Below, piece by piece: positions 1 through 63,319 of a DNA stretch of 63,319 nt. Below the pieces are notes generated by a model that was given only the letters and a program-made list of their open reading frames with translations, made no database searches and was not told the DNA's origin. The DNA is taken from assembly GCA_030673825.1 (NCBI GenBank), contig JAUTCS010000078.1, forward strand, positions 1-63,319, given 5' to 3'. Numbering within the stretch: the stretch's first letter is position 1; the number at the start of each line of letters is the position of its first letter. The translations under genes and the position numbers were made by a program. This DNA is from Verrucomicrobiota bacterium JB024. Its GTDB lineage: Bacteria; Verrucomicrobiota; Verrucomicrobiia; Opitutales; Cerasicoccaceae.

Positions 1-207
1 TTCGAGGAATACTTCGATTTCCTCGCCGATGGAGAGTTCGCCAACGTCGAAAAATTCGCCGGCGGAGATAGCTCCTTCAGACTTGCCGCCGATATCAACG
101 ATAACTTCGTTCTGGCGGACTTCGGTGATGGTACCCTTGACGATGGTACCGGAGTGCAGGTTACCCAGCTCGCTCATCGCGAGCAGTTCTTCCATGATGG
201 AACTCAT
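1..207 (-). CDS. rpsA: 30S ribosomal protein S1, N-terminal part (cut by window edge)
   Basis: The reverse strand from 207 down to the edge encodes 69 residues beginning MSSIMEELLAMSELGNLHSG, without a stop. The stretch from about residue 20 has the look of a first S1 (OB-fold) repeat, with TIVKGTITEV, then EVIVDIGGKSEG and an acidic EFFD. Ribosomal protein S1 binds mRNA on the 30S subunit and promotes initiation on mRNAs with weak Shine-Dalgarno sites, which fits the scarcity of clear SD motifs in front of genes here. The stop codon and later S1 repeats lie outside the window. Another S1-domain protein is possible but less likely because the first repeat starts so near the N-terminus. Confidence 0.85.
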   Translation of the reverse strand, partial: MSSIMEELLAMSELGNLHSGTIVKGTITEVRQNEVIVDIGGKSEGAISAGEFFDVGELSIGEEIEVFLE

Positions 208-420
208 AGGTCTTTGACTGTTAGCCGGAAAGCACACCCCCCATATTCGGCGGCGCTCCGGGGTTAAGGTTAGGTTGTTTGGTTAATCGGTTTTGTCTGG
301 GGCCCGCTCCAGAGAGCGGCGAAAGGGGAAGAAACATGCCCCCATTTCCCCCTCCTGACAAGTAAAATCGATAGGGGACGCCCTGATGACAACAGGGAGC
401 TTTCTTCGCGGAATCCTGCC

Positions 421-951
421 CTACCGCCCGACCGACGGCTCGCCCCAGTCATAAAGCTGGAGCGTGTACTGATCCTGACAGGTCTGAAGTCTCTCCGTCC
501 CGTCCTCATCGAGCGAAATAGTCCACCCCAGAAAATACGGCCTCATCCACAAACGAGGCTTCACCGGCCGCCTGCCCTCCCCGCTCGTCAGGCAAGTGCC
601 CGAGGGGGCCGGGACCAAGTACACCTCCCGTTTATTCGATTTGGCCAAGGCGAGGTTTTCACTCGTCCACACCCAGCCGCGCTCGACGGGCGGGGCCACG
701 ATTTTGCCCTTCTCATCGATAAAAAACATCCGCAGGTAGCTGCCCACGAAACGCAGGTTGAGCCGCAGTTCGCCCTCGCTGCTGCTCAGGCTACGGTAGT
801 CCCAGGTAACCCCACCCTCCGGCAGCACGTCACCCACCGCCAGCCGGTCAATCGGGTCATCGGTCAACCACCCTTTGGGGGTCGGCATTTCCGCCGAGAC
901 CGGCAGTCCCCATCCACACATCAGCAGGAGTAACAAGCACCACGTTCGCAT
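421..951 (-). CDS. Hypothetical secreted protein
   Basis: I do not recognise a family. The start at 951 is chosen because it opens with a typical signal peptide (MRTWCLLLLLMCGWGLPVSA, then EMPTP); the frame is open 16 codons further upstream, but that extension has no hydrophobic start. The mature part of about 155 residues is mixed alpha/beta-like, with several tryptophans and two late cysteines, consistent with an exported protein. It is transcribed away from rfaE2 and towards rpsA, with about 210 bases of apparently empty DNA before rpsA. No function is offered. Confidence 0.6.
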   Translation of the reverse strand: MRTWCLLLLLMCGWGLPVSAEMPTPKGWLTDDPIDRLAVGDVLPEGGVTWDYRSLSSSEGELRLNLRFVGSYLRMFFIDEKGKIVAPPVERGWVWTSENLALAKSNKREVYLVPAPSGTCLTSGEGRRPVKPRLWMRPYFLGWTISLDEDGTERLQTCQDQYTLQLYDWGEPSVGR

Positions 952-1090
952 GTCTCCATCGTACCCGCACACCCGCGCCAAGCAAGGACATCCTCGCACG
1001 GCCCGGCAGGAATCATCGCGGCTTCAGCCGCTCCTGCCGCGCAACCCGTGCTTGACCCGGCGCGGGCTCGCCCGGAATATGCGGCCTTCC

Positions 1091-1597
1091 ATGGCGCCCA
1101 AACTCGACATCCCCAAGCTCCTGAGCCTCGACGAGGCCGTCCGCCACCGCGAGGCCGCCCGCCAGGCCGGGGAAAAGGTCGTGCTGACCAACGGCTGCTT
1201 TGACCTGCTGCACACCGGGCACCTGTACTTTCTGAAAAAAGCCGCCGAGCAGGGCGAACGCCTCTACGTGGCGCTCAACGGCGACGCCAGCGTGCAGGCG
1301 CTCAAGGGCCCCACCCGCCCTGTCCAGAACGAGCGCGAACGCGCCTACCTGCTCGGGAGCCTGCCCTTTATCGACGCGCTGGTGGTCTTCCACACCCCGC
1401 GGCTGACCCGCGAGATCGAGGCCCTGCGCCCAGACATCTACGTCAAGGCCGGGGACTACGACATCACCAGTCTCAACCCCGAGGAGCGCGCCGCCCTCCA
1501 GGCCGGCGGGGCCGAGATCCGCTTCCTGCCCTTCCTCGAAGGCTACAGCACCACCGCCCTCATCGCGAAAATCCGCGCCGCCGCCGACACGTTCTAA
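1091..1597 (+). CDS. rfaE2: D-glycero-beta-D-manno-heptose 1-phosphate adenylyltransferase (RfaE domain II)
   Basis: This protein of about 168 residues is a stand-alone cytidylyltransferase-like domain, corresponding to the C-terminal half of HldE. The nucleotide-binding signature is TNGCFDLLHTGH at residues 33-44, with the HxGH motif at 41-44, and the C-terminus has the family ending GYSTTALIAKI. It transfers AMP to heptose 1-phosphate in ADP-heptose synthesis for the LPS core, which implies an outer membrane. The kinase half is not in the window. An in-frame ATG four codons upstream (1079) is an equally good start. purN follows after 26 bases. Confidence 0.85.
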   Translation: MAPKLDIPKLLSLDEAVRHREAARQAGEKVVLTNGCFDLLHTGHLYFLKKAAEQGERLYVALNGDASVQALKGPTRPVQNERERAYLLGSLPFIDALVVFHTPRLTREIEALRPDIYVKAGDYDITSLNPEERAALQAGGAEIRFLPFLEGYSTTALIAKIRAAADTF

Positions 1598-1623
1598 CCC
1601 CCCACGCGCTCAACACTTTTCCA

Positions 1624-2214
1624 ATGGTACGTATCGTCATACTCGGTTCGGGCCGCGGCAGTAACGCCGAGGCCATCCTCAAAGCCCAGGACGCGGGCCA
1701 GCTCGGCCTGGCCCAGGTCGTCGGTATCTTCTGCGACCAGCCCGACGCGCTCATGCTCAAGCTCGGTCCGCGCTTCGACGTGCCCGCCTTTTACCTGCAT
1801 CCGGGCAAGTTCAAGACCAAGCTCGAGGGCGAAGCCGAGGCCCACTGGATCGAGACCATCCAGCGGCTCCAGCCGGACTTCATCGTACTGGCGGGCTTCA
1901 TGCGCGTGATCAAGCCCGGCTTCATCGAGGCCTTCAAGGGCCGCATCATCAACCTGCACCCCAGCCTCCTGCCGAAATACCCCGGTCTGCACTCCATCCA
2001 GCGCGCCTTCGAGGCCGGAGACCGCGAGACCGGCTGCACCGTCCACTGGGTCACGCCCGAGATCGACGCGGGCGAAATCCTCGGCCAGACCCGCGTCCCC
2101 ATCGAAAAGGGCGACACCCTCGACGAGGTGGAGGCCAAAGTCCACGCCGCCGAACATCAGCTCCTGCCCGCCACCATCCGCCGCCTCGCCGACGAGCTTA
2201 TGCTCGGCAAGTAA
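1624..2214 (+). CDS. purN: Phosphoribosylglycinamide formyltransferase
   Basis: This 196-residue protein matches the full length of PurN, the 10-formyl-THF-dependent GAR transformylase of de novo purine synthesis. Visible features are the N-terminal phosphate-binding loop GSGRGSN (residues 8-14), the catalytic segment around N110 and H112 (INLHPSLLPKYPG), and D148 in the TPEIDAG segment. These match the catalytic Asn-His-Asp set known from the E. coli enzyme. It lies between rfaE2 and prmA on the same strand with short gaps, so a common transcript is likely. Confidence 0.95.
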   Translation: MVRIVILGSGRGSNAEAILKAQDAGQLGLAQVVGIFCDQPDALMLKLGPRFDVPAFYLHPGKFKTKLEGEAEAHWIETIQRLQPDFIVLAGFMRVIKPGFIEAFKGRIINLHPSLLPKYPGLHSIQRAFEAGDRETGCTVHWVTPEIDAGEILGQTRVPIEKGDTLDEVEAKVHAAEHQLLPATIRRLADELMLGK

Positions 2215-2256
2215 CGCCTCCCCCTCCTCCCGCACCAACGCCTTTCGCCAACACCC

Positions 2257-3135
2257 ATGTTCATCGTCAAATCCGAAGTCCCGTCCGACCTGGCCGAAGC
2301 CCTCGAAGCCCACTTCTGCGAAGAAGGCCTGCTCGCCTGGGGCATCGAGTCCGTCCCCGGCGGGCCCCTCATTCTCAAGGGCTTTTTCGAAACCGAACCC
2401 GAGGCCGACGCCGGGCTGGCCGAACTGCGCGCAGCCTTTGCCGAGCTGCCCGTGTACTTCGCCCGCGAGCACATCGAGGACCGTGAATGGCAGGAGGCTT
2501 ACAAGGAATTTTTAAAACCGTGGTCGAACGGACGCCTGCACTGGGTACCCGCCTGGGAACGTGACAGCTACGCGCTACCCGCGGGACACGTCGCTCTTTA
2601 CCTCGACGCCGGGATGGCCTTCGGCACCGGCAGCCACGAGACCACGCGCCTGATGGCCCGGCGGCTGATGGATTTTTCCGCCACCCGTGGAGAAAGCTTC
2701 CCTGAGCAGCGCGTGATCGACGCCGGGTGCGGCTCGGGCATCCTCGCCCTCTCCGCCGTCCTGCTCGGCGCGAAGAGCGTGTACGGGTTCGACCAGGACC
2801 CCGAGGCCATTCGCGTCAGCCGCGAGAACTCCCGCGACAACGGCATCGCCCCCGAGGCGGTAACCTTCGCCGAGGCCGGGATCGAGTCCGGGCTGGAAGG
2901 CCGTCAGGCCGACCTCATGCTCGCGAACATCCAGGCCGACATCTTGAAAATCCACGCCGCCGGACTCTTCGCCGCCATGGCCCCGCACGGCACGCTCGCC
3001 CTCAGCGGCATCCTCGCCCGCGAACTCGACGAGGTGCGCGAGCACTTCAACTTCGCGGCCATCGAGGCCGGACTCACCTGCCGCGTGGACACGCGGGTGG
3101 ACGGCGAGTGGGCCGACCTGTGTTTCTTTTTGTAG
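2257..3135 (+). CDS. prmA: Ribosomal protein L11 methyltransferase
   Basis: This 292-residue protein has the PrmA layout: an N-terminal substrate-recognition domain, the linker signature AFGTGSHETT (residues 121-130), the SAM-binding motif DAGCGSGILALS (about 155-166) and the catalytic-loop segment LANIQADIL. PrmA trimethylates ribosomal protein L11 in the cytoplasm. The related protein-lysine methyltransferase-like families lack the GTGSHETT linker. A membrane glycosyltransferase gene starts only 6 bases after its stop. Confidence 0.93.
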   Translation: MFIVKSEVPSDLAEALEAHFCEEGLLAWGIESVPGGPLILKGFFETEPEADAGLAELRAAFAELPVYFAREHIEDREWQEAYKEFLKPWSNGRLHWVPAWERDSYALPAGHVALYLDAGMAFGTGSHETTRLMARRLMDFSATRGESFPEQRVIDAGCGSGILALSAVLLGAKSVYGFDQDPEAIRVSRENSRDNGIAPEAVTFAEAGIESGLEGRQADLMLANIQADILKIHAAGLFAAMAPHGTLALSGILARELDEVREHFNFAAIEAGLTCRVDTRVDGEWADLCFFL

Positions 3136-3141
3136 TGAATA

Positions 3142-4614
3142 ATGGATACACCAGCCAGCGCATCGGTCCCCGGGCGTGAGGCCACCCTAAGCCGGGCCTG
3201 CTGGTTTGTCATTATCGCCGCCGCCGCGCTGCTGGTCTTCTGGCAACTCGGGAGCGGCCCACTGGTCGAGTTCGACGAGTTCTACACCGCCGAGCGCAGC
3301 CGCGAGATGCTCGTCACGAGCTTCCCGCTCAAAGTGCAGGAGAACTTCGATCTCAACGTGCTCAAGCCGCCGCTGCACTACGCCCTCACCGGAGCGGCGC
3401 TGGCGGTCATTCCCGACCACGAAGCCGCCTTGAGGCTGTGGCCCGCGCTCTTCGGCTGGGGCTCGGTCGTGCTGGCCGGGCTGCTCACGCGCAGGCTCTC
3501 CGGCGGCTGGACTCCCGCAGCGCCGCTGGCCTCGCTCCTACTGGCGGCGTCGTTTCTGTTCTGGAGTCAGTCCCGCTCCGCCCTGCTCGACACCGGCTGC
3601 GCCTTCTTCGCGCTGTTGACGCTATTCCCGCTTATCGCCGCTAAAAATAACCCGCGCTGGTGGCTAGCCGCCGGAGCCATCGCCGCACTCGGCACGATGC
3701 AAAAGTACCCACTCCCGTTCCTGCCGATGCTGGTGTTTGTAGTGGTTTACTCAATACACACGCGAAGCCTCCGCCCCCTGAAAACTCCTTGGCTGTGGGT
3801 CGGCCTGGCGTTTCCCGCACTCAGCTTCGTGGGATGGTTTTTTGTGCAGGCGCTCAACAGCAGCGGCACCTTTGTGCTGCGGGCCTTCGAGCGGCAGTTT
3901 TTCCAGCGGGCAACCGAATCCGAAGCGGGCGGCTACCACAGCTCATTCGCGTATTACTTCGATCTGATGACGGGCGACTACACACTGGCTGTCCCGCTCC
4001 TGCTGGGGGCGCTCGCTGCGGTATTCGTTGTACGCTGCCTGCGCCAGCGCCCGGCGTTGCTGGGGACCGCGCTGAGCACCCTGCTCTTGCTGCTCGGGCT
4101 CGGGCTGATGTCGAAACACTCCGAGCGCTACCTCGTCGCACTGTATCCGCTACTGGCCGTGACGACGGCCACCGTGATCGACCTGCTGGCCGGGAAACAC
4201 CGAACGCTCGTCTGCGCCCTAGCCGCGCTCTTACTGTTGCCTTGCGCCTGGCGCTGGCCCGCGCAGCTCGCCGACTGGAATGCACGCCCGCAGCCGCAAG
4301 CCCCCGCCGTGCGGCTCGCGCCCGGCTTCGCCGCCGCCATCGAGCCGGACGAACAGGTCATCCTCGCCGTCAGCGGCGACACCCAATACGACCTGCACGT
4401 GGGCAGCATCCTCTTTTACGGCGACTTCCAGCAAAAGCTCTGGTTCATCAATCTCGACGGCGTCAAGAGCATCCGGACGTACTTCACGGACAACGTGCGC
4501 GGCATCGCCCATGTGCGCGACCTGCCCGTACTGGAGGCGAACTTCCCTTATCTCCAGATCGTCGCGCAGGACGGCGACATCATCCACTTCACCTCGAAGG
4601 CACCAACGCAGTAA
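3142..4614 (+). CDS. ArnT/PMT-like family 39 glycosyltransferase, membrane protein
   Basis: This 490-residue integral membrane protein has roughly ten hydrophobic segments. The first outer loop carries acidic residues (LVEFDEFYTAERSREM, about residues 38-53) in the place where GT39/ArnT enzymes use Asp/Glu to bind lipid-linked sugar and acceptor, and LNVLKPPLHY follows as in that family. Enzymes of this type move a sugar from a polyprenyl-phosphate donor to lipid A, protein or other envelope acceptors on the outer face of the inner membrane. The soluble C-terminal part (from about residue 390) may be periplasmic. Acceptor and sugar cannot be read from the sequence. It converges on thiE with 8 bases between the stops. 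Confidence 0.8.
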   Translation: MDTPASASVPGREATLSRACWFVIIAAAALLVFWQLGSGPLVEFDEFYTAERSREMLVTSFPLKVQENFDLNVLKPPLHYALTGAALAVIPDHEAALRLWPALFGWGSVVLAGLLTRRLSGGWTPAAPLASLLLAASFLFWSQSRSALLDTGCAFFALLTLFPLIAAKNNPRWWLAAGAIAALGTMQKYPLPFLPMLVFVVVYSIHTRSLRPLKTPWLWVGLAFPALSFVGWFFVQALNSSGTFVLRAFERQFFQRATESEAGGYHSSFAYYFDLMTGDYTLAVPLLLGALAAVFVVRCLRQRPALLGTALSTLLLLLGLGLMSKHSERYLVALYPLLAVTTATVIDLLAGKHRTLVCALAALLLLPCAWRWPAQLADWNARPQPQAPAVRLAPGFAAAIEPDEQVILAVSGDTQYDLHVGSILFYGDFQQKLWFINLDGVKSIRTYFTDNVRGIAHVRDLPVLEANFPYLQIVAQDGDIIHFTSKAPTQ

Positions 4615-4622
4615 CGCTCTCG

Positions 4623-5261
4623 CTATCGCCCGAGTGCACGCCGGTAGTCGGACACAACAGCGGCGGAGTCGTCAGCTTGGAGCACATCGGATACCGCAAC
4701 CACGCGCGTAGCCCCGGCGGCAAGCACCTGATCGACGTTGTGCCGCTTGATCCCGCCGATAGCAAACCACGGCAGCGGCGCCTTCAGACCCGCCACGTGC
4801 CGGACCAGCTCCAGCCCCACAGGCGTGTAGTCGGGCTTGGTCGGGGTGGCGAAGACCGGCCCCTCCGCGAAGTAATCCAACGCCTCCGCACACGTGATGG
4901 CCCCGGCGGCCTGCTCCGGCGAGTGCGTAGAGAGACCGAGCACCCGGCCCGGGCCGAGGCGCTCGCGGGCCTCCCGCGGTGGCAAGTCATCCTGCCCCAC
5001 ATGCAGGCCCAGTCCCGGAAAGGCCAACGCTGCCTCCAGGTCGTCGTTGACCACGAGCGGCACCTCCGTGTCCTCGAAGAGCGGCACGAGCGACTTTAAA
5101 ATTTCGATACGCGCGGCGGTATCCTCGCCCTTGGCGCGCAGCTGGATGATGTCCGCCCCACCCGCGAGCAGAGCGCGGCACTTGTCCGCCAAGCGTTCAC
5201 GCGGCACATAGCCGGTATCGAGAATGGCATAAAAAACCGCCGAGTGCTGATCCACGGACAT
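4623..5261 (-). CDS. thiE: Thiamine phosphate synthase
   Basis: This 212-residue TIM barrel joins HMP-PP and THZ-P to give thiamine phosphate. Family motifs are present in order: IIQLRAKG near residue 40, VVNDDLEAAL near 75, LHVGQDDLPP near 90, the pyrophosphate-binding GLSTHSPEQ near 115, GPVFATPTKPDYTPVGL near 137 and AIGGIK near 167. The length is normal for ThiE rather than for the TenI-like isomerases. It is the last gene of the minus-strand run from accB, about 40 bases after amaP, although nothing links it functionally to that group. No TPP riboswitch was noticed in front of it. Confidence 0.9.
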   Translation of the reverse strand: MSVDQHSAVFYAILDTGYVPRERLADKCRALLAGGADIIQLRAKGEDTAARIEILKSLVPLFEDTEVPLVVNDDLEAALAFPGLGLHVGQDDLPPREARERLGPGRVLGLSTHSPEQAAGAITCAEALDYFAEGPVFATPTKPDYTPVGLELVRHVAGLKAPLPWFAIGGIKRHNVDQVLAAGATRVVAVSDVLQADDSAAVVSDYRRALGR

Positions 5262-5302
5262 GCGATGCTAAAAAACCAGTCTAGTTCGGGGCGGAGCGGC
5301 GG

Positions 5303-6034
5303 CTAAACGCGCTTCTCCTCGTCCTCGCGGCGGTGTCCGGGCGCGAAGGGGTCTTCCACGCCCGTTTCAGTGGCGTCGTCGTCATCGCCGCTCTCGGCAG
5401 GTTCGGGTTCGGACTTGCCGCGGCGTCCAAAGCCGAAAAAGCCGCGCTTGGGCTTTTCGGGGGCCACATCCGTCTCGGTGGCTTCTTCCTCGGGCTCGTC
5501 TTCGGTGGAAATGAAGTGCTCTTCCTCGACCTTAACCGGCGAGTAGTCCGGCACCGGAGCCACCGGACCGGGCGGCGTTTCCTCCACATGGGAGGGAGTC
5601 CGGGCGTGGCGGATGCCCTTCAGGCCGATGTCGATACGCACGCTGCGTCGGTCGAGGTTGAGCGTGTTCTGAAGCACGTCCTCGATGCGGGTCTGGAGCT
5701 GCACGGCGATATCGTTGAGCCGCTGGTCCTCATTGAGCTTGAGCCCGATGTGGATGTAGAGGCGACCGCGACGGGCCTTGATCGAGACCTTCGGCTTGCG
5801 CGGCGTCTGCACGTAGTGGCAGGCGTTGAGCACGAGGTCGCGGATGGCGCTGCGCGTCACTTCCACACGGCCCGAGGTGGTCTTGAAGACCCGGATGCCG
5901 CGCGAGCGCCGGCGCAACGCGCCCGCCGCGAGCAACAGCCCGAGCAGAACGATGACGACACAGATCACCAGCACCCGATCCTGAAGATACGGTGCGATCT
6001 GGGTCTGATAGAGGGTCTCGAGCCTGGTTAGCAT
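5303..6034 (-). CDS. amaP: AmaP-like membrane anchor of the alkaline shock protein
   Basis: This 243-residue protein has one N-terminal transmembrane helix (about residues 23-41, VLVICVVIVLLGLLLAAGAL), then a domain of about 110 residues containing TTSGRVEVTRSAIRDLV, a close relative of the Asp23/Gls24 fold. The C-terminal 90 residues are acidic, Pro-rich and low in complexity, ending in a charged tail. In Staphylococcus AmaP anchors Asp23 to the membrane. The gene starts 15 bases after an Asp23-family gene, which supports the same pairing. Such pairs are best known from Gram-positives, so finding one in a probable diderm is notable. Confidence 0.75.
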   Translation of the reverse strand: MLTRLETLYQTQIAPYLQDRVLVICVVIVLLGLLLAAGALRRRSRGIRVFKTTSGRVEVTRSAIRDLVLNACHYVQTPRKPKVSIKARRGRLYIHIGLKLNEDQRLNDIAVQLQTRIEDVLQNTLNLDRRSVRIDIGLKGIRHARTPSHVEETPPGPVAPVPDYSPVKVEEEHFISTEDEPEEEATETDVAPEKPKRGFFGFGRRGKSEPEPAESGDDDDATETGVEDPFAPGHRREDEEKRV

Positions 6035-6049
6035 AGGCGTGAGAAAAAG

Positions 6050-6514
6050 TTAGTCTGTGTGAGGCTGGTCCCACTGTTCGGGGCTCTTCTTGGCAGCATC
6101 GGGCTGCTCCATGCGCACGCCGTCCACGAAGACTTCGACCTTGGCCACGCCCTTGGAGGTCATGGCTTCGACCTGCTCGCGGATAGCCTGCTGGACGATC
6201 TTCGCCGTGGTGGCGATGCTCACGCCAAAGCGCATCTCGACGTGAATCTGGATCAGGTAATTTTCGGCTTCGTCCTCTTTGACGTCGACGCCGCGGTCGC
6301 CCTTCTTGGCGCCGAGGGTTTCCCAAAGGCCGTCGGCAAAGGTGCCGCCCACCGAGTAGACGCCGTCCACCTGGAGCGCGGCCATCTTCACGATGTTGGC
6401 CACCACCGGGATGTTAATATGGATCTCGTCGGAGTTCTCCGTGGCTTCGAGCGGAGTGGGAATGACGCTGGCGTCGGCCTCATCGCCGGGTTGGGAAGAT
6501 TTCTTGGCTGGCAT
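6050..6514 (-). CDS. Asp23/Gls24 family envelope stress protein
   Basis: This 154-residue protein carries the Asp23 domain from about residue 30 to 130: INIPVVANIVKMAALQVDGVYSVGG, then an amphipathic VEMRFGVSIATTAKIVQQAIREQVEAMT and the final AKVEVFVDGVRM. The family is cytoplasmic, forms membrane-tethered assemblies and is linked to envelope stress or fatty-acid metabolism; biochemical function is unproven. Together with amaP downstream (15-base gap) and accC upstream (118-base gap), the neighbourhood resembles the accBC-asp23 arrangement known in Firmicutes, which suggests coupling to lipid synthesis. Confidence 0.85.
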   Translation of the reverse strand: MPAKKSSQPGDEADASVIPTPLEATENSDEIHINIPVVANIVKMAALQVDGVYSVGGTFADGLWETLGAKKGDRGVDVKEDEAENYLIQIHVEMRFGVSIATTAKIVQQAIREQVEAMTSKGVAKVEVFVDGVRMEQPDAAKKSPEQWDQPHTD

Positions 6515-6632
6515 GATACTGTCTCGGTTAAGGTTAGATCAGGGAATGAAGAGGTGTGCGCAAGCGCTGGAGAGACTTTTGAGGGAAATCGGCGGCTCGG
6601 CAAAGCAAAAATGATGCCGCGCCACCGGCGCC

Positions 6633-8012
6633 TCAGGCGTCCTCGGCAGGTGCGAAAAGGTCCTTGGGCGTACGTTCCATGAAGTCACCCACAAACTTCG
6701 TGGTGGCTTCGCCGGAGCGGAAGACCGGGTCCTTCATGATGGCGGCGCAGAAGGGGATGGAGGTGCGGATACCACGGATGATGTACTCATTGAGCGCGCG
6801 GTACATGCGGTCGATGGCGATTTCACGGCTCTGCCCGTAGGAGATGACCTTGGAGATCATGCTGTCATAGTACGGGGGCACGACGTAGCCGCCGTAGATG
6901 TGCGAGTCGATGCGCACGCCATGGCCGCCGGGCGGGTAGTACAGGGTGATCTGGCCGGGGCACGGGGCGAAGTTGCGGGCCGGGTCCTCGGCATTGATAC
7001 GGCACTCGATGGCGTGGCGGATGAAGCGTACGTCCTTCTGGTCCAGGTCGAGTTTTTCGCCCCCGGCGATGGCGATCTGCCGCTTGACCAAGTCGTAGCC
7101 AGTGACCTCTTCGGTCACCCCGTGCTCGACCTGAATGCGGGTGTTCATCTCGATGAAGTAAAAATCACCGTTTTTGTCCACGAGGAACTCGACCGTCCCG
7201 GCGTTCTGGTAGCCGCATTCCTCGGCAATGGCCACGGCGGCCTTACCCATCTTGGCGCGGAGCTTTTCGTCGATAAAGGGCGAGGGAGCCTCTTCGACCA
7301 CCTTCTGGTAGCGCCGCTGCACGGAGCAGTCGCGCTCGCCCAGGTGGATGACCTTGCCGTGTTCGTCGGCCAGGAGCTGGAATTCGATGTGGCGCGGGTT
7401 CTCGATAAACTTTTCGACGTACACCGAGCCGTTACCGAAGGCCTTCTCGGCCTCGCCGCGGGCGAGCTGGAACTCGCGCACAAAGGCCACGGCGTTATGC
7501 GCCAGGCGCATGCCCTTGCCGCCACCACCGGCCACGGCCTTGATGATGACCGGGAAGCCGATCTGCTTGGCCAGCTTGAGAGCCTCGGCTTCGGTCTCGA
7601 CGGGACCGTCGCTGCCGGGGATGACCGGGGCCTTGGCGCGCTTGGCCACGGTTTTGGCCATGGCCTTGTCCCCCATCAGGCGGATGGTGGAGGAGTTCGG
7701 GCCGATGAACTTGATGTTGCAGCTCTCGCACTGCTCGGCGAACTCGGAGTTCTCCGAGAGGAAGCCGAAGCCGGGATGAATCGCATCCACGTCGGCAATC
7801 TCGGCGGCGCTGATGATGCGGTCGGCCTTCAGGTAGCTCTCGGATGAGGCGGCGGGCCCGATGCAAATGGCCTCGTCGGCCAGTTGCACGTGCAGGGACT
7901 GCTCATCGGCCTCGGAGTAGACGGCCAGGGTCTTGACGCCCAGCTCGCGACAGGCCCGGACGATGCGCAGGGCGATCTCGCCGCGGTTGGCAATAAGGAT
8001 TTTCTTGATCAT
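6633..8012 (-). CDS. accC: Acetyl-CoA carboxylase, biotin carboxylase subunit
   Basis: This 459-residue protein has the complete biotin carboxylase layout: N-terminal domain starting [18 protein letters not shown]-grasp domain with the Gly-rich loop [12 protein letters not shown] (about residues 159-170), the catalytic region [20 protein letters not shown] near 290, and the C-terminal domain. It carboxylates the biotin on AccB at the expense of ATP and bicarbonate, the first step of fatty acid synthesis. It lies 68 bases downstream of accB. Length and motifs fit AccC rather than the fused pyruvate or propionyl-CoA carboxylases. Confidence 0.96.
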
Positions 8013-8080
8013 GGGTGCTCGAACGGCCGCGTACGGGAGTACGCGCTAACGGGTAAGTCGTTGGGCGGAAAGGGAAAAGC

Positions 8081-8548
8081 TCAGGAAGCCTTGATCTTGA
8101 ACAGCGGCTGGCCGTACTCGACGGACTGGCCGTTCTCCACCAGGACCTCCAGGATCTTGCCCTTGGTCTCGGCGTGGATTTCGTTCATGACCTTCATGGC
8201 CTCGATAATACAAACCACCGAGTCGGCCTTGACGTCCGCACCGACCTCGACGAACGAGGGGCTGTCCGGGCCGGGGGCACGGTAGAAGGTGCCCACCATG
8301 GGCGACTTGATCAGGGCCGTGCCCGGCTCGTCGGCGGGCTTGGCAGCGGCAGCAGGGGCCGGGGCAGCGGCGGGGGCTGCAGCCGGGACGGGAGCCGCGG
8401 TCAGCGGAGCCGGACCGGCGGCGTACACCACGGGCTTTTGTGATTCGCGGCAGATGCGAAGCTTGAGGTCCTTTTCCTCGATCTCGAACTCGGTCAGGTC
8501 CGAGCGCTTCATCAGGTCTATGATGTGTTTGATTTCCTTGAGGTCCAT
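8081..8548 (-). CDS. accB: Acetyl-CoA carboxylase biotin carboxyl carrier protein
   Basis: This 155-residue protein begins with the AccB-type helical segment [20 protein letters not shown], has an Ala/Pro-rich flexible linker (about residues 45-72) and ends in a biotinyl domain with the attachment site EAMKVMNEI, lysine 119. It carries carboxybiotin between AccC and the carboxyltransferase. It is the first gene of the minus-strand group accB-accC-asp23-amaP-thiE. The ligase BirA that loads its biotin is encoded separately at 18076-19065. Confidence 0.96.
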
Positions 8549-8698
8549 GTCGGCTAAAGGTTTGCGGTCAGAAAGTTAGCGTAACGAAACCGAGAAAAGG
8601 TCGGCCCGGAAGTGTGAAAGCAGGAACACTAGGAGAATTTCTCGCCCGCGGGCAACGTTTTGTTGTCACACGTTTTTTGCACAAAAACAGGCCTCCGC

Positions 8699-11509
8699 TC
8701 AGTCGTCCATGATATACTGGCCGCCATGGCCGCTCTCCGGCAGGGTCTCGCCGGTGGGGTTATCCACCTTTTTCTGGCCCATGAGCACGCCGAGCGGGCG
8801 GAAGTCCACCGCCCACTTGGGCTCCTTCAGGGTACCGCTCAACTGCGCCTCGACCACGTCGGTCAGCGGGTTGATGGCGGAGAATATCGTGGAGATGACC
8901 GGGATGTTGACCCCCCCCAGCGGGTAGAGCGAGAGGTAGAAATCCAGTTCGTTGTTGTCGAGATTGAGGTTGCCGTTGGCGTCGATGCGGGCGGTGGGAC
9001 CGGCAATGGTGACATTCGGGAAGTGCGCGTAGCCCTTGCCCAGGACGAAGGGCGCACTGCCCTTGGTGAAGTCCACCGTCCCCAGGTTCAGCCCGATGGC
9101 CTGGATGGCGCGGGAGAACCCGCCGAAGAGGTGAAACTGCCCCAGCAGCGCGTTACGCACCCCGAGGTTGCCGTGTCCGCGGAAGGTGGAGACATCCCCG
9201 GTCTTGCCCTGGACGTTGAGGTCGAAGTCGATGGTCGCCTGGTTCTCGGCCGGGTCCGGAGCGAGCTTCTTTTGCGCGTCCTTTTCCTCCTCATGCTTGG
9301 TCAGCAGCGGGACCGCCTCCATCAAGCCCCCGTAGGAGGCCCCGCGCAACGACAGGCCCAGAGCCATCTCATTCTGCCCGTCGCCCCCGCCGATCTTCAC
9401 GTCGGCCTGGCCAGTGCCCTCGCCCCCGGCCATCCCGAAGACGATTTTACGCAGCTGGAGCAGGTCGGGCTTCATGAACCCGGTGAAGGCGAGGTGGTCG
9501 AAGATGAAACCCTCGTAAGTCGTCCGCGTGTCCATGTCGGCCACGACCTTCAGGTAAAGCGCGTCCTCGGCCCCGTCCGTGCCATCGACGGTCAGGCCGT
9601 TGACCTGGAGGCGCGGGGCGCTCGTGAGTGTAAAATCCTCGACGTAGCTGACCGCTTCGTCGCCGGCGAGGGAGGCGGCCTGGATCAGCGGCAGCGTCGT
9701 GGCCGCAGCGAAGCCAAGCGAGGTGCGCGTCTCCCCGTCCGGGGTGTAGTTAAACTGGATGGCAGCGTCAAAGGCGCCGTGCTCATTACGCCCGTCCATG
9801 TCGTAAAGGATGATCCGGGCCTGCTCACGCCAGAGCATGGCGGTGAAGCTCTCCACCGGCACTCGCTGGTACGTAAAATCGACCAGCCGGTTGTAACCGA
9901 AGAAGGTCTTGCCCTTGTCGCCTTGGCCGTAGATGCCCTGGATATCGATGTTCGAGTACGGCAGCTGCCCGTGGAAGGTGAAGTCCTTCCAAAGCGGTTC
10001 CCACCAGTCCGCGTCGATGAGAAAGCCGATCTCCAGCGGGTCAACATTCCCCTCCAGCAAGTAGCGGTAGCGGTGCGTGTCGAGCTCCTCGCGGTACTGG
10101 CCCTCGACCACGTAGCGGGAGGTGGCCAGCCGCGCCTGGTGCACGTCGATCAGCGTCGGGGTGATACTCGCCCGGGCGTAGGCTGAGTCGAGTTCGAGCT
10201 TTTCGTAGCGGGTCTTGCCAAAATCGATTCCGACCTCAGCGGCGGCAAATTTAAAGCCCTCGTCCAGCCGCACATGCCCCTGCCAGCGCGGATGCTGTGA
10301 GCAAACGAGGTCCGGCGGATGCTCGAACTTACCCTCCAGAAAGCTGATCTTGAGCAGGTCGATGGGGTCCCAGCGGGCCGACACCGACAGGTCGGCAATC
10401 TCCTTTTTCCGGTCCACCTGCCCGTCCACGCGGAGCCAGTTGGAGCCGGACTCCAGGTGAAGCCAGCCCTTGGGCTGGTCCATCTGGGCGGCACTCAGCT
10501 CCGCCGTGATGGCATCGGCGGTGAGGTTGAGCCCCTCCACGTCGATCGCGCCCAAGTGGCAGGCGGTCGGCCAGCTGCGTAATCCCCGGCGCGGGATAAC
10601 CGCCTCGATCTGGGCGGCACGGGCCGTGACCTTTTCCTCCCAGGTGAGCTGACGAAGGCGGGTGCGGGCCTGCACGAGGCGGAAAGTCGCGGCATCCTTG
10701 CCCACCCCCTCGGCCCGGGCGGTCATGCGCTGGCCCTCAATGCCCTGCCCGAGGTTAAAGGTCTCGGCCTGCAGTTGCGCCACCACTCGCAAGCCCTCGG
10801 GCGCGGGAGCAAAATTCAGCTGGATGCGCGGATCGGTAAAGCGGTCCAGCCAGGGATGAAACTCCAGCACCGCCCGGCACAGGTCCGCGTAACCGGCAGC
10901 CATCGCGCGGTCGCGCTCCTCCGGCGTTTTCTTCTCTCCAGAGCCAAGCCCCTCCAGCAACTCGACCGGCACGGAACCGTCAGCCCGGATATCGAGCCCG
11001 CCCACGCGCAGGATCAACCGGTCCAGGTCGAGCCGTTTGTGTCGGATGGCCACCTCGGTAAAAATATCCTCGGCGATCTGCTCGCGCGCTCCGGTCGGAG
11101 AGAGCACGGTAGGGCAGTAAAGGTTACACCGCGAGATCCAGATTTCATTCGGCAGGAAGCCACGGTCGATCACGGCCCAGGGCGGAAAGTCCACCAGGAT
11201 CAAATCGATCTCCGCGACCGGCTCGTGGTAGCCGGACAAACCGACCTTGACCTCACGCAGCAGGAGAATCCCCCGCAGGTCGAGCTTCATACTGCCGATG
11301 TCCACTTCGAAGCCCTGCTCGGCGGCGGTCTTCTCCAGTTTCTCGACAACGAAGCCCGGGATCGGCAGCTCGCCGTCCTCCCACAGCAGGTACAGCAGCA
11401 CCCCCTGCGCCCCCAGAGCCACCACCAGCCCCAGATTGACCAGCCAATGAAGCCCGCCCAGCAGACATTTCCACCAGGGACGGACCGGGGCTGGGCTCGG
11501 CGTGCTCAT
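8699..11509 (-). CDS. AsmA-like large envelope protein
   Basis: This 936-residue protein has one N-terminal transmembrane segment (about residues 19-43) and a very long, beta-rich exported part. The C-terminal third holds the pattern of AsmA-like proteins: GHGNLGVRNALLGQFHLFGG, then KGYAHFPNVTIAGPTARIDA, then NGNLNLDNNELDFYLSLYP and a final AQLSGTLKEPKWAVDF. AsmA-like proteins (AsmA, TamB, YhdP) are thought to bridge the inner and outer membrane and move lipids. It is the last gene of the five-gene operon starting with the GldA-like ATPase, 9 bases after the DUF4340 gene, so it may act with that ABC system. Exact role unknown. Confidence 0.6.
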   Translation of the reverse strand: MSTPSPAPVRPWWKCLLGGLHWLVNLGLVVALGAQGVLLYLLWEDGELPIPGFVVEKLEKTAAEQGFEVDIGSMKLDLRGILLLREVKVGLSGYHEPVAEIDLILVDFPPWAVIDRGFLPNEIWISRCNLYCPTVLSPTGAREQIAEDIFTEVAIRHKRLDLDRLILRVGGLDIRADGSVPVELLEGLGSGEKKTPEERDRAMAAGYADLCRAVLEFHPWLDRFTDPRIQLNFAPAPEGLRVVAQLQAETFNLGQGIEGQRMTARAEGVGKDAATFRLVQARTRLRQLTWEEKVTARAAQIEAVIPRRGLRSWPTACHLGAIDVEGLNLTADAITAELSAAQMDQPKGWLHLESGSNWLRVDGQVDRKKEIADLSVSARWDPIDLLKISFLEGKFEHPPDLVCSQHPRWQGHVRLDEGFKFAAAEVGIDFGKTRYEKLELDSAYARASITPTLIDVHQARLATSRYVVEGQYREELDTHRYRYLLEGNVDPLEIGFLIDADWWEPLWKDFTFHGQLPYSNIDIQGIYGQGDKGKTFFGYNRLVDFTYQRVPVESFTAMLWREQARIILYDMDGRNEHGAFDAAIQFNYTPDGETRTSLGFAAATTLPLIQAASLAGDEAVSYVEDFTLTSAPRLQVNGLTVDGTDGAEDALYLKVVADMDTRTTYEGFIFDHLAFTGFMKPDLLQLRKIVFGMAGGEGTGQADVKIGGGDGQNEMALGLSLRGASYGGLMEAVPLLTKHEEEKDAQKKLAPDPAENQATIDFDLNVQGKTGDVSTFRGHGNLGVRNALLGQFHLFGGFSRAIQAIGLNLGTVDFTKGSAPFVLGKGYAHFPNVTIAGPTARIDANGNLNLDNNELDFYLSLYPLGGVNIPVISTIFSAINPLTDVVEAQLSGTLKEPKWAVDFRPLGVLMGQKKVDNPTGETLPESGHGGQYIMDD

Positions 11510-11518
11510 GGGAAAGCG

Positions 11519-13600
11519 TTATGGCGCCGATTTTCCGGCAGACGAAGGAGCGGATGGCGCAGGAGAGGCGGTCTCGGTCCCGCCCGAAGAAGTCCCCGCG
11601 GGCTTTGGGGACGCATCCGGAGCGGGGGCCACGGGAGCGGACTTCGCCGGGGAGGCAGCAGACGTGTCAGCAGGCTGACCGGAACCCTCGGCGGGCAGCG
11701 GCAGGGGCTGGGCCTTTTCCACGGCCTCGGGCGTGTCCGGCAGCGTGGGCGCATCCTTGACAAAGGTCAGCGTGAAGAGCGCGTCGATCATCGGCTGGGT
11801 CAACTCGAAAGCCAGTCCCGTAGCCGGAGAGCCGCCGAGCTGGAAGTTCGCCCGCTCGCGCAGGCCGAAGTCGTACTCGCGCTTGGTGGTCGCCCCGTCC
11901 TGGCTGCCGGGCAGGAAGTAGTCCACGCTCAGTCGGTAGCGCCAGGTCTTGGCCGGCCAGGCCGAGAAGGGCTTGTCCTCGTAGGAGGCGACCCGGAAAT
12001 TCTCCAACTGGTCGATCAGGTTGAGCGCAGCCTCGCGCTCGGACTCGGGCAGGGAGGCCCAGTGCGTGCTCCAGGTCTCCTTTTGCGTGTCGATCGTGCC
12101 CGCCAGCAGTTCGCGGTCGCCGTTCAGGTCCGTCAGCGTAAGTCCAACGACGCGGGCCCCGGCCATGCTCTGGTCGAGCACGCGGCTGCGGTAGGTAAGC
12201 GGATCGGACTTGATCAGGGGCAGGATCATGGCCCCGACCTCATAGACGAAAGGCTCGGAGGCCAGCTTCGCGTAAAGCTTCTGGCTGGCGCTCTTGTCGA
12301 TGCCCAGCAGAAGCGTCTGCTCGGAGCCGCCGCGCAGGGTGACGCGCCAGCCGGGGTCCGCCAGCCCCCACTGCTCCAGGTCCTTGCCGGAGGGAGCGTC
12401 GGAGGCGAAGGCCTTGGCCTCGAGCGTACGCAAGGACATCAGCAACTGGCCGATCACCTCCGCGTCGGCGGGCTGGGTGACGATCTTGCCCCCGGCCTCC
12501 TTGCGGAAAATCTGCCAGCTCGCCTTTTCGTCGGCCTGGCGCTTTTCGAGCTTCTGGAGAGTCAGGCTCTTGCCGTCCTCGGTGATCTCGATCGCATTGA
12601 CCTGCGTCGGATCGAAGACGAAGAACTGCCGCTGGCGCAGCCGGTCCGCCGGATTGGTCAGGCGCTCCAGCGGCTTTTGCTCGACGGTAAAGATCGTGGC
12701 CGAGGCCGGGTCGTTCTCCAACCGGGCGTAGCGCTGTGGTGACTCGCCCTCGGGGACATCTCCAACCGGACCGCCCACCAGCAGCGTGCGGCGGCGGTTG
12801 TTACCGCCGAGGGTGACACGCATGTACGGCTGGGCAAAAGCGGCGTTCTCGCCGCCGGGGGGCAGGTCGCGCACGATGTGGACCGAACGCAGGGCGGTGA
12901 GCAGCCCGAGGGCGGCGTCCACCTTGGCGTTGTCGGCGCGCACGCGGATGGGCGACTCCAGCCACCAGTTGTCCCCGCTCTCCTCAAAACGGTAACGCTG
13001 CTCGCCCTGCTCGATGGTGAGCGAGCGCACCTCAAAGAGCGGAATGTCGAACACCCGGTCGCTGCGCAGGTCGGCCAGGCCGATGGTGATGGCCTTGAGC
13101 AGCTCGTCGCTGACCACAAGCACGGCGTTGCCGTCTGGCGGGAGCAGATAGACGCGCTTGCCCAACTGCGTGGGCGAGCCGATTTTGAGCGAAACTTCCT
13201 TCTCGCCCATCTTGTAGCTCAGGATGATGGACGGGTCCTCCAGGCCAAAATCGGCCAAGGTCTGCCCGCTGCGCTTGATCTCGTCCAGCGGGATGGTGAC
13301 CTCCTTTTCCAGGAACTGAAGCTGGGTCAGGATGCGCTGGATGGCGTTGTCATTGGCAGGCCAGACGTAGGGGCTGGTGATCTCCCAGCCGGTGCGGGTG
13401 CGGGCGATGACGCGCTCCTCCTGCCGCTGGGCGGTTTTGACCTGGATGCGGATCTGGTCCACGCCCGAAGCGTTGGAGAGGATGTTGACCGTCTCCTGCA
13501 GGTACGCGTCCTTCGGGTCGGACTGCTTTTCGAGGACGTAAATCCAGTAGAACGCCGCCAGGTTGAGGAAGACCAGTACGAGGGTGAGTTTCAGGCGCAT
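11519..13600 (-). CDS. DUF4340 domain-containing membrane-anchored protein
   Basis: This 693-residue protein has a single N-terminal helix (LTLVLVFLNLAAFYWIYVLE) and repeated exported beta-rich modules of the DUF4340 type, for example FDPTQVNAIEITEDGKSLTL and the earlier GVDQIRIQVKTAQRQEER. The last 65 residues are a Pro/Ala/Ser-rich, low-complexity tail. DUF4340 genes commonly follow GldG-type genes, exactly as here (15 bases after the GldG-like stop), so it is probably a periplasmic partner of that ABC complex. Molecular function is not known. Confidence 0.75.
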   Translation of the reverse strand: MRLKLTLVLVFLNLAAFYWIYVLEKQSDPKDAYLQETVNILSNASGVDQIRIQVKTAQRQEERVIARTRTGWEITSPYVWPANDNAIQRILTQLQFLEKEVTIPLDEIKRSGQTLADFGLEDPSIILSYKMGEKEVSLKIGSPTQLGKRVYLLPPDGNAVLVVSDELLKAITIGLADLRSDRVFDIPLFEVRSLTIEQGEQRYRFEESGDNWWLESPIRVRADNAKVDAALGLLTALRSVHIVRDLPPGGENAAFAQPYMRVTLGGNNRRRTLLVGGPVGDVPEGESPQRYARLENDPASATIFTVEQKPLERLTNPADRLRQRQFFVFDPTQVNAIEITEDGKSLTLQKLEKRQADEKASWQIFRKEAGGKIVTQPADAEVIGQLLMSLRTLEAKAFASDAPSGKDLEQWGLADPGWRVTLRGGSEQTLLLGIDKSASQKLYAKLASEPFVYEVGAMILPLIKSDPLTYRSRVLDQSMAGARVVGLTLTDLNGDRELLAGTIDTQKETWSTHWASLPESEREAALNLIDQLENFRVASYEDKPFSAWPAKTWRYRLSVDYFLPGSQDGATTKREYDFGLRERANFQLGGSPATGLAFELTQPMIDALFTLTFVKDAPTLPDTPEAVEKAQPLPLPAEGSGQPADTSAASPAKSAPVAPAPDASPKPAGTSSGGTETASPAPSAPSSAGKSAP

Positions 13601-13615
13601 GGGCGGTGAAGAGAG

Positions 13616-15097
13616 TTAGCGGCGGCGGATGAGCGTGATGGTGACCCCGAGCAAAGCAACCGCGCCGGGTAGGATCAAGAGGTTAAGCCCCGTGTCGATC
13701 AGGTCCTGACGGCTGAGGCTGAGCTTGTATTTTTCCAGTTTGCGGGGCTCGATGTTGACCAGCGAGTCCTGGTCGAGAATCCAGTGGATCAGGTTGTGGA
13801 AGAGCGTTTCGTTCGCCGCCGCGGGGAAGCGGTTGTTGCTGAACATCCCGGCGTTGCCGAAAACCACGAGCTTGCCGCCTGGGATGTTTAATCCGAAGCG
13901 ACTCCCGGCGGAGCGCTCGGAAACCATGGCGATGGGCACCGGCCCCTCCAAGTCCGTCTCCTCGTTGTACTGGATCGGCTGGCGCAGGTAGTCGCGCTCG
14001 GCCCAGCTGTTGGGCGAGGAAGCCATCAGCGGCGTGATCTCCAAGCTGTTGTCGATGGGCGCGCCCAGGTCCGGGCGCACCGGACGGCTCAACCCGACGA
14101 GCACTTTGAGCTGGTTGTCGCGGAGAATCTTCGTCACCGGGTGCTCGGTAAAGTTGCCCACCAGCGAGTCCCCCTCGGAGGCGATGAACTCGTTGGAAGC
14201 CTCCAGCACGAGCATGTCGTCGGACATCAGGCCCCAGTCGTAGAAAAGCTCGTCCATCCCGTGGGGGTGGCCCGGCTCCAGCAAGACCAGCATCCGGCCG
14301 TTTTCCTCGGTCAGGTAGCGGCGCAGCTTCTCCTGCTCGGGCGGCAGGAGCTGGGTCTGCGGCCCGGCGACGATGACCAGCCCGGCGTCCTCGGGCACCT
14401 TCGGCACCTCCATCAGGTCGAGCGCCTCCTGTTTAAAATTGCGCTGGCGCAGGTAATACGAGACGCGCGAAAAGCCCCGCAGCGGGTCCACGTCGGCGGG
14501 CTGCATTTCCCCGTGGCCGACGAGGTGGTAAATGGTCTTGGCGTTCTGGTTGGTCACATCGAGGATGGCCGAGGTAAAGGCCTGCTCGCCCTGGAACGCG
14601 CTCACCCCGCCCTCTTCGATCTTCCACAGATCCGGCGGAAGCACCTGCTTGTAGCGGTCCCCGGAGGTGACGACGATGACGTTGTCCTGATCCGGGCTGA
14701 TCCCGAACTTGTTCACCAGCTCCTGCGCCTTTTCGCTCTGGCGGTAAACATTGACGTACTCCACGTCGATCATGGGCTTGCCGGTCTTGCCCTGACTGGC
14801 CAGCGCGTACTCGCGCAACAGGCGGCTGACCTGCCGGAACATAAACCGTGTCTCCTCGCGGGCAGACTCCGGCGGTGTGGTCACGATAATGCGCACCGGC
14901 TCGCGGATTTGCTCAAGGTAGGCCAGGGTCTCGGCCGAAAGCGAGTAGCGGTTGTTACTCGTGAGATCGTAGCGCTCGAACGAGCGTGAGGCGATGTAGT
15001 TCACCGCCCCCACCAGCGTGATAAACAAACAAATCTGCACCAGCCGGTTGATCCGCAGGACCCAGCGCGCGTAACTGAACTCTTCCATTCTGCTCAT
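13616..15097 (-). CDS. GldG-like ABC auxiliary protein
   Basis: This 493-residue protein is anchored at both ends: one helix near residues 14-33 (VQICLFITLVGAVNYIASRS) and one at the C-terminus (LLILPGAVALLGVTITLIRR). Between them is the ABC-transporter auxiliary domain with VRIIVTTPPES, ISPDQDNVIVVTSGDR, the segment IYHLVGHGEMQP, and AGLVIVAGPQTQLLPPEQ, typical of GldG/DUF4350-like proteins. It sits 6 bases from the permease gene. In Bacteroidetes GldA-GldF-GldG form an ABC complex linked to gliding; in non-gliding bacteria the same set is widespread with unknown cargo. Confidence 0.8.
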   Translation of the reverse strand: MSRMEEFSYARWVLRINRLVQICLFITLVGAVNYIASRSFERYDLTSNNRYSLSAETLAYLEQIREPVRIIVTTPPESAREETRFMFRQVSRLLREYALASQGKTGKPMIDVEYVNVYRQSEKAQELVNKFGISPDQDNVIVVTSGDRYKQVLPPDLWKIEEGGVSAFQGEQAFTSAILDVTNQNAKTIYHLVGHGEMQPADVDPLRGFSRVSYYLRQRNFKQEALDLMEVPKVPEDAGLVIVAGPQTQLLPPEQEKLRRYLTEENGRMLVLLEPGHPHGMDELFYDWGLMSDDMLVLEASNEFIASEGDSLVGNFTEHPVTKILRDNQLKVLVGLSRPVRPDLGAPIDNSLEITPLMASSPNSWAERDYLRQPIQYNEETDLEGPVPIAMVSERSAGSRFGLNIPGGKLVVFGNAGMFSNNRFPAAANETLFHNLIHWILDQDSLVNIEPRKLEKYKLSLSRQDLIDTGLNLLILPGAVALLGVTITLIRRR

Positions 15098-15103
15098 AAC
15101 GGG

Positions 15104-15868
15104 TCAGGCCTTGGATTCGACGACGAGCGTGGTGATGCCCAGCAGGAGGGCGGCGTTACTGAGGTAGAGGATAAACGGGCGGGTATCGATCACCCCCCGG
15201 CTGAAGTCCTCCAGGTGTTTGAAGGTACGGATGTACTCCAGCGGCGATTCCAGCCACGTCATCCAGGTGTAGTCCTGGATCGGCAGGCGCAGTAGGAGTT
15301 GTCCGCTGATGATGATGATAAAGAGCAGGCTGAAGCAGAGCATGCCCGCCACCAACTGGCTGCGGGTCAGGCTGCTGGCAAAAATCCCCAACGCGATGTA
15401 GAGCGCTCCGCTCAGCGCAACAAAGAGGTAACCCCCGAGCATTGGCGCGGGCTCCAGCACAACCGCCGTGTCCGCCGTGCTTTCCAGTCCCAAGGCTGCG
15501 ATGAAGGGGTAGCAGATCGTCAGCCCCCACAGGAGCAGGTAAAAGACGTACGCCCCGAGGAACTTGCTCAGGACGATCTGGAGGGCCGTGGCCGGGGTCG
15601 TCATGAGCGTCTCCAGCGTACCCAGACGGCGCTCCTCGGCGATGGAGCGCATGGTCAGCAACGGCACCATGAAAAAGACCGGAATCCAGAAGACCTGGAA
15701 AAACAGCACGGACGGGGGCAGGTCGCCCTCACGCGCGCCCGCCTCGTTTAACACGAGCAGGTAGATCAGCCCCATCAGCAGCAGAAACAGCACCGAGGCC
15801 ACATAGGTGGCCGGCGCGATCAGCAGCATCCGGAGCTCATGGGAAAACAGGGTCAAAAAATGTCGCAT
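15104..15868 (-). CDS. ABC transporter permease, GldF/ABC-2 type
   Basis: This 254-residue protein has six hydrophobic segments in the ABC-2 permease pattern and the family signatures VPLLTMRSIAEERRLGTLETLM and MTTPATALQIVLSKFLGAY near residues 75-110, which form the coupling region for the ATPase. It is the membrane channel component of the GldA/F/G-like complex encoded here. Its start lies 12 bases after the stop of the ATPase gene, and its stop lies 6 bases before the GldG-like gene. Substrate unknown. Confidence 0.88.
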   Translation of the reverse strand: MRHFLTLFSHELRMLLIAPATYVASVLFLLLMGLIYLLVLNEAGAREGDLPPSVLFFQVFWIPVFFMVPLLTMRSIAEERRLGTLETLMTTPATALQIVLSKFLGAYVFYLLLWGLTICYPFIAALGLESTADTAVVLEPAPMLGGYLFVALSGALYIALGIFASSLTRSQLVAGMLCFSLLFIIIISGQLLLRLPIQDYTWMTWLESPLEYIRTFKHLEDFSRGVIDTRPFILYLSNAALLLGITTLVVESKA

Positions 15869-15880
15869 CGGTGCAGGGTC

Positions 15881-16909
15881 TCAGGACTGGGCGGAAGCCT
15901 CGGCGGGCGTTTTTTCCGGGGCTTTGTCGTCCTTGCCCGTAGGCAGGGTCTCGTCCCAGCTGCGTTTGGTGGCGGACATGAAGATGTCCTCCAGGTTCGG
16001 CTGCAGGCGGGCCACCTCGTGGATGCGGGCCCGGCGCGCGCGCAGCGCGTCGATAAAGCTTTCGGTCAGGTCGAGGCGCGAGGGGGCTTCCATCAGATAC
16101 TCGCAAATGTCCCCGGACTCGGAGGAACTCTCCAGCGCCAGCTCGGGGCTGACCGTGGGCAATAGCTCGCCCATCCCGTCCGGCTCCAGGCTCGTGCGAA
16201 CCCGGTAGCGGGTCATCGGCATGAACTGCTCGCGCAGGCTCTGGGAGGTGCCGTTGGCCACCACACGGCCCTGGTTGATGATAATGACCTTGTCGCAGCA
16301 GATTTCGATCTCGGGCAGGATGTGACTGGAAATGATCACCGTCATATTCCCGCGCAGGGTGTCGATCAGGTTGCGGATGCTCAGGATCTGGTGCGGGTCC
16401 AGGCCGATGGTCGGCTCGTCCATCACGATGACGTCCGGCTTGGCCAGGATGGCGTCGGCGATGCCCACACGCTGGCGGAAGCCCTTCGAGAGCGTCCCGA
16501 TCAGGCGACGGCGGGGCTTGCGGTGCAGTTCGCACACCTCCATCGCCTCCTCCACCCGGTCGCGAATGAGGCGGGCGGGGATCTCCTTCAACCGTGCCCG
16601 GTAGCGCAGGTACTCGATCACGCGCATGTCCTCGGGCAGCGGGTTGGACTCGGGCATGTAGCCGATGTGCTTTTTCACCTCGCCGGACTGGCTGGCCACG
16701 GGCAGTCCGCACACGCGCACGATGCCCGAGGTGGCGGGCATGATACCGCAGATGATCCGCATGGTCGTGCTCTTACCAGCCCCGTTGGGGCCGAGAAAGC
16801 CGACGACCTGGCCGTGCGCGACTTCGAAACTGATGCGGTCGATCGCCTTGCGCGGGCCGTAACGCTTCGTCAGATCAAGGACTTCAATGGCTGGTTGCTC
16901 TGGTTCCAA
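15881..16909 (-). CDS. ABC transporter ATP-binding protein, GldA-like
   Basis: This 342-residue protein has a complete nucleotide-binding domain: Walker A GPNGAGKSTT (about residues 38-47), the Q-loop region, the signature LSKGFRQRVG near 139, Walker B VIVMDEPTIGLDP near 157-169 and the switch SSHILPEIE. After about residue 220 it has the C-terminal extension typical of DrrA/GldA-type ATPases, ending in a charged tail. It is the first gene of a tightly spaced minus-strand operon with permease, GldG-like, DUF4340 and AsmA-like genes. The preceding 400 bases are intergenic and contain a large inverted-repeat element. Confidence 0.88.
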   Translation of the reverse strand: MEPEQPAIEVLDLTKRYGPRKAIDRISFEVAHGQVVGFLGPNGAGKSTTMRIICGIMPATSGIVRVCGLPVASQSGEVKKHIGYMPESNPLPEDMRVIEYLRYRARLKEIPARLIRDRVEEAMEVCELHRKPRRRLIGTLSKGFRQRVGIADAILAKPDVIVMDEPTIGLDPHQILSIRNLIDTLRGNMTVIISSHILPEIEICCDKVIIINQGRVVANGTSQSLREQFMPMTRYRVRTSLEPDGMGELLPTVSPELALESSSESGDICEYLMEAPSRLDLTESFIDALRARRARIHEVARLQPNLEDIFMSATKRSWDETLPTGKDDKAPEKTPAEASAQS

Positions 16910-17072
16910 GGATAGTGGTTTAGACTCGTTTCAGGCGAAAGGGTTCAACAGCCGTTGCGGCTGTGTATCCCCCCACTTTGAGGGATCAAAGCGCCCGCTG
17001 GCAACCCCAGAAAACCCCGATTCTCGGGACGGGCGAAAGGAGACCGAGAGCCGGGCAAACTTCTTTTTTTCC

Positions 17073-17268
17073 CTCACCAAGGCACAAAGATGCACAAAGG
17101 CACGTGGGGTTGTGAGCGTGGCTGCTTTTCAATCCCTCTCTGTGTGCTCCGTGTCCTCTGTGTGAGAAAAAGGGATTTCACACGGAGGGCACGGAGCACA
17201 CAGAGGTAAAAATTAAACAAGAGAGCGGTCAGCTTGCTCCCCTTTGTGCAGCTTTGTGCCTTGGTGAG
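17073..17268. repeat. Nested inverted-repeat intergenic element, copy 1
   Basis: The outer arms are 17073-17100 (begins ctcaccaaggcacaaaga) and 17241-17268; they are reverse complements at 27 of 28 positions. Inside is a second pair, 17137-17164 and 17179-17206 (begins cacacggagggcacggag), matching at about 25 of 28 with a 14-base loop. The element lies in the 400-base gap between the GldA-like gene and coaX, both of which are read leftwards, and contains no plausible gene. The repeated purine-rich aaggcacaaag words resemble the intergenic palindromes common in Verrucomicrobia and Planctomycetes. The rest of the gap (16910-17072 and 17269-17308) shows nothing clear. Confidence 0.75.
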
Positions 17269-17308
17269 AGCTATAAACCGATCTCGCCACAGCCCTGACG
17301 CCCTGCCC

Positions 17309-18079
17309 TCAGCGCCCGCCCCTGCCCGTCGCCCTGCGCCAGGCCTCGGCCAGGCCTAGCAGGCTCAGGTGCGGAATGTAGTCGATGGGCTCGTCCGACT
17401 GGCCGTGCCAGACGACAGTCCCGCCGCCGGTAGCCAGCACCGGGGGCGGCTCCTCCCCGCGAGCGGCAAACTCCTCCCGCGAACGCGCCAGCAGGGCCCG
17501 GATCATCCCGCCGTAGCCAACCACACAGCCGAGCTTCATGGCGTCGCGGGTCGAGCGGCCAATCCGGCCGGGGTCCTTCAGCTCCTCCAGACTGAGTTCG
17601 GGCAGGAGGGCGGTTTTCTCGTGTAAGTACTTGGTCATCATGGCCGGACCGGGCGCGATGATGCCCCCGATGTAGCCCTCCGCCCGCGTCACCAGGTCAA
17701 AGGTCGTGGCCGTGCCGGTGTCGATCACAATGGCGGGCGCGCCGCAGACGACCTGCGCGCCAATGCCGTTGGCCAGGCGGTCCGGGCCGACTTCTGGCGG
17801 GTTCGGGTAGCTGATGGAAAGCCCCGGGCAACAGGCGTGGTCCAGCCGCACCGCCGCGGTGACCCCGGCCTCACGCAGGCAGGTTTCCAACTCGGCGGTG
17901 GCCGTCGGCACGACCGAGCAGTACGCCACCCCCTCAAAATCCCCCGCCGTCAGCCGCTCGGGCAGGAGCCGGGCAAGCTCGAGCGTGGGCAGGTCCTCCG
18001 TCCGGGAGACATTCTCCCCCTCGACCCGCCCCAGGTGCAGCCGGGTGTTGCCAATATCGATGCACAAAAGACTCATCAT
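17309..18079 (-). CDS. coaX: Type III pantothenate kinase
   Basis: This 256-residue protein of the ASKHA fold begins with the phosphate loop LLCIDIGNTRLH. Further family motifs are PPEVGPDRLANGIGA near residue 93 (the DR motif), the second phosphate loop IVIDTGTATTFDLV near 115, and GGIIAPGP near 138. CoaX phosphorylates pantothenate in the first step of CoA synthesis and needs a monovalent cation. The first codon overlaps the end of birA by 4 bases, so the two are translationally coupled; the second Met, one codon on, is an equivalent start. Confidence 0.93.
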   Translation of the reverse strand: MMSLLCIDIGNTRLHLGRVEGENVSRTEDLPTLELARLLPERLTAGDFEGVAYCSVVPTATAELETCLREAGVTAAVRLDHACCPGLSISYPNPPEVGPDRLANGIGAQVVCGAPAIVIDTGTATTFDLVTRAEGYIGGIIAPGPAMMTKYLHEKTALLPELSLEELKDPGRIGRSTRDAMKLGCVVGYGGMIRALLARSREEFAARGEEPPPVLATGGGTVVWHGQSDEPIDYIPHLSLLGLAEAWRRATGRGGR

Positions 18080-19065
18080 TGTTTCCTCAAGGTGACATCC
18101 CCCGCCGCGAACAGCCGCTCCTGCCCGTCGGGCAAGCGGAGCCGGAGGGTGCCCGTCTCATCGATGCCGAGGTAGTCGCCGGAAATGTCCCCGTCGGTCA
18201 GCGAAACCGTGACCGGTCGCCCGACCAGCGCGTCGTGGCACGGCCACTGCTCGCGGAAGGTTTCGCGATAACGATCCTCCAGAAAGGCGTCGCTCGCCCG
18301 CTGGAGGGCAACGATCAGCTGCGCCGCCGTGGCGTTGAGGTCGAAGGGCCGCCCCGCCGCCTCCCGCAGGGAGCTGGCCAGCGGGCGCACATCGGGCGGA
18401 AAGCTTTCCGGCAAGCTGTTGACGTTCAGCCCGATGCCGAACACCAGATCGCGCAGCATCTCGGAGTCCGACCGGGCCTCGGTCAGCATCCCGGCCACTT
18501 TTTTGCCCTCCCAGTGCAGGTCGTTGGGCCATTTGACCTTGAGATCGACGCCGCACAACTCGTTGACCGCCAAGCAGGTCGAGAGCCCCATCCAAAGGGT
18601 AAACGTCTGCATCCGCACCGGCGGGAGCTGGGGCCGCAGGGCCAGGCTCAGGGTCAGGTTGCCGGGGTCCTCGCTGAACCACGCCCGTCCGCGCCGCCCG
18701 CGCCCCGCGCTCTGGCGTCCCGCCACCACGACGAAGGGCGTATGCTCGCCGTCGGCCAACAGGCGCTCGGCTTGGGTGTTGGTGCTGTCGGTCTCTGCCA
18801 GGTAATGCAGGTGCGCCGGGCAGGCCAGCCGCAGCAGGTGCGCCCCGAGCAACGCCGGGTGGAGGCCCTCGGGAGTTGTCTCCAATCGGTAACCTTTATT
18901 GCGCACCGCCTCGAAAGCAAACCCCTCTGTGCGGAGCCGCTCCAGCCGCCCCCAGACCGCCGCCCGGGAGACGCCGGTATCCTCCGCGATGGTCGCGCCG
19001 GAGACGTAGTCGCCGTCGGCGGCGAGAAAAGCGGCCAAAATGTCTGCGTCGCAAACCTCACCCAT
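18076..19065 (-). CDS. birA: Bifunctional biotin operon repressor / biotin--[acetyl-CoA-carboxylase] ligase
   Basis: From the ATG at 19065 the protein has about 329 residues. The first 60 form a winged-helix domain (DILAAFLAADGDYVSGATIA, then VSRAAVWGRLERLRTEGF), as in repressor-type BirA. The ligase domain follows with TDSTNTQAERL, the biotin/AMP loop SAGRGRRGRAWF and the catalytic-site segment VKWPNDLHWEGKKVAGML, and a small C-terminal SH3-like domain. It activates biotin to biotinyl-AMP and loads AccB; the HTH suggests it also represses biotin genes, none of which are in the window. It overlaps nadC by 8 bases upstream and coaX by 4 bases downstream. Confidence 0.92.
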   Translation of the reverse strand: MGEVCDADILAAFLAADGDYVSGATIAEDTGVSRAAVWGRLERLRTEGFAFEAVRNKGYRLETTPEGLHPALLGAHLLRLACPAHLHYLAETDSTNTQAERLLADGEHTPFVVVAGRQSAGRGRRGRAWFSEDPGNLTLSLALRPQLPPVRMQTFTLWMGLSTCLAVNELCGVDLKVKWPNDLHWEGKKVAGMLTEARSDSEMLRDLVFGIGLNVNSLPESFPPDVRPLASSLREAAGRPFDLNATAAQLIVALQRASDAFLEDRYRETFREQWPCHDALVGRPVTVSLTDGDISGDYLGIDETGTLRLRLPDGQERLFAAGDVTLRKQ

Positions 19066-19993
19066 GGCTGCTCCAGTCCAGGCCGATGTCCATCCAGCGG
19101 CTGCGGTGCACGACCGCCCCGCTGGAGACGAAGTCCAGCCCGAGCGACGCGAGGGACTTGGCATTGGCCTCGTTGATCCCGCCGCTGGCCTCGGTCCAGG
19201 CCTGGTCGCCGATCAGGGCCACGGCTTCGCGCAGGCCCTTGGTGGTGAAATTGTCGAGCAGGATGACGTCCGCCCCGGCTTCCAGCACGGGCGGGATCTG
19301 GTCCATCCGGTCCACCTCGACCTCGATCGCCAGATCCGGACGCCGCTCCTTCGCGGCCCGCACGGTCGCCGCCAGGCGCTCCCCGGCGCTGGCGTCATTG
19401 GCCGCGAGGTGGTTGTCCTTCAACATGATGCGGTCGAAAAGTCCCAGCCGGTGGTTCCAGTCGCCACCCACGGCCACGGCGTACTTTTCCAGCATGCGAA
19501 AGCCCGGTGTGGTCTTGCGCGTGTCAAGCAGACGCGGCCCATTTTGTCCCAATAAGGTGACATAATGCGCCGTCGTGGTGGCAATCCCGCTGAGGCGCTG
19601 GAGAAAGTTCAGCATCACGCGCTCGGCCCGCAAGATGGTCCCGACCGGGCCGCTGATGCGGCCGATCAGCGCCCCCTCGTCCAATGGGGTGCCGTCGCTC
19701 GCGGTCGGGCTCCAGGTGCAGCCGCCGCCGTAGGACTCCAGAATCATCGGCACCAGCCGCAGCCCGCACAGGCGCATGGGCTCGCGGGCGACCAGTTCGA
19801 CCGTGCCGGGGGCCTCCGCCGCCAGCAGCTCGGTGGTGGCGTCGCCGCCTGGCTGGGCCGGCTTGCGTAGCCCGGCCCCGTCCAGGTCCTCGTCCCGGGC
19901 CATCTCGATCAGACGCCGCAGCCAGGCGGGGTCCAGTTCTTCCCAGCTTAACCGGCGCAGCAGGTGCTCAGCGTGCCTCTGAGGTTTGCTCAT
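19058..19993 (-). CDS. nadC: Nicotinate-nucleotide pyrophosphorylase (carboxylating)
   Basis: From the ATG at 19993 (MSKPQRHAEH) the protein has about 311 residues, the usual size for NadC. It converts quinolinate and PRPP to nicotinate mononucleotide in NAD synthesis. Visible motifs are NFLQRLSGIAT, the active-site segment LLDTRKTTPGFRMLEKYAV, then GGDWNHRLGLFDRIMLKDNH and the barrel end VDFVSSGAVVHRSRWMDIGLD. It heads the nadC-birA-coaX minus-strand group, a frequent cofactor cluster. The open frame extends 29 codons upstream but that part is not conserved-looking. Confidence 0.93.
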   Translation of the reverse strand: MSKPQRHAEHLLRRLSWEELDPAWLRRLIEMARDEDLDGAGLRKPAQPGGDATTELLAAEAPGTVELVAREPMRLCGLRLVPMILESYGGGCTWSPTASDGTPLDEGALIGRISGPVGTILRAERVMLNFLQRLSGIATTTAHYVTLLGQNGPRLLDTRKTTPGFRMLEKYAVAVGGDWNHRLGLFDRIMLKDNHLAANDASAGERLAATVRAAKERRPDLAIEVEVDRMDQIPPVLEAGADVILLDNFTTKGLREAVALIGDQAWTEASGGINEANAKSLASLGLDFVSSGAVVHRSRWMDIGLDWSSHG

Positions 19994-20196
19994 GCCCCAT
20001 TTCGCTAAGTCAACCCCGCCCCCGGCGCAAGCCCATTGCATTCGCAAAACAGCTCTCGCCCGCCCCTTCCAGCCTCTCACCCGGCTGCGAGCGTTGCCGC
20101 CCGGGCTCGGAGCGTCCCTGCTGAACCCCTTATGCGCCTTGCAAACTCGCCGATATGGGTAAAACTTATCCGCACCCTCCCCTTTTCTTAATCATT

Positions 20197-20814
20197 ATGG
20201 ACACCGGCATCGACCAGGGCACACTCAGCGGCATTGTCGCCGTCATCGCGGGCATCGGCCTGAGCGCCGCCGCCGGTTTCCGCGTTTTTATTCCGATGCT
20301 CGTCCTGAGCATCGCGGGCAGGAGCGGCGCCATCGAGCTCGGGGACAGCTTCCAGTGGCTGGAGAGCTGGCCCGCGCTGCTCGCCCTGTGCACCGCCACG
20401 GTGGCCGAAGTCGCCGCCTACTACATCCCGTGGGTGGACAACGCGCTGGACAGCATCGCCACTCCGGCGGCGCTGGTAGCCGGCACGGTCATCTCCGCGG
20501 CGGTCCTGCCGGACATCAACCCCGGCGTTAAGTGGACGCTCGCGGCCATCATGGGCGGCGCCCCCGCGGGCGTGGTCCAGGCCGGGACGGTCCTGACGCG
20601 TGGGACCTCGACTGCTACCACCGGCGGCATGGGCAACCCCATCGTCTCCACCGTGGAGGCGGGTAGCTCGCTGGTCACGGCCATCCTCGCGCTGGTCATC
20701 CCCATCCTGATCGGGATCATCGTGCTGTGCATCGTCCTGTGGCTGTGCGTGAAGCTGATCAAACGCTTCCGGCGCAACCACCCGCCCCGTCCCAGCGGAG
20801 CGGCAGCCACGTGA
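20197..20814 (+). CDS. DUF4126 family membrane protein
   Basis: From the ATG at 20197 this protein has about 205 residues and four to five hydrophobic segments. The N-terminal pattern GIGLSAAAGFRVFIPMLVLS and the later WVDNALDSIATPAALVAGT match the DUF4126 family of small inner-membrane proteins. The last helix (about residues 165-190) is followed by a basic tail. An in-frame ATG 14 codons upstream (20155) gives a longer version. Function of the family is unknown, and the neighbours give no clue. Confidence 0.7.
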   Translation: MDTGIDQGTLSGIVAVIAGIGLSAAAGFRVFIPMLVLSIAGRSGAIELGDSFQWLESWPALLALCTATVAEVAAYYIPWVDNALDSIATPAALVAGTVISAAVLPDINPGVKWTLAAIMGGAPAGVVQAGTVLTRGTSTATTGGMGNPIVSTVEAGSSLVTAILALVIPILIGIIVLCIVLWLCVKLIKRFRRNHPPRPSGAAAT

Positions 20815-20876
20815 ATTAAATCGGGCGCTTCCGAATAAACGCCAAAGGGCTCAGAGCCTTGATCCCCCGGATCGCA

Positions 20877-21923
20877 CTACCTCACCGGCACGATGGCCAT
20901 GCCCAGATCTTCGTCCCAGGCTGGCTGGAGGGGGAGGTAGAGGTCGCGGCCCGCGACATTGAGGCGCAGGTAGAGCGTGTCCCGTTTCCCGACATCGGCA
21001 CTCACTGTGCCATCCGCGGCCAGCGGCCAGGTGTTCGTGCTGACCTGCTCGATGGAAGCGTTCAGTCCCGGCAGTTCGTACTCCTCAAACTCCGCCCACT
21101 GGCGACCGGCCTCGACGGGATCGAGCGTGTCGTCCTCCAGCGCGTCAACTTTCTCTCCCAGCCGGACCCACTCGTCGATGTAGGCGGGCATCGACTGCAG
21201 GAAGCTACGGTCCGCCTTGACCTGCTTGTAGTGGTCGTAGCTGGAGCTGCTGCTGGAAATCTTGCCCATCTGCCGCTCCCACCTGTCGAGATCGGCCCGG
21301 AGCGCGCCCACGATCTGATCGACCTGATAGAGCCGGGCGTTTTCAACGGTGTGCCGGAAGTCGTTGACCAGCCGCTCGTTCGTGTCCTTGCGCACGGGAT
21401 ACTGGTAAACCCGCGTCGAGGAATCGGCCCCCGGCGGTGTCTGATAGCGAAACTCGCCCCCGCCCACCGCGACCGGAAAGGCATAGCGCAGGCGGTCGAG
21501 CTCGGCCTCTAGTGCCTCTTTCTGCTCGGCCAGCTCATCCTGCCCGCTGTCCAGGTGCATGAGGCATTTGAAAAGCATGAGCTGCCGCTCCATCGTAGCC
21601 CGTTGGTCGCTACTGAGCGGAGTGGCTTGCACGAGCACCGGGCTCCCGCTCAGATACTGACTCACGTCCGGGTAGCTGATCCGGTACTGTCCGCCCGAGG
21701 CCTGCTCAGTTGTCGTCTTGCTCGGGGCGGTCTCGGTGTCGGACTGCCCCTTGATGCGCTCGACCAGATCCTGCCCCCAGCTCTTCGGCTCCGATTCCTG
21801 CCCGGCGGGCGCAGTCTCTTCGGGAGAGCCCGAGGCGGTCTCCTCCTGCTGGCGCTGCCAGTTCATACCGACGGCAAGCCCGATGATAACCAGGACGGCA
21901 AATACGAGAAGTGCTTTAAACAT
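20877..21923 (-). CDS. Hypothetical membrane-anchored coiled-coil protein
   Basis: I do not recognise this 348-residue protein. One N-terminal helix (ALLVFAVLVIIGLAVGM) anchors it, followed by a Glu/Ser/Thr-rich low-complexity stretch to about residue 70. The middle (about 105-260) is helical and charged, with segments such as DQRATMERQLMLFKCLMHLD and AEQKEALEAELDRL. The last part is beta-like and ends LPLQPAWDEDLGMAIVPVR. The topology suggests a periplasmic structural protein. It faces the DUF4126 gene tail to tail, with 62 bases between them. Confidence 0.55.
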   Translation of the reverse strand: MFKALLVFAVLVIIGLAVGMNWQRQQEETASGSPEETAPAGQESEPKSWGQDLVERIKGQSDTETAPSKTTTEQASGGQYRISYPDVSQYLSGSPVLVQATPLSSDQRATMERQLMLFKCLMHLDSGQDELAEQKEALEAELDRLRYAFPVAVGGGEFRYQTPPGADSSTRVYQYPVRKDTNERLVNDFRHTVENARLYQVDQIVGALRADLDRWERQMGKISSSSSSYDHYKQVKADRSFLQSMPAYIDEWVRLGEKVDALEDDTLDPVEAGRQWAEFEEYELPGLNASIEQVSTNTWPLAADGTVSADVGKRDTLYLRLNVAGRDLYLPLQPAWDEDLGMAIVPVR

Positions 21924-22205
21924 AGGATAAAACAGTGAAAGGATAGGTGCTCAGGGCTTTCCCAAGAGCAAGGATGACGAATGGACGCGTGATGATTTTA
22001 TCGACAAGCTGTCACCCAAAGGCAAGCCACCAATCGCACGCCAGCCCCTTCCCCGGACAAAACGAGGCCCAATTATACCCTTTTCAACAAAGATTAATAA
22101 GCGCGGACATGTGGCGCGGCCCCCTTCATCTATCTGGCCACTGCCATGCAGCGGCAGGCCCGGCAATGATCAGGCATTCTGATACACCCACCCGCGATTG
22201 CCCGC

Positions 22206-22234
22206 AAAAAAGCTCCCGGCACAAGACCGGGAGC
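22206..22234 (-). terminator. Intrinsic terminator after eda
   Basis: On the minus strand an 8-bp perfect GC-rich stem (gctcccgg at 22212-22219 paired with ccgggagc at 22227-22234), with a 7-base loop, is followed at once by six T residues. It lies about 50 bases past the eda stop. The remainder of the 21924-22285 gap shows no convincing gene or other element. Confidence 0.85.
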
Positions 22235-22285
22235 CATTAGCATCAAACAGGAATCGTAAAAACCGGAAAAAATCGTCCGCCACGA

Positions 22286-22927
22286 TTAACCTTGCGCGGC
22301 GACGAGGGCTTCCTTCGTCAACTGCGTGATCTCGGCGAACTTACCCGCCTTGACCAAGTCGCCCGCCACGAACCACGAACCGCCCACGGCCAGCACGCTC
22401 TTGAGCGCCCAGTAGCCCGGGGCCTTGGCCAGGTCGATCCCGCCGGTGGGGACGAACTTCACGCCTGTGTGGCCAAAGGCAGCCGTCAGCGCCTTGAGCA
22501 TCTTTGCCCCGCCCGCCGGTTCCGCCGGGAAGAATTTCAGCACCTTGCAGCCGAGGTTGAGCCCACGGCTGACCTCGCTCGGGGTGCAAATGCCCGGTGT
22601 GATCGGGCAGCCTGCCTTGTGTGCGGCGGCCACCACGGCCTCGTCCAGACCGGGGGCGACGAAGAACTGCACGCCCATGTCGGCCAGCGGCTGCACCGTG
22701 GCCGGGTCGAGCACCGTCCCGGCACCGACCGTCATGTCCGGAAATTCCTTGATGATGGCGGCGATAACTTCCTTGGCGGCGGGATTGCGCAGGGTGACCT
22801 CGATCAGGTTCAGCCCGGCCTCGCGCAGCGCGGCGGCGGTTTTCAGGCCCGATTCCACGTCTTCGAGGACGGCGACGGGCAGCAGGCGTTTCTGTTGAAG
22901 CAGGGTTACGGCAGGATGTTCACTCAT
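22286..22927 (-). CDS. eda: KDPG / 4-hydroxy-2-oxoglutarate aldolase
   Basis: This 213-residue TIM barrel has the class I aldolase residues of Eda: E43 and R47 in NLIEVTLRNP, TVGAGTVLD at 66-74, PGICTPSEV near 111, and the Schiff-base lysine K131 in KVLKFFPAEPAGG, then VPTGGID near 160. It cleaves 2-keto-3-deoxy-6-phosphogluconate to pyruvate and glyceraldehyde 3-phosphate, the last step of uronate breakdown. It is divergent from an XRE-cupin regulator 64 bases away and lies next to a GH88-type cluster that would release unsaturated uronates, which fits. The KDG kinase is not in the window. Confidence 0.93.
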   Translation of the reverse strand: MSEHPAVTLLQQKRLLPVAVLEDVESGLKTAAALREAGLNLIEVTLRNPAAKEVIAAIIKEFPDMTVGAGTVLDPATVQPLADMGVQFFVAPGLDEAVVAAAHKAGCPITPGICTPSEVSRGLNLGCKVLKFFPAEPAGGAKMLKALTAAFGHTGVKFVPTGGIDLAKAPGYWALKSVLAVGGSWFVAGDLVKAGKFAEITQLTKEALVAAQG

Positions 22928-22943
22928 GGGTTTGAATTTTTCT

Positions 22944-22972
22944 TTGACAATATGAAATCATCTGTTTTTTAT
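22944..22972 (+). promoter_or_regulatory. Sigma-70-type promoter for the XRE-cupin regulator
   Basis: In the 64-base divergent gap, TTGACA (22944-22949) is followed after exactly 17 bases by TTTTAT (22967-22972), 20 bases before the regulator's ATG at 22992. The -35 box is a perfect consensus and the -10 is approximate. The gap is too short to separate promoters for the two genes, so a regulator bound here would affect both. Confidence 0.55.
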
Positions 22973-22991
22973 CGCAAGCGAAAATTTAGCC

Positions 22992-23552
22992 ATGCCCACA
23001 CCTAAGACCAACCCCGATAGCGAATCCGCCCCCCTCTATGATTTCGGGGTGCTGCGGGCGCTGCGCAAACGCGAGTCGCTCACGCTGGAGCAGGTGGCCG
23101 AGCGTTCGGGCGTGTCGGTGGCGGTCATCTCGAAGCTGGAGCGCAACCAGTCCAGCGCGGAGCTGGAAACGCTCTACCGGCTGGCGCGTGTCTTCGGCAT
23201 GAGCGCGGCGGAGCTGCTCGGGCTGGCTGAGGCCCGCCTGGCGCACGAAGTGAAAGCCGAAGGGTATGAGCATGACGGCTTCGCATTCAGCCGCATCACC
23301 TACGGAAAGGCGAGAGTGTTCTACGGCCGCGCCGTCAAAGGCAGCCGCATCACCCGCCCCGAGATGCACCACGACGACTTCGAGACCTGCTGGGTGCTGA
23401 AAGGCAAGATCCGTCTCAACCTCCCCTCCGAAACCCGCGTGATCAAGGCCGGACGCGCCCTCCAGTTCGACGCCATCCTTGAGCATTCCTACGAGGCGCT
23501 CGAAGACTCCGAGCTCATCCTCATGCATCTGCGCAAGGAAAACCGCTTCTAG
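22992..23552 (+). CDS. XRE-family HTH regulator with C-terminal cupin domain
   Basis: This 186-residue protein joins an HTH_3 domain (residues 17-75: LRALRKRESLTLEQVAERSG, VSVAVISKLERNQSSAELET) to a cupin beta-barrel (about 110-186) with HHDDFETCWVLKGKIRLNLP and the closing HSYEALEDSELILMHL. Regulators of this build bind a small ligand in the cupin and often control sugar, polyamine or amino acid genes. It is divergent from eda and points into the GH88/DUF2264 cluster, so it probably controls uronate use. The inducer cannot be deduced. Confidence 0.85.
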   Translation: MPTPKTNPDSESAPLYDFGVLRALRKRESLTLEQVAERSGVSVAVISKLERNQSSAELETLYRLARVFGMSAAELLGLAEARLAHEVKAEGYEHDGFAFSRITYGKARVFYGRAVKGSRITRPEMHHDDFETCWVLKGKIRLNLPSETRVIKAGRALQFDAILEHSYEALEDSELILMHLRKENRF

Positions 23553-23641
23553 CGGACGCTTCTTTTACCAAAACGCAACTCCGGCAGTTCGTCGCGCCCT
23601 CGCCCCGCCCCTTTTATCAAATCCGAGAAAAATAACTTCCG

Positions 23642-25012
23642 ATGAACATCGACACCACCCTCACCCCCGCTTCGCTCAAGCCCGCCCTCGACCGGTTCTG
23701 GGACATCTCCGGCCAGAAGATCAAGCTGATCGAGGCCGAATACGATACGGCCAAGGGCTCGCCCGTCTTCACCGTCGAGGGCAAGTATACCACACGCGGC
23801 TGGACGGAGTGGACGCAGGGCTTCCAGTTCGGCTCCGCCATCTTGCAGTTCGACGCGACCGGCGACGAAAGCTTCCTGAAGTACGGACGCGAGCAGACGC
23901 TCGCCGTCATGGCCCCGCACATCACCCACAAGGGCGTGCACGACCACGGCTTTAACAACGTCTCCACCTACGGCAACCTGCGCCGCCTCATGCGCGAGGG
24001 TAAAATCCCCGCCAACGAGTGGGAGATGAATTTTTATGAAATGGCCCTGAAAGCCTCCGGCGCGGTCCAGGCCATGCGCTGGAGCCCGAACGACAAGGGC
24101 GGCTACCTCTACTCCTTTAACGGGCCGCACTCGCTCTTCGTCGATACCATCCGTACCATCCGCGCCGTCGAGATGAGCTGGCTCCTCGGGCACAGCCTGC
24201 TGACCGACAACGACGCCCCCATCAACCTGCTGAAGCGCTCCCTCAACCACGCCCGCTCCACCGCCGCCTACAACATCTTCTACGGCGAGGGCCGCGACAA
24301 GTACGACGAGTGGGGCCGCACCGCCCACGAGGCCATCTTTAATATCAACGACGGCGCCTTCCGCTGCCCCAACGCGCAGCAGGGCTTCTCCGGGTTCACC
24401 ACCTGGACGCGCGGCCTGTCCTGGGCCATGCTCGGCTTCCCCGAGCAGCTGGAGCTCGTCGCCGAGGTGTCGGACGCCGCGCTGGAGCCCCTCGGAGGCC
24501 GCGCAGAGGTCGAGGCCTTCCTCCTCAAGGCCGCCAAGGCCACGAACGACTTCTTCATCGCTAACACCGCCTCCGACGGCATCCCCTACTGGGACACCGG
24601 CGCGCCCAAGCTGTATCAGCTCGGCAACTACACCGAACGCCCCGCCGATCCGTTCAACGACTGGGAGCCGGTCGATTCCTCCGCCGCCGCCATCGGCTGC
24701 CAAGGCCTGCTTCGCCTGGGCAAGTACCTCAAGGACAAGGGCGAGGCCGCCGACGGCGAGCGCTATTGGCAGGCCGGGCTCACCTCGCTTAAGACACTGC
24801 TCGACGAGCCCTACCTCTCCACTGACGAGAAGCATCAGGGCCTGACCCTGCACAGCATTTACCACGAGCCTAACGGCTGGGACCACGTCCCCGCCGGGCA
24901 GAAAATCGCCTGTGGCGAGTCCTCCATGTGGGGCGACTACCACATGCGCGAAGCCGCCCTGCTCGTCACCCGCATGCTCAAAGACGAGCCTTACTACCGC
25001 TTCTTCAACTAA
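23642..25012 (+). CDS. GH88-like unsaturated glucuronyl hydrolase
   Basis: This 456-residue protein looks like an (alpha/alpha)6-barrel unsaturated uronyl hydrolase. Supporting segments are GWTEWTQGFQFGSAILQFDA near residue 55, THKGVHDHGFNNVSTYGNLR near 95, FTTWTRGLSWAMLGFPEQLE near 250, and GIPYWDTGAP followed by EPVDSSAAAIGCQGLLRL near 315-360. The Asp in VHDHGFNN and that in YWDTGAP are candidates for the catalytic residues. There is no signal peptide, so it acts in the cytoplasm, hydrating the 4,5-unsaturated uronate at the end of lyase products. The oligosaccharide source (pectin, ulvan or a glycosaminoglycan) is unclear. Confidence 0.75.
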   Translation: MNIDTTLTPASLKPALDRFWDISGQKIKLIEAEYDTAKGSPVFTVEGKYTTRGWTEWTQGFQFGSAILQFDATGDESFLKYGREQTLAVMAPHITHKGVHDHGFNNVSTYGNLRRLMREGKIPANEWEMNFYEMALKASGAVQAMRWSPNDKGGYLYSFNGPHSLFVDTIRTIRAVEMSWLLGHSLLTDNDAPINLLKRSLNHARSTAAYNIFYGEGRDKYDEWGRTAHEAIFNINDGAFRCPNAQQGFSGFTTWTRGLSWAMLGFPEQLELVAEVSDAALEPLGGRAEVEAFLLKAAKATNDFFIANTASDGIPYWDTGAPKLYQLGNYTERPADPFNDWEPVDSSAAAIGCQGLLRLGKYLKDKGEAADGERYWQAGLTSLKTLLDEPYLSTDEKHQGLTLHSIYHEPNGWDHVPAGQKIACGESSMWGDYHMREAALLVTRMLKDEPYYRFFN

Positions 25013-25066
25013 GGCGCCCTCCCGCGCACACCGCTTCAGCCGACGCACGTAACCTGTATTTAAAAA

Positions 25067-26230
25067 ATGGATACACGCTCGCAATGGCTGGCTCATCTTC
25101 AGACAATGGGCAAGCCCGTCCTCGAAGCCCTGGCCGCAGGGCGTCTGAGGAGCGATATGCCTGTCGAGGAAGCGCCCGGCTGTCAAAGCCCGCGCGGCGG
25201 ATGTACCCACCTGGAGGCGGTCGCCCGCCTGTTGGTCGGGATCGCTCCCTGGCTAGAGCTGGAGGCGGACCTGTCGGAACCCGAAAAAACCTTGCAGGCG
25301 CAGTTTCGAGCTCTGGCCCGCCGGGGCCTGGCCAACGCGGTCGATCCGAAGTCACCGGATTGCCTGAATTTCTCGGGCGAACCCCAGGCACTGGTGGACG
25401 CGGCCTTTCTCTGCCAGGCCATGCTCCGCGCCCCGCAACAGCTCTGGCACAGCCTGGACGAGCTAACTCGCCAGCGCCTGGTGATGGAGATCACGGCGAC
25501 CCGGAAGATCACCCCGTCCGAAAACAACTGGCTGCTGTTTTCCGCCATGATCGAGGCTTTCCTGTGCATGGCCGGAGCGGAGTGGGAAATCGAGCCGGTC
25601 GAGCACGCCTTCAACCGTCACGAGGAATTCTACCTCGGCGACGGCATGTACGGTGACGGCCCCAGCTTCCACTGGGATTATTACAACAGCTACGTCATTC
25701 AGCCCATGCTGCTGGACACCGTAACCCACTTTCGCCAAAGCAACGACCCGCGCATCCCCACGCCCTGGAAGGAGAAATGGCCCACCGTCCTGGCCCGCGC
25801 CCAGCGCTATGCGCTGATGCAGGAGCAGTTGGTTTCGCCCGAGGGAACATTCCCGCTGACGGGCCGCTCCATGTGCTACCGCACCGGGGCCTTCCAGACA
25901 CTCTGTCAAGTGATCCTGCTCAACGCACTGCCAGACACCCTGCCCTATGGCCAAGCGCGTACCGCTCTCACCGCCGTGATGGAGCGTGTGCTCGGCGCTC
26001 CCGGTACTTACGACGACGGGGGCTGGCTGCGATTGGGCATCGTCGGCCATCAGCCACAGGCCGCCCAAAACTACATCAGCACCGGCAGCCTCTACCTGGC
26101 TTCCACCATTTTCCTTCCGCTCGGGCTCGCTCCCGGGCACCCCTTCTGGACCGACCCTTCCCTGCCTACCACCTCTCAACGACTCTGGGCGGGCGAAAAC
26201 ATCCAACCCTACACCCCGTCCGACCTTTAA
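25067..26230 (+). CDS. DUF2264 domain-containing protein
   Basis: This 387-residue protein matches the DUF2264 family: EITATRKITPSENNWLLFSA, then HEEFYLGDGMYGDGPSFHWD and YYNSYVIQPMLLD near residues 185-225, and PEGTFPLTGRSMCYRTGAFQ near 265. The family has an alpha/alpha barrel look and is regularly found in pectin and rhamnogalacturonan clusters, but no activity is established as far as I know. It follows the GH88-like gene by 54 bases and precedes the isomerase gene by 12 bases. No signal peptide is visible, so it is probably cytoplasmic and acts on the imported sugar. Confidence 0.85.
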   Translation: MDTRSQWLAHLQTMGKPVLEALAAGRLRSDMPVEEAPGCQSPRGGCTHLEAVARLLVGIAPWLELEADLSEPEKTLQAQFRALARRGLANAVDPKSPDCLNFSGEPQALVDAAFLCQAMLRAPQQLWHSLDELTRQRLVMEITATRKITPSENNWLLFSAMIEAFLCMAGAEWEIEPVEHAFNRHEEFYLGDGMYGDGPSFHWDYYNSYVIQPMLLDTVTHFRQSNDPRIPTPWKEKWPTVLARAQRYALMQEQLVSPEGTFPLTGRSMCYRTGAFQTLCQVILLNALPDTLPYGQARTALTAVMERVLGAPGTYDDGGWLRLGIVGHQPQAAQNYISTGSLYLASTIFLPLGLAPGHPFWTDPSLPTTSQRLWAGENIQPYTPSDL

Positions 26231-26242
26231 CCACCACCGACC

Positions 26243-27076
26243 ATGAGCGCACAACCGCTGACCGACTTCTCCCGCCTGTGCATCCACACGATCACGCACA
26301 AGCCCTGGAGCCTCAAGGAAACCACCGACGCCTTCGCCCGTGAGGGCGTGCCCGGCATCACCGTCTGGCGCGACGCCGTCAAGGACATGACGCACGAAGA
26401 CGCCGGGAAGATGATCCGCGACAAGGGCCTTGAAATCGTCTCGTACTGCCGCGGCGGGTTCTTTCCCGGCAAGACCGAGGCTGAGCGCGCCGCCGCCATC
26501 GCCGACAACGAAAAATGCATCGACGAGGCCGCCGCCATCGGCGCCCCGCTGATTGTGCTCGTCGTGGGGGCCGTGCCCGGCATCCCACTGCCGGTTGCCC
26601 GCCAGCAGATCGCCGATGGCATCCGCGCCGTCCTCCCCCGCGCGAAAGACAAAGGCGTCAAACTCGCCATCGAGCCGCTGCACCCGATGTACGCCGCCGA
26701 ACGCTCCGCGGTCAACTCGATGAAGCAGGCCAACGACATGTGCGAAGCCATTGCCGACGACCACTGTGGCGTCGCCGTGGACGTGTACCACCTGTGGTGG
26801 GACGACATGCTCAAGGCCGAGATCGAACGTTGCGCCGCGCTGGACAAGCTTTTCGCCTTCCACATCTGCGACTGGCGCAGCCCGACGGAAGATTTTCTTC
26901 TGGACCGCGGCCTGATGGGCGAAGGCGTGATCAACATCCGCGAGATCCGCTCCTGGGTAGAGGCCACCGGCTACAAGGGCTACAACGAAGTCGAAATCTT
27001 CTCCAACCGCTGGTGGAAGGAAGACCAGGACAAGTTCCTGGCCAAGATCAAGGACGCCTATCTCCAGTATTCATAA
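26243..27076 (+). CDS. Sugar phosphate isomerase/epimerase family TIM barrel
   Basis: This 277-residue protein belongs to the xylose-isomerase-like/AP-endonuclease-2 TIM-barrel group: GVPGITVWRDAVKD near residue 35, VKLAIEPLHPMYAAERSAV near 140, and GVAVDVYHLWWDDM near 175. The candidate metal ligands are E in AIEPLHP, D in VDVYH and E in GYNEVEIFSN near 250. Members isomerise or epimerise keto-sugars. Within this cluster it likely handles a uronate-derived intermediate together with the oxidoreductase downstream. The exact substrate cannot be read. Confidence 0.82.
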   Translation: MSAQPLTDFSRLCIHTITHKPWSLKETTDAFAREGVPGITVWRDAVKDMTHEDAGKMIRDKGLEIVSYCRGGFFPGKTEAERAAAIADNEKCIDEAAAIGAPLIVLVVGAVPGIPLPVARQQIADGIRAVLPRAKDKGVKLAIEPLHPMYAAERSAVNSMKQANDMCEAIADDHCGVAVDVYHLWWDDMLKAEIERCAALDKLFAFHICDWRSPTEDFLLDRGLMGEGVINIREIRSWVEATGYKGYNEVEIFSNRWWKEDQDKFLAKIKDAYLQYS

Positions 27077-27146
27077 TCTGGATACATAAAGCATCAACTC
27101 ACGCACTTTAAAACCACAAACCATTACCAACACACTCCCGATAACC

Positions 27147-28298
27147 ATGAAGACACACAAAGTTGGCATCATCATGAACGGCGTTACGGGCCGCATGGGC
27201 ACGAACCAGCACCTGCTCCGCTCCATCGACGCGATCATAAAGCAGGGCGGCGTCAAGATCAGCCCGAACGAAGTCATCATGCCCGCCCCCATCCTGGTCG
27301 GCCGCAACGAAAACAAGCTCAAGCACCTGACCGAGATCAGCAGCGTCAAGGAGTACACCACCGACCTTGACAGCGTGATGAACGACGAGCGCTTCAGCAT
27401 CTACTTCGACTCGCAGGGCACGCTCCAGCGCTTCGACGCGGTGAAAAAGGCCGCCGAGGCCGGCAAGCACGTTTACTGCGAGAAGCCGACCGCGATCAAG
27501 ACCGAGGACGCCTATGAGCTGTACAAGATCTGCCGCGACGCGGGGGTCAAAAACGGCGTCGTTCAGGACAAGCTCTGGCTGCCCGGCCTGCTCAAGTTCA
27601 TGCGCCTGAAGGAAAACGGCTTCTTTGGCGACATCCTCAGCGTGCGCGGCGAGTTCGGCTACTGGGTCTTCGAGGGCCACACCATCCTGGCCCAGCGCCC
27701 CTCCTGGAACTACCGCAAGGAAGACGGCGGCGGCATGGTCGTCGATATGCTCTGCCACTGGCGCTACGTGATCGACAACCTCTTCGGCCCGGTCAAGAGC
27801 GTCTCCTGCCTGGCCGCCACCCACATCCCCGAGCGCGTGGACGAGCAGGGCAAGCCCTACACGTGCACCGCCGACGACAGCGCCTACTCGACCTTCGAGC
27901 TGGAAAACGGCGTCATCTGCCACTTTAACTCCTCGTGGAACGTACGCGTGCGCCGCGACGACCTGCTGACCATGCAGGTGGACGGCACCAAGGGCAGCGC
28001 CATCGTCGGCCTGCGCGACGTGTGGATCCAGCACTACGGCAACACGCCCAAGCCCATCTGGAACCCCGACATCCCGCAGCCCATCGACTTCTACAACGGC
28101 TGGAGCAAGGTGCCCGAGCAGGAGAACTTCGACAACGCCTTCAAGGTGCAGTGGGAGCTGTTCCTGCGCCACGTGGTGCTCGACGAGCCCTTCCGCTGGA
28201 CCCTGCTGGAGGGCGCCAAGGGCGTCCAGCTGGCCGAGTACGGCATCAAGAGCAGCGACGCCCGCCAGTGGATCGAACTGCCGGAACTGAAAGCGTAG
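27147..28298 (+). CDS. Gfo/Idh/MocA family oxidoreductase
   Basis: This 383-residue protein has an N-terminal Rossmann region ([20 protein letters not shown]) and the family signature [20 protein letters not shown] near residue 110 (EKP motif), followed by the C-terminal alpha/beta dimerisation domain with [20 protein letters not shown] near 200. The Rossmann loop reads NGVTGRMG rather than the common GxGxxG, as in some dehydrogenases of this group. It would oxidise or reduce a sugar with NAD(P). It follows the isomerase gene by 70 bases; a perfect hairpin lies about 50 bases past its stop. Confidence 0.88.
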
Positions 28299-28347
28299 GT
28301 CCCTGTCTTTATCCGGTCACCCGCATAAGTATTGGACACAAGGAAAG

Positions 28348-28377
28348 CCTTGCCCATGGCAGCCGTCATGGGCAAGG
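28348..28377. promoter_or_regulatory. Perfect 11-bp inverted repeat in the tlpA-like leader
   Basis: ccttgcccatg (28348-28358) and catgggcaagg (28367-28377) are exact reverse complements around an 8-base loop. No T-run follows, so it is not a textbook terminator for the upstream gene. It lies about 45 bases before the chosen start of the thioredoxin-like gene and could be a transcript-processing or end-protecting hairpin, a weak terminator or an operator. Confidence 0.5.
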
Positions 28378-28421
28378 TGATCCTCGTCCCAAACCCTTAT
28401 CAACACCGGATAAATCCACCT

Positions 28422-29345
28422 ATGAAATCACCGCACCTCCTTCTCGCCGGCGCCGCCGCGGCCGCGCTTTTCACGATCTCCATGCCCGCTCATGCCCAGC
28501 TGGCCACGCCGGAGACCGCGCCCGCCCCCATCCCCATGCCGGCGGAAGACCCCCGCATGGCCATGATCCAGCAACAGCTTGAGCAGCTGGAGAGCCAGGG
28601 CGCCTCGGCGACCGAACTCATGCTGATCGAGACCATGGCCTACTATCAGCTCGGCATGAGCGAGCAGGCCGCCGAAAAGATCGGCGAGGTCAAGGCCGCC
28701 ATCCCCGAGCTGGAGAAGACCGACGGTGAGAACTCCGAAAACGCCCGCGCCGCCCGCGCCATCGTCATCATGTCCGAGGCCCAGACCGCCTGGGACAATG
28801 ACGACCTCACCAAGGCCCAGGACCTGATCGGACAGGCTTTCATGCAGATGCCCGAGATCGCGGTCGGGATCGGCGGCCAGTGGGTCAATGACTACTGGCA
28901 GTCCAAGATGATGGAAAACCTGGCCGTCCCGACGGATCAGCCCCTGGGCATCGTCTCCGAGGAGGGCAAAACCGTCACCCTCGCCGACCTGGCCAAGGGC
29001 AGCAAGGCCGTTTACCTCGACTTCTGGGCCAGCTGGTGTGCCCCGTGCATGCAGGCCATGCCCGAGCTGAAGGCCCGCGCCGCCGAGTACTCCGCCAAGG
29101 GCATCGTCTTCGGCGCGGTTAACCTCGAAGACCAGGCCGCCGCCGCCAAGGTCGCTCAGGACCTCGACATCGCCAGCACCAAGATCAACTGGCTGCTCGA
29201 AACCGACGCTTTCGCCCTGTCCGACCTGCTCGGCATCCAGTCCATCCCGCAGGTCGCCCTCATCTCCCCCGAGGGCAAGGTGCTCTGGCTCGGCCATCCC
29301 GCCGATCCGGCACTCATGCAGGAGCTCGACCAACTTACCCAGTAA
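28422..29345 (+). CDS. TlpA-like secreted thioredoxin-fold protein
   Basis: From the ATG at 28422 the protein has about 307 residues, with a signal peptide (MKSPHLLLAGAAAAALFTIS, cleaved after AHA). A helical region rich in Ala, Glu and Gln (about 40-155) precedes a thioredoxin/AhpC-type domain from about 170, with DFWASWCAPCMQAMPEL holding the redox pair C206 and C209 and a later conserved-type proline in QSIPQVAL. It is probably a periplasmic thiol oxidoreductase of the TlpA/ResA type. Its place inside a uronate catabolic cluster is odd; nothing else here needs disulfide chemistry. Confidence 0.8.
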   Translation: MKSPHLLLAGAAAAALFTISMPAHAQLATPETAPAPIPMPAEDPRMAMIQQQLEQLESQGASATELMLIETMAYYQLGMSEQAAEKIGEVKAAIPELEKTDGENSENARAARAIVIMSEAQTAWDNDDLTKAQDLIGQAFMQMPEIAVGIGGQWVNDYWQSKMMENLAVPTDQPLGIVSEEGKTVTLADLAKGSKAVYLDFWASWCAPCMQAMPELKARAAEYSAKGIVFGAVNLEDQAAAAKVAQDLDIASTKINWLLETDAFALSDLLGIQSIPQVALISPEGKVLWLGHPADPALMQELDQLTQ

Positions 29346-29387
29346 CACGGGAGCGTTCTTTTTTCCATCGCCGCGGACGGACGGCCC

Positions 29388-29444
29388 GGCAGATGGATCG
29401 AGAGCTTCCCGTGATTCACACGAAGAACCCACGATCCATTTGCC
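29388..29444 (+). promoter_or_regulatory. Long inverted repeat abutting the SDR start codon
   Basis: Arms 29388-29400 (ggcagatggatcg) and 29432-29444 (cgatccatttgcc) pair at 12 of 13 positions; the right arm ends on the base before the ATG at 29445. The loop holds a smaller nested inverted repeat (cttc ... gaag around gtgattcac). In the mRNA this would hide the ribosome binding region, so translational control or an operator is possible. Confidence 0.45.
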
Positions 29445-30233
29445 ATGAATAACGAAAAGACTTCCAAACCCGTCGCACTTGTGACCGGCGGCAGCCGAGG
29501 CATCGGCTTCGGCTGCGCCGAGCACCTGGCCAAGGCCGGATTCGACCTGGTCATTAACGGTATGCGCCCCGAGGAATCGGTGGGCGACGCGCTGAAGGCC
29601 CTGCAGGACCTCGGTGCCCGCACCGCCTACGCCCGCGGCGACATCGGCTCCAAGGAGAGCCGCGAGGGCATCCTCACCGTCGTACGCGAGAGCTTCGGCA
29701 AGCTCAACGTGCTCGTCAACAACGCCGGGGTCGCCCCCAAGGAGCGCCTCGACATCCTCGAAGCCAGCGAGGAGAGCTTCGACTACGTCGTGGGCACGAA
29801 CCTCAAGGGCGCGTATTTCCTCACGCAGGGGGCCGCCCGCTGGATGGTCGAGCAGAAGCAGGCCGACGACGCCTTCCAGGGCGCGATCATCAACGTCAGC
29901 TCGATCTCGGCCACGGTCATCTCGGTCAACCGCGGCGAGTACTGCATCGCCAAGGCCGGCCTGTCCATGGCGACCCAGCTTTTCGCCGTGCGCCTGGGCG
30001 AGTACGGCATCCCGGTCTACGAAGTGCGCCCCGGCGTCATCAAGACCGACATGACCGCCGGCGTCACGGAAAAGTATGACAAGCTCATCGCCGAGGGGCT
30101 GTGCGTGACACCGCGCTGGGGCTTCCCCGACGACATCGGCCGCGCCGTCTCCTCGCTCGCGCGGGGCGACTTCCCCTACTCCACCGGCCAGGTCATTATG
30201 GTGGACGGCGGGCTCACCCTGCCGCGCCTCTAG
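29445..30233 (+). CDS. Short-chain dehydrogenase, 3-ketoacyl-ACP reductase-like
   Basis: This 262-residue classical SDR has the cofactor loop TGGSRGIG (residues 14-21), NNAG at 92-95, and the catalytic set S153, Y166, K170 (YCIAK). The C-terminus ends with the usual DGG (MVDGGLTLP). Automatic annotation would call it FabG-like, but it is the last gene of the uronate cluster, so a sugar-acid or keto-deoxy-sugar substrate is more likely than acyl-ACP. It is followed by a stem-loop with a T-run. Confidence 0.85.
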   Translation: MNNEKTSKPVALVTGGSRGIGFGCAEHLAKAGFDLVINGMRPEESVGDALKALQDLGARTAYARGDIGSKESREGILTVVRESFGKLNVLVNNAGVAPKERLDILEASEESFDYVVGTNLKGAYFLTQGAARWMVEQKQADDAFQGAIINVSSISATVISVNRGEYCIAKAGLSMATQLFAVRLGEYGIPVYEVRPGVIKTDMTAGVTEKYDKLIAEGLCVTPRWGFPDDIGRAVSSLARGDFPYSTGQVIMVDGGLTLPRL

Positions 30234-30290
30234 AGCCAGCAGGCACTTGTTTATTCAGAACAAGATTTTCGTTCCATATATACTCAGTCC

Positions 30291-30357
30291 GAGCCGCCAC
30301 CCAGCCACGCGCATTTACCCAGCAACGGGAATGCCTGCCGGGGGCGGCTCATTTTTT
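30291..30357 (+). terminator. Probable intrinsic terminator with a branched stem
   Basis: gagccgcc (30291-30298) pairs with ggcggctc (30343-30350), followed by ATTTTTT. The 44-base loop folds further: gcatt (30311-30315) with aatgc (30330-30334), and ccc with ggg inside it. It lies about 60 bases after the SDR stop. The long loop is unusual for a terminator. Confidence 0.5.
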
Positions 30358-30416
30358 AGACTGGATTCAGGTGCATAGCAGCGCGCGTATTTGCCGCGCA
30401 GAGTCCTCCTTTGTAT

Positions 30417-31136
30417 TTAATTCAACAAATAGCGGGCGGGCGGCGGCACCCCATCGTCCCCGGCGAAGGCCAGCGTCTCGCCGATCCGGTTGAGCCCGAG
30501 CCGTATCTCGTGAAAAGCCTCGCCCAGCGCCTTGAAGATCGGCTCCAGGCAAAACTCCCGCGCAAGCGCATGACCGCTGGCCGTGCGGTACTGGCACAAG
30601 CCGACCCCTTCATAAAAATCCAGCGAGGGCGCGCCGCGGCGCTGGCGGCGGTGCTCGAAGTGCGCCGGAAAGATACCCGTGAGGAAGAGCAGCCGGTCGG
30701 CCAGCTCGACCACGAGAAAAAACCGATCCGCTCCCGCCGAGGCGGCGATCTCGCTCATGCGGTCACCGACGTAGGGGACGTGCAGGTTTGGCGAGTGCTC
30801 GCGACGCTCGACCAGATAGGCCAACAGCAGCGAGGCAAGATAATCGGACAGGTCCCGGTCGTCCACACCCCCACGTTTGAGGCTGTGGCGCACGAGCACG
30901 TAAAAGTAAAGGGCCGGGGAAACGGCCAACGACTGCGGCGACTCCAGCAGGCGGTGGCGCACGGCCTCCTCGTCCAGCAACGCATCGCGCATAGGCGGGT
31001 CGCTCAGCAGCGCGCCCACCGCCTCGCGGGCGGCGGGAGATACCGCAAGCGTCTCCGCCAGGAAACCTTCATCCTCGCGGGTCAGGCACTGTCTGCATCT
31101 CGGTAGGACGAGCCGCATAATCATTCCGTTCAGCAT
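30417..31136 (-). CDS. Hypothetical protein
   Basis: I do not recognise this 239-residue protein. It has no signal peptide or clear membrane helix, and looks mainly helical (for example EGFLAETLAVSPAAREAVGA and DLSDYLASLLLAYLVERREH). An N-terminal CRQC pair is the only possible metal-binding motif. Codon use matches the core genome and the frame is clean, so it is a real gene. An in-frame ATG at 31118 is an alternative start. It converges with the SDR gene. Confidence 0.6.
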   Translation of the reverse strand: MLNGMIMRLVLPRCRQCLTREDEGFLAETLAVSPAAREAVGALLSDPPMRDALLDEEAVRHRLLESPQSLAVSPALYFYVLVRHSLKRGGVDDRDLSDYLASLLLAYLVERREHSPNLHVPYVGDRMSEIAASAGADRFFLVVELADRLLFLTGIFPAHFEHRRQRRGAPSLDFYEGVGLCQYRTASGHALAREFCLEPIFKALGEAFHEIRLGLNRIGETLAFAGDDGVPPPARYLLN

Positions 31137-31232
31137 AGCTTATGCCAGCCGGCACGGATTGTCAAAAGCCACAGGCCGAACACGACAGCCCCGTTAATGA
31201 CACAGCTGCCGCAAGGCCCTCACCACACGGAC

Positions 31233-31265
31233 AAAAAAAATCCGCAGGCCCAAAAACCTGCGGAT
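31233..31265 (-). terminator. Strong intrinsic terminator
   Basis: On the minus strand atccgcagg (31257-31265 read in reverse) pairs with cctgcggat (31240-31248) around an 8-base loop, then runs into eight T residues. It sits 30 bases past the stop of the small basic protein at 31296-31685. Confidence 0.9.
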
Positions 31266-31295
31266 GTGAAAGGGAAAGAAAGGCGTAAGCGGGGC

Positions 31296-31685
31296 TTACT
31301 TAACCTTGTCGTAACCGCCCTTGGCGATCTTCGCGATAACGGCGTAGCTGATTTCCAGTTCCTTGGAGACCTTGTTCATCGAGCTCTCCTTCAGCTTGGC
31401 CTTCACGGTGTCGCGCAGCTCCGGGGTGATCTTCGTGCGCTTGCGGCGACCAGTCGGTGTGGTGGCGGCAGCGGCGGCACGGCGGCGGTGCAGACGGATG
31501 TTGTACTTTTCGATCAGCGCTTCCACCAGTTCCTTGGGGGAAGCGAAGCCGCTCTGCTTGACGATGGCATCCAGCTTCGCTTGAGCCGCCTTATCTTTTT
31601 TCTGCTGCTCCATCAGCTTTTTCTTCTGCTTAGCGAGGCTCTGCTCGGCTTTCTCGATGCGCTTAAGTTCGTTATCAATACTCAT
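31296..31685 (-). CDS. Small coiled-coil, basic, probable DNA-binding protein
   Basis: From the ATG at 31685 this 129-residue protein has three parts. Residues 1-45 form a strongly predicted coiled coil (NELKRIEKAEQSLAKQKKKL, continuing with alternating Lys/Gln/Ala). A central part holds SPKELVEALIEKYNI and a basic, Ala/Thr-rich linker (HRRRAAAAATTPTGRRKRTK). The C-terminal 45 residues look like a helix-turn-helix (LRDTVKAKLKESSMNKVSKE, then LEISYAVIAKIAKGG). The build resembles H-NS-type or other nucleoid proteins without sharing their motif. A single gene with an AT-rich upstream region and strong terminator suggests high expression. The open frame extends 17 codons upstream. Confidence 0.65.
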   Translation of the reverse strand: MSIDNELKRIEKAEQSLAKQKKKLMEQQKKDKAAQAKLDAIVKQSGFASPKELVEALIEKYNIRLHRRRAAAAATTPTGRRKRTKITPELRDTVKAKLKESSMNKVSKELEISYAVIAKIAKGGYDKVK

Positions 31686-31868
31686 AATTAATACCTTTAA
31701 AGCAAAAAGGGGTAGGCATAGCCCGATATAACGCAAGCATTTAGTATAATTTATTTTGATCTATAACCAACCAGTCCGATTGCAACTTGCAAATCTATCG
31801 CGCCTCACATTAAAGGGAAAAGCGGGCAACACATAGGGAAATACCCCCTTAGTTCCATGCCAATATAA

Positions 31869-33728
31869 CTACTTATGATTAGGATCGTGTGAGACGGCGG
31901 GATCCTCTTTCAAATCAAAGATGACCCGCAGTTCTTCGTGATCCTGCGCACTCTCACCTCGACCCCCATGCTTGTAAAAAAGCCGGATCATTGGCTCATT
32001 GCTGCGCGCGACAAACGCCCAGAGCTGGCCCAGTCCGCGCTTGCGGGCAATCTCCAGCATACGCTTGAGCAGCAGGCCGCCCATGCCGTGACGGCGCTTG
32101 GTCTCGCGCACGACAAAAGCGATCTCGGCCGACTCGCCGTCCGGGTCCAGGTAATAACGGCCCACCGCGTGAATACGCTGGCGCGGCCCCTTGACCTCAA
32201 AGATCCCCAGCGCGAGGTCCTTGTCCTGATTCACACTGACGAGCTCGTGCGCGCGCTCGCGCGTCATGCTCGTGATGTTATAACCATAGCGTTTCTGCAC
32301 GGTCTCGGGCGTGTGCGAGTAGAAAAACTCCTGCAACCGGCGCTCGTCGGAGGGGTGCAGTGGTCGCAGGACGAACTCCTCATTGGCGAGGGTGATGCGT
32401 TCGAATTCCACGCCGCCGATCTCGCGGGTGGGGCGCGGCACGAGCTTCTGATAAGGCGGCACGTAACACTGCTCCCGGGCAAAACGCAGCAGCTCGTCGC
32501 GGAACTGCGGGTGCGCGACCTGGATCAGCTCCAGCGTGCGCTCGCGGATGCTACGCCCGCGCAGCGTGGCGATACCGTACTCGGTGATGACGAAGTGCAC
32601 GTCGGCCCGGCTGCCGACCACGCCCGCCCCCGGACTGAGCCGGGGCACGATGCGCGAGGTCTTCCCGTCCTCGGCGGTAGAGGGCAGCGCGATGATGGGC
32701 AGTCCGCCCGCACTCAACGCCGCCCCGCGCATAAAGTCCACCATGCCGCCGATGCCGCTGTAGAAACGCCCGCGGATGGAGTCGGCGGCAACCTGGCCTG
32801 TCAAGTCCACCTCGACCGCGCTGTTGATCGCCACCATGCGGTCGTTGCGGGCGATGTTGGTGATGTTGTTGGTCAGCTCGGTCGGAAGAAAATGGATGTG
32901 CGGGTTGCCATCGACAAACGTGTACAGCTCGCGGCTGCCAATGCAGAACGAGGAGACCGTGCGCCCGCGGTTGTAGGTTTTCAGGCTGTTGTCGATCACC
33001 CCCGAGCGCATCAGGTGCATAACCCCGTCACTGAACATTTCCGTGTGCACGCCCAGGTGTTTGTGTCCGCTGAGGGCGCGGCAAACCTGGTCGGGGATGT
33101 TGCCCACTCCGAGCTGGAGTGTGCTCCCATCCTCGATCAGCTGGGCCACGTAGTTGGCGATAGTGAGCGCCTCTCCGGCCCCCGGCGCGGGATGCCACTC
33201 GGGCAGCTCGGCCTCGACCTCCTGGTAGTAGTCGATCTCGTCCACATGGAGGAAGCTCTCCCCGAGTGTGCGGGGCATCTTCGGGTTGATCTGCGCGATC
33301 ACGCAACGGGCGCTCTGCACGGCGGCGGGCACTACGTCCACACTCACCCCAAGCGAGCAGAAGCCCATCGCGTCCGGCGGGGAGACCTGAATCAGCGCCA
33401 CGTCCAGCGGCAGGATCGCCTCGCGGAAGAGCGCGGGTACGTCGCTTAAAAAGCTCGGCGTATAGTCGCTCCACCCGGCGTTGACAGACTCGCGCGTGCC
33501 GGTGCTGAGGAAAAAGCAGTTCACCTTAAAGGTGTCGCGGTACTTCTCCTCGGACCAGGGCGCGCCGCCGAGGACAAAGATGTGGACCAGCTCCACATCC
33601 TTCAGTTGCGCGCGGCACTCCAACAGGGAAGCCACCAACGCATGGGGGCAGGCGGCGGTCGAACCAATAAAGACGCGGCTTCCGGGCCGTACAAGCGTCG
33701 GCCACGCACGCACATCGAGGGGCTTCAT
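31869..33728 (-). CDS. Acetyl-CoA hydrolase/transferase fused to a GNAT acetyltransferase
   Basis: This 619-residue fusion has an N-terminal class I CoA-transferase part (about residues 1-440): STAACPHALVASLLE, LQLGVGNIPDQV near 200, the probable active-site Glu in GVHTEMFSDGVMHLM near 230, and FVITEYGIATLRGRSIRERT near 375. The C-terminal 160 residues are a GNAT domain with LRPLHPSDERRLQEFFYSHT, AEIAFVVRETKRRHGMGG (acetyl-CoA loop) and LLLKRMLEIARKRG. The first half moves CoA between acetate and other acids; the second may acetylate a protein, like the Pat-type lysine acetyltransferases, possibly itself. Such fusions occur in several phyla. No operon partner is nearby. Confidence 0.88.
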   Translation of the reverse strand: MKPLDVRAWPTLVRPGSRVFIGSTAACPHALVASLLECRAQLKDVELVHIFVLGGAPWSEEKYRDTFKVNCFFLSTGTRESVNAGWSDYTPSFLSDVPALFREAILPLDVALIQVSPPDAMGFCSLGVSVDVVPAAVQSARCVIAQINPKMPRTLGESFLHVDEIDYYQEVEAELPEWHPAPGAGEALTIANYVAQLIEDGSTLQLGVGNIPDQVCRALSGHKHLGVHTEMFSDGVMHLMRSGVIDNSLKTYNRGRTVSSFCIGSRELYTFVDGNPHIHFLPTELTNNITNIARNDRMVAINSAVEVDLTGQVAADSIRGRFYSGIGGMVDFMRGAALSAGGLPIIALPSTAEDGKTSRIVPRLSPGAGVVGSRADVHFVITEYGIATLRGRSIRERTLELIQVAHPQFRDELLRFAREQCYVPPYQKLVPRPTREIGGVEFERITLANEEFVLRPLHPSDERRLQEFFYSHTPETVQKRYGYNITSMTRERAHELVSVNQDKDLALGIFEVKGPRQRIHAVGRYYLDPDGESAEIAFVVRETKRRHGMGGLLLKRMLEIARKRGLGQLWAFVARSNEPMIRLFYKHGGRGESAQDHEELRVIFDLKEDPAVSHDPNHK

Positions 33729-33910
33729 CGGGATGAAAATTACCGCAATACCCCGCCCCGGCGCAACGCCATATTCTGTAGAGCAGCGAGTCGGCTGGCT
33801 CCACCCGGCATCCCTCTTCCCATTTACGAATCTCTACAAATCTTCGAATTTATGAATTAAAAAAATTCTCCCGTCTGGCATTTGCCGCACTGATGCGGAA
33901 TATTAGCCCG

Positions 33911-34927
33911 ATGCAGGGAACGACGATCCGGGAGGCGCTCGCCATCCGTGCCCGCGAGCTGGGCCTGGACGCGCTCGGCGTGGCCCCGGTCGAGCCGCCG
34001 CTGCGGCGCGAGTATTACCTGAAGTGGATCGCGGAGGGTCGCCACGGCGACATGGGCTGGATGGAGCGCAACAACGAACGCCGCCTCGAGCCCGCGAATA
34101 TCCTGCCCGAGGCCCGGAGCATCCTCTGCGCGGGGGTTAACTACTGGCAACCGGAGCCGCCCCGGCGCGGCCGCATCGCCAAGTACGCCCTCGGCGGCGA
34201 CTACCACAAGATCGTTTTGAAGAAGCTCAAGGGCCTGTGCGACTACCTGCGCGAAGAGCACGGCAGCGCGCAGCGCCCCTACGTCGATACCGGCCCCGTA
34301 CTGGAGAAGCCCATCAGTGGGCAGGCCGGACTCGGCTGGCAGGGCAAGAGCACCATCCTGCTCAACCCGGAGCACGGCACCTGGCTGTTTCTCGGGGTCA
34401 TCTTTACCACCCTGGATCTGGAACCCGACGCACCCCCGCCCGAACGCTGCGGCTCGTGCACCCGCTGTATCGACGCCTGCCCGACCGGCGCGATCAATGC
34501 GCCCTTCCAGCTCGACGCCCGCCGCTGCATTTCCTATCTAACGATCGAGCACAAGGGGGCCATCCCCGAGGAGTTCCGCGCCGCCATCGGCGACCATCTC
34601 TACGGCTGCGACGAGTGTCTGGACGTGTGCCCGTGGAACAAGTGGGCGCAGTTGACCCGCGAGGCGAAGTTCGCCCCCCGCCCCTACCCGGACCTGCGCG
34701 AGATGCTTGAGTGGGACGAGGAAACCTTTAACGCCGCCCTGGCGGGCACGCCGATGCGGCGCACCGGCCTCTCCCGCTGGAAACGCAACGTCTGCGTCGT
34801 CCTCGGTAACACCGGCACCACCGCCGACCTACCCGCGCTGGAGCAGGCCGCCGCCGCGCCCGATTCGCTTGTCGCTGAGCACGCCCACTGGGCACTCGCA
34901 CGGCTGCGCGAGCGGGGCATCGGCTGA
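33911..34927 (+). CDS. queG: Epoxyqueuosine reductase
   Basis: This protein of about 338 residues has the QueG arrangement: an N-terminal cobalamin-binding domain starting TIREALAIRARELGLDALGV, GVNYWQPEPPRRGRIAKYA, DTGPVLEKPISGQAGLGWQG, and then two [4Fe-4S] clusters in CGSCTRCIDACPTGAI and YGCDECLDVCPWNKW. A C-terminal HEAT-like tail follows. It reduces epoxyqueuosine to queuosine in tRNA anticodons, using cob(II)alamin. The start at 33911 is preferred because family proteins begin at this point; 33893 is possible. A long inverted-repeat element follows the gene. Confidence 0.93.
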   Translation: MQGTTIREALAIRARELGLDALGVAPVEPPLRREYYLKWIAEGRHGDMGWMERNNERRLEPANILPEARSILCAGVNYWQPEPPRRGRIAKYALGGDYHKIVLKKLKGLCDYLREEHGSAQRPYVDTGPVLEKPISGQAGLGWQGKSTILLNPEHGTWLFLGVIFTTLDLEPDAPPPERCGSCTRCIDACPTGAINAPFQLDARRCISYLTIEHKGAIPEEFRAAIGDHLYGCDECLDVCPWNKWAQLTREAKFAPRPYPDLREMLEWDEETFNAALAGTPMRRTGLSRWKRNVCVVLGNTGTTADLPALEQAAAAPDSLVAEHAHWALARLRERGIG

Positions 34928-34941
34928 ACCGTAGATATTTT

Positions 34942-35194
34942 CCCGCGAAGGCACGCGAAGAAACGCGAAGTTGGGAAGGCAACCCCCGCGCGAAAGAACA
35001 GATAAGTGTCCTGGGTACGCTTCACATAAAGCCGTAGGCATTGTCCGATCACCGCTACGCCTTTGCTGCTCTGCGGTAAATCTATTTTTAACCACAAAGA
35101 CACCAAGCACACAGAGGATTCGTAAGGGACAAGCGCTGCGCCGTTTCGCATGCGTCTTCGTGTCTCTTCGCGCCTCTTCGCGTGGCTTCGCGGG
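34942..35194. repeat. Inverted-repeat intergenic element, copy 2
   Basis: The outer arms 34942-34970 (begins cccgcgaaggcacgcgaag) and 35166-35194 are reverse complements at 26 of 29 positions. The right end shows a tandem of about four cttcgcg-type words. Inside, at 35090-35116, lies accacaaagacaccaagcac followed by acagagg, the same word family as copy 1 at 17073-17268. The whole gap between queG and the DMT exporter gene is this element; no gene is visible. Confidence 0.7.
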
Positions 35195-35211
35195 CAATCC
35201 CTTGAGTGCTC

Positions 35212-36117
35212 TCAGGCGGCGACCTTCGGGCGCTGCTTGGCACGGACCATTTGCAGGCAGCCGAAGACGATGAGCGCGGCTCCGGCGGCCTCGGTCAGGG
35301 TGAAGCGTTCCCCGAGAAAAACAACCGCCCCGAGCGCCGTCACCACCGGCAGCGAAAGTTGCATACTCGAACCCTGCGCCACAGGCAGGTAGAGGTACGC
35401 CCGTGTCATCGAGAGCTGCCCGAAGCTGACCAGCACGCCGCCGAGGACGAGCGCACCAAACGCGCTGGCCGTGGGCATCACCGGATGGGCAACGGTCGGC
35501 CCGAGCGCCACCAGCAACGCGTAAGTGCACTGGGCGGAGAAGATCGTGGCCGTGTGCTCCTGCCGCGAGAGGCGGCGGATAACCACGATCACACACCCGG
35601 CGATAAAGCCGCTGAGAATACCCAGCGCGTAATAGCCGTTGATGCCGCCGCCGTGTTCCCACAGGCCGGTGACGAGCGTCAGCCCGAAAAAAGCCAGCCC
35701 CATCCACAGCAGTTGCACGGCGCGGAGCTTTTCCTTCAAAAAGATCGCCGCGAGGATGCTGGCGAAGATCGGGTACGTGCAGTTGAGCACGACGGCACGG
35801 CCCGCCCCCAGTTCCAGCATGGTGATGTAGAGGAGCGTGAGATTGCCGCCCCCGAGCACGCCGCGCACGACCAGGAGCGGATTCGTCACCAGGTGCGTGG
35901 GCTGGAAGTGCCCGCGCGGCCAAAAAAAGATTCCCACGATAAGCAGGCCGAGCAGCCCGCGGGCCACGGTCAGCGTCCAGCCGGAGATACCCGGCATGCG
36001 CCCGGCGGCGGTAAAGATCAGGCTGCTGCCCGCGAACAGCAGGATCGAAAGCGCCATCAGGATCAGGCCCCGGCGGTAACCGTCGAGCGGAGGAATGGGA
36101 ATTTCGGGTCGGTTCAT
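35212..36117 (-). CDS. EamA/DMT-family transporter
   Basis: This 301-residue protein has ten hydrophobic segments in two EamA repeats. The repeats show ILMALSILLFAGSSLIFTAA, VRGVLGGGNLTLLYITMLEL and AVVLNCTYPIFASILAAIFL in the first half, and LPVVTALGAVVFLGERFTL, the family ending motif, in the second. DMT proteins of this group export metabolites such as amino acids or nucleosides; the substrate cannot be told. The gene stands alone on the minus strand, with the repeat element just past its stop. Confidence 0.88.
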   Translation of the reverse strand: MNRPEIPIPPLDGYRRGLILMALSILLFAGSSLIFTAAGRMPGISGWTLTVARGLLGLLIVGIFFWPRGHFQPTHLVTNPLLVVRGVLGGGNLTLLYITMLELGAGRAVVLNCTYPIFASILAAIFLKEKLRAVQLLWMGLAFFGLTLVTGLWEHGGGINGYYALGILSGFIAGCVIVVIRRLSRQEHTATIFSAQCTYALLVALGPTVAHPVMPTASAFGALVLGGVLVSFGQLSMTRAYLYLPVAQGSSMQLSLPVVTALGAVVFLGERFTLTEAAGAALIVFGCLQMVRAKQRPKVAA

Positions 36118-36302
36118 GGATGTTTCGCGTTGAGGCGAAAGCGACCCGGCGTCATGAAGTTTTCACGTAATTTCATCTGCGAAGACCCTGACCCTCAGGC
36201 CGCCTCCGGCAGATGTGCGCACATCACCGGAGAGCTCCATCCGCCCAAAGGCGAATCCAGCTTACTTTAGTGATCTTGGTGCGCGGGAAAATAATCATGA
36301 CA

Positions 36303-37055
36303 TCAAAGATGAGCGGCGCGGGGCCGCGACATCGGCTGATAGATGCGCTCGGGCAAGGTGCCTGAGAGCGGAAGACATTCGATCAATAAAATCAGCGGAG
36401 ACAACACATAAAAACAGACAACAAGCAGAGCCGAAATCAACAGCCATGGCAGCAGTTCCATCAGGCGCGAACGGACCCGGCGTGACGCCAGTTGCGATCG
36501 CCACGGCTGCTTACGGAAACCGGTTGCCCGCACGGCACAGCGTATATCCTCAAAATCAGCGAAGGGTAAATAGCGCTCGCAGAGCCCATCACTGCACCTG
36601 CGTTCCTCAGGCGTAAAAAGATGGTGACTCAATCGACGGCGCAGGATCCACAGCGGCAGCGCAACGAGAGCACCCGCCAGACAAATCAGCTTCCAGAGCT
36701 CGGGATGAGTGTAGAGCGCCGCCAACTGGACAACCAACGCGATCAACGCCACCCCCTGCACCGCGTGGAAAGAGCGCCGGGTCGCCTGCCGGTAACGGGC
36801 ATCAAACTCGTTGTCCGTGCGTAAAAACAACTCCATACGCTGGAAGAGGTTCCACTGTGCCCGGTCGAGCATAGCCCGGTGGTCCTTGCAATCGTCATAG
36901 TAAAGCCACAATTGCCGGGCAAACTTCTGCACGGTAGCATCCTCCGAGACTTCGACTTGCTGCACACACTCATCAAGCTTGAATGCCGTGATCTCGTCAT
37001 TCAGGTACGCCCAAATGGCGTCGGCCAGAGCATCACGGCTGTTGCGGTCGATCAT
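36303..37055 (-). CDS. Hypothetical membrane protein
   Basis: I do not recognise this protein of about 250 residues. The start at 37055 (MIDRNSRDALADAIWAYLND) is chosen because the upstream extension looks non-coding. Residues 1-85 are soluble and helical, rich in Asp, Gln and Trp. Two hydrophobic helices follow (about 100-135, VALIALVVQLAALYT and LICLAGALVALPLWIL), then a soluble part with two cysteines and a last helix near 205-230 (LLPWLLISALLVVCFYVLS). The organisation suggests a cytoplasmic sensor-like domain with membrane segments, but no family signature is visible. Confidence 0.55.
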   Translation of the reverse strand: MIDRNSRDALADAIWAYLNDEITAFKLDECVQQVEVSEDATVQKFARQLWLYYDDCKDHRAMLDRAQWNLFQRMELFLRTDNEFDARYRQATRRSFHAVQGVALIALVVQLAALYTHPELWKLICLAGALVALPLWILRRRLSHHLFTPEERRCSDGLCERYLPFADFEDIRCAVRATGFRKQPWRSQLASRRVRSRLMELLPWLLISALLVVCFYVLSPLILLIECLPLSGTLPERIYQPMSRPRAAHL

Positions 37056-37117
37056 GGCAGATGGACACCATGCTACGTCCCCGCGATACCCTGTCAAACC
37101 GCATCCGGCGATATGAA

Positions 37118-37846
37118 TCAGGCACTTCCCGTCGTATCGTTGCCAGCCACACCGTGGGCCTTGGGCTTGCGCAGGGCGGGCAGGGCCAGGCCGGCGAGCA
37201 CCACGCAAAAGAGGATGAGCGCGTAGGCGGCGGCCAGCCTGAGGTTAAGCAGGGCCTGAGTCTGGTACAGGTCAAGGGCCTCGTCGTACTCGCGCTGGAC
37301 GGCCTCGGTTTCGAGCCACCGGGTCTCGTCTTCGGGCGCAGGCATGAAGAGCCGGTAGCCGCCGTCGGCCTGCTTGACCGGCACGGGCACCCCCGTCAGA
37401 CGGTAGTAGCAACCGGCCAGCAGTGCGGCCCGCTCCGGCGGCGGGTCCTCGGCGTAGAGCTTGATGGTGACGGCGGCGATCATCGCCTCTTGCTCGATGG
37501 CGGCCTTGGACTCGTAAGCCGAGTGCGCGAAGGCGTAGCCACGCAGTGCCCAAGTCATCAACGGCAGCAGCGCCACCGCGACCATCGCCAGCCGCCAGTA
37601 GCCCTTGCGCACCTTTTCCGGGCGGAAGGTCAACACCTGCCCGGTGCCCAGGCCGATGACCAGCCCGGTCCCCATCAGCCCCGCCATCAGGATGATGCAG
37701 GGCCAGAAAATCCACGGCTGTGGCAGCACGTGCGGCCAGGTCAGGGTCCCGAGCGTCAGGACGACCCAGCAGGCTCCACCCACGCCCCAGCAGGCCAACA
37801 GTGTCAGCTTTTTCTTCAAGGCAGGAATTGAACGCCTCAGGACCAC
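37118..37846 (-). CDS. Hypothetical membrane protein
   Basis: I do not recognise this 242-residue protein. It has hydrophobic segments near residues 13-33, 42-65, 83-100 and 205-228, and a soluble loop of about 100 residues (YESKAAIEQEAMIAAVTIKL ... FMPAPEDETRWLETEA) between the third and fourth. The end is a short basic tail. It lies 6 bases downstream of the MidA-family gene on the same strand, so it is probably cotranscribed with it. Confidence 0.6.
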   Translation of the reverse strand: MVLRRSIPALKKKLTLLACWGVGGACWVVLTLGTLTWPHVLPQPWIFWPCIILMAGLMGTGLVIGLGTGQVLTFRPEKVRKGYWRLAMVAVALLPLMTWALRGYAFAHSAYESKAAIEQEAMIAAVTIKLYAEDPPPERAALLAGCYYRLTGVPVPVKQADGGYRLFMPAPEDETRWLETEAVQREYDEALDLYQTQALLNLRLAAAYALILFCVVLAGLALPALRKPKAHGVAGNDTTGSA

Positions 37847-37852
37847 GCCCCG

Positions 37853-38872
37853 TCAACGGCAATCCTTGTGCTGTTCCAGCACACAAAAGGCCCCGCCCGC
37901 CCCGAAGGGGTTCGCAACGAAGGCCGCCGCCGGGCTGGCCTGCGTCCGCGCCGCCAGGTCGGGCACCCATTTTTCCAGAAACTCGGCCTGTGTACCCAGG
38001 CCGTCGGTGCGCAGCCCGAGCTGTTCGCCCCAACGTTTCAGGTCGATGAAGTTCACGTCGCAGGTCACGTCCTGCTCGCCCATGTGGGCGTAGATATCGA
38101 GCCCCTCCAGCCGCTCGTGGCGGCGGTAGGCGCGGCACTCGGTCGCCGGGTAGCTGCGCCCATAGTCGATGGTCAGAACGGCCCCGGTTTTGAGATGGGA
38201 AAGACTGCGCCGCAGCCAGCCGTGGTAGGCGGGGTGGACGTAGATGCGCAGGTCCTCGCGCACGCGGGTGGGCGCATCGGCATCGATCCCACGCAGGAGG
38301 GGCTTGGTCCATTCGACCGGCCCGCGCTCGTCCATGGCGACGAAGACCTCACGCCAGTCGTTGTCCCGCCAGGCCAGCTGCACCGCCGGAAAGGCGTCCA
38401 CGAACTCGTTCGAGTACACAAGGGCCGCCCCGGCGCAGGCTTCCAGTGCCTGCACCAGCGTGTCGTACACCTCGACACTGCCGTGGAAGGACCGTTTCAA
38501 CCCGGCCCGGAACACCGGAGAGGTCTCGACCGCCCCGAAGCGGAACAGCTCGCGCTCGCCGACTTGCTCCAGCGTTTGCTGGACCTGCCGCAGGAGGGCA
38601 CCGTTGCCGGGGCCAAGCTCGATCACCGCGCAGGGCATCTCGCCGAAGTGCGCACGCCGCTGCTCACGCAGCCAGGCGGCCACGGCGTCGCCGAGGAGGG
38701 CGTTGAGCGTGACCGTGGTGGAAAAATCCCCCTCCCGGCCCACGTCGGTGATGTGGTGGGCGTAGTAGCCGCTGGCCGGGTGGTACAGGGCTTCGCGCAT
38801 GAAACGCTCAAACGTCACCGCGCCGCCGCACCGCCGGATAAAGTCCGCAAAATTGGTCCACTTCCCTGTCAC
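37853..38872 (-). CDS. MidA/NDUFAF7-family SAM-dependent methyltransferase
   Basis: This protein of about 340 residues matches the MidA family: GGAVTFERFMREALYHPASG (the conserved start, giving YY), VGREGDFSTTVTLNALLGDA, the SAM motif VIELGPGNGALLRQV near residue 85, and VYSNEFVDAFPAVQLAW near 150. Mitochondrial NDUFAF7 methylates an arginine of a complex I subunit; the bacterial role is assumed to be protein arginine methylation. I prefer a GTG start at 38872 because the ATG-initiated extension (to 38968) reads like non-coding DNA. That choice is uncertain. Confidence 0.8.
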   Translation of the reverse strand: MTGKWTNFADFIRRCGGAVTFERFMREALYHPASGYYAHHITDVGREGDFSTTVTLNALLGDAVAAWLREQRRAHFGEMPCAVIELGPGNGALLRQVQQTLEQVGERELFRFGAVETSPVFRAGLKRSFHGSVEVYDTLVQALEACAGAALVYSNEFVDAFPAVQLAWRDNDWREVFVAMDERGPVEWTKPLLRGIDADAPTRVREDLRIYVHPAYHGWLRRSLSHLKTGAVLTIDYGRSYPATECRAYRRHERLEGLDIYAHMGEQDVTCDVNFIDLKRWGEQLGLRTDGLGTQAEFLEKWVPDLAARTQASPAAAFVANPFGAGGAFCVLEQHKDCR

Positions 38873-38995
38873 GCCGCGCCGATGTAGAGGATGCACCCCC
38901 TCGAAGCAAGCACCGTACCGGGCAGGAGTGTAAAAATTTCGTAAACACCCGATGTCTGCCCGCGTCAAGGCCCTGTCGCCGCCAGAGCCGATCCC

Positions 38996-40090
38996 TCAGG
39001 CCGGGGTCACGGGCGTGGCCTTCAGCCGCCGCTCCAGAAAGTCCAGCCCTTCGTCCCCGGTGTCGAAGTCGTGCCCGGCTTCGTGCACCCGGAACGCGAA
39101 ATCCCCGCCGCGCCCGAGCTTTTCCCACCAGGCGGCGGCGCGGGGGGCGAGCTCCTCGGCCTTGTCGACGGGGAAGAGTTCGTCGTTGCGACCGACTTCG
39201 AGGTAGAGAGGCCGGGGGCAGACCAGCCCGGCCACTTGCTCGTCTTGAAAGCGGGTGCCCGAGCCCTGCCACGACCAGTCGAAAAAGTCCTTCGACACCG
39301 CGTAGCGCTGGTTGAAAAAGCAGGAGGAGACAGCGGCGCGAATGCGCGTGTCCAGCGCCGTCATAAACAGCGTGTAAAAGCCCCCGTAGGACAGGCCGCA
39401 CATGCCCAGCGGCGCGGGAGAGCCGTCCGGCAGCGGTTTGGAGCGGATGTCCGGACGCGCCAGCACACCATCGAGCAAGCGCTGGAGCCCGAACAGCTCG
39501 AACGCCGCCAACGAGCCATTTAACTCCTTGAAGCGTCGGTCAAGCAACGGGCGGTTCTTTTCCGGGCCTGCCTCGGGCGTCCACAGGCACAGTTGCGGGG
39601 CGAGCACGGCGAAACCGCGCTGGCGCAGGCGGCGCGTCATGTAGTGATAGTTGGCCGACTCGCGGTAAAAGCCATCCGTAATCTCGGGCGTGCCCTGCCC
39701 GCCATGCTGCGAGACGACCAGCGTATGCGGGCCCTCGGTCTTGGGCAGGAAAAGCATCGCGTAGAGCGGCACGCCGGGCAGGACCTCCCACTGCTGCCGG
39801 GTGATGTGGCTGGTCTCGTCCTCGGCCACCAGGGTTTCACTCAAAAGCTTCGGCGGCTGGGCCCGCAGGGAGGCGTCGGTCAGCGGCCAGCCGAGCATTT
39901 TTACAAACTCCGCCCGCAACGGCCCCAGGCTCGCCTCATAGGCCCCGGCGGACGAGCAATCCGGCGCGAAAAACGCCTCCCGCTGCGCGTGGCTGGACGC
40001 CTGTTTGTCGGCGAGCACGCGCTCGATGCCCTCCAGATACGCCGTCCGGTATTCCCGGCCCGTTCCCTCCGGTTCCTGATAAAAAGCCAT
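38996..40090 (-). CDS. Alpha/beta hydrolase, acetyl xylan esterase-like
   Basis: This 364-residue protein has a helical N-terminal cap and an alpha/beta-hydrolase fold. The nucleophile elbow is GLSYGG near residue 245; the candidate acid is in LEVGRNDELFPVDKA near 310 and the histidine in HEAGHDFDTGDEG near 345. Related proteins are annotated as acetyl xylan esterase or dienelactone hydrolase-like enzymes with broad ester substrates. There is no signal peptide. Only 3 bases separate the miaB stop from its start, so both genes probably share a transcript although the functions are unrelated. Confidence 0.72.
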   Translation of the reverse strand: MAFYQEPEGTGREYRTAYLEGIERVLADKQASSHAQREAFFAPDCSSAGAYEASLGPLRAEFVKMLGWPLTDASLRAQPPKLLSETLVAEDETSHITRQQWEVLPGVPLYAMLFLPKTEGPHTLVVSQHGGQGTPEITDGFYRESANYHYMTRRLRQRGFAVLAPQLCLWTPEAGPEKNRPLLDRRFKELNGSLAAFELFGLQRLLDGVLARPDIRSKPLPDGSPAPLGMCGLSYGGFYTLFMTALDTRIRAAVSSCFFNQRYAVSKDFFDWSWQGSGTRFQDEQVAGLVCPRPLYLEVGRNDELFPVDKAEELAPRAAAWWEKLGRGGDFAFRVHEAGHDFDTGDEGLDFLERRLKATPVTPA

Positions 40091-40093
40091 CCC

Positions 40094-41485
40094 TCAGAGC
40101 GTGGACGCCGTCAGCGGCTTGTCAAGGTCCACGCCGCTCAGAACGAGCTCTCCGTCGAGGGTGGTGACGGTGGCCTCGCGGATGCGCACGGGCACGAGCT
40201 GCCCAACGAGCCGCTCCGTCCCGGTAAAGACCACCTTGCGGTAGCCCCGGGTGCGCCCGGTGAAGCGGTTCTCGCCCCGGCGGGCCGGGCCCTCCACCAG
40301 CACCTCCACGGTCTGGCCGACGAGGGACTCGTTCCGCGCCAGCGAGCGGGCCTGGAGCTTGTCCAGCAGGAGTTGGTTACGGGCCTCCTTGACCTCCTGC
40401 GGGATCGGGTCGCCGAGGGCCTCGGCGGTCGTGTCGGGGCGCGGGCTGTATTTAAAGATAAAGGCCATGTCGAAGCCGATCTGCTCGAAGGCTTCGCAGG
40501 TCTTTTGGAAATCCTCCTCGGTCTCGCCGGGGTAGCCCACGATGACGTCGGTGGAGACCCACAAGTCCGGGCAGCGCGCGCGCAGCGCCTCCAGGATGCG
40601 GCGGAACTTCTCCACGCTGTAGGGGCGGCGCATGGCCTTGAGGATCGTGTCCGAGCCGCTCTGGAGCGGGAAGTGGATGTACTCGCAGAGCTTCTCCAGC
40701 CGCCCGTAGCAGTCGATCAGGTCTTGCTTGAACCCGGAGGGATGCGGGCTGGTGAAGCGGATGCGCTCGATACCGGGAACGGCGTTGACCCGCTCCAGCA
40801 ATTGCACGAAGGGGCTCTTGCCCTCGACAAAGGGGAACTCGCGCACACCGTACTGGTTGACGATCTGGCCCAGCAGGGTGACTTCCTTCGTCCCGGCGGC
40901 GGCCAGCTCCTCGACCTCGGCCACGATGTCGTCGATGGGCCGCCCGCGCTCGGGGCCGCGGGTCTTCGGGACGATGCAGTAGCTGCACTTCATGTTGCAG
41001 CCCTGCATGATGCTGACAAAGGCCGACACCTGTCGCTCGCCGGGAGCGTGGTCGCGGATGGTGTTCTGCGAGCCCGCCTCGGCCTCCAGGTCCACGAGGG
41101 TAGAGGGCCGGGGCCCCTGCCCTTGCAGGCTGGCGATGAGGTTGTCCAAGTGATCGGGCACGGCGTGGAACTTCTGCGTGCCCACCAGCAGGTCGAGATC
41201 GGGCAGGCGGTCGAGCAAGTCCGCGCCACGGTTCTGGGCCATGCAGCCCATCACGCCGACGAGGAAGTTCGGCTCACGCTTTTTGCGGCGGCCCAGATGC
41301 CCGGCCTTGCCGATGGCCTTCTGCTCGGCCTGGTCGCGCACGGAGCAGGTATTGAGCAACACCACGTCGGCCTCCGCCTCCTCATCCACGATGCTGTAGC
41401 CGCGGGCACGCAGCATGGCCGCCACCGCCTCCGAGTCACGCTCGTTCATCTGGCAGCCGTAGGTCTTGATGTGGACGCGGTTCAT
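40094..41485 (-). CDS. miaB: tRNA-2-methylthio-N6-dimethylallyladenosine synthase
   Basis: This 463-residue protein has the full MiaB layout. The N-terminal UPF0004 domain holds cluster cysteines C11, C47 and C81; the radical SAM domain holds C163, C167 and C170 (GCNMKCSYC), and a C-terminal TRAM domain begins near residue 375 (GQTVEVLVEGPARRGENRFT). It adds the methylthio group to i6A37 in tRNAs. The TRAM region GENRFTGRTRGYRKV is typical for MiaB rather than RimO or MtaB. Confidence 0.93.
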   Translation of the reverse strand: MNRVHIKTYGCQMNERDSEAVAAMLRARGYSIVDEEAEADVVLLNTCSVRDQAEQKAIGKAGHLGRRKKREPNFLVGVMGCMAQNRGADLLDRLPDLDLLVGTQKFHAVPDHLDNLIASLQGQGPRPSTLVDLEAEAGSQNTIRDHAPGERQVSAFVSIMQGCNMKCSYCIVPKTRGPERGRPIDDIVAEVEELAAAGTKEVTLLGQIVNQYGVREFPFVEGKSPFVQLLERVNAVPGIERIRFTSPHPSGFKQDLIDCYGRLEKLCEYIHFPLQSGSDTILKAMRRPYSVEKFRRILEALRARCPDLWVSTDVIVGYPGETEEDFQKTCEAFEQIGFDMAFIFKYSPRPDTTAEALGDPIPQEVKEARNQLLLDKLQARSLARNESLVGQTVEVLVEGPARRGENRFTGRTRGYRKVVFTGTERLVGQLVPVRIREATVTTLDGELVLSGVDLDKPLTASTL

Positions 41486-41629
41486 GGGAAAGGCGGTAGG
41501 TGATAAGCTTAAACGCCCATGAGTTCAAGTGTTGATCGCAAGGGACCGCGTCAAACACCGCCCAAATAGCGTGCACGAATTTTTCCCAAATTCTTGAACT
41601 TCCGGGGTATTGAACTTACCAATCCCTCT

Positions 41630-42562
41630 ATGCGACTTCTTTCCCTCGCCGTCTTCGCCATCATGGCCTTCGCGCTCAGCGCGGCGGCCCAGGGCACCTC
41701 GCAGGTCAAGGTCTTCAAGCTGGAAAACCGCGATGCCCAGGAGCTGCTCTCCATGACCGAGCAGATGGTCACCCCCGGCGGCAGTGCCAGCGTGGACGCG
41801 CGGACGAACTCCATCGTCGCCACCGGCACCCCCGCCCAGCTAGACCAGCTCGGTACGCTCCTGGCCGAGCTAGATCAGGCGCTCAAGCAGGTCACCCTCA
41901 CCGTCTATGTGGCCGAGATCAGCACCGCCCTGGAGGAACGCTTCGGGCTGAGCTTTTCCGGCACGACCGTGCTGGACAGCGCGCGCTTCGACACCGCCCT
42001 GGAATTGATAGACACCCAGCAGGAGGGCCGGATCGAGCAGTTCATGACCGTCACGACCATGAGCGGCGACGCCGCCTACCTTCAGGTATCCACCGACCAG
42101 TTCGTCACCCTTGGCCAACAGGAAAACCCCTGGGGCGGCACCGACACGATCGTCGCCCGCGTGCCCGTGGGTGAGTTCCTGGAGGTCAAACCCCGCGTCA
42201 AGCCGGACGGGAACATCGACGTGGCGTTGACACCGGTCGTCAGCCGCAGCGGCAAGCAGGATGACATCATCGTGCGCACCGCCACCACGCGCCTGAGCGT
42301 GCCCGATGGCGGCACCGTTGCCATCGGCGGGGCCAGCACCGTGTCCGAGTCCGGCAGCCAGCAGGGCGTGCCGCTCATCCCGCTGGAAGCTTCCCGGCAG
42401 GCTGGTGGCCAGCGCCTCATGATGTTCCTCACGGCCACCACCGAAAACGGCACGAACATGTTCCCGGCCATGCCCGACCATCCTTCATTTGAAGACCCCG
42501 AGGTCATCGGCCCCAAGCGCAAGGTGAGAAACCGCGATAACCGCGGCCCCCTCGCGCACTGA
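41630..42562 (+). CDS. Short secretin-domain (type II/III secretion) protein
   Basis: From the ATG at 41630 the protein has about 310 residues with a signal peptide (MRLLSLAVFAIMAFALSAAA). It contains a secretin N-type subdomain (VKVFKLENRDAQELLSMTEQ, then VDARTNSIVATGTPAQLDQL) and a reduced secretin core with LTVYVAEISTALEERFGLSF, LEVKPRVKPDGNIDVALTPV and TTRLSVPDGGTVAIGG. Full secretins (GspD, PilQ) are 500-700 residues; this one has a single N domain and lacks an obvious long C-terminal S-domain. It stands alone, without pilus or secretion genes. It may form a small outer-membrane ring or be a domain re-used for another purpose. Confidence 0.7.
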   Translation: MRLLSLAVFAIMAFALSAAAQGTSQVKVFKLENRDAQELLSMTEQMVTPGGSASVDARTNSIVATGTPAQLDQLGTLLAELDQALKQVTLTVYVAEISTALEERFGLSFSGTTVLDSARFDTALELIDTQQEGRIEQFMTVTTMSGDAAYLQVSTDQFVTLGQQENPWGGTDTIVARVPVGEFLEVKPRVKPDGNIDVALTPVVSRSGKQDDIIVRTATTRLSVPDGGTVAIGGASTVSESGSQQGVPLIPLEASRQAGGQRLMMFLTATTENGTNMFPAMPDHPSFEDPEVIGPKRKVRNRDNRGPLAH

Positions 42563-42609
42563 CGCCACCCCGGACGCCCGGCAGACCGCCGCTCCCCCGA
42601 TTTTCAACC

Positions 42610-43017
42610 ATGGACCTGCGCGTCTTCGTTTACGGCACCCTCAAGCCCGGCGGGTACTACTGGCCCCGCTACGCCGAGGGAAAAGTCGCCTTCCACCAGC
42701 CCGCCCGCGTGCGCGGCCTGCTCTACCACCTGCGTCCCGGTTACCCCGGGCTCGTCGAGGGTGAAGGCTGGGCCCAGGGCATCCTGCTCACCCTCAAAGA
42801 CGAGGAAGCCCTGCGCGGCATGGACGAGCTGGAGGGCTACGCCCCCGGTCGCCCCGCATCCGAGAACGAATACCAGCGCCGCCGCGTCGAGTGCTGGGAC
42901 GAGACGGGCCGCTCCCTCGGCGAAGTCTGGGTGTACCTCATGCTCCCGGACAAAATCCGCGAACTGGACGGCGTGCCCGTCGCGGGCGACACGTGGAACG
43001 ATCCCCGCCCTCGCTAA
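42610..43017 (+). CDS. Gamma-glutamylcyclotransferase-like protein
   Basis: This 135-residue protein has the GGCT/AIG2-like fold signature VFVYGTLKPGGYYW at the N-terminus, then RVRGLLYHLRPGYPGLVEG and a probable catalytic glutamate in GMDELEGYAPG near residue 77. Members cyclise gamma-glutamyl amines or remain uncharacterised. It follows the secretin-like gene by 47 bases and converges on the NUDIX gene with 22 bases between the stops. Confidence 0.85.
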   Translation: MDLRVFVYGTLKPGGYYWPRYAEGKVAFHQPARVRGLLYHLRPGYPGLVEGEGWAQGILLTLKDEEALRGMDELEGYAPGRPASENEYQRRRVECWDETGRSLGEVWVYLMLPDKIRELDGVPVAGDTWNDPRPR

Positions 43018-43039
43018 AACGCCCTTTCAGCGAAACGGC

Positions 43040-43606
43040 CTACCCGATTTTCTTTCCCGCGAGGTAGCTCTCCAGGAAGAAAACGGAATTGATCGCGAGC
43101 GCGTGGGTGATGCCGCCGTTACGGGCCATGGCGCCGACCTCCTCCACCGAGAAAAGGCGGACCTCCAGCTCCTCGTGGTGGTCGAGATTCTGCCCGGAGA
43201 CGGGCGTACAGCCCTCCGCGAGGACGAAAAAGGTGTGGTTTTGCTGGAGGGCGGGGTTCGGGTAGCACTGGGCCAGCAGACGTGAACGGGCACAGCGGTA
43301 GCCCGTCTCCTCGGCCAGTTCGCGCAAACCGGCGGCCACGGGCTCCTCGCCGTCGTCGATGATGCCGCCGGGTACTTCCCAGGACAGTTTCTGCGTCCCA
43401 AAGCGGTACTGGCGCACCAGGATAACCTGTCCGTCTTCCGTCAGCGGAATCACCTGCACCCAGTCATTGCAGTGCATGATGTAAAAATCCCCGCTACGGC
43501 CGTCTCCCGGGTGGGAGAAGTGCTGCTTGTAAATGTCGTACACCATGCACCGGGCATGCAGGTCCTCCTGCCCGGGCACCCACAGACTGGGGACCCGGTC
43601 ACTCAT
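43040..43606 (-). CDS. NUDIX hydrolase, ADP-ribose pyrophosphatase-like
   Basis: From the ATG at 43606 the protein has 188 residues. The NUDIX box is complete: GGIIDDGEEPVAAGLRELAE followed by ETGY (about residues 75-98), with the RELAEE glutamates that bind Mg. VILVRQYRFGTQKLSWEVPG before it is typical of ADP-ribose pyrophosphatases. The first bases overlap the end of the LysM gene (stop at 43599), so the two are translationally coupled. The longer open frame above 43606 is the out-of-frame shadow of that gene. Confidence 0.85.
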   Translation of the reverse strand: MSDRVPSLWVPGQEDLHARCMVYDIYKQHFSHPGDGRSGDFYIMHCNDWVQVIPLTEDGQVILVRQYRFGTQKLSWEVPGGIIDDGEEPVAAGLRELAEETGYRCARSRLLAQCYPNPALQQNHTFFVLAEGCTPVSGQNLDHHEELEVRLFSVEEVGAMARNGGITHALAINSVFFLESYLAGKKIG

Positions 43607-44255
43607 CGGCGGGCAGGGGGACCTGGATCTTTTGGCCGATGCGCAGGCGGCGCGGGTCCGCTTCGGGGTTGGATTCGAGCACCTTCTGCAAGGGCACCCC
43701 GTACTTCTGGGCGATGCTGTTAAAAGTCTCCCCGGAGGCGATGACGTGCGTGCGGTAGCCCGGATTGGCATCCTCGGGCTGGGCGGCACCTGCGGTGGGG
43801 GTATCGGTCGAGCCGGCGGAAGTGGTCGCTGCGGGGCGCGAGGCCGGGCGGGCCTGCCCGCTGTTGAGGGCCTCAACCACCTTGCGCAGGGCATCAGCGT
43901 TATCGGAAATCTGGCGGCGCGTGCTGAGAATCTCCTGCCCGACCTGGTTGAGCGCGTTCTGGGTCTGCCCGGCGATGGAGCGCACCTGCTTATCCAGCGC
44001 TTCGTAGTCGTGGCGGAGCTTCTCGTTCTGGGCGCTCAGCTCGGTGATGCGCTTTTCCAGCTGGGCCACCTGGCTGCCGCTCTCACTCAGCCGGGCGTTG
44101 AACTTCTCCTCCTGGTCGCCGGTGAGGCTGAAATAGAGCGCGACCCCGCCAAGGGCCACCCCGATCAGAGCCAGGGCAATCGGAACGAAGACGGGCATAC
44201 CGCCGCCGCGATTGTCGTCCGGAGCGCCCAGTAAGGAGTCGGATACGTCGTCCAT
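43599..44255 (-). CDS. LysM-domain membrane protein with coiled coil
   Basis: From the ATG at 44255 (MDDVSDSLLG) the protein has about 218 residues. A transmembrane helix lies near residues 20-40 (VFVPIALALIGVALGGVALY). A coiled coil follows (about 50-120, LSESGSQVAQLEKRITELSA and NEKLRHDYEALDKQVRSIAG), then a Pro/Ala/Thr-rich spacer and a C-terminal LysM domain with YRTHVIASGETFNSIAQKYG and LRIGQKIQVP. LysM binds peptidoglycan, so the protein probably tethers the inner membrane to the wall. The NUDIX gene overlaps its 3' end. Confidence 0.85.
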   Translation of the reverse strand: MDDVSDSLLGAPDDNRGGGMPVFVPIALALIGVALGGVALYFSLTGDQEEKFNARLSESGSQVAQLEKRITELSAQNEKLRHDYEALDKQVRSIAGQTQNALNQVGQEILSTRRQISDNADALRKVVEALNSGQARPASRPAATTSAGSTDTPTAGAAQPEDANPGYRTHVIASGETFNSIAQKYGVPLQKVLESNPEADPRRLRIGQKIQVPLPADE

Positions 44256-44426
44256 AGCAGCGCAGCCTAGAGGCTTAGCTCTCCGGGGCAAGCCGCATTC
44301 TCGCCTCCCCGGGGCTTTGTTTCGGCCCCCGAGCCGGTCCCCCGAAAGATGTCCCCGACTCGCCGCCAGGGGAACCCCCGCCGCCGAAAGAGCTCCCGAC
44401 CCCGCTCCTTCCGCCCCAAGTAAACA

Positions 44427-44455
44427 TTGACTTTATCACGCCCCCGAAAGATGTT
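44427..44455 (+). promoter_or_regulatory. Possible promoter of tRNA-Pro
   Basis: TTGACT (44427-44432) is followed after 17 bases by GATGTT (44450-44455), 15 bases before the tRNA. The -35 is one base off consensus; the -10 is poor. The word cccccgaaagatgt that covers the -10 occurs a second time 102 bases upstream (44339-44352). Confidence 0.35.
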
Positions 44456-44470
44456 TGCGGGCTACCGTGT

Positions 44471-44548
44471 CGGGGCGTAGCGCAGCCTGGCTAGCGCATC
44501 TGCTTTGGGAGCAGAGGGTCGCAGGTTCGAATCCTGTCGCCCCGACCA
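44471..44548 (+). tRNA. tRNA-Pro (anticodon TGG)
   Basis: The acceptor stem cggggcg (44471-44477) pairs with cgccccg (44538-44544), followed by discriminator A and an encoded CCA (44546-44548). The anticodon arm tctgc-tttggga-gcaga gives anticodon TGG, and the T arm contains ggttcgaatcc. The 3' end from about 44491 overlaps the last codons of the serine recombinase on the other strand, as expected when an island has inserted into the tRNA gene and rebuilt its 3' part. Confidence 0.95.
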
Positions 44549-46206
44549 TTAGGGACAAAAGTCGAACTTTTGCCACCACCATCGTAAGCCATTGGTATCA
44601 GGTCGCTTGCGATAAACTCTAGTTGGACCAAGTAGAGGGAAGTTCGTATTTTGAGTGTCGCGCAGGGGTTTCCGCTGGGGAGGCGGTCTTTTTTGGGGTC
44701 GAATTTTTTGATGCAAATGCCCTTCAAAATGAGCCGTAGGGCGTCCTTCTGGTCCTCGTAGGGAAGCGCGTCAAAGGTGTCTTTGAAGCGACGCAAGCGC
44801 TCGGCAATGATCTGGTGGTCGGCCACCACACGCTCTTTGTAGTCGATATCGATGCGGACTTTATCCCTCTCAATCTCAATGGCGTGCTTGTCGGCGGCAA
44901 GTTTTTCGGCCTCGGCGCGAATCTCGAAGCTGAAATGCCGTTCGCCCTTCCCGGCCAGTTCCAAATAACGCCGAAGCTGGGTGCTCAACTCGGTGTGACG
45001 CTTGTTGAGTTCGGCCAGCCGCTTTTTGAGCGGGCGAAGCGATTTCTGTTTCTGACTGTTGGACTCGGCAATGGATTTTTCGATGATGGCGGGATGCTGG
45101 CCCAATTCGCCAATCAACTCTGTGACGATCTTTTCCAAGGGCCGCGCCGGGACACTGCGCAGCGGGCAATGCGAGTGCCGCCCGTCGCGGTTGACGCAGC
45201 CGCACTTGTAGTAGAGGTATTGCTTGCCGTCGGCGTCCTTCTTGCCGCTGGGATGCGGAATCAGGCTGTTACCGCAGTGGCCGCATCGGGCCAAGCCCTT
45301 GAGAACAGCCTGATGTTTGTCGCTCTTGCGTTCGCGGGGCGGCTCAATCTGACGCTTGTTCAAAGCTTCGTTGGCCTTGTCCCAGAGCTTGGGCGCAATA
45401 ATCCCCTCGTGCTCGCCGGGATACTCCTCCCCGCGATGCCGGATGACGCCTTTGTAAATGGCATTGGAGACGATTTGCTTGATCTTGTCGGAGCGGAAAC
45501 GTTTCCCGCCCCCGCGCTTTTCGCCGTCCCGCGACTGGTAAACGCGCTGGCGGGTACGGCCTCCCTCGTTATTGACCTGCTGGGCAACCAGCGTGGCGTT
45601 GCCGAACTCAGCCGCCAGCGTGTAGATGCGCTTGACCAAAACAGCTTCCTCCCGGTTGGGACTGAGCTTTTTCGTCTGCGAATCGTAGTTGTAGCCGAGC
45701 GGAACAGCGCCGCCTGCCCACATGCCACGCTTGGCGCGTTCGGCCAGCTTGTCGGTGATGCGCTCCGCCGTCAGCTCGCGTTCGTATTGGCCGAAACCCA
45801 ACAGCATGTTGAGCATGAGTCGCCCGGCAGGTGTCCCGGTATCAAAGCTCTCGGTGGCCGAAACAAAATTCGCGCCGTGATCTTCCAGCAATTGCCAGAA
45901 GTCGAAGAAATCGCGCACGGAGCGGGCAACCCTATCCAACTTGTAGGTGACAACCACATCAATCTCGCCCCGCTTGATCGCCTGAATCAGCCCTTGCACG
46001 CCGGGCCGTTCAAGGTTCTTCCCCGAATAACCCGGGTCTTCAAAGAAGTGGGTTTCCTCCCAGCCTTCATGCTGGTGAACGCCGATCAGATGGCGGCAAA
46101 TATCGTGCTGACTTTCCAGCGAGTTGTAATCTCCGCGCGTCTGGTCGTCAGTGGAGACCCGCGCATACACGGCGCAACGGGCATATTTCTTAGCGGGCGC
46201 AATCAT
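44491..46206 (-). CDS. Large serine recombinase (island integrase)
   Basis: From the ATG at 46206 the protein has about 571 residues. The resolvase domain carries the nucleophile S18 in AVYARVSTDDQ, then GYSGKNLERPGVQGLIQAIK, VVTYKLDRVARSVRDFFDF and RLMLNMLLGFGQYERELTAE. A recombinase domain (about 170-280), a zinc ribbon with CGHCGNSLI and a later CGCVNRDGRHSHCPL, and a coiled coil near 370-460 follow, the usual build for this group. The last 18 residues (GRGDRIRTCDPLLPKQMR) are encoded by the antisense of the tRNA-Pro gene, and the stop lies inside the tRNA. This places an attachment site at the tRNA 3' end. Start 46272 is possible. Confidence 0.93.
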   Translation of the reverse strand: MIAPAKKYARCAVYARVSTDDQTRGDYNSLESQHDICRHLIGVHQHEGWEETHFFEDPGYSGKNLERPGVQGLIQAIKRGEIDVVVTYKLDRVARSVRDFFDFWQLLEDHGANFVSATESFDTGTPAGRLMLNMLLGFGQYERELTAERITDKLAERAKRGMWAGGAVPLGYNYDSQTKKLSPNREEAVLVKRIYTLAAEFGNATLVAQQVNNEGGRTRQRVYQSRDGEKRGGGKRFRSDKIKQIVSNAIYKGVIRHRGEEYPGEHEGIIAPKLWDKANEALNKRQIEPPRERKSDKHQAVLKGLARCGHCGNSLIPHPSGKKDADGKQYLYYKCGCVNRDGRHSHCPLRSVPARPLEKIVTELIGELGQHPAIIEKSIAESNSQKQKSLRPLKKRLAELNKRHTELSTQLRRYLELAGKGERHFSFEIRAEAEKLAADKHAIEIERDKVRIDIDYKERVVADHQIIAERLRRFKDTFDALPYEDQKDALRLILKGICIKKFDPKKDRLPSGNPCATLKIRTSLYLVQLEFIASDLIPMAYDGGGKSSTFVPNGRGDRIRTCDPLLPKQMR

Positions 46207-46283
46207 GCCTGAGTATATAATGATCGCCCTGCCGAGTGAAGCCCCAATGTCCTCCGAATCCCCTTTTAACAAAGCTTAAACAT

Positions 46284-46676
46284 TCACCCGGCAAGGCGAT
46301 AGCGGACGGATCGCGTTTGTCCAAGTTGCTGAACCTTGCCCGCCTCCCTGAGTTCCGTAAGCAGGCGATAGGTCTTGGACCGGGACAGGTAATGCTTATT
46401 CTGGATATCTCGGGGCGAAGCTTCCCCCACATCAGCCAAGAAATCAATGATCCGGTCCGTCGTGGACGTAGGGCGCTCAAACTCGATACTGCGGCGGCTC
46501 GGCTCAATATCGACAGCAGACTCTTGGGACTGCTTACTCTGTTCCTCTGCCTGTTCGCCGCGCAGTTTCTTCCTGTCGCGCTCTTCGGCCAGAAACACCG
46601 CCTTCGCCATGATCGCGCAAAAGCGATCCAACCGACTCTCGTCGGATAAGTGGGCGTAAGCGTCGTACCGGACCAT
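46284..46676 (-). CDS. Small protein with winged-helix-like C-terminus
   Basis: This 130-residue protein is charged and helical at first (CAIMAKAVFLAEERDRKKLR, then a Glu/Gln/Ser-rich spacer to about residue 68). It ends with a winged-helix-like domain: DRIIDFLADVGEASPRDIQN, LSRSKTYRLLTELREAGKVQ and LGQTRSVRYRLAG. It precedes the recombinase gene on the same strand with a 77-base gap, so it may be a partner or regulator of integration or excision, such as a directionality factor; that is inference. Another open frame on the same strand (46190-46777) reads as a shadow. Confidence 0.6.
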   Translation of the reverse strand: MVRYDAYAHLSDESRLDRFCAIMAKAVFLAEERDRKKLRGEQAEEQSKQSQESAVDIEPSRRSIEFERPTSTTDRIIDFLADVGEASPRDIQNKHYLSRSKTYRLLTELREAGKVQQLGQTRSVRYRLAG

Positions 46677-47168
46677 GACGCTGACATTCTACCAGAGAAT
46701 CGACCCATAGATAGGGAAAGGTGTCGCGGAGAAATTTCCCTAATTGCCCGGAACGAATGAACTGTCCCATTCTTCATCCCAGCAAAGGCAGCCCCGCCCC
46801 CAAAAAACCTGCCCGGTGGTTCAATTTCTCGTGAGCGTTTTCAATGCTTCTCTCTGCTAAATATCTCTTCATAGATCGCCTGTTTTCCCTGCCAAGCGGC
46901 GAGCGCGAGCGAAAACGTTCCCGGAGCGATGGCCTGCAAGGCCGCTGTCAATGTGGAGATTTTTCCGCCGAGCGCGGAAGCAAGGAGTCTGCGACGAAGC
47001 TGCACAAGCGAACGGGAAAATACGATATTGACGGCTTGGAGCGCAGGGATGGCATCATCCTTTTCCTGCTCGGCAGGTAAACAGGCGAAGCATGTTCTTC
47101 ACAGATGTGAAATCCTGTCTTAATCGTCCCGTTCCTCGGCCTATGAAACGTGTGGTCTGATGCAACCA
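46677..47168. other. Intergenic stretch without a supported gene
   Basis: About 490 bases at the left end of the island. Two short overlapping plus-strand frames (46844-47080 and 46929-47123) have atypical, Ser/Arg-rich composition and no recognisable domain. I see no repeat, tRNA or clear terminator. Confidence 0.4.
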
Positions 47169-47442
47169 TTACTGTAGACGTTTCTTCCTGGCTTTTTTGG
47201 TCGCCTTTGTCGTTGTTTTTTGGGGAGCAGTGGCCTCAACATTATCCCAATGGGGAAAAAAGTCATCCCAAGATTTCAACCCCAAGGCTTTCATGGCGTG
47301 GGCCAATGTCGTAAAGCGAATGTTGATGTGCCCCGCTTGCATGACCTGAATGCTGCATTGGCTCGGCATAGGTTAACCTGTTCGATGCATTATTCCTTGA
47401 GGTGAGTGCTTTTATACGCAACTTATTCCTAAGCAATCGAAG
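47169..47442 (-). pseudogene. Frameshifted remnant of an XRE-family HTH regulator
   Basis: Two minus-strand frames together resemble one HTH_3 domain. The upstream frame reads LLRNKLRIKALTSRNNASNR, which matches the first helices. The shifted frame continues SIQVMQAGHINIRFTTLAHA and MKALGLKSWDDFF, which match helices 3-5 and the usual end, followed by a Lys/Thr-rich tail ending at 47169. The junction lies near 47355-47385. Neither frame alone gives a complete domain. It is decayed DNA in the island, consistent with past rearrangement. A real short gene cannot be excluded. Confidence 0.4.
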
Positions 47443-47560
47443 TAGTGGCTTCGTATTATTCGCCCCTAAAACCAACCCTTTCATCGCTTCGGCAAGCTGG
47501 CTCTGCCGACGACTGAATAATTCTATAGCGCCAATGATCAAAAGTTCAACGGATACCTGC

Positions 47561-49975
47561 ATGTTATTGAGATATGCATATGTCACTACTGTCATCACCG
47601 CTCTGACGAGTATGACCACACATGCCGATGAACTGGATATGTGGCAACAGCAGATCCAGAACGAAAGTAAAACGACTTCGACGCAAGCGAGTGCATCGAC
47701 ACACGGCGATCAATTGAAATGCGAAGCTCGTTTTCAGAAGCAACATCCACTGGCGGACGCGATGGATGGTGACGTAAAGACATGGGCATGGCCAGAACCG
47801 AAAAAGGTCACCGGATCGGACGAGCCACTGAGCTACGAAATTGTCTTTGCCGAAACACGAGAAGTGGATCGTCTACGTTTCTGGCAACATCCCTGGTGCT
47901 ATGCCACCGAATTCCGGATTTTGGCAGACGAAAGCGGCAATGGCCAGTATGACAAGGTCCTGCTGGAAGTGCATGATCCGCGTTTGGGAGCGGGCGAATG
48001 GGTCCGCTATGATTTTGAACCAATCACGGCACATGGCGTAAAGTTCGAAGCGATCCGGGGTTGCGGGCAGGGGATGTCTTTCCCCGCACTGGCGGAAATT
48101 CAGGTGTTGAACAGTCGCCAGGCGACCTCCGAGTCACCCTCCGATACTGAGGTCTTAATCCGTGTTGCCATTGATTCACGTTTGGACATTAATGGCTTTA
48201 CCGCGATTCAGCCGGAAATGTTCAATCTATGCTGGGGTGCGACCGGGCTGAGGGATGAAAGGCCCTACGATCTCTTAAAACCGCTCAATCTGGGGGGATT
48301 GACTACGTGGGGGCAGATGTGGGGCGACCGTCCCTTGAGCCCGGAAGATCCGCCGCGCGCCGGTTGCGCAGTTTTTCCCGAAGATCCGGATCATCCTGGG
48401 CAATTTGACCGCAATGAATTCACGTCGGGGGCTTTTCGGGAATGGCTGGAATCGCATAGCATTGGCATCTATCGCCTCGCGCACTCTTTGGGAGCTAATG
48501 TCAGTGAAATGTTGGGAAAAGCGCCTTCCTACATGCAGCGCACTGATTTTAAATCAACGGCGGACGGCAACTACAAAAATGAGACCCAGTTTTTCCCGCC
48601 GAAGGATCCTGCCGAATGGGGCCGTCTGGTCGGACACGTGTTGAAAGACATTAATGACGCGACCGACGGCGCAGTCAAGCGGGGCTATATCTGGAACGAG
48701 CCCAATGCCTCTCGCTACTTCCCGGTTCCCTGGGACGACAAGGCCGACACCTACTGTGAACTCTTTCTGAACGCCGTTCCCGAAATTAAAGCCTTGAATC
48801 CAGACATCATGATTGGAGGTCCGGTCGTCACTGGCTCAGGTCCTCTGGCATGGGGCAATGGCTATAGTGGCTGGAACACCTGGGCCAAGCGCTTCATCGA
48901 CCGATGCGGTGAACTGGCCGACTTTTATGATGCGCACTCTTACTATTGCGGCCCGGATAACCTCTACGCCGAAACCGATCTGATCGCCGGTTATTCCTTG
49001 CTGAAAACGGGCAAGATTCTTCCCCTCACTTCGACCGAAGCGGCGCCCCATCTCGGTAAAGCGGGGGCGCCTTATATCGACGAAATCGGGGTTTCCTGGC
49101 GCAATGGCGCAGTCCCGACTGCATCCATGTTGCTGCACCTGATCACCATGCCCGACAAGTGGATCGGCTACTCTCGTTTCTATTACAAGTCATTCCCCGG
49201 CTTATCGGTCTTCAATGACAAGTATGAGCCGGAGCCGATCTACTGGGCCTATTGGGTCATGCGTAACCTGCGCGGCGAACTGGTTCCGGTCGAGTGCTCC
49301 GATTCCGATGTGCTCGTTGTGGCAACTCACAACGAGAAGTCGTTTGTCGTCACGGTGCAGAACCTGGCTTTCGAGACACGATACCTTACCTTGGACATGC
49401 GTGTGAGTGGCACTGCGAATGTGGATTATCTGGAGTACAATCCGGACTCCGGCGAAGTGGAACATGGCACCCGCAACGCTGATATGCAGGGCGAAAACGT
49501 CAGCCTGGAGTTGGCCCCCATGGGGCTCTATACGATCACGATGGACGTATCAGCAGCGTCCCCGGTTACGCGTACGCTGGTCCGCGAGGATTTTCATGGC
49601 GACCAGTTTTTCCAGCGCCTGACGCCGGACAATGCCGTCGAGATGGTTATCGACCTGCCCACCGCGCTTGCGCCGACCAAAGCTTGGTTGCGCTTTGGTT
49701 CCGCCGGATCGGGGCATCTGACCGAAGATCGCCCCAGGGTAACGTTTGACTACCGCATTCCCCTGATCATTGAGGTCAATGGCCGAACCTATCACGTTGA
49801 GGCGGGCAAGTGGAATTCCGTGCCACTGGAAGCAGACCAAACAAAGGGGGAAGTTCAAGTCCGCTTTCGTTTGGACTCCTCCGGCTTGGACCACCTGCCC
49901 AAAGATTTTTGGATTATGTCCGCATCTGTGGCCACGGAGATGTGGGAAAGTCAGGATATACCAGCAAAGGAATAA
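47561..49975 (+). CDS. Secreted clan GH-A-like glycoside hydrolase with N-terminal F5/8-like domain
   Basis: From the ATG at 47561 the protein has about 804 residues, with a signal peptide (MLLRYAYVTTVITALTSMTT, then HA). Residues about 50-185 look like an F5/8 type C sugar-binding module (ADAMDGDVKTWAWPEPKK ... GMSFPALAEIQVL). The central part behaves like a clan GH-A barrel: RGYIWNEPNASRYF gives an Asn-Glu pair with candidate acid/base E380, and KILPLTSTEAAPH gives candidate nucleophile E493 (E508 in YIDEIG is another). A beta-rich C-terminus follows. It is nearest in flavour to GH39/GH86-type enzymes but I cannot assign the family. Start 47534 is also possible. A pilin-like gene starts 3 bases after its stop. 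Confidence 0.65.
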   Translation: MLLRYAYVTTVITALTSMTTHADELDMWQQQIQNESKTTSTQASASTHGDQLKCEARFQKQHPLADAMDGDVKTWAWPEPKKVTGSDEPLSYEIVFAETREVDRLRFWQHPWCYATEFRILADESGNGQYDKVLLEVHDPRLGAGEWVRYDFEPITAHGVKFEAIRGCGQGMSFPALAEIQVLNSRQATSESPSDTEVLIRVAIDSRLDINGFTAIQPEMFNLCWGATGLRDERPYDLLKPLNLGGLTTWGQMWGDRPLSPEDPPRAGCAVFPEDPDHPGQFDRNEFTSGAFREWLESHSIGIYRLAHSLGANVSEMLGKAPSYMQRTDFKSTADGNYKNETQFFPPKDPAEWGRLVGHVLKDINDATDGAVKRGYIWNEPNASRYFPVPWDDKADTYCELFLNAVPEIKALNPDIMIGGPVVTGSGPLAWGNGYSGWNTWAKRFIDRCGELADFYDAHSYYCGPDNLYAETDLIAGYSLLKTGKILPLTSTEAAPHLGKAGAPYIDEIGVSWRNGAVPTASMLLHLITMPDKWIGYSRFYYKSFPGLSVFNDKYEPEPIYWAYWVMRNLRGELVPVECSDSDVLVVATHNEKSFVVTVQNLAFETRYLTLDMRVSGTANVDYLEYNPDSGEVEHGTRNADMQGENVSLELAPMGLYTITMDVSAASPVTRTLVREDFHGDQFFQRLTPDNAVEMVIDLPTALAPTKAWLRFGSAGSGHLTEDRPRVTFDYRIPLIIEVNGRTYHVEAGKWNSVPLEADQTKGEVQVRFRLDSSGLDHLPKDFWIMSASVATEMWESQDIPAKE

Positions 49976-49978
49976 CCG

Positions 49979-50614
49979 ATGAAAAAGAATTCACTGGGAT
50001 TTAGCCTCGTTGAACTGCTCGCGGTAATCGCGGTGGTTGGCATCTTGGCTGCGATTATCATGGTGGTTACGGTTTCCGTCCGCCAAACCGCCAGGAAAGC
50101 GCAATGCGCGAGCAATCTGCGCCAGATTGGGGCGGCTACCCAGCTTCACATCGTGGAAAACAACGAGTTTCCTCCGGCCCGAGTGCACAGCAAACTGATG
50201 CCGTATCTCGACATGACGAGTCAATCATTTGAGACATATTGGTGTCCGGAGGATTCCCGAATAGAAACTTGGGAAAGCAATTTGGCACTGCCCACCGAGG
50301 AGCAAACGCACTTTTACATCGGGGATTACAGCAGTTACTCCTACAATGCTTCTCTGCTTGGCTACGCCACAACAAAGAACCGATGGGGTGGCATCTGCTG
50401 GGACCATGCCCTGACACTTCCTCAAGAAGTCGTCAACCCCGCCAAGGTATTTTTCATGTATGACGGCAGTCCCTACTACGGAGACCGGGCCGTCCGTTCC
50501 GGTCAATTCCGTCATAATGATCACCTGAATGTTTTGTACGTCGATGGCCACGTCAGCCAATGGCAGGGAAGCCCTGAAGAGTTTTACTACCCGAAGAACT
50601 GGGATCCCAAATAA
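49979..50614 (+). CDS. Pseudopilin-like protein with H-X9-DG motif (copy 1)
   Basis: This 211-residue protein has a class III-type prepilin leader: MKKNSLG, cut before FSLVELLAVIAVVGILAAII, with Glu at +5 of the mature protein, then the hydrophobic helix. After the conserved-type ASNLRQIGAATQLHI the globular domain ends with H-X9-DG (HNDHLNVLYVDG) near residue 178. Such proteins (DUF1559-like) are very numerous in Verrucomicrobia, Lentisphaerae and Planctomycetes and have no proven role. It lies 3 bases after a secreted glycosidase gene, in the same transcript, with no pilus assembly genes in the window. Confidence 0.85.
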   Translation: MKKNSLGFSLVELLAVIAVVGILAAIIMVVTVSVRQTARKAQCASNLRQIGAATQLHIVENNEFPPARVHSKLMPYLDMTSQSFETYWCPEDSRIETWESNLALPTEEQTHFYIGDYSSYSYNASLLGYATTKNRWGGICWDHALTLPQEVVNPAKVFFMYDGSPYYGDRAVRSGQFRHNDHLNVLYVDGHVSQWQGSPEEFYYPKNWDPK

Positions 50615-50677
50615 GGGGCGGCCTCACCGCTTGAGGCATCTTACCGATCCACTGACGGCGTCAGCCCGTTCAATTCA

Positions 50678-52045
50678 TTGCCCATGAAACATCATTTTCA
50701 CTTTAATCGGATCTGGCCGTTTGCACTGCTGCTCCTGAGCATCAGCGGTTTTTCCGCACCATCATTTGGCGCATCTCACAGCGAAACAGATGCATATCCG
50801 CTGCGCGACGCCATCGAGTTTACTCCACGCGATGGCTTGCCCAACATATTCCGGAAATTGGATGATGGCGACGAGGTATCCATCGCCTATTTCGGAGGCA
50901 GTATAACGGAACAGGGAGGTTGGCGTTTGCAAAGTCTGGCCTGGTTTCGGGAGGAATATCCTGATGCCACAGTCAAGCAGATCAACGCGGCCTTGGGAGG
51001 CACCGGATCAAGTTTGGGTGTATTCCGTCTGGAGGGAGATGTCATTGAGCATCACCCTGACCTGATCTTTGTCGAATTTGCCGTCAATGACAGTGGCGTC
51101 AAACCCGATGAAATCATCAAGGCAATGGAAGGTATCGTTCGCAAGATCTGGCAGGCATCGAATACCACCGATATTTGCTTTGTCTATACAATGACCAAGA
51201 GCGAATCTAGACAACTGGCCGCCGGAAAACTGCAACGTTCGGCCAGCGTCATGGAAGCCGTTGCGGATCACTATGGCATTCCCAGCATTTGCCTGGGACT
51301 CGAAGCCGCTGACATGGAAGCGGCAGGCAAGCTCATTATGAAAACAGACGCCCCCATGACCCGCGTTTCCGGGGACGAATTGAACGAGGCCGCAATGATG
51401 GCAACCGACGAGCAAGGCCGCATCATCTTTTCCAAGGACGGCGTGCATCCCTACCCGGAGACGGGCCACGTGCTCTACACCCAGGCCCTGGTCCGATCCA
51501 TGGAGCAAAGTCAGTATGACGCCGACACGCTTGCCCACCCACTACCCGATCCCATCGATCCGGACAATTGGGTTATGGCACAGCAACTCACCATTACGGA
51601 AGCCATGCTCAGTGGGCCATGGGAAATTCTCTCTCCGGAAAACGATCAACTTGCCAAGCAATTCAACCGCCGGATGCACCCGATTTACCGTTTGCAACCG
51701 GGGGCGGAACTGACCTTCAGATTTAAAGGCAGTAAGGTTGCCGTATATGATTTAATGGGACCGACGGGCGCGGTGGTGGAAGTAACGCGTGACGGGAAAA
51801 CCTGGAAGTCCAAACGGATGGACGCTTACTGCACTTACTATCGCCTCGCCACCATGGATATAGGCAGGAACCTCGATCCGGATACGGTCCACGAGGTGGT
51901 CATTCGCGTGCTGGACGAACCGGTGGACCGCAAACAGACCCTTTTCGAAAAAAACCGGAAGGACGTCGACAAGAACCCCCAGAAATACGAAGGCAGTTTC
52001 TTTTATCCCGGCGGCATTCTCATTGTCGGTGAACTCGTAGAATAA
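50678..52045 (+). CDS. Secreted SGNH/GDSL hydrolase (copy 1)
   Basis: This 455-residue protein has a signal peptide (FALLLLSISGFSAPSFGA) and an SGNH domain with the blocks in order: YFGGSITEQGG with nucleophile S73, NAALGGTGSS, FVEFAVNDSG with N135, and DGVHPYPETGH with D252 and H255. The C-terminal 150 residues are a beta-rich module (YRLQPGAELTFRFKGSKVAV). It is probably a carbohydrate esterase that removes acetyl or similar groups from a polysaccharide. It follows the pilin-like gene by 63 bases and is a relative of the second SGNH gene at 56421. Confidence 0.85.
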   Translation: MPMKHHFHFNRIWPFALLLLSISGFSAPSFGASHSETDAYPLRDAIEFTPRDGLPNIFRKLDDGDEVSIAYFGGSITEQGGWRLQSLAWFREEYPDATVKQINAALGGTGSSLGVFRLEGDVIEHHPDLIFVEFAVNDSGVKPDEIIKAMEGIVRKIWQASNTTDICFVYTMTKSESRQLAAGKLQRSASVMEAVADHYGIPSICLGLEAADMEAAGKLIMKTDAPMTRVSGDELNEAAMMATDEQGRIIFSKDGVHPYPETGHVLYTQALVRSMEQSQYDADTLAHPLPDPIDPDNWVMAQQLTITEAMLSGPWEILSPENDQLAKQFNRRMHPIYRLQPGAELTFRFKGSKVAVYDLMGPTGAVVEVTRDGKTWKSKRMDAYCTYYRLATMDIGRNLDPDTVHEVVIRVLDEPVDRKQTLFEKNRKDVDKNPQKYEGSFFYPGGILIVGELVE

Positions 52046-52153
52046 GCCGGATAGAATGCGTTTTCCCGAGAAGAAATGTAAAATCACCGTTCGTGGTCAC
52101 TCGACGATACTTGGCGAGTAACGCTGATGGTCTCATTGTGGTGAGATGGGATA

Positions 52154-53188
52154 TCAGCTTTTCGGGGTGACTTTGCGCACGCTGGTACTCTGAACCCAAT
52201 TGCCGGGAATCAGCAGGGAGCGAGGATGCTCGGGCATCCCGCGCGTGTTGCGATTGATCTGGTCAATGACCAGGTGCGCGGCGGCCTGTCCGGCGTCAAA
52301 ATTGTTCTGCTGAATGCCAGAGAGGTTTTCCCAATCCGAACTCACGTCCAGGTGGCAAACTCCAAGCTCATCTGGAATCTTGATGCCCGCATCCGTGAGG
52401 TAAGTCAACGGCTCACTCTCGGAGATGATGATGGCATCGGGCTGGTATTTATCCAACCAGGACATAAACAGCGAGCGAGAGATCTCTTTTTCCAGTAGCG
52501 GAGGTGGCCATTGCACGTGCGCCTGACACGCCCAGCCGGCGTAGGCCGACAGAGCCTTGAAATTCGAACGTTCGGCCCAGACGGTCCTTGCCATCACTAA
52601 GCCAATGTTACGATAACCCAGTTCGTCGAGCTTACTGATGCACAACCACGCGTTGTTGTAGTGATCGGCCGCGCTGTAATGAGTCGGAAAGCTTGAGCTG
52701 CGGTTGCCCAGTGAGGCCATCGCATAGCTGTCCCACCCCGCGCTGCCCATCCAATCTGGCACATGGCCTCCTATAAAAATAACTCCAGGCACACGACGCG
52801 AGCGCAGGCGCGCGAAGAAGCGCCTCGGCGTTTCTTCGAAGTCATCCCAATAAAACCGCTCGCAAAAAAAGCCTTCGTTATGGCAGGCCTCTTCGACGCC
52901 AACGATAAACTCGCGGTCGGTTGAGTGATGCTTGAGATAATCCAGTACGCGCCGAGTTGCACACAAAGCGAGGATGGCGCGGATGTCCTGCTTGGGATTG
53001 CGGCGGCGCTGCTGTCGCATCATCGCCGAGACAATCGGATTAGGCATGTAACCGTTCTTTTTCGCAATCCGTTTGATGCGTCGTCGTGTTTCCTCAGAGA
53101 CGTTTGGACGGTCACGCAGGGCAAGGCTGACGGTTGCGATACTCACGCCTGCCTCTTTTGCGATCATCCGATAGGTGCAATTGTTCAT
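52154..53188 (-). CDS. LacI-family transcriptional regulator (copy 1)
   Basis: This 344-residue protein has the LacI layout: HTH with TYRMIAKEAGVSIATVSLAL and RDRPNVSEETRRRIKRIA, hinge near residue 48-60, then a periplasmic-binding-like effector domain with RRVPGVIFIGGHVPDW and a C-terminal DLVIDQINRN-like region (HLVIDQINRNTRGMPEHPRS). It binds DNA as a dimer and responds to a sugar. It lies between the SGNH gene and the GH10 gene, which it probably controls. The second LacI at 60824 has the same length but only moderate similarity. Confidence 0.93.
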   Translation of the reverse strand: MNNCTYRMIAKEAGVSIATVSLALRDRPNVSEETRRRIKRIAKKNGYMPNPIVSAMMRQQRRRNPKQDIRAILALCATRRVLDYLKHHSTDREFIVGVEEACHNEGFFCERFYWDDFEETPRRFFARLRSRRVPGVIFIGGHVPDWMGSAGWDSYAMASLGNRSSSFPTHYSAADHYNNAWLCISKLDELGYRNIGLVMARTVWAERSNFKALSAYAGWACQAHVQWPPPLLEKEISRSLFMSWLDKYQPDAIIISESEPLTYLTDAGIKIPDELGVCHLDVSSDWENLSGIQQNNFDAGQAAAHLVIDQINRNTRGMPEHPRSLLIPGNWVQSTSVRKVTPKS

Positions 53189-53235
53189 GCCAGACTTGCA
53201 TATAATCCTATCAAATGAGCATGGTCAAGAGGCTC

Positions 53236-54567
53236 CTACCGAGTTGTCATCGGCAGATTTTCCGGGACCAAATCCCATTTAACCGAAGGCAATGACGACT
53301 CTACGGAACGGGTGATTACTTCGCCGTCATCCAGTTGAACCTCATATTCGCCATGGAAAGCGCGGAAGGTAACACAACCGTTGGTGTCCGTTCTCAAATG
53401 CACCCGCGTACGCCACTCTTCATGGATAAGGTGGTGAAGCGCATCGTAGGCGGGCTTTGGTTCCAGGCTCGCGTCGAGCAGTCCGGAATACACCCTGTCT
53501 TCCCCGGCGCATGCGCCACCGTCGGGTAAATTCCACCAAGTGATTCCCCGCACCAAGGGCTGACTGAACCACAGACGGTAGAGGTTGCGCGCAGCTTCGG
53601 CCTGGGCGTCCCGACCCGCCGCGTCGTCGTCGAGTGAAGTCAGGGTGATCTCGCTAATATGCAACGGCAAATTAAGAGGAGAAAGCTGGTCGAGCACTCG
53701 GAAGAGCTCCAGCGGGGTCCGTGACTCACCCCGGAGCATGTTGCGGAGTTCCTCGTCATGGAACAAATGGAACTGCAAACCAGCACCATCCACGCGCATA
53801 CCAAGAGATTGCAGGCGTCGGATGTAATTAATCCAAAGCTTGAGGTTGGCCGGATTCCACACGGCGGTGGCCTCGTTAATATAGCGTTCGGTATCGATGG
53901 GCAGAGCCTCCCGCGCCCATTCAAAGGCCCGTCGTCCGTAGTCGTCCGGCATCGGCACCGAGCCCGGTCGCCCCTGCCCGCGTCGCGCGGTTTCCAGCAC
54001 TTCATTGACCACATCCCAGCGGCGAATCCGCGTGCCGTAGCGCGTGGCGATGTCGGTCACATGCTCTTGCCAAAGTCGAGTTTGCTTCGCCATTGGCAGT
54101 GCGTCCAGCCACTCCGGCACCGACCACTGGGAAAAATCCCACACCAGCGGATGTCCGTGCATACGTAATCCATGATTCTCGCAGAAAGCAATCACGCGGT
54201 CCGGCGGGGGGCGTCGAACAACCGTTGGGCTGTCTACGTTGTAGCGGCGCTTCCCGCGTTCGGGCTCTATTCCCTTCCAGTAAAAGGGCACCGTCGCCGC
54301 GTTGAACAGCGCCAGATAAGCCTGTTCGTAGGCCGCATTGCGGGCGGGTGAATCGTAGCCGTCGAGCAGGAATATGTTCGCCCCGAAATGGAAGGACGAC
54401 GCGGTCTGCCGCGCAGCCACCCGCACACCAGGCAAAGGTGCGCCTTCGGGCGTCGTCACCCGGACGCGAACTTCGCTTTTACGCGCGCGCTCGATGTCGG
54501 TTTCGATCCGCAGTGCAATGGAGGGATCTTCCCACAAATTGCGGTAGGCATAGGAAAGGTAAGTCAT
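53236..54567 (-). CDS. GH10-family endo-beta-xylanase-like protein (copy 1)
   Basis: This 443-residue protein is a GH10 barrel: FHFGANIFLLDGY near 59, FYWKGIEPERGKRRY near 95, LRMHGHPLVWDFSQWSVPEW at 134-153, the acid/base E189 in RWDVVNEVLET, and the nucleophile E306 in LHISEITLTS, with TWWNLPDG near 343. An N-terminal beta domain (RVRVTTPEGAPLPGVRVAAR) and a C-terminal beta domain (RTDTNGCVTFRAFHGEYEVQ) flank it. There is no signal peptide, so it appears cytoplasmic, unlike most xylanases, and may cut imported oligosaccharides. The copy at 58525 has the same length and nearly the same motifs. Confidence 0.88.
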   Translation of the reverse strand: MTYLSYAYRNLWEDPSIALRIETDIERARKSEVRVRVTTPEGAPLPGVRVAARQTASSFHFGANIFLLDGYDSPARNAAYEQAYLALFNAATVPFYWKGIEPERGKRRYNVDSPTVVRRPPPDRVIAFCENHGLRMHGHPLVWDFSQWSVPEWLDALPMAKQTRLWQEHVTDIATRYGTRIRRWDVVNEVLETARRGQGRPGSVPMPDDYGRRAFEWAREALPIDTERYINEATAVWNPANLKLWINYIRRLQSLGMRVDGAGLQFHLFHDEELRNMLRGESRTPLELFRVLDQLSPLNLPLHISEITLTSLDDDAAGRDAQAEAARNLYRLWFSQPLVRGITWWNLPDGGACAGEDRVYSGLLDASLEPKPAYDALHHLIHEEWRTRVHLRTDTNGCVTFRAFHGEYEVQLDDGEVITRSVESSLPSVKWDLVPENLPMTTR

Positions 54568-54620
54568 GATATCGGCATCAGTAATTAAACCCGGAGCATA
54601 TCATACGCCTTGATCATGAA

Positions 54621-54647
54621 CCGCCGGGGCATGACAAACCCCGGAGG
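54621..54647 (-). terminator. GC-rich hairpin after the PEP-CTERM gene
   Basis: ccgccgggg (54621-54629) and ccccggagg (54639-54647) pair at 8 of 9 positions with a 9-base loop, 25 bases past the stop of the PEP-CTERM gene. No T-run follows on the minus strand, so it may need Rho or may act from both sides as a barrier. Confidence 0.45.
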
Positions 54648-54671
54648 CTCATTCATCGATAAGCAGAAGTG

Positions 54672-55631
54672 TCAACGACGGCGACGCTGAACACGCCGTA
54701 GGAGTAAGGCGGACACACTTATGCCCAGCAGCAGGCCCGTTACGGCCGGTTCTGGCAGTGGAGTAACATCGGTCAGACTCTCACCGTAGCGAATTTCGTC
54801 CATGATGTAGCTGGAACTATATGCGCTATTACTCGAGGTGTAGCTAGCCAACTGCAAAACGTCACCGCTAGACAACGAAATCGTACCCGTATAGGAAACA
54901 TTCAGGTAGCCATCTGATACCACGTTGGTCGTTAAAGCAGTGTCGGTCATACCGGCGGCGCGGGCAGCGGCGAGTCCAGATTCATCCAGTATCCAGACCT
55001 CAAGTGTGCCGCTGCCCGTGCTCAGTCCAGTGATTTTCGTCACGAACAGGTAGGTTGAGCCATCGTAAATGCCCGGTCTTACTGCGGCGGATGTATTCGA
55101 GTAATAGTAGTCATTGTAACCGGAGGCGGAAAGGCCATTATAGTAGGATGAGTTGCCTCCATAGAAGGGCAACACCGCGTATTCCAACGTGCCCGAAGAA
55201 CTCCCGTTGCGGAATCGAGTTGTCCAGGTGGAGCCTGTCTGACCTGAGGCGGAGTCTATCGGCTGGTCCTCTGTCTGAAAGAGGAAGCTGCCGTAAACCG
55301 TCGAAGTCGTGACATTGGTGCCGGAGGTTCGGTTAAGCAGCGTAGCCGCTCCACTGGAACTGGTGATCAAGGCGGAGCCCCCGGAGGTATAGAGGCCCGA
55401 GAAGGCCAGGCCATTGCTGACCGTGGCTTGCACACCCCCTCCCAAGCTCCAGGACGAGGAGAAGCCGGTCCCGCCGCTGTTGCCAGCCAAGTTGCTGCCA
55501 ACAGCGTAGTCAAAGCTGTCTTCCAGCAAGATCGTCGCGGATAACGAGGAGGCCAACGCGCCTAAGGTCAGCAGAGAAATCAGGCAAGATTTGCCGGAGA
55601 GTGAGATGGGGTTGAGACAATTTGTATTCAT
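54672..55631 (-). CDS. PEP-CTERM sorting-domain protein (copy 1)
   Basis: This 319-residue protein has a signal peptide (CLISLLTLGALASSLSATIL). The mature part is a Ser/Gly-rich beta protein (ESFDYAVGSNLAGNSGGTGF-like start; the real text begins EDSFDYAVG). The end is a PEP-CTERM signal: LPEP, a hydrophobic stretch (VTGLLLGISVSALLL) and a basic tail RRVQRRRR. Such tails are recognised by exosortases, and the proteins go to the surface or matrix. The paralogue at 61970 shares GGTGFS, TSGGSAL and SGDVLQLA blocks. No exosortase is in the window. The fold looks like a lectin-type jelly roll, which would suit sugar binding. Confidence 0.85.
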   Translation of the reverse strand: MNTNCLNPISLSGKSCLISLLTLGALASSLSATILLEDSFDYAVGSNLAGNSGGTGFSSSWSLGGGVQATVSNGLAFSGLYTSGGSALITSSSGAATLLNRTSGTNVTTSTVYGSFLFQTEDQPIDSASGQTGSTWTTRFRNGSSSGTLEYAVLPFYGGNSSYYNGLSASGYNDYYYSNTSAAVRPGIYDGSTYLFVTKITGLSTGSGTLEVWILDESGLAAARAAGMTDTALTTNVVSDGYLNVSYTGTISLSSGDVLQLASYTSSNSAYSSSYIMDEIRYGESLTDVTPLPEPAVTGLLLGISVSALLLRRVQRRRR

Positions 55632-55694
55632 TGTTTTATGGGTTATTGTTGAGGAGTCATGGAAACGTCGGTATGGAACTGTCAGTCGGCACCT

Positions 55695-55976
55695 TTACGC
55701 AATAAAGCAACAGGATCTCGCCTTTGGGCGTAGCGCCGGGGACTTCGATAAGGTTGTTTTCCATTTGCCGCTCGATGATGGACAATAGGGAAACGCCGCA
55801 TGGTTATCGCTCTCGTAAAGCGTGCACGCATAACCTATCCCTATCGCAACAAACAAAATGGCCGGCAAAATAGCGGTCACCGTAAGCGTGGCCAGCAAAG
55901 CGATCAGGGGAACCCCGCCGCAACAACGGAACACGTGCCGACGCATCCGGGTGAATGAAGGGAACCAAGGCATCAT
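55695..55976 (-). pseudogene. Decayed prepilin-like N-terminus
   Basis: A 93-codon frame contains PLIALLATLTVTAILPAILF, which lines up with the prepilin core FSLIELLAxxxxxAILAAIL, but the glutamate is lost, Pro interrupts the helix, and no leader or globular domain follows. The frame above it (55804-56247) gives only shadow sequence over this part. It looks like the ruin of a pseudopilin gene of the kind found at 49979 and 59907. A chance hydrophobic frame is possible. Confidence 0.35.
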
Positions 55977-56124
55977 TTCGCATCATCCCTGACGTGGAGT
56001 CATGCTTCAATATAATTTTCATCGAACAAGTTAACTTGGCTCGTGCTTCTGGCTGAGTCCCACGATTTGGCCCAGTCGCTATGATTGATTTGCGGTCGGC
56101 TTGTCGTGTTCGTTTATTTGGTTG

Positions 56125-56312
56125 TGGAGGTTTTGGCGCAGGAAATATCCCGGCTGCGCGAAGAATGTTGTCCACCGTCGTATCGCTAACAGTATGATCA
56201 AGGTTCCTTGAATTCTGCCGCAACCCCAGTCGGGGTTTCTTCGGCAAGCTTGACTCGTAGCTCTCGAATGATCGCTATCTCCTTTTGGCGCTCGGTTTGA
56301 ATATGTCGTTTC
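56125..56312 (-). pseudogene. Shattered integrase-core transposase fragment
   Basis: Three minus-strand frames in sequence spell one known pattern: KEIAIIRELRVKLAEE, then NPDWGCGRIQG, then DHTVSDTTVDNILRAAGIFP followed by APK. This is the region just before the catalytic core of rve-type transposases/integrases (consensus near ENPxWGYxRIQGEL...GHxVSxxTVxxILxxxGIxPAPxR). Two frameshifts and loss of the catalytic core make it non-functional. It lies exactly between the two carbohydrate modules, marking an old insertion. I did not find terminal repeats. Confidence 0.6.
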
Positions 56313-56420
56313 GCCGCATGTTTTGCGGCAATGAGTCTGCGCCGCAAGCATCATAGGCTTGTGCGAGCTATCCGTAATAATACGATTACTGTCACTCTTT
56401 ATAGATGCTTAATCAAAGTG

Positions 56421-58166
56421 ATGAAACGAAACTCAAAACTCTTCTTCGGTTTTCAAATATTATCTTTTTCTGTCTTCATGCTGTTCGGTTGCATGAACGT
56501 TAGCGCATCTGTTTCCTATTCTGAGAGGAAGGCAGACCTTTCTGCTTTCTTTAACAAACTCAATACGGGAAAATATGTCACGGTAGTTACTCTTGGAGGC
56601 TCAATTACGATGCATCAAAACGGTTGGGCCCAGAAAACAATCGAACTCATGCGCACGGCATATCCACAGGCAACGATCAATTTCGTCAATGCGGGGATCA
56701 GCGGTACAGGAAGTAATTTTGGAGTATTTCGTTTGAAGCGCGACGTCATCGAAATGCGGCCCGATATGGTAATCATCGAATACGCAGTAAATGATAGCGA
56801 TACTGACGATACCGTCTGCATCAGAAATCTCGAGTCCATCGTCAGCCGTTTGCGAGGTCTGCCACACCCCCCTGCACTGATCTTTTTGGAGTCAGCTTCC
56901 GAAAGTGGAGTTAATCAAAGTCGGCATAATCAAGTCGCTCGGCACTATGGGATCCTTGACGTGGACATGCAATCAGTGGTTGATGCCTATCTGACCGAAA
57001 GTGGCAAATCGTGGAGCGATTTGTACAGTGATTGCGTCCATCCGAATGAGTCTGGCCATGCCCTATATGCTCAAACTCTCTGGCAGGGCATGCAGGCAAA
57101 CATACAACTTGAGAATATCACTGGGATTAGAGAAAATTCGAATTCACCCCTTTCGAAGCAAGGTCTGGTCCTGGATGCTTGTCTGCTACTGCCTAATTTC
57201 ATGCAGAACGGCTGGGACTACCAAGGTGAAAGCTCACAGGGGTGGTGGGGGAAATACTTTCAGGGAACACTGCAAAGTGGAGAAGATGGCTCTGCGTTGC
57301 ATGTTCCTTTTTACGGGCGTACGATCGGTGTGGTCCTGATGACAAGAGAGGGGACGGGCAAATTACGCATCGCTGTGGATGGAGAACTGATTAATGAAAT
57401 AGATGCCTACACCCCGAATTGGTTCTATAAGGTCTATGTTCATCCGGAACTTTTGGAAGACAGTTGGCATGTGCTGAGTTTGGTCCCGATAAGTAGCGAT
57501 GACACCGCCGCCAACGTCCGTATCGCTTACCTGCTGACAGAAGACCAAAGCAATGTCCCAGCCATCCCGGCTGATTTTTGGGACGTTGTTTGGCCAGAAA
57601 GTCATCGTCTGACCTCTGGATTAAGTCAAGTGGACTGGACGGCCGTCTCGGCCACGGATTGGTCTATTGCAGGCCCCTTTGGGCCGCAAACAGACAAACC
57701 GTGGGAAGACCCTGGCGTTGCGATGGATCTGGATTACGGATTGGATCCCGCGCAGGCGCCGGATCTGGATCAATCCTATAGCGGTTATGCTGGCAGGGTG
57801 GTGAGGTTGGAATCGGGTGAAGGCGACGGAAGCTGGGTGAACCTGGGGAAAATGTTTGGTCTTCACAACCGCGGCGTAAGCTATGCTTACCTCCGTCTAA
57901 AAGCCGAGCACTCGGGAGATTACACCTTCCGGTTAGCCGTGGATTATTTCGCTTATATATATGCTAACGGCGAATGCGTAAGCACCCTGATGGAGGCGCA
58001 CGGAGATCCACTGAAGGAAGTTCCTGTAACACTGCCATTACAAGCAGGTGAAAATATCGTATGCCTGGTGATGCACGCGGGAAGCATGGGAGCCGGTTTT
58101 CGCTTGGAATACCCGAACAATCGGGGGATTTCGATTGAGCCAATTGGAATGACCAAGCTTCCGTGA
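56421..58166 (+). CDS. Secreted SGNH/GDSL hydrolase with C-terminal beta module (copy 2)
   Basis: From the ATG at 56421 the protein has about 581 residues. The signal region (FQILSFSVFMLFGC) could be a lipoprotein signal ending at C24. SGNH blocks: TLGGSITMHQNG with S61, NAGISGTGSNFG, IIEYAVNDSD with N124, and SDCVHPNESGH with D204 and H207. The C-terminal part contains AGPFGPQTDKPWEDPG and YAYLRLKAEHSGDYTFRLAV with GENIVCLVMHAG, a PA14-like pattern that may bind sugar. Probably a polysaccharide esterase. It is the module-2 partner of the SGNH gene at 50678, with about 150 extra residues. Confidence 0.85.
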   Translation: MKRNSKLFFGFQILSFSVFMLFGCMNVSASVSYSERKADLSAFFNKLNTGKYVTVVTLGGSITMHQNGWAQKTIELMRTAYPQATINFVNAGISGTGSNFGVFRLKRDVIEMRPDMVIIEYAVNDSDTDDTVCIRNLESIVSRLRGLPHPPALIFLESASESGVNQSRHNQVARHYGILDVDMQSVVDAYLTESGKSWSDLYSDCVHPNESGHALYAQTLWQGMQANIQLENITGIRENSNSPLSKQGLVLDACLLLPNFMQNGWDYQGESSQGWWGKYFQGTLQSGEDGSALHVPFYGRTIGVVLMTREGTGKLRIAVDGELINEIDAYTPNWFYKVYVHPELLEDSWHVLSLVPISSDDTAANVRIAYLLTEDQSNVPAIPADFWDVVWPESHRLTSGLSQVDWTAVSATDWSIAGPFGPQTDKPWEDPGVAMDLDYGLDPAQAPDLDQSYSGYAGRVVRLESGEGDGSWVNLGKMFGLHNRGVSYAYLRLKAEHSGDYTFRLAVDYFAYIYANGECVSTLMEAHGDPLKEVPVTLPLQAGENIVCLVMHAGSMGAGFRLEYPNNRGISIEPIGMTKLP

Positions 58167-58524
58167 GGTCGTTCGCATTCGTCGATGCGGGGAAGTTTCC
58201 TTAACCTTTTGGGAAGATAATATCAGAGATATTGATTGCCTCAGCCCTCTCTCACACCTGGATCGAGTGCAGTCGTCTGGTCGAGTTCCTTGATGTCATC
58301 CACAAGGTCAGCCCCTATCCGAACAAAGCCCGGTTGCTCAGTCTTGTTTGGACGGGGAGTGATTGGCCTGGCACACATTTGCCTGTATCGCTCTAGTGCT
58401 TGCCGTCATCGCCAGCGCGTGCCTGTTTCAAGACGTAGTGCTCTTTGGGTAGAAACTGATCACCAAAATCTACAATAAAAACTATCGAGATTTTACGGAA
58501 GGATGAATTGGTGATACGCTATAT
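58167..58524. other. Intergenic stretch, no supported gene
   Basis: A 358-base gap between two convergent genes. A 45-codon minus-strand frame (58241-58378) ends with PGFVRIGADLVDDIKELDQT, which has a coherent, amphipathic look and may be the tail of a lost gene, but I cannot name the family. A small hairpin (cgcat ... atgcg) follows the SGNH stop near 58178. The plus-strand frame 58236-58478 looks random. Confidence 0.35.
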
Positions 58525-59856
58525 TTACTTTACGCAGGTCATATCATCGGTTTGCGTGATATCCAGCCGAGTCGCCTTCTTATGTTGATCAAGCGTGAAT
58601 CGCACTTTTTTTGCATCTTCGATGCTCAGTTCATAATCGCCGTGGAAGCCGCGAAACTCAACCCATCCCTCCGCATTCGTTATTCCAGAGAAGCGGGTTT
58701 TCCATTCATCATGAATCAACTGGTGCAGTGCATGGTAGGACGGCTTGGGCTCCAGGTGCATATCGAGCAGACCGGAACAGACCCGGTCTTCACCGGCACA
58801 GGCGCCGCCGTCTGGGAAATTCCACCAAGTGATTCCTTGCACCGCAGGATGGCTGAACCACAATCGGTAAAGGTTGCGTGCAGTCTCTGCCTGGGCCTCA
58901 CGCCCAGCCGCGTCGTCCTTGATTGATGTTAACGTGATTTCGCTGATATGCAATGGAAGGTCAAGCGGGGCCAATCGATCAAGCGCCGTGTATAATTCAT
59001 GCGGCGTGTATGTTTCCCCGCGAAGCATGCTGAGCAGATTCTCATCGAAAAACATGTGAAACTGCAAACCAGCGCCGTCGATGCGCATTCCAATGGACTG
59101 TAGTCGGCGAATGTAACGGATCCACAGCTCAAGGTTGGTTGGATTCCACACTGCCGTGGCCTCGTTGATATAACGTTCTGTTTCACCAGGTAAAGCCGCT
59201 TGGGCGCACTCGAAGGCGAGTCGGCCATAATCGTCTGGCATCCGGACCGACCCCGGGCGGCCTTGTGGGCGACGTGCGGTCTCCAACACTTCGTTGACCA
59301 CGTCCCAGCGACCGATACGCTCTCCGTAGCGTTGCGCAATGTCAGTCACATGTTCACGCCAAAGGCGTGTTTGTTCTTCCATCGGCAATTTGTCCAGCCA
59401 CTCGGGCACAGACCATTGTGAGAAGTCCCACACCAGAGGATGTCCGTGCATGCGGAGCCCATTCTCTTCACAAAAAGCGATAACGCGCTCCGGAGGCGGG
59501 CGCCGAACAACTTTCGGGCTATCAGGACAATGGCGACGCTGCCCTTGTTCAGGCTCCAGGCCCTTCCAATAAAAAGGAACGGTAGCCGCATTGAATAAAT
59601 TCAGGTAGGCGTCCTCATAGCGCTCGTTGAAGGCATCCGTATCATAACCATCCAACAGGAAGATGTTTGCTCCAAAATGGAAATGGGATGTTATTTGGCG
59701 GCACTCAATTCTGATTCCAGACAGAGGCTCTCCTTCGGGCGACTTGACGCAAACTCGACATGGCGACTTTCTTACACGCTCAATATCAATGTCGATTCGT
59801 TCTTGAATGCGACAATCGTTCCATAATGCACGATAGGAATTTGAAATATAATTCAT
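58525..59856 (-). CDS. GH10-family endo-beta-xylanase-like protein (copy 2)
   Basis: This 443-residue protein aligns end to end with the copy at 53236, by eye at around 70% identity over the barrel. It keeps FHFGANIFLLDGYD, MHGHPLVWDFSQWSVPEWLD, acid/base E189 in RWDVVNEVLETARR, nucleophile E306 in LHISEITLTS and TWWNFPDGGACAGEDRV. The C-terminal domain (about 390-443) is the least similar part. It too has no signal peptide. It follows the pilin-like gene by 50 bases on the same strand, so the two are probably cotranscribed from the operator at 60720. Confidence 0.88.
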   Translation of the reverse strand: MNYISNSYRALWNDCRIQERIDIDIERVRKSPCRVCVKSPEGEPLSGIRIECRQITSHFHFGANIFLLDGYDTDAFNERYEDAYLNLFNAATVPFYWKGLEPEQGQRRHCPDSPKVVRRPPPERVIAFCEENGLRMHGHPLVWDFSQWSVPEWLDKLPMEEQTRLWREHVTDIAQRYGERIGRWDVVNEVLETARRPQGRPGSVRMPDDYGRLAFECAQAALPGETERYINEATAVWNPTNLELWIRYIRRLQSIGMRIDGAGLQFHMFFDENLLSMLRGETYTPHELYTALDRLAPLDLPLHISEITLTSIKDDAAGREAQAETARNLYRLWFSHPAVQGITWWNFPDGGACAGEDRVCSGLLDMHLEPKPSYHALHQLIHDEWKTRFSGITNAEGWVEFRGFHGDYELSIEDAKKVRFTLDQHKKATRLDITQTDDMTCVK

Positions 59857-59906
59857 CTAAATGTAATTGTATTATGCTAAAATGATGTTGTTGCGAGAAG
59901 ATCACA

Positions 59907-60650
59907 TTAAAGACCCGGGCTCCAGATATCCTTAACTTCACCTCTCGTATAGGGAGAATGGGTGTATTTCCTAACGTCGTCGGTTGAGGTGACATGACCA
60001 TCAACCCAGAGCATATGACTGACCCCCTGGATCGCTCCACCCGTTTCCTCTAGACCATCTCCCCGTATTTCTCGGGCCGCAGCGCGCATATAAACGGGAG
60101 TCAGCATCGCGGACATGCTGCTACTGCTGAATCCAGCCTCAGATGCGAGCAATGTTTCACTTGGAGACGGAATCTGACTGAGGCGAATCGGATTGCCCTC
60201 CAAGCTCAACGGATTGGCGATGGAACGACCTAAGCAGTAATTCATAGCAAAGCTGGGAGCCCGCCCTAACCAGCCCATACCCGTATATTCGGCGATTTTT
60301 TCTGACTGATAGGGGCTACGCAAGACAGGTATCTTGATTAGATCACCCCAGCTATCGGCTGCTTCGGGCGCTCCCAAGTAGGTAGAAACGTAACTCCACC
60401 AATAGGTATTCACGCTTGCAGCGGTTCCTTGGACGTCTGGCAGAGCGCCACCGTGGTCATTGGCGTAGAGTGTAATCGCTTGCCCAATCTGCCTGAGATT
60501 GGACGCGCTCGCTGTTCGGTCAGTCCGAATACGAATTGCATTTATCCCATTGATCAGGAGCGCGGCCAAAATGGCAATTATCGCAATCGCAGCCAGCAGT
60601 TCGATCAGGGAAAACGCATGAAGAGATTGCCGCTTTGGAACATTGTGCAT
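59907..60650 (-). CDS. Pseudopilin-like protein (copy 2)
   Basis: From the ATG at 60650 the protein has about 247 residues. The leader MHNVPKRQSLHA is cut before FSLIELLAAIAIIAILAALL (Glu at +5), a standard type IV pilin-like start; the ATG at 60674 would give a 20-residue leader. SASNLRQIGQAITLYANDHG follows, as in DUF1559-like proteins. The C-terminal motif is GVSHMLWVDGHV, a shortened form of H-X9-DG. A single pilin gene upstream of a GH10 gene mirrors module 1 in content but not in order. Confidence 0.82.
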   Translation of the reverse strand: MHNVPKRQSLHAFSLIELLAAIAIIAILAALLINGINAIRIRTDRTASASNLRQIGQAITLYANDHGGALPDVQGTAASVNTYWWSYVSTYLGAPEAADSWGDLIKIPVLRSPYQSEKIAEYTGMGWLGRAPSFAMNYCLGRSIANPLSLEGNPIRLSQIPSPSETLLASEAGFSSSSMSAMLTPVYMRAAAREIRGDGLEETGGAIQGVSHMLWVDGHVTSTDDVRKYTHSPYTRGEVKDIWSPGL

Positions 60651-60719
60651 TTGGCGATATGTGACATCAAGCATACGACTAAAATCGTAGCCCGTTTAGT
60701 CGTTTCGGCAATTTACTTT

Positions 60720-60739
60720 AAATTGAACAAGTTCAATTT
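60720..60739. promoter_or_regulatory. Perfect palindromic operator before pilin/GH10 (copy 2)
   Basis: aaattgaac and gttcaattt are exact reverse complements around a 2-base centre (aa), 20 bp in all. It lies between the LacI stop and the start of the pilin/GH10 transcript, 46 bases before 60674. The size and symmetry suit a LacI-family dimer. A related site lies at the LacI start (61857-61874). Confidence 0.65.
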
Positions 60740-60823
60740 TGTCCAGTGAAACTGGCTCGCAATCAGAATAGGCAACGACTACTGATCACTCAAAGGGGAC
60801 ATCGGACAATGTCTAGGCGTAGA

Positions 60824-61858
60824 CTAAATCGTTCTTCCGTGTACCCATTCGGGTTTGATCAGAATATCATGGGGATTCTGTGGTAATCCACGCTCGGCCT
60901 TCTGGAGCAAAAAGTGCATCTGCTCAATGGTCTTTTCCCCGACGAGGTCGTAGCGTTGACTAATACCTGCCACATCAGGGATTTCGCAGAAGTCATGATT
61001 GATGAAAGCAACACCGATGTCCTCCGGTACGCGAAGCCCTTTTTTCTGGATGGCTTCAAAAAAGAGCGTGTCATTGGTGATAATCGCGTCCGGGCGGTAT
61101 TTATCGATCCAGTCATAGAAAGCCTGGTCGGGGTAGCCAACAGGTAAATGGGGGGGGATGAAACGGGACGAGTAACGCTTCAGGAAGATTTCCTTGGCAT
61201 AAGAACCGAGCCAGTTGGTGCCAGTACGCAGTTCCGAACTCATTCCATGGGCCAATCCAATGCGCTTATAACCGGCCTCAGATACTTGCCGACAGGCAAT
61301 ATCCACGACCGCGAACGAATCGACGCGAACTTGATGGGCGAGGCTTTCATTGGAAAAAAGACCGGCGCATATAATGGAATAGCGCTTCAGGTCCAGCGGG
61401 ATGGTCATCATTGTTTTGTTGATGTGGGTTGTCAGTATGATACCCTTGATGCCGCGTGCTTCCATCAGCCTGTCTGGTTTTTGATGGGCAAGCAAATCGC
61501 GACGCAGGCGCAGTGGTATCAGGCTGTACCCCATGCGCTGCGCGGCATCATTCAACCCTTCTATCATGGTTTCGAGCCAGACAGGCTTCCCGTAGAGACT
61601 GGGAAAGTCATACCATCGGTCATCGATCAACACAGCTAAGTTCGACAATACGCTATGGGGCTTGTTGCGGAAGCGCCGCGACGAAAAGGCGGACATGACC
61701 GGGTCGGGTTGGTAGCCGAGCTTTTGGGCGGCTTCCTGGACGCGTTGGCGGGTTTTGGCGGCAATCCTTGTATCGTTTCTCAAGGCCATGGATGCCGTGG
61801 ATTTGGCCACTTTTGCTAATTTAGCGACGTCATCTAGCGTGCAATAAGACCGGTCCAT
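60824..61858 (-). CDS. LacI-family transcriptional regulator (copy 2)
   Basis: This 344-residue protein has the LacI HTH (YCTLDDVAKLAKVAKSTASM, ALRNDTRIAAKTRQRVQEAA) and GYQPDPVMSAFSSRRFRNKP as hinge region, with an effector domain containing ARGIKGIILTTHINKTMMTI and RPDAIITNDTLFFEAIQKKG. It is divergent from the PEP-CTERM gene (111 bases between starts) and upstream of the pilin/GH10 genes on the same strand. Palindromes of one type lie at its own start and before the pilin gene, so it probably represses both its own promoter and the module. Confidence 0.93.
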   Translation of the reverse strand: MDRSYCTLDDVAKLAKVAKSTASMALRNDTRIAAKTRQRVQEAAQKLGYQPDPVMSAFSSRRFRNKPHSVLSNLAVLIDDRWYDFPSLYGKPVWLETMIEGLNDAAQRMGYSLIPLRLRRDLLAHQKPDRLMEARGIKGIILTTHINKTMMTIPLDLKRYSIICAGLFSNESLAHQVRVDSFAVVDIACRQVSEAGYKRIGLAHGMSSELRTGTNWLGSYAKEIFLKRYSSRFIPPHLPVGYPDQAFYDWIDKYRPDAIITNDTLFFEAIQKKGLRVPEDIGVAFINHDFCEIPDVAGISQRYDLVGEKTIEQMHFLLQKAERGLPQNPHDILIKPEWVHGRTI

Positions 61859-61874
61859 TTGAACTGATTCAAAT
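61857..61874. promoter_or_regulatory. Palindromic site at the LacI start (copy 2)
   Basis: atttgaa and ttcaaat are exact reverse complements around ctga. The core TTGAACTGATTCAA agrees with the TTGAACAAGTTCAA core of the site at 60720 at 11 of 14 positions. It touches the LacI start codon and lies in the divergent gap to the PEP-CTERM gene, a natural place for self-repression. Confidence 0.5.
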
Positions 61875-61969
61875 GAATTTAATTTGGAAACTCAACTCGT
61901 TTCTTTATAACTGAATCACGCATGGGTTTCCTGTGCATTCATTCCGTTCACGTAAACAAATCTACTCTT

Positions 61970-62914
61970 ATGAATATCCCAAAAAAATTCCCCAAGGCTA
62001 GGCTTTCCCTGTGTTTAGGTTCAATTGTGTTTGGTTCGATCACGTGTTCAGGCACTATTTTGGTTGAAGAGAGCTTTGATTATACAGTTGGCGACTCTCT
62101 GGTGGGCCAGAGTGGAGGCACTGGTTTTTCAAATGGCTGGAGCAACGGAAGTGGAACATCCTCTACGGTGTCGTCGGGACTGACTTTCTCGAGCTTATCA
62201 ACGTCAGGAGGTTCGGCATTGGTCGCATCCACTGGCACGACCGTCACCCTGATGAATCGAACAATAAATGCGAATGGAAGCGGCACGACGATTTGGGGCA
62301 GTTACCTCTTTCAAAGTGTGGATTCACCTTACATGGTGGCGAATTCGAATGGAAGCACGTGGGATGTCCGTTTCAAAAACCAGGGTGGTTCTACTTCTGA
62401 ATATCAAGTGAGACCTTTTTCATCCACTGCTGGTAGTGCCACTCTCACCGCGAATATTGGTAGTAGTGGGAGCGGAGGCGGATTTGGTGCTCCTGCGACA
62501 GCTCCAAGCATTTACGATGGTTCTACATATTTGTTCCTTTCCCGCGTCCAAGGACTCGGCACCGGCAGCGTCACAATGGAATTGTGGATTTTTGACGAAG
62601 CAGGTCTGGCGGCTGCTCGGGTGGCGGGCATGACGGACGAGGCTCTTACGTCGAATGTGATTGCTAATGGCTACGCTACGATCAGCTTGAGCACCAGCTT
62701 GAGCATTTCTTCGGGTGATGTCCTTCAGCTAGCTAACTATTCAGGCTATTCGCCTGTCGAGACAGTAGAAACCAGCTATATTGTCGATGAATTACGCTAC
62801 GGAACAACGGTCGGTGATGTTACTCCTATTCCCGAGGTTTCCGAAACTTCGTTTGTCCTTGGTATCGCCATCAGCGCCATGCTGATAATGAAGCGACGCA
62901 GGAACAAAATGTAG
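61970..62914 (+). CDS. PEP-CTERM-like sorting-domain protein (copy 2)
   Basis: From the ATG at 61970 the protein has about 314 residues, with a signal peptide (FPKARLSLCLGSIVFGSITC). The mature part is a paralogue of the protein at 54672: ESFDYTVGDSLVGQSGGTGF, LSTSGGSALVAST, DEAGLAAARVAGMTDEALTS and SSGDVLQLANYS. The anchor is PIPEVSETSFVLGIAISAML followed by KRRRNKM, so the PEP core is changed to PEV. That may weaken exosortase recognition or match a different enzyme. It is divergent from the LacI gene and probably under its control. Confidence 0.82.
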   Translation: MNIPKKFPKARLSLCLGSIVFGSITCSGTILVEESFDYTVGDSLVGQSGGTGFSNGWSNGSGTSSTVSSGLTFSSLSTSGGSALVASTGTTVTLMNRTINANGSGTTIWGSYLFQSVDSPYMVANSNGSTWDVRFKNQGGSTSEYQVRPFSSTAGSATLTANIGSSGSGGGFGAPATAPSIYDGSTYLFLSRVQGLGTGSVTMELWIFDEAGLAAARVAGMTDEALTSNVIANGYATISLSTSLSISSGDVLQLANYSGYSPVETVETSYIVDELRYGTTVGDVTPIPEVSETSFVLGIAISAMLIMKRRRNKM

Positions 62915-62973
62915 ATTACTACACTTTTTCCTGACAATACTAAGGGAAATCTGTAATCTGAAAGGATATTGGA

Positions 62974-63000
62974 CCGCTTACCGTTTCAATCGGCAAGCGG
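62974..63000. terminator. Hairpin between PEP-CTERM and lyase-like genes
   Basis: ccgcttaccg (62974-62983) and cggcaagcgg (62991-63000) pair at 9 of 10 positions around tttcaat, 60 bases past the PEP-CTERM stop. No T-run follows, so termination is uncertain. Confidence 0.4.
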
Positions 63001-63051
63001 AGTGGATGCATATTCCTTAGACCCTGCCAATCATCAGTTCGTTCATATGGT

Positions 63052-63319
63052 ATGCCTATTACTCTAAAGATGGTTTTTATTCTTGTTGGACTAGTTTGTA
63101 GCCTTCTCATTGTAGCCCCTCATTCTTATGCATCGGAGACAACTCTTTCCGCAATCACTGATCAGGCAACGTCTGCATCCTTGCCCGCGTCGCCGGTGAT
63201 CGGGGAAATGACTGTATTTAATGTTCGTGATTTTGGGGCGAAGGGTGACGGCAAAGCAGACGATACGGCGGCGATTGAGCGTGCCTGGGCGGCGGTGATG
63301 GACACCAGTAAGCCGCAAT
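63052..63319 (+). CDS. Pectate lyase superfamily / GH28-like protein, 5' part (cut by window edge)
   Basis: The frame opens at 63052 and runs off the window after 89 codons. It starts with a signal peptide (MVFILVGLVCSLLIVAPHSY, then ASE) and reaches FNVRDFGAKGDGKADDTAAI near residue 60. That motif opens the right-handed beta-helix of the pectate lyase superfamily (Pectate_lyase_3) and of many polygalacturonase-like enzymes. It is therefore a secreted polysaccharide lyase or hydrolase, which extends the carbohydrate island past the right edge. The exact class needs the rest of the gene. Confidence 0.75.
   Translation, partial: MPITLKMVFILVGLVCSLLIVAPHSYASETTLSAITDQATSASLPASPVIGEMTVFNVRDFGAKGDGKADDTAAIERAWAAVMDTSKPQ

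Follow-up and report, generated by a model that had tools for sequence, protein, structure and literature searches.

A tRNA-targeted large serine integrase with attP probably inside its own gene: integration would part the core from a ParB-type HTH domain

The genomic island that adjoins tRNA-Pro(TGG) in the Verrucomicrobiota bacterium studied here very probably encodes an integrase with attP inside its own gene, such that integration would split the core of the enzyme from a C-terminal ParB-type HTH domain. In the mechanism that we propose from sequence comparison, attP would lie between the catalytic/DNA-binding core and the HTH domain, and the excised circle would carry a frame of about 700-730 codons in the order core, attP, HTH. 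Core and HTH would then be parted when the island recombines with a tRNA gene at its 3′ end. That is, the core would remain beside the tRNA, its new end being made of the antisense of the tRNA and of the DNA upstream of it, up to the first stop, and the HTH part would be moved to the opposite end of the island. The enzyme would find its tRNAs via the T-loop sequence GTTCG, which resembles the GTTCG half-sites of attP. The analysis was wholly computational, and all genomes compared are assemblies.

The integrase gene ends inside tRNA-Pro

The window, i.e. the whole stretch of DNA analysed (63,319 nt), is the entire contig C78 of an assembly of 163 contigs. The target gene, tRNA-Pro(TGG), with its CCA encoded, was placed by ARAGORN at 44471..44548 on the plus strand, versus 44471-44545 (+) in the Rfam call. 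On the minus strand, a large serine recombinase (LSR) of 571 aa extends from an ATG at 46206 to a TAG in the tRNA (44491..46206); an alternative start, TTG at 46272, gives 593 aa. As the preliminary description of this DNA had stated, the LSR frame enters the tRNA: it ends ...GRGDRIRTCDPLLPKQMR, its stop codon TAG occupies 44493-44491, and both this stop and the final 18 codons, read from the sequence (44494..44547, minus strand, running from 44547 to 44494), are tRNA-Pro antisense throughout. The integrated gene has, therefore, a host-derived 3′ end.

Judged from its Pfam domain content, the window LSR is a full large serine recombinase, with matches to Resolvase (3.9e-38), Recombinase (9.4e-13) and Zn_ribbon_recom (1.9e-11). 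Residues 536-571 have AF2 pLDDT values below 50, obtained with a shallow alignment (7), and the tail is predicted to be disordered. The G+C content of the window is 64.1% before tRNA-Pro and 53.1% after it, and the island body extends over 44549..63319 (no strand), that is, to the contig end. The core and the tRNA-derived tail are thus both observed in the window, as is the element-side half-site described below.

Directly upstream of the LSR gene, a 130 aa protein (46284-46676, minus strand) matches an IclR-type HTH with an E-value of 6.9e-5, barely above the cutoff, and is a candidate regulator or directionality factor. The cargo at 47402-62914, which comprises a GH39-like gene (below cutoff), GDSL, LacI and two GH10 genes, the repeats of the latter two being 5289 nt apart, looks like one for polysaccharide use.

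A family of LSRs adjoining tRNA genes

In the phylum sample of 387 genomes, LSR matches were taken at E ≤1e-60; they occurred in 60 genomes, the window's own counted, and were mostly distant. The close family consists of the nearest matches of this sample plus those from a scan of named genomes, among the matches listed. The LSR of G131 (88% identical) adjoins tRNA-Pro CGG, those of G288 and the two copies of G371 (about 45%) adjoin tRNA-Asn, and that of G128 (38%) adjoins tRNA-Ser; among the matches listed, the LSRs of loci L100 and L101 adjoin tRNA-Ser and those of L102, L104 and L105 adjoin tRNA-Asn. The records listed are named Verrucomicrobiota-type or Dehalococcoidia (a class of Chloroflexota). 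Searches of plasmid and phage proteins with the LSR returned only relatives with <60% identity.

Among the matches listed, the LSR frame is stop-free up to the tRNA in 11 loci, the window counted, and 11 of the 12 close loci with an antisense tRNA 3′ of the LSR read into that tRNA; in G131, G128, L100 and L101 the frame crosses the entire tRNA. The exception is G048, in which the LSR stops 301 nt before an antisense tRNA-Ser and a longer C-terminus is kept. Only 38-66 nt separate the conserved LSR end from the tRNA in the 11 close loci, and the other frames have 0-2 stops there, so one open frame alone proves little. What is beyond chance is the fixed geometry, with 11/12 loci reading into the tRNA and 12/12 sharing one half-site whose distance from the CCA varies by no more than 1 nt. 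The 11 loci are not all independent, given the 88% identity between the LSRs of the window and G131 and the 88-89% DNA identity, over 1.8-1.9 kb, among G288 and the two G371 copies. Past the tRNA 3′ end the LSR tail continues for 4 to 136 aa, in varying frame phase, indicating that the tail peptide is not conserved, and a regulatory role for this peptide was set aside for that reason. Seven distant LSRs (L112, L125, L127, L131, L134, L140 and L175) end in antisense tRNA too, in several frames.

Excluded from the family counts were L103 (which lacks a tRNA and has the HTH in a different frame), L106 (truncated by a contig end), G160 (whose stretch contains no tRNA), L112 (placed outside the clade by the tree), L289 (found via the half-site itself) and four further G075/G169 matches. 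L103 (10001-11950) is a Dehalococcoidia LSR with a tRNA-Asn-end-like core, followed by the HTH in another frame and without a tRNA, and is perhaps an unintegrated or frameshifted copy. In the LSR-core tree, the unsplit G048 is sister to the split G128 (support 1.0), which means that the gene layout changed at least once; the placement of the other unsplit group has a support of 0.03.

Both island ends in three relatives

Far ends were sought as tRNA-end-like cores preceded by GTTCG at a set spacing, and were rated by a dyad-plus-core score out of 22. Both ends were located in three relatives, one end being weaker, giving islands of 37.6, 60.0 and 85.3 kb. The far end of G128 shares an 11 nt repeat with attL and scores 21/22 (z 7.6, best in 79 kb), and that of G388, the genome of L105, also has an 11 nt repeat and scores 19/22 (z 6.6, best in 100 kb). 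The far end of G371C5, with a 6 nt repeat and a score of 16/22, is only tied for first; an open frame, the match to the HTH and its location count in its favour. Comparison with tRNA-Ser sites of G228 and G163 that no LSR adjoins narrows the position of the G128 end to ~0.5 kb, and the flanks used for this hold repeats resembling remains of earlier insertions. A second copy in G128, 445 nt further, scores 20/22 and, if taken as the end, gives a 623 aa frame without HTH. The nearer end was chosen because it scores higher and because the HTH frame begins there; it replaced a 17 nt repeat considered as attR, along with the circle tail built on that repeat, 445 nt away (21 vs 20 of 22). No far end was found in the available DNA of G371C60, G288, L100 (also G390C124), L101, L102, L104, L112, G391C74 and G228C52.

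Short repeats with attR-like GTTCG and core copies were also seen downstream of tRNA-Ser(TGA) in L083 (G163), L084-L085 (G128) and L082 (G228), and are apparently remains of earlier insertions.

The circle gene and its HTH domain

When the ends of the three islands were joined in silico by a script, the LSR frame ran on stop-free through attP for a further 145 (G128), 153 (G388) and 154 aa (G371C5), yielding circle proteins that measure, stop to stop, 706, 702 and 726 aa, respectively. Over the first 145 far-end codons the LSR frame contains 0 stops, and the other two frames contain 3 and 9 (G128), 5 and 2 (G388), and 3 and 6 (G371C5). Moreover, alignments of all three circle proteins to the unsplit LSR of G048 (719 aa) extend over the junction, at 41% over 696 columns for G128 (residues 17-703), 28% over 681 columns for G388 (residues 2-667) and 35% over 704 columns for G371C5 (residues 9-705). 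The Pfam HTH_ParB domain was found above the curated cutoff in the tails of G388 (1.1e-9) and G371C5 (9e-7) and below it in that of G128 (0.0055), and the G128 tail matches the C-terminus of the G048 LSR at 1.2e-28. In these relatives, then, both ends, the dyad, the continuous frame and the HTH domain are observed, and the coding frame of the integrase contains attP. Integrated islands carry the HTH part as an orphan frame at their far end, and G368 retains such an end too. Gene splitting is demonstrated in the three loci, and by extension the genes of the other read-in loci would be split in the same way.

These junctions support the earlier proposals that the island sits at the tRNA 3′ end with an attachment site overlapping the recombinase gene, and that excision would alter the C-terminus of the LSR. 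They suggest that the enzyme may change form each time the island enters or leaves.

Half-sites, attP and crossover

On the element side of the window, the attP half-site CGAAC lies at 44563..44567 (plus strand), 14 nt after the CCA and in the LSR frame; it is the inverse of GTTCG, the motif carried in the tRNA T-loop. Counted from the CCA, CGAAC starts at +15 in 10 of the 11 read-in loci and at +16 in the remaining one (L105). It is also found at +15 in the unsplit G048, beyond the LSR stop, and at +15 in the unsplit G169, G283, G075 and G181, where the LSR is on the opposite side of the site. All 16 family loci examined (11 that read into the tRNA and 5 unsplit) have it, therefore, at +15/+16. 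Among the distant LSRs, L112 has CGAAC at +16 and the other six do not (0/6); the latter, L125, L127, L131, L134, L140 and L175, are of other lineages, with antisense-tRNA ends but without the CGAAC half-site. As a control, 72 other tRNA flanks gave 12 CGAAC matches at +15/+16, 10 of which are copies of family places. In the remainder 2/62 match, one being L289, which adjoins an LSR (46.5% over residues 5-537), and the other L074, which adjoins only a weak LSR relic (E 0.086).

In all three relatives with both ends located (G128, G388 and G371C5), GTTCG starts 30 nt before the core end. It follows that attP is a dyad of 49-50 bp, GTTCG-N39 or N40-CGAAC (weaker in G371C5), whose centre is located 4.5-5 nt before the last A of CCA. 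In the window, the T-loop GTTCG (44525..44529, plus strand), 23 nt before the last A of CCA, would be the host (attB) half-site matching attP, and this GTTCG and the attP half are the sole attachment halves visible there. The T-loop GTTCG is 6 bp nearer the dyad centre than the far-half GTTCG, an offset that resembles, by analogy, a published 5 bp inward shift from attP to attB: in the available text of PMC3783163, the zinc-domain motif of an A118-family integrase is assigned to attP positions 16-24 (crystal structure) and to attB positions 11-19 (model and mutants). No matching right half of attB was recognised in the host flanks.

The dyad centre and the 6-11 nt repeats of the relatives define a putative crossover interval at 44538..44548 of the window (no strand), with a best estimate of ~44543, so crossover probably takes place near the acceptor end of the tRNA and the island would rebuild no more than about 5 nt at the tRNA 3′ end. 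The idea that integration rebuilds the tRNA seems to hold, then, for about these last 5 nt but not beyond them, the end-to-end repeats being 11, 11 and 6 nt. In G142 and G368, of the genus of G371, tRNA-Asn ends in GCCC, versus GCCA in the element-bearing genes, which suggests that the island may supply the last base or bases of the tRNA. Attachment-like (attR-like) ends some 5-6 kb downstream of the G142 and G368 loci indicate that these are not clean empty sites. The tRNA-Asn of G371C5 (L061, 5946-6020) has two acceptor-stem mismatches, the 5′ and 3′ strands of the stem being of different gene types, as would result from replacement of a longer 3′ piece, and thus points against the short crossover reading. 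A crossover at the T-loop edge, for which a 17 nt repeat, the DsiB precedent and the G371C5 mismatch could be cited, was nevertheless set aside in view of the 11 and 6 nt repeats of G388 and G371C5; it is also countered by the dyad centres at -5/-4.5.

A second conserved GTTCG (GTTCGTATT) lies in the LSR coding sequence of the window at 44642..44646 (plus strand), +94 from the CCA. It was found 94-95 nt after the CCA in 9/9 loci (the window, G131, G288, the two G371 copies, G128, L100, L101 and L102), and was not seen in L104, L105 and L112. The codons at this place are always CGA-ACT, yet CGA makes up only 3/49 to 13/45 of the Arg codons. The second GTTCG is a possible accessory binding site.

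The far end of the window's own island

No displaced copy of the tRNA 3′ part was found in the window's 163-contig assembly (28-mer with ≤3 mismatches; 16-mer with ≤2; 12/14 contexts read), nor was a second copy of the tRNA end of at least 16 nt; the repeats of the relatives measure 6-11 nt. No convincing far half-site was detected in the window's 18.8 kb of island, and across the window's genome the half-site pattern gave 6 matches versus 15 for the reversed pattern. A search among the genomes compared found no island-free tRNA-Pro site for this island. Since the window's far end was not found, it is by homology that we infer the loss of an HTH part from its LSR on integration.

Two other arrangements at tRNA-Pro genes were observed. 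In the window's own genome, L050 (587-637, G000:C56) is a tRNA-Pro(GGG)-like 3′ fragment without the 5′ half, perhaps the end of another island. In the genus mates, L053/L054 (G128), L055/L056 (G163) and L057/L058 (G228) contain a second copy, 49-52 nt long, of the 3′ part of tRNA-Pro(TGG). The G128 copy is beside a 465 aa protein with a PHROG integrase match at 4.1e-25 and a Pfam integrase domain that stays below cutoff; in G163 and G228 the copy is flanked by 1.5 kb of similar DNA. These repeats were rejected as ends of LSR islands, as they belong to another island family with a different integrase that uses the same tRNA.

Discussion

Biology and genome engineering share a central question, namely what stops serine integrases from reversing their own reaction or carrying it out again. 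In the three reconstructed islands, which come from two phyla, the reaction itself joins or cuts a whole enzyme domain, and the family documents serine integrases that are aimed at several tRNA genes, probably via the T-loop. We tentatively suggest, as an idea with less than an even chance of being right, that T-loop-reading serine integrases may use integration as a switch. That is, the two forms would differ in activity, the HTH-bearing form of the circle suiting one direction and the integrated, HTH-less form suiting the other or being silent, in which case directionality would be written into the structure of the gene, instead of or besides residing in a separate directionality factor.

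The chances are about equal that the truncation is or is not a neutral by-product, with attP overlapping the gene by chance, the HTH being dispensable once the island is integrated and the tRNA tail having no role. The variable frame and length of the tails (from 4 to 136 aa beyond the tRNA end) and their predicted disorder (from a shallow alignment) would fit such neutrality, as does the location of the site outside the gene in relatives: in G048 and the further unsplit group the gene stays in one piece, so its truncation is not a requirement. However, among the matches listed, frames that read into the tRNA are found in two phyla and across deep branches, and each of the three reconstructed circles has an open, recognisable HTH frame. 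Furthermore, the HTH parts of G371C5 and G368, with 43% amino acid identity over 152 codons, differ by a dN of ~0.50 and a dS of ~1.04, which also speaks against neutrality.

It is rather unlikely that, in the integrated island, the far-end HTH part is expressed alone and acts in trans as a separate small subunit. Related LSRs do exist in which the HTH is a separate, overlapping downstream gene, namely AcaML1 gp2 and a gene of plasmid pSU2, which the HTH profile matches, in a two-sequence search, at 2.1e-11 and 7.7e-12, respectively. The former is annotated as 'site specific recombinase small subunit' and the latter as a LacI family regulator. In-frame ATGs lie 37-59 nt inward of the attachment point in the three orphan HTH frames, but the G368 copy lacks one there. 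Even less probable is that the element is dead and the reading of its frame into the tRNA an accident of annotation, such a protein end never being made: a probable relic of the same kind does occur in G228, a genus mate, where the half-site is at +16 and an LSR fragment matches only at E 0.086, whereas the window LSR is intact, with all three Pfam domains, and is 88% identical to that of G131 (dN 0.07, dS 1.06). That integration completes the recombinase gene and the circle copy is incomplete, as the preliminary description proposed from the stop codon in the tRNA, is very improbable, since in 3/3 reconstructed relatives the circle gene is longer and domain-complete (702-726 aa) and integration removes its additional HTH domain; of that interpretation, the change of C-terminus on integration stands, with the gene being truncated rather than completed in these relatives.

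Splitting of the integrase gene by attP inside the coding frame, the reading that we favour, has parallels among tyrosine recombinases. When SSV-type elements integrate, their integrase gene is divided and one part comes to lie at each end of the element, as proposed here; the SSV-type enzymes differ in being tyrosine recombinases, of another fold and with another site. The integrase of myxophage Mx8, reportedly the subject of Tojo 1996 (by its title), is a tyrosine recombinase as well, unlike the LSR described here. In the available text of PMC4383910, the gene of the archaeal SSV-type integrases extends across attP, and similarly the available text of PMC6070905 places attP of Mx8 inside int, integration giving a new 3′ end and modified specificity. 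Since integration modifies the specificity of Mx8 int, a change of activity on integration is possible. Classical Islander-type tRNA islands differ from the window island in having a tyrosine integrase instead of a serine recombinase, and Islander, in the part of its description available, limits the term 'integrase' to tyrosine recombinases. The word tRNA is absent from the main text of Durrant 2022 (PMC10083194).

In the literature searched, of which coverage was partial with few subscription journals, we found no account of a whole fused HTH domain lost on integration, of a T-loop half-site common to several tRNA targets (Pro, Asn, Ser), or of such integrases across Verrucomicrobiota-type and Dehalococcoidia records. 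Exchange of the C-terminus of a serine integrase is already known from the rumA elements, as is a serine recombinase at a tRNA-like end from DsiB. The streptococcal rumA ICEs, as covered in the available text of PMC4701971, have a single serine integrase with the attachment repeat in its own gene, and their integration swaps 3′ ends, altering the sequence and length of the integrase C-terminus; they differ in that the target is a protein gene and not a tRNA, and loss of an HTH is not described in that text. The DsiB islands of Dehalococcoides, compared by description only, resemble the present island in having a serine recombinase at a tRNA-like 3′ end (ssrA), with a 20 bp repeat of the ssrA end and an insertion point that their authors place in the T-loop; the target differs in being a tmRNA, and integrase truncation is not mentioned in the available text (PMC3146451). 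Finally, AcaML1 gp3/gp2 combines a related LSR core (the large subunit) with a ParB-type HTH partner (the small subunit), but with the HTH as a separate overlapping gene and not as a fused domain.
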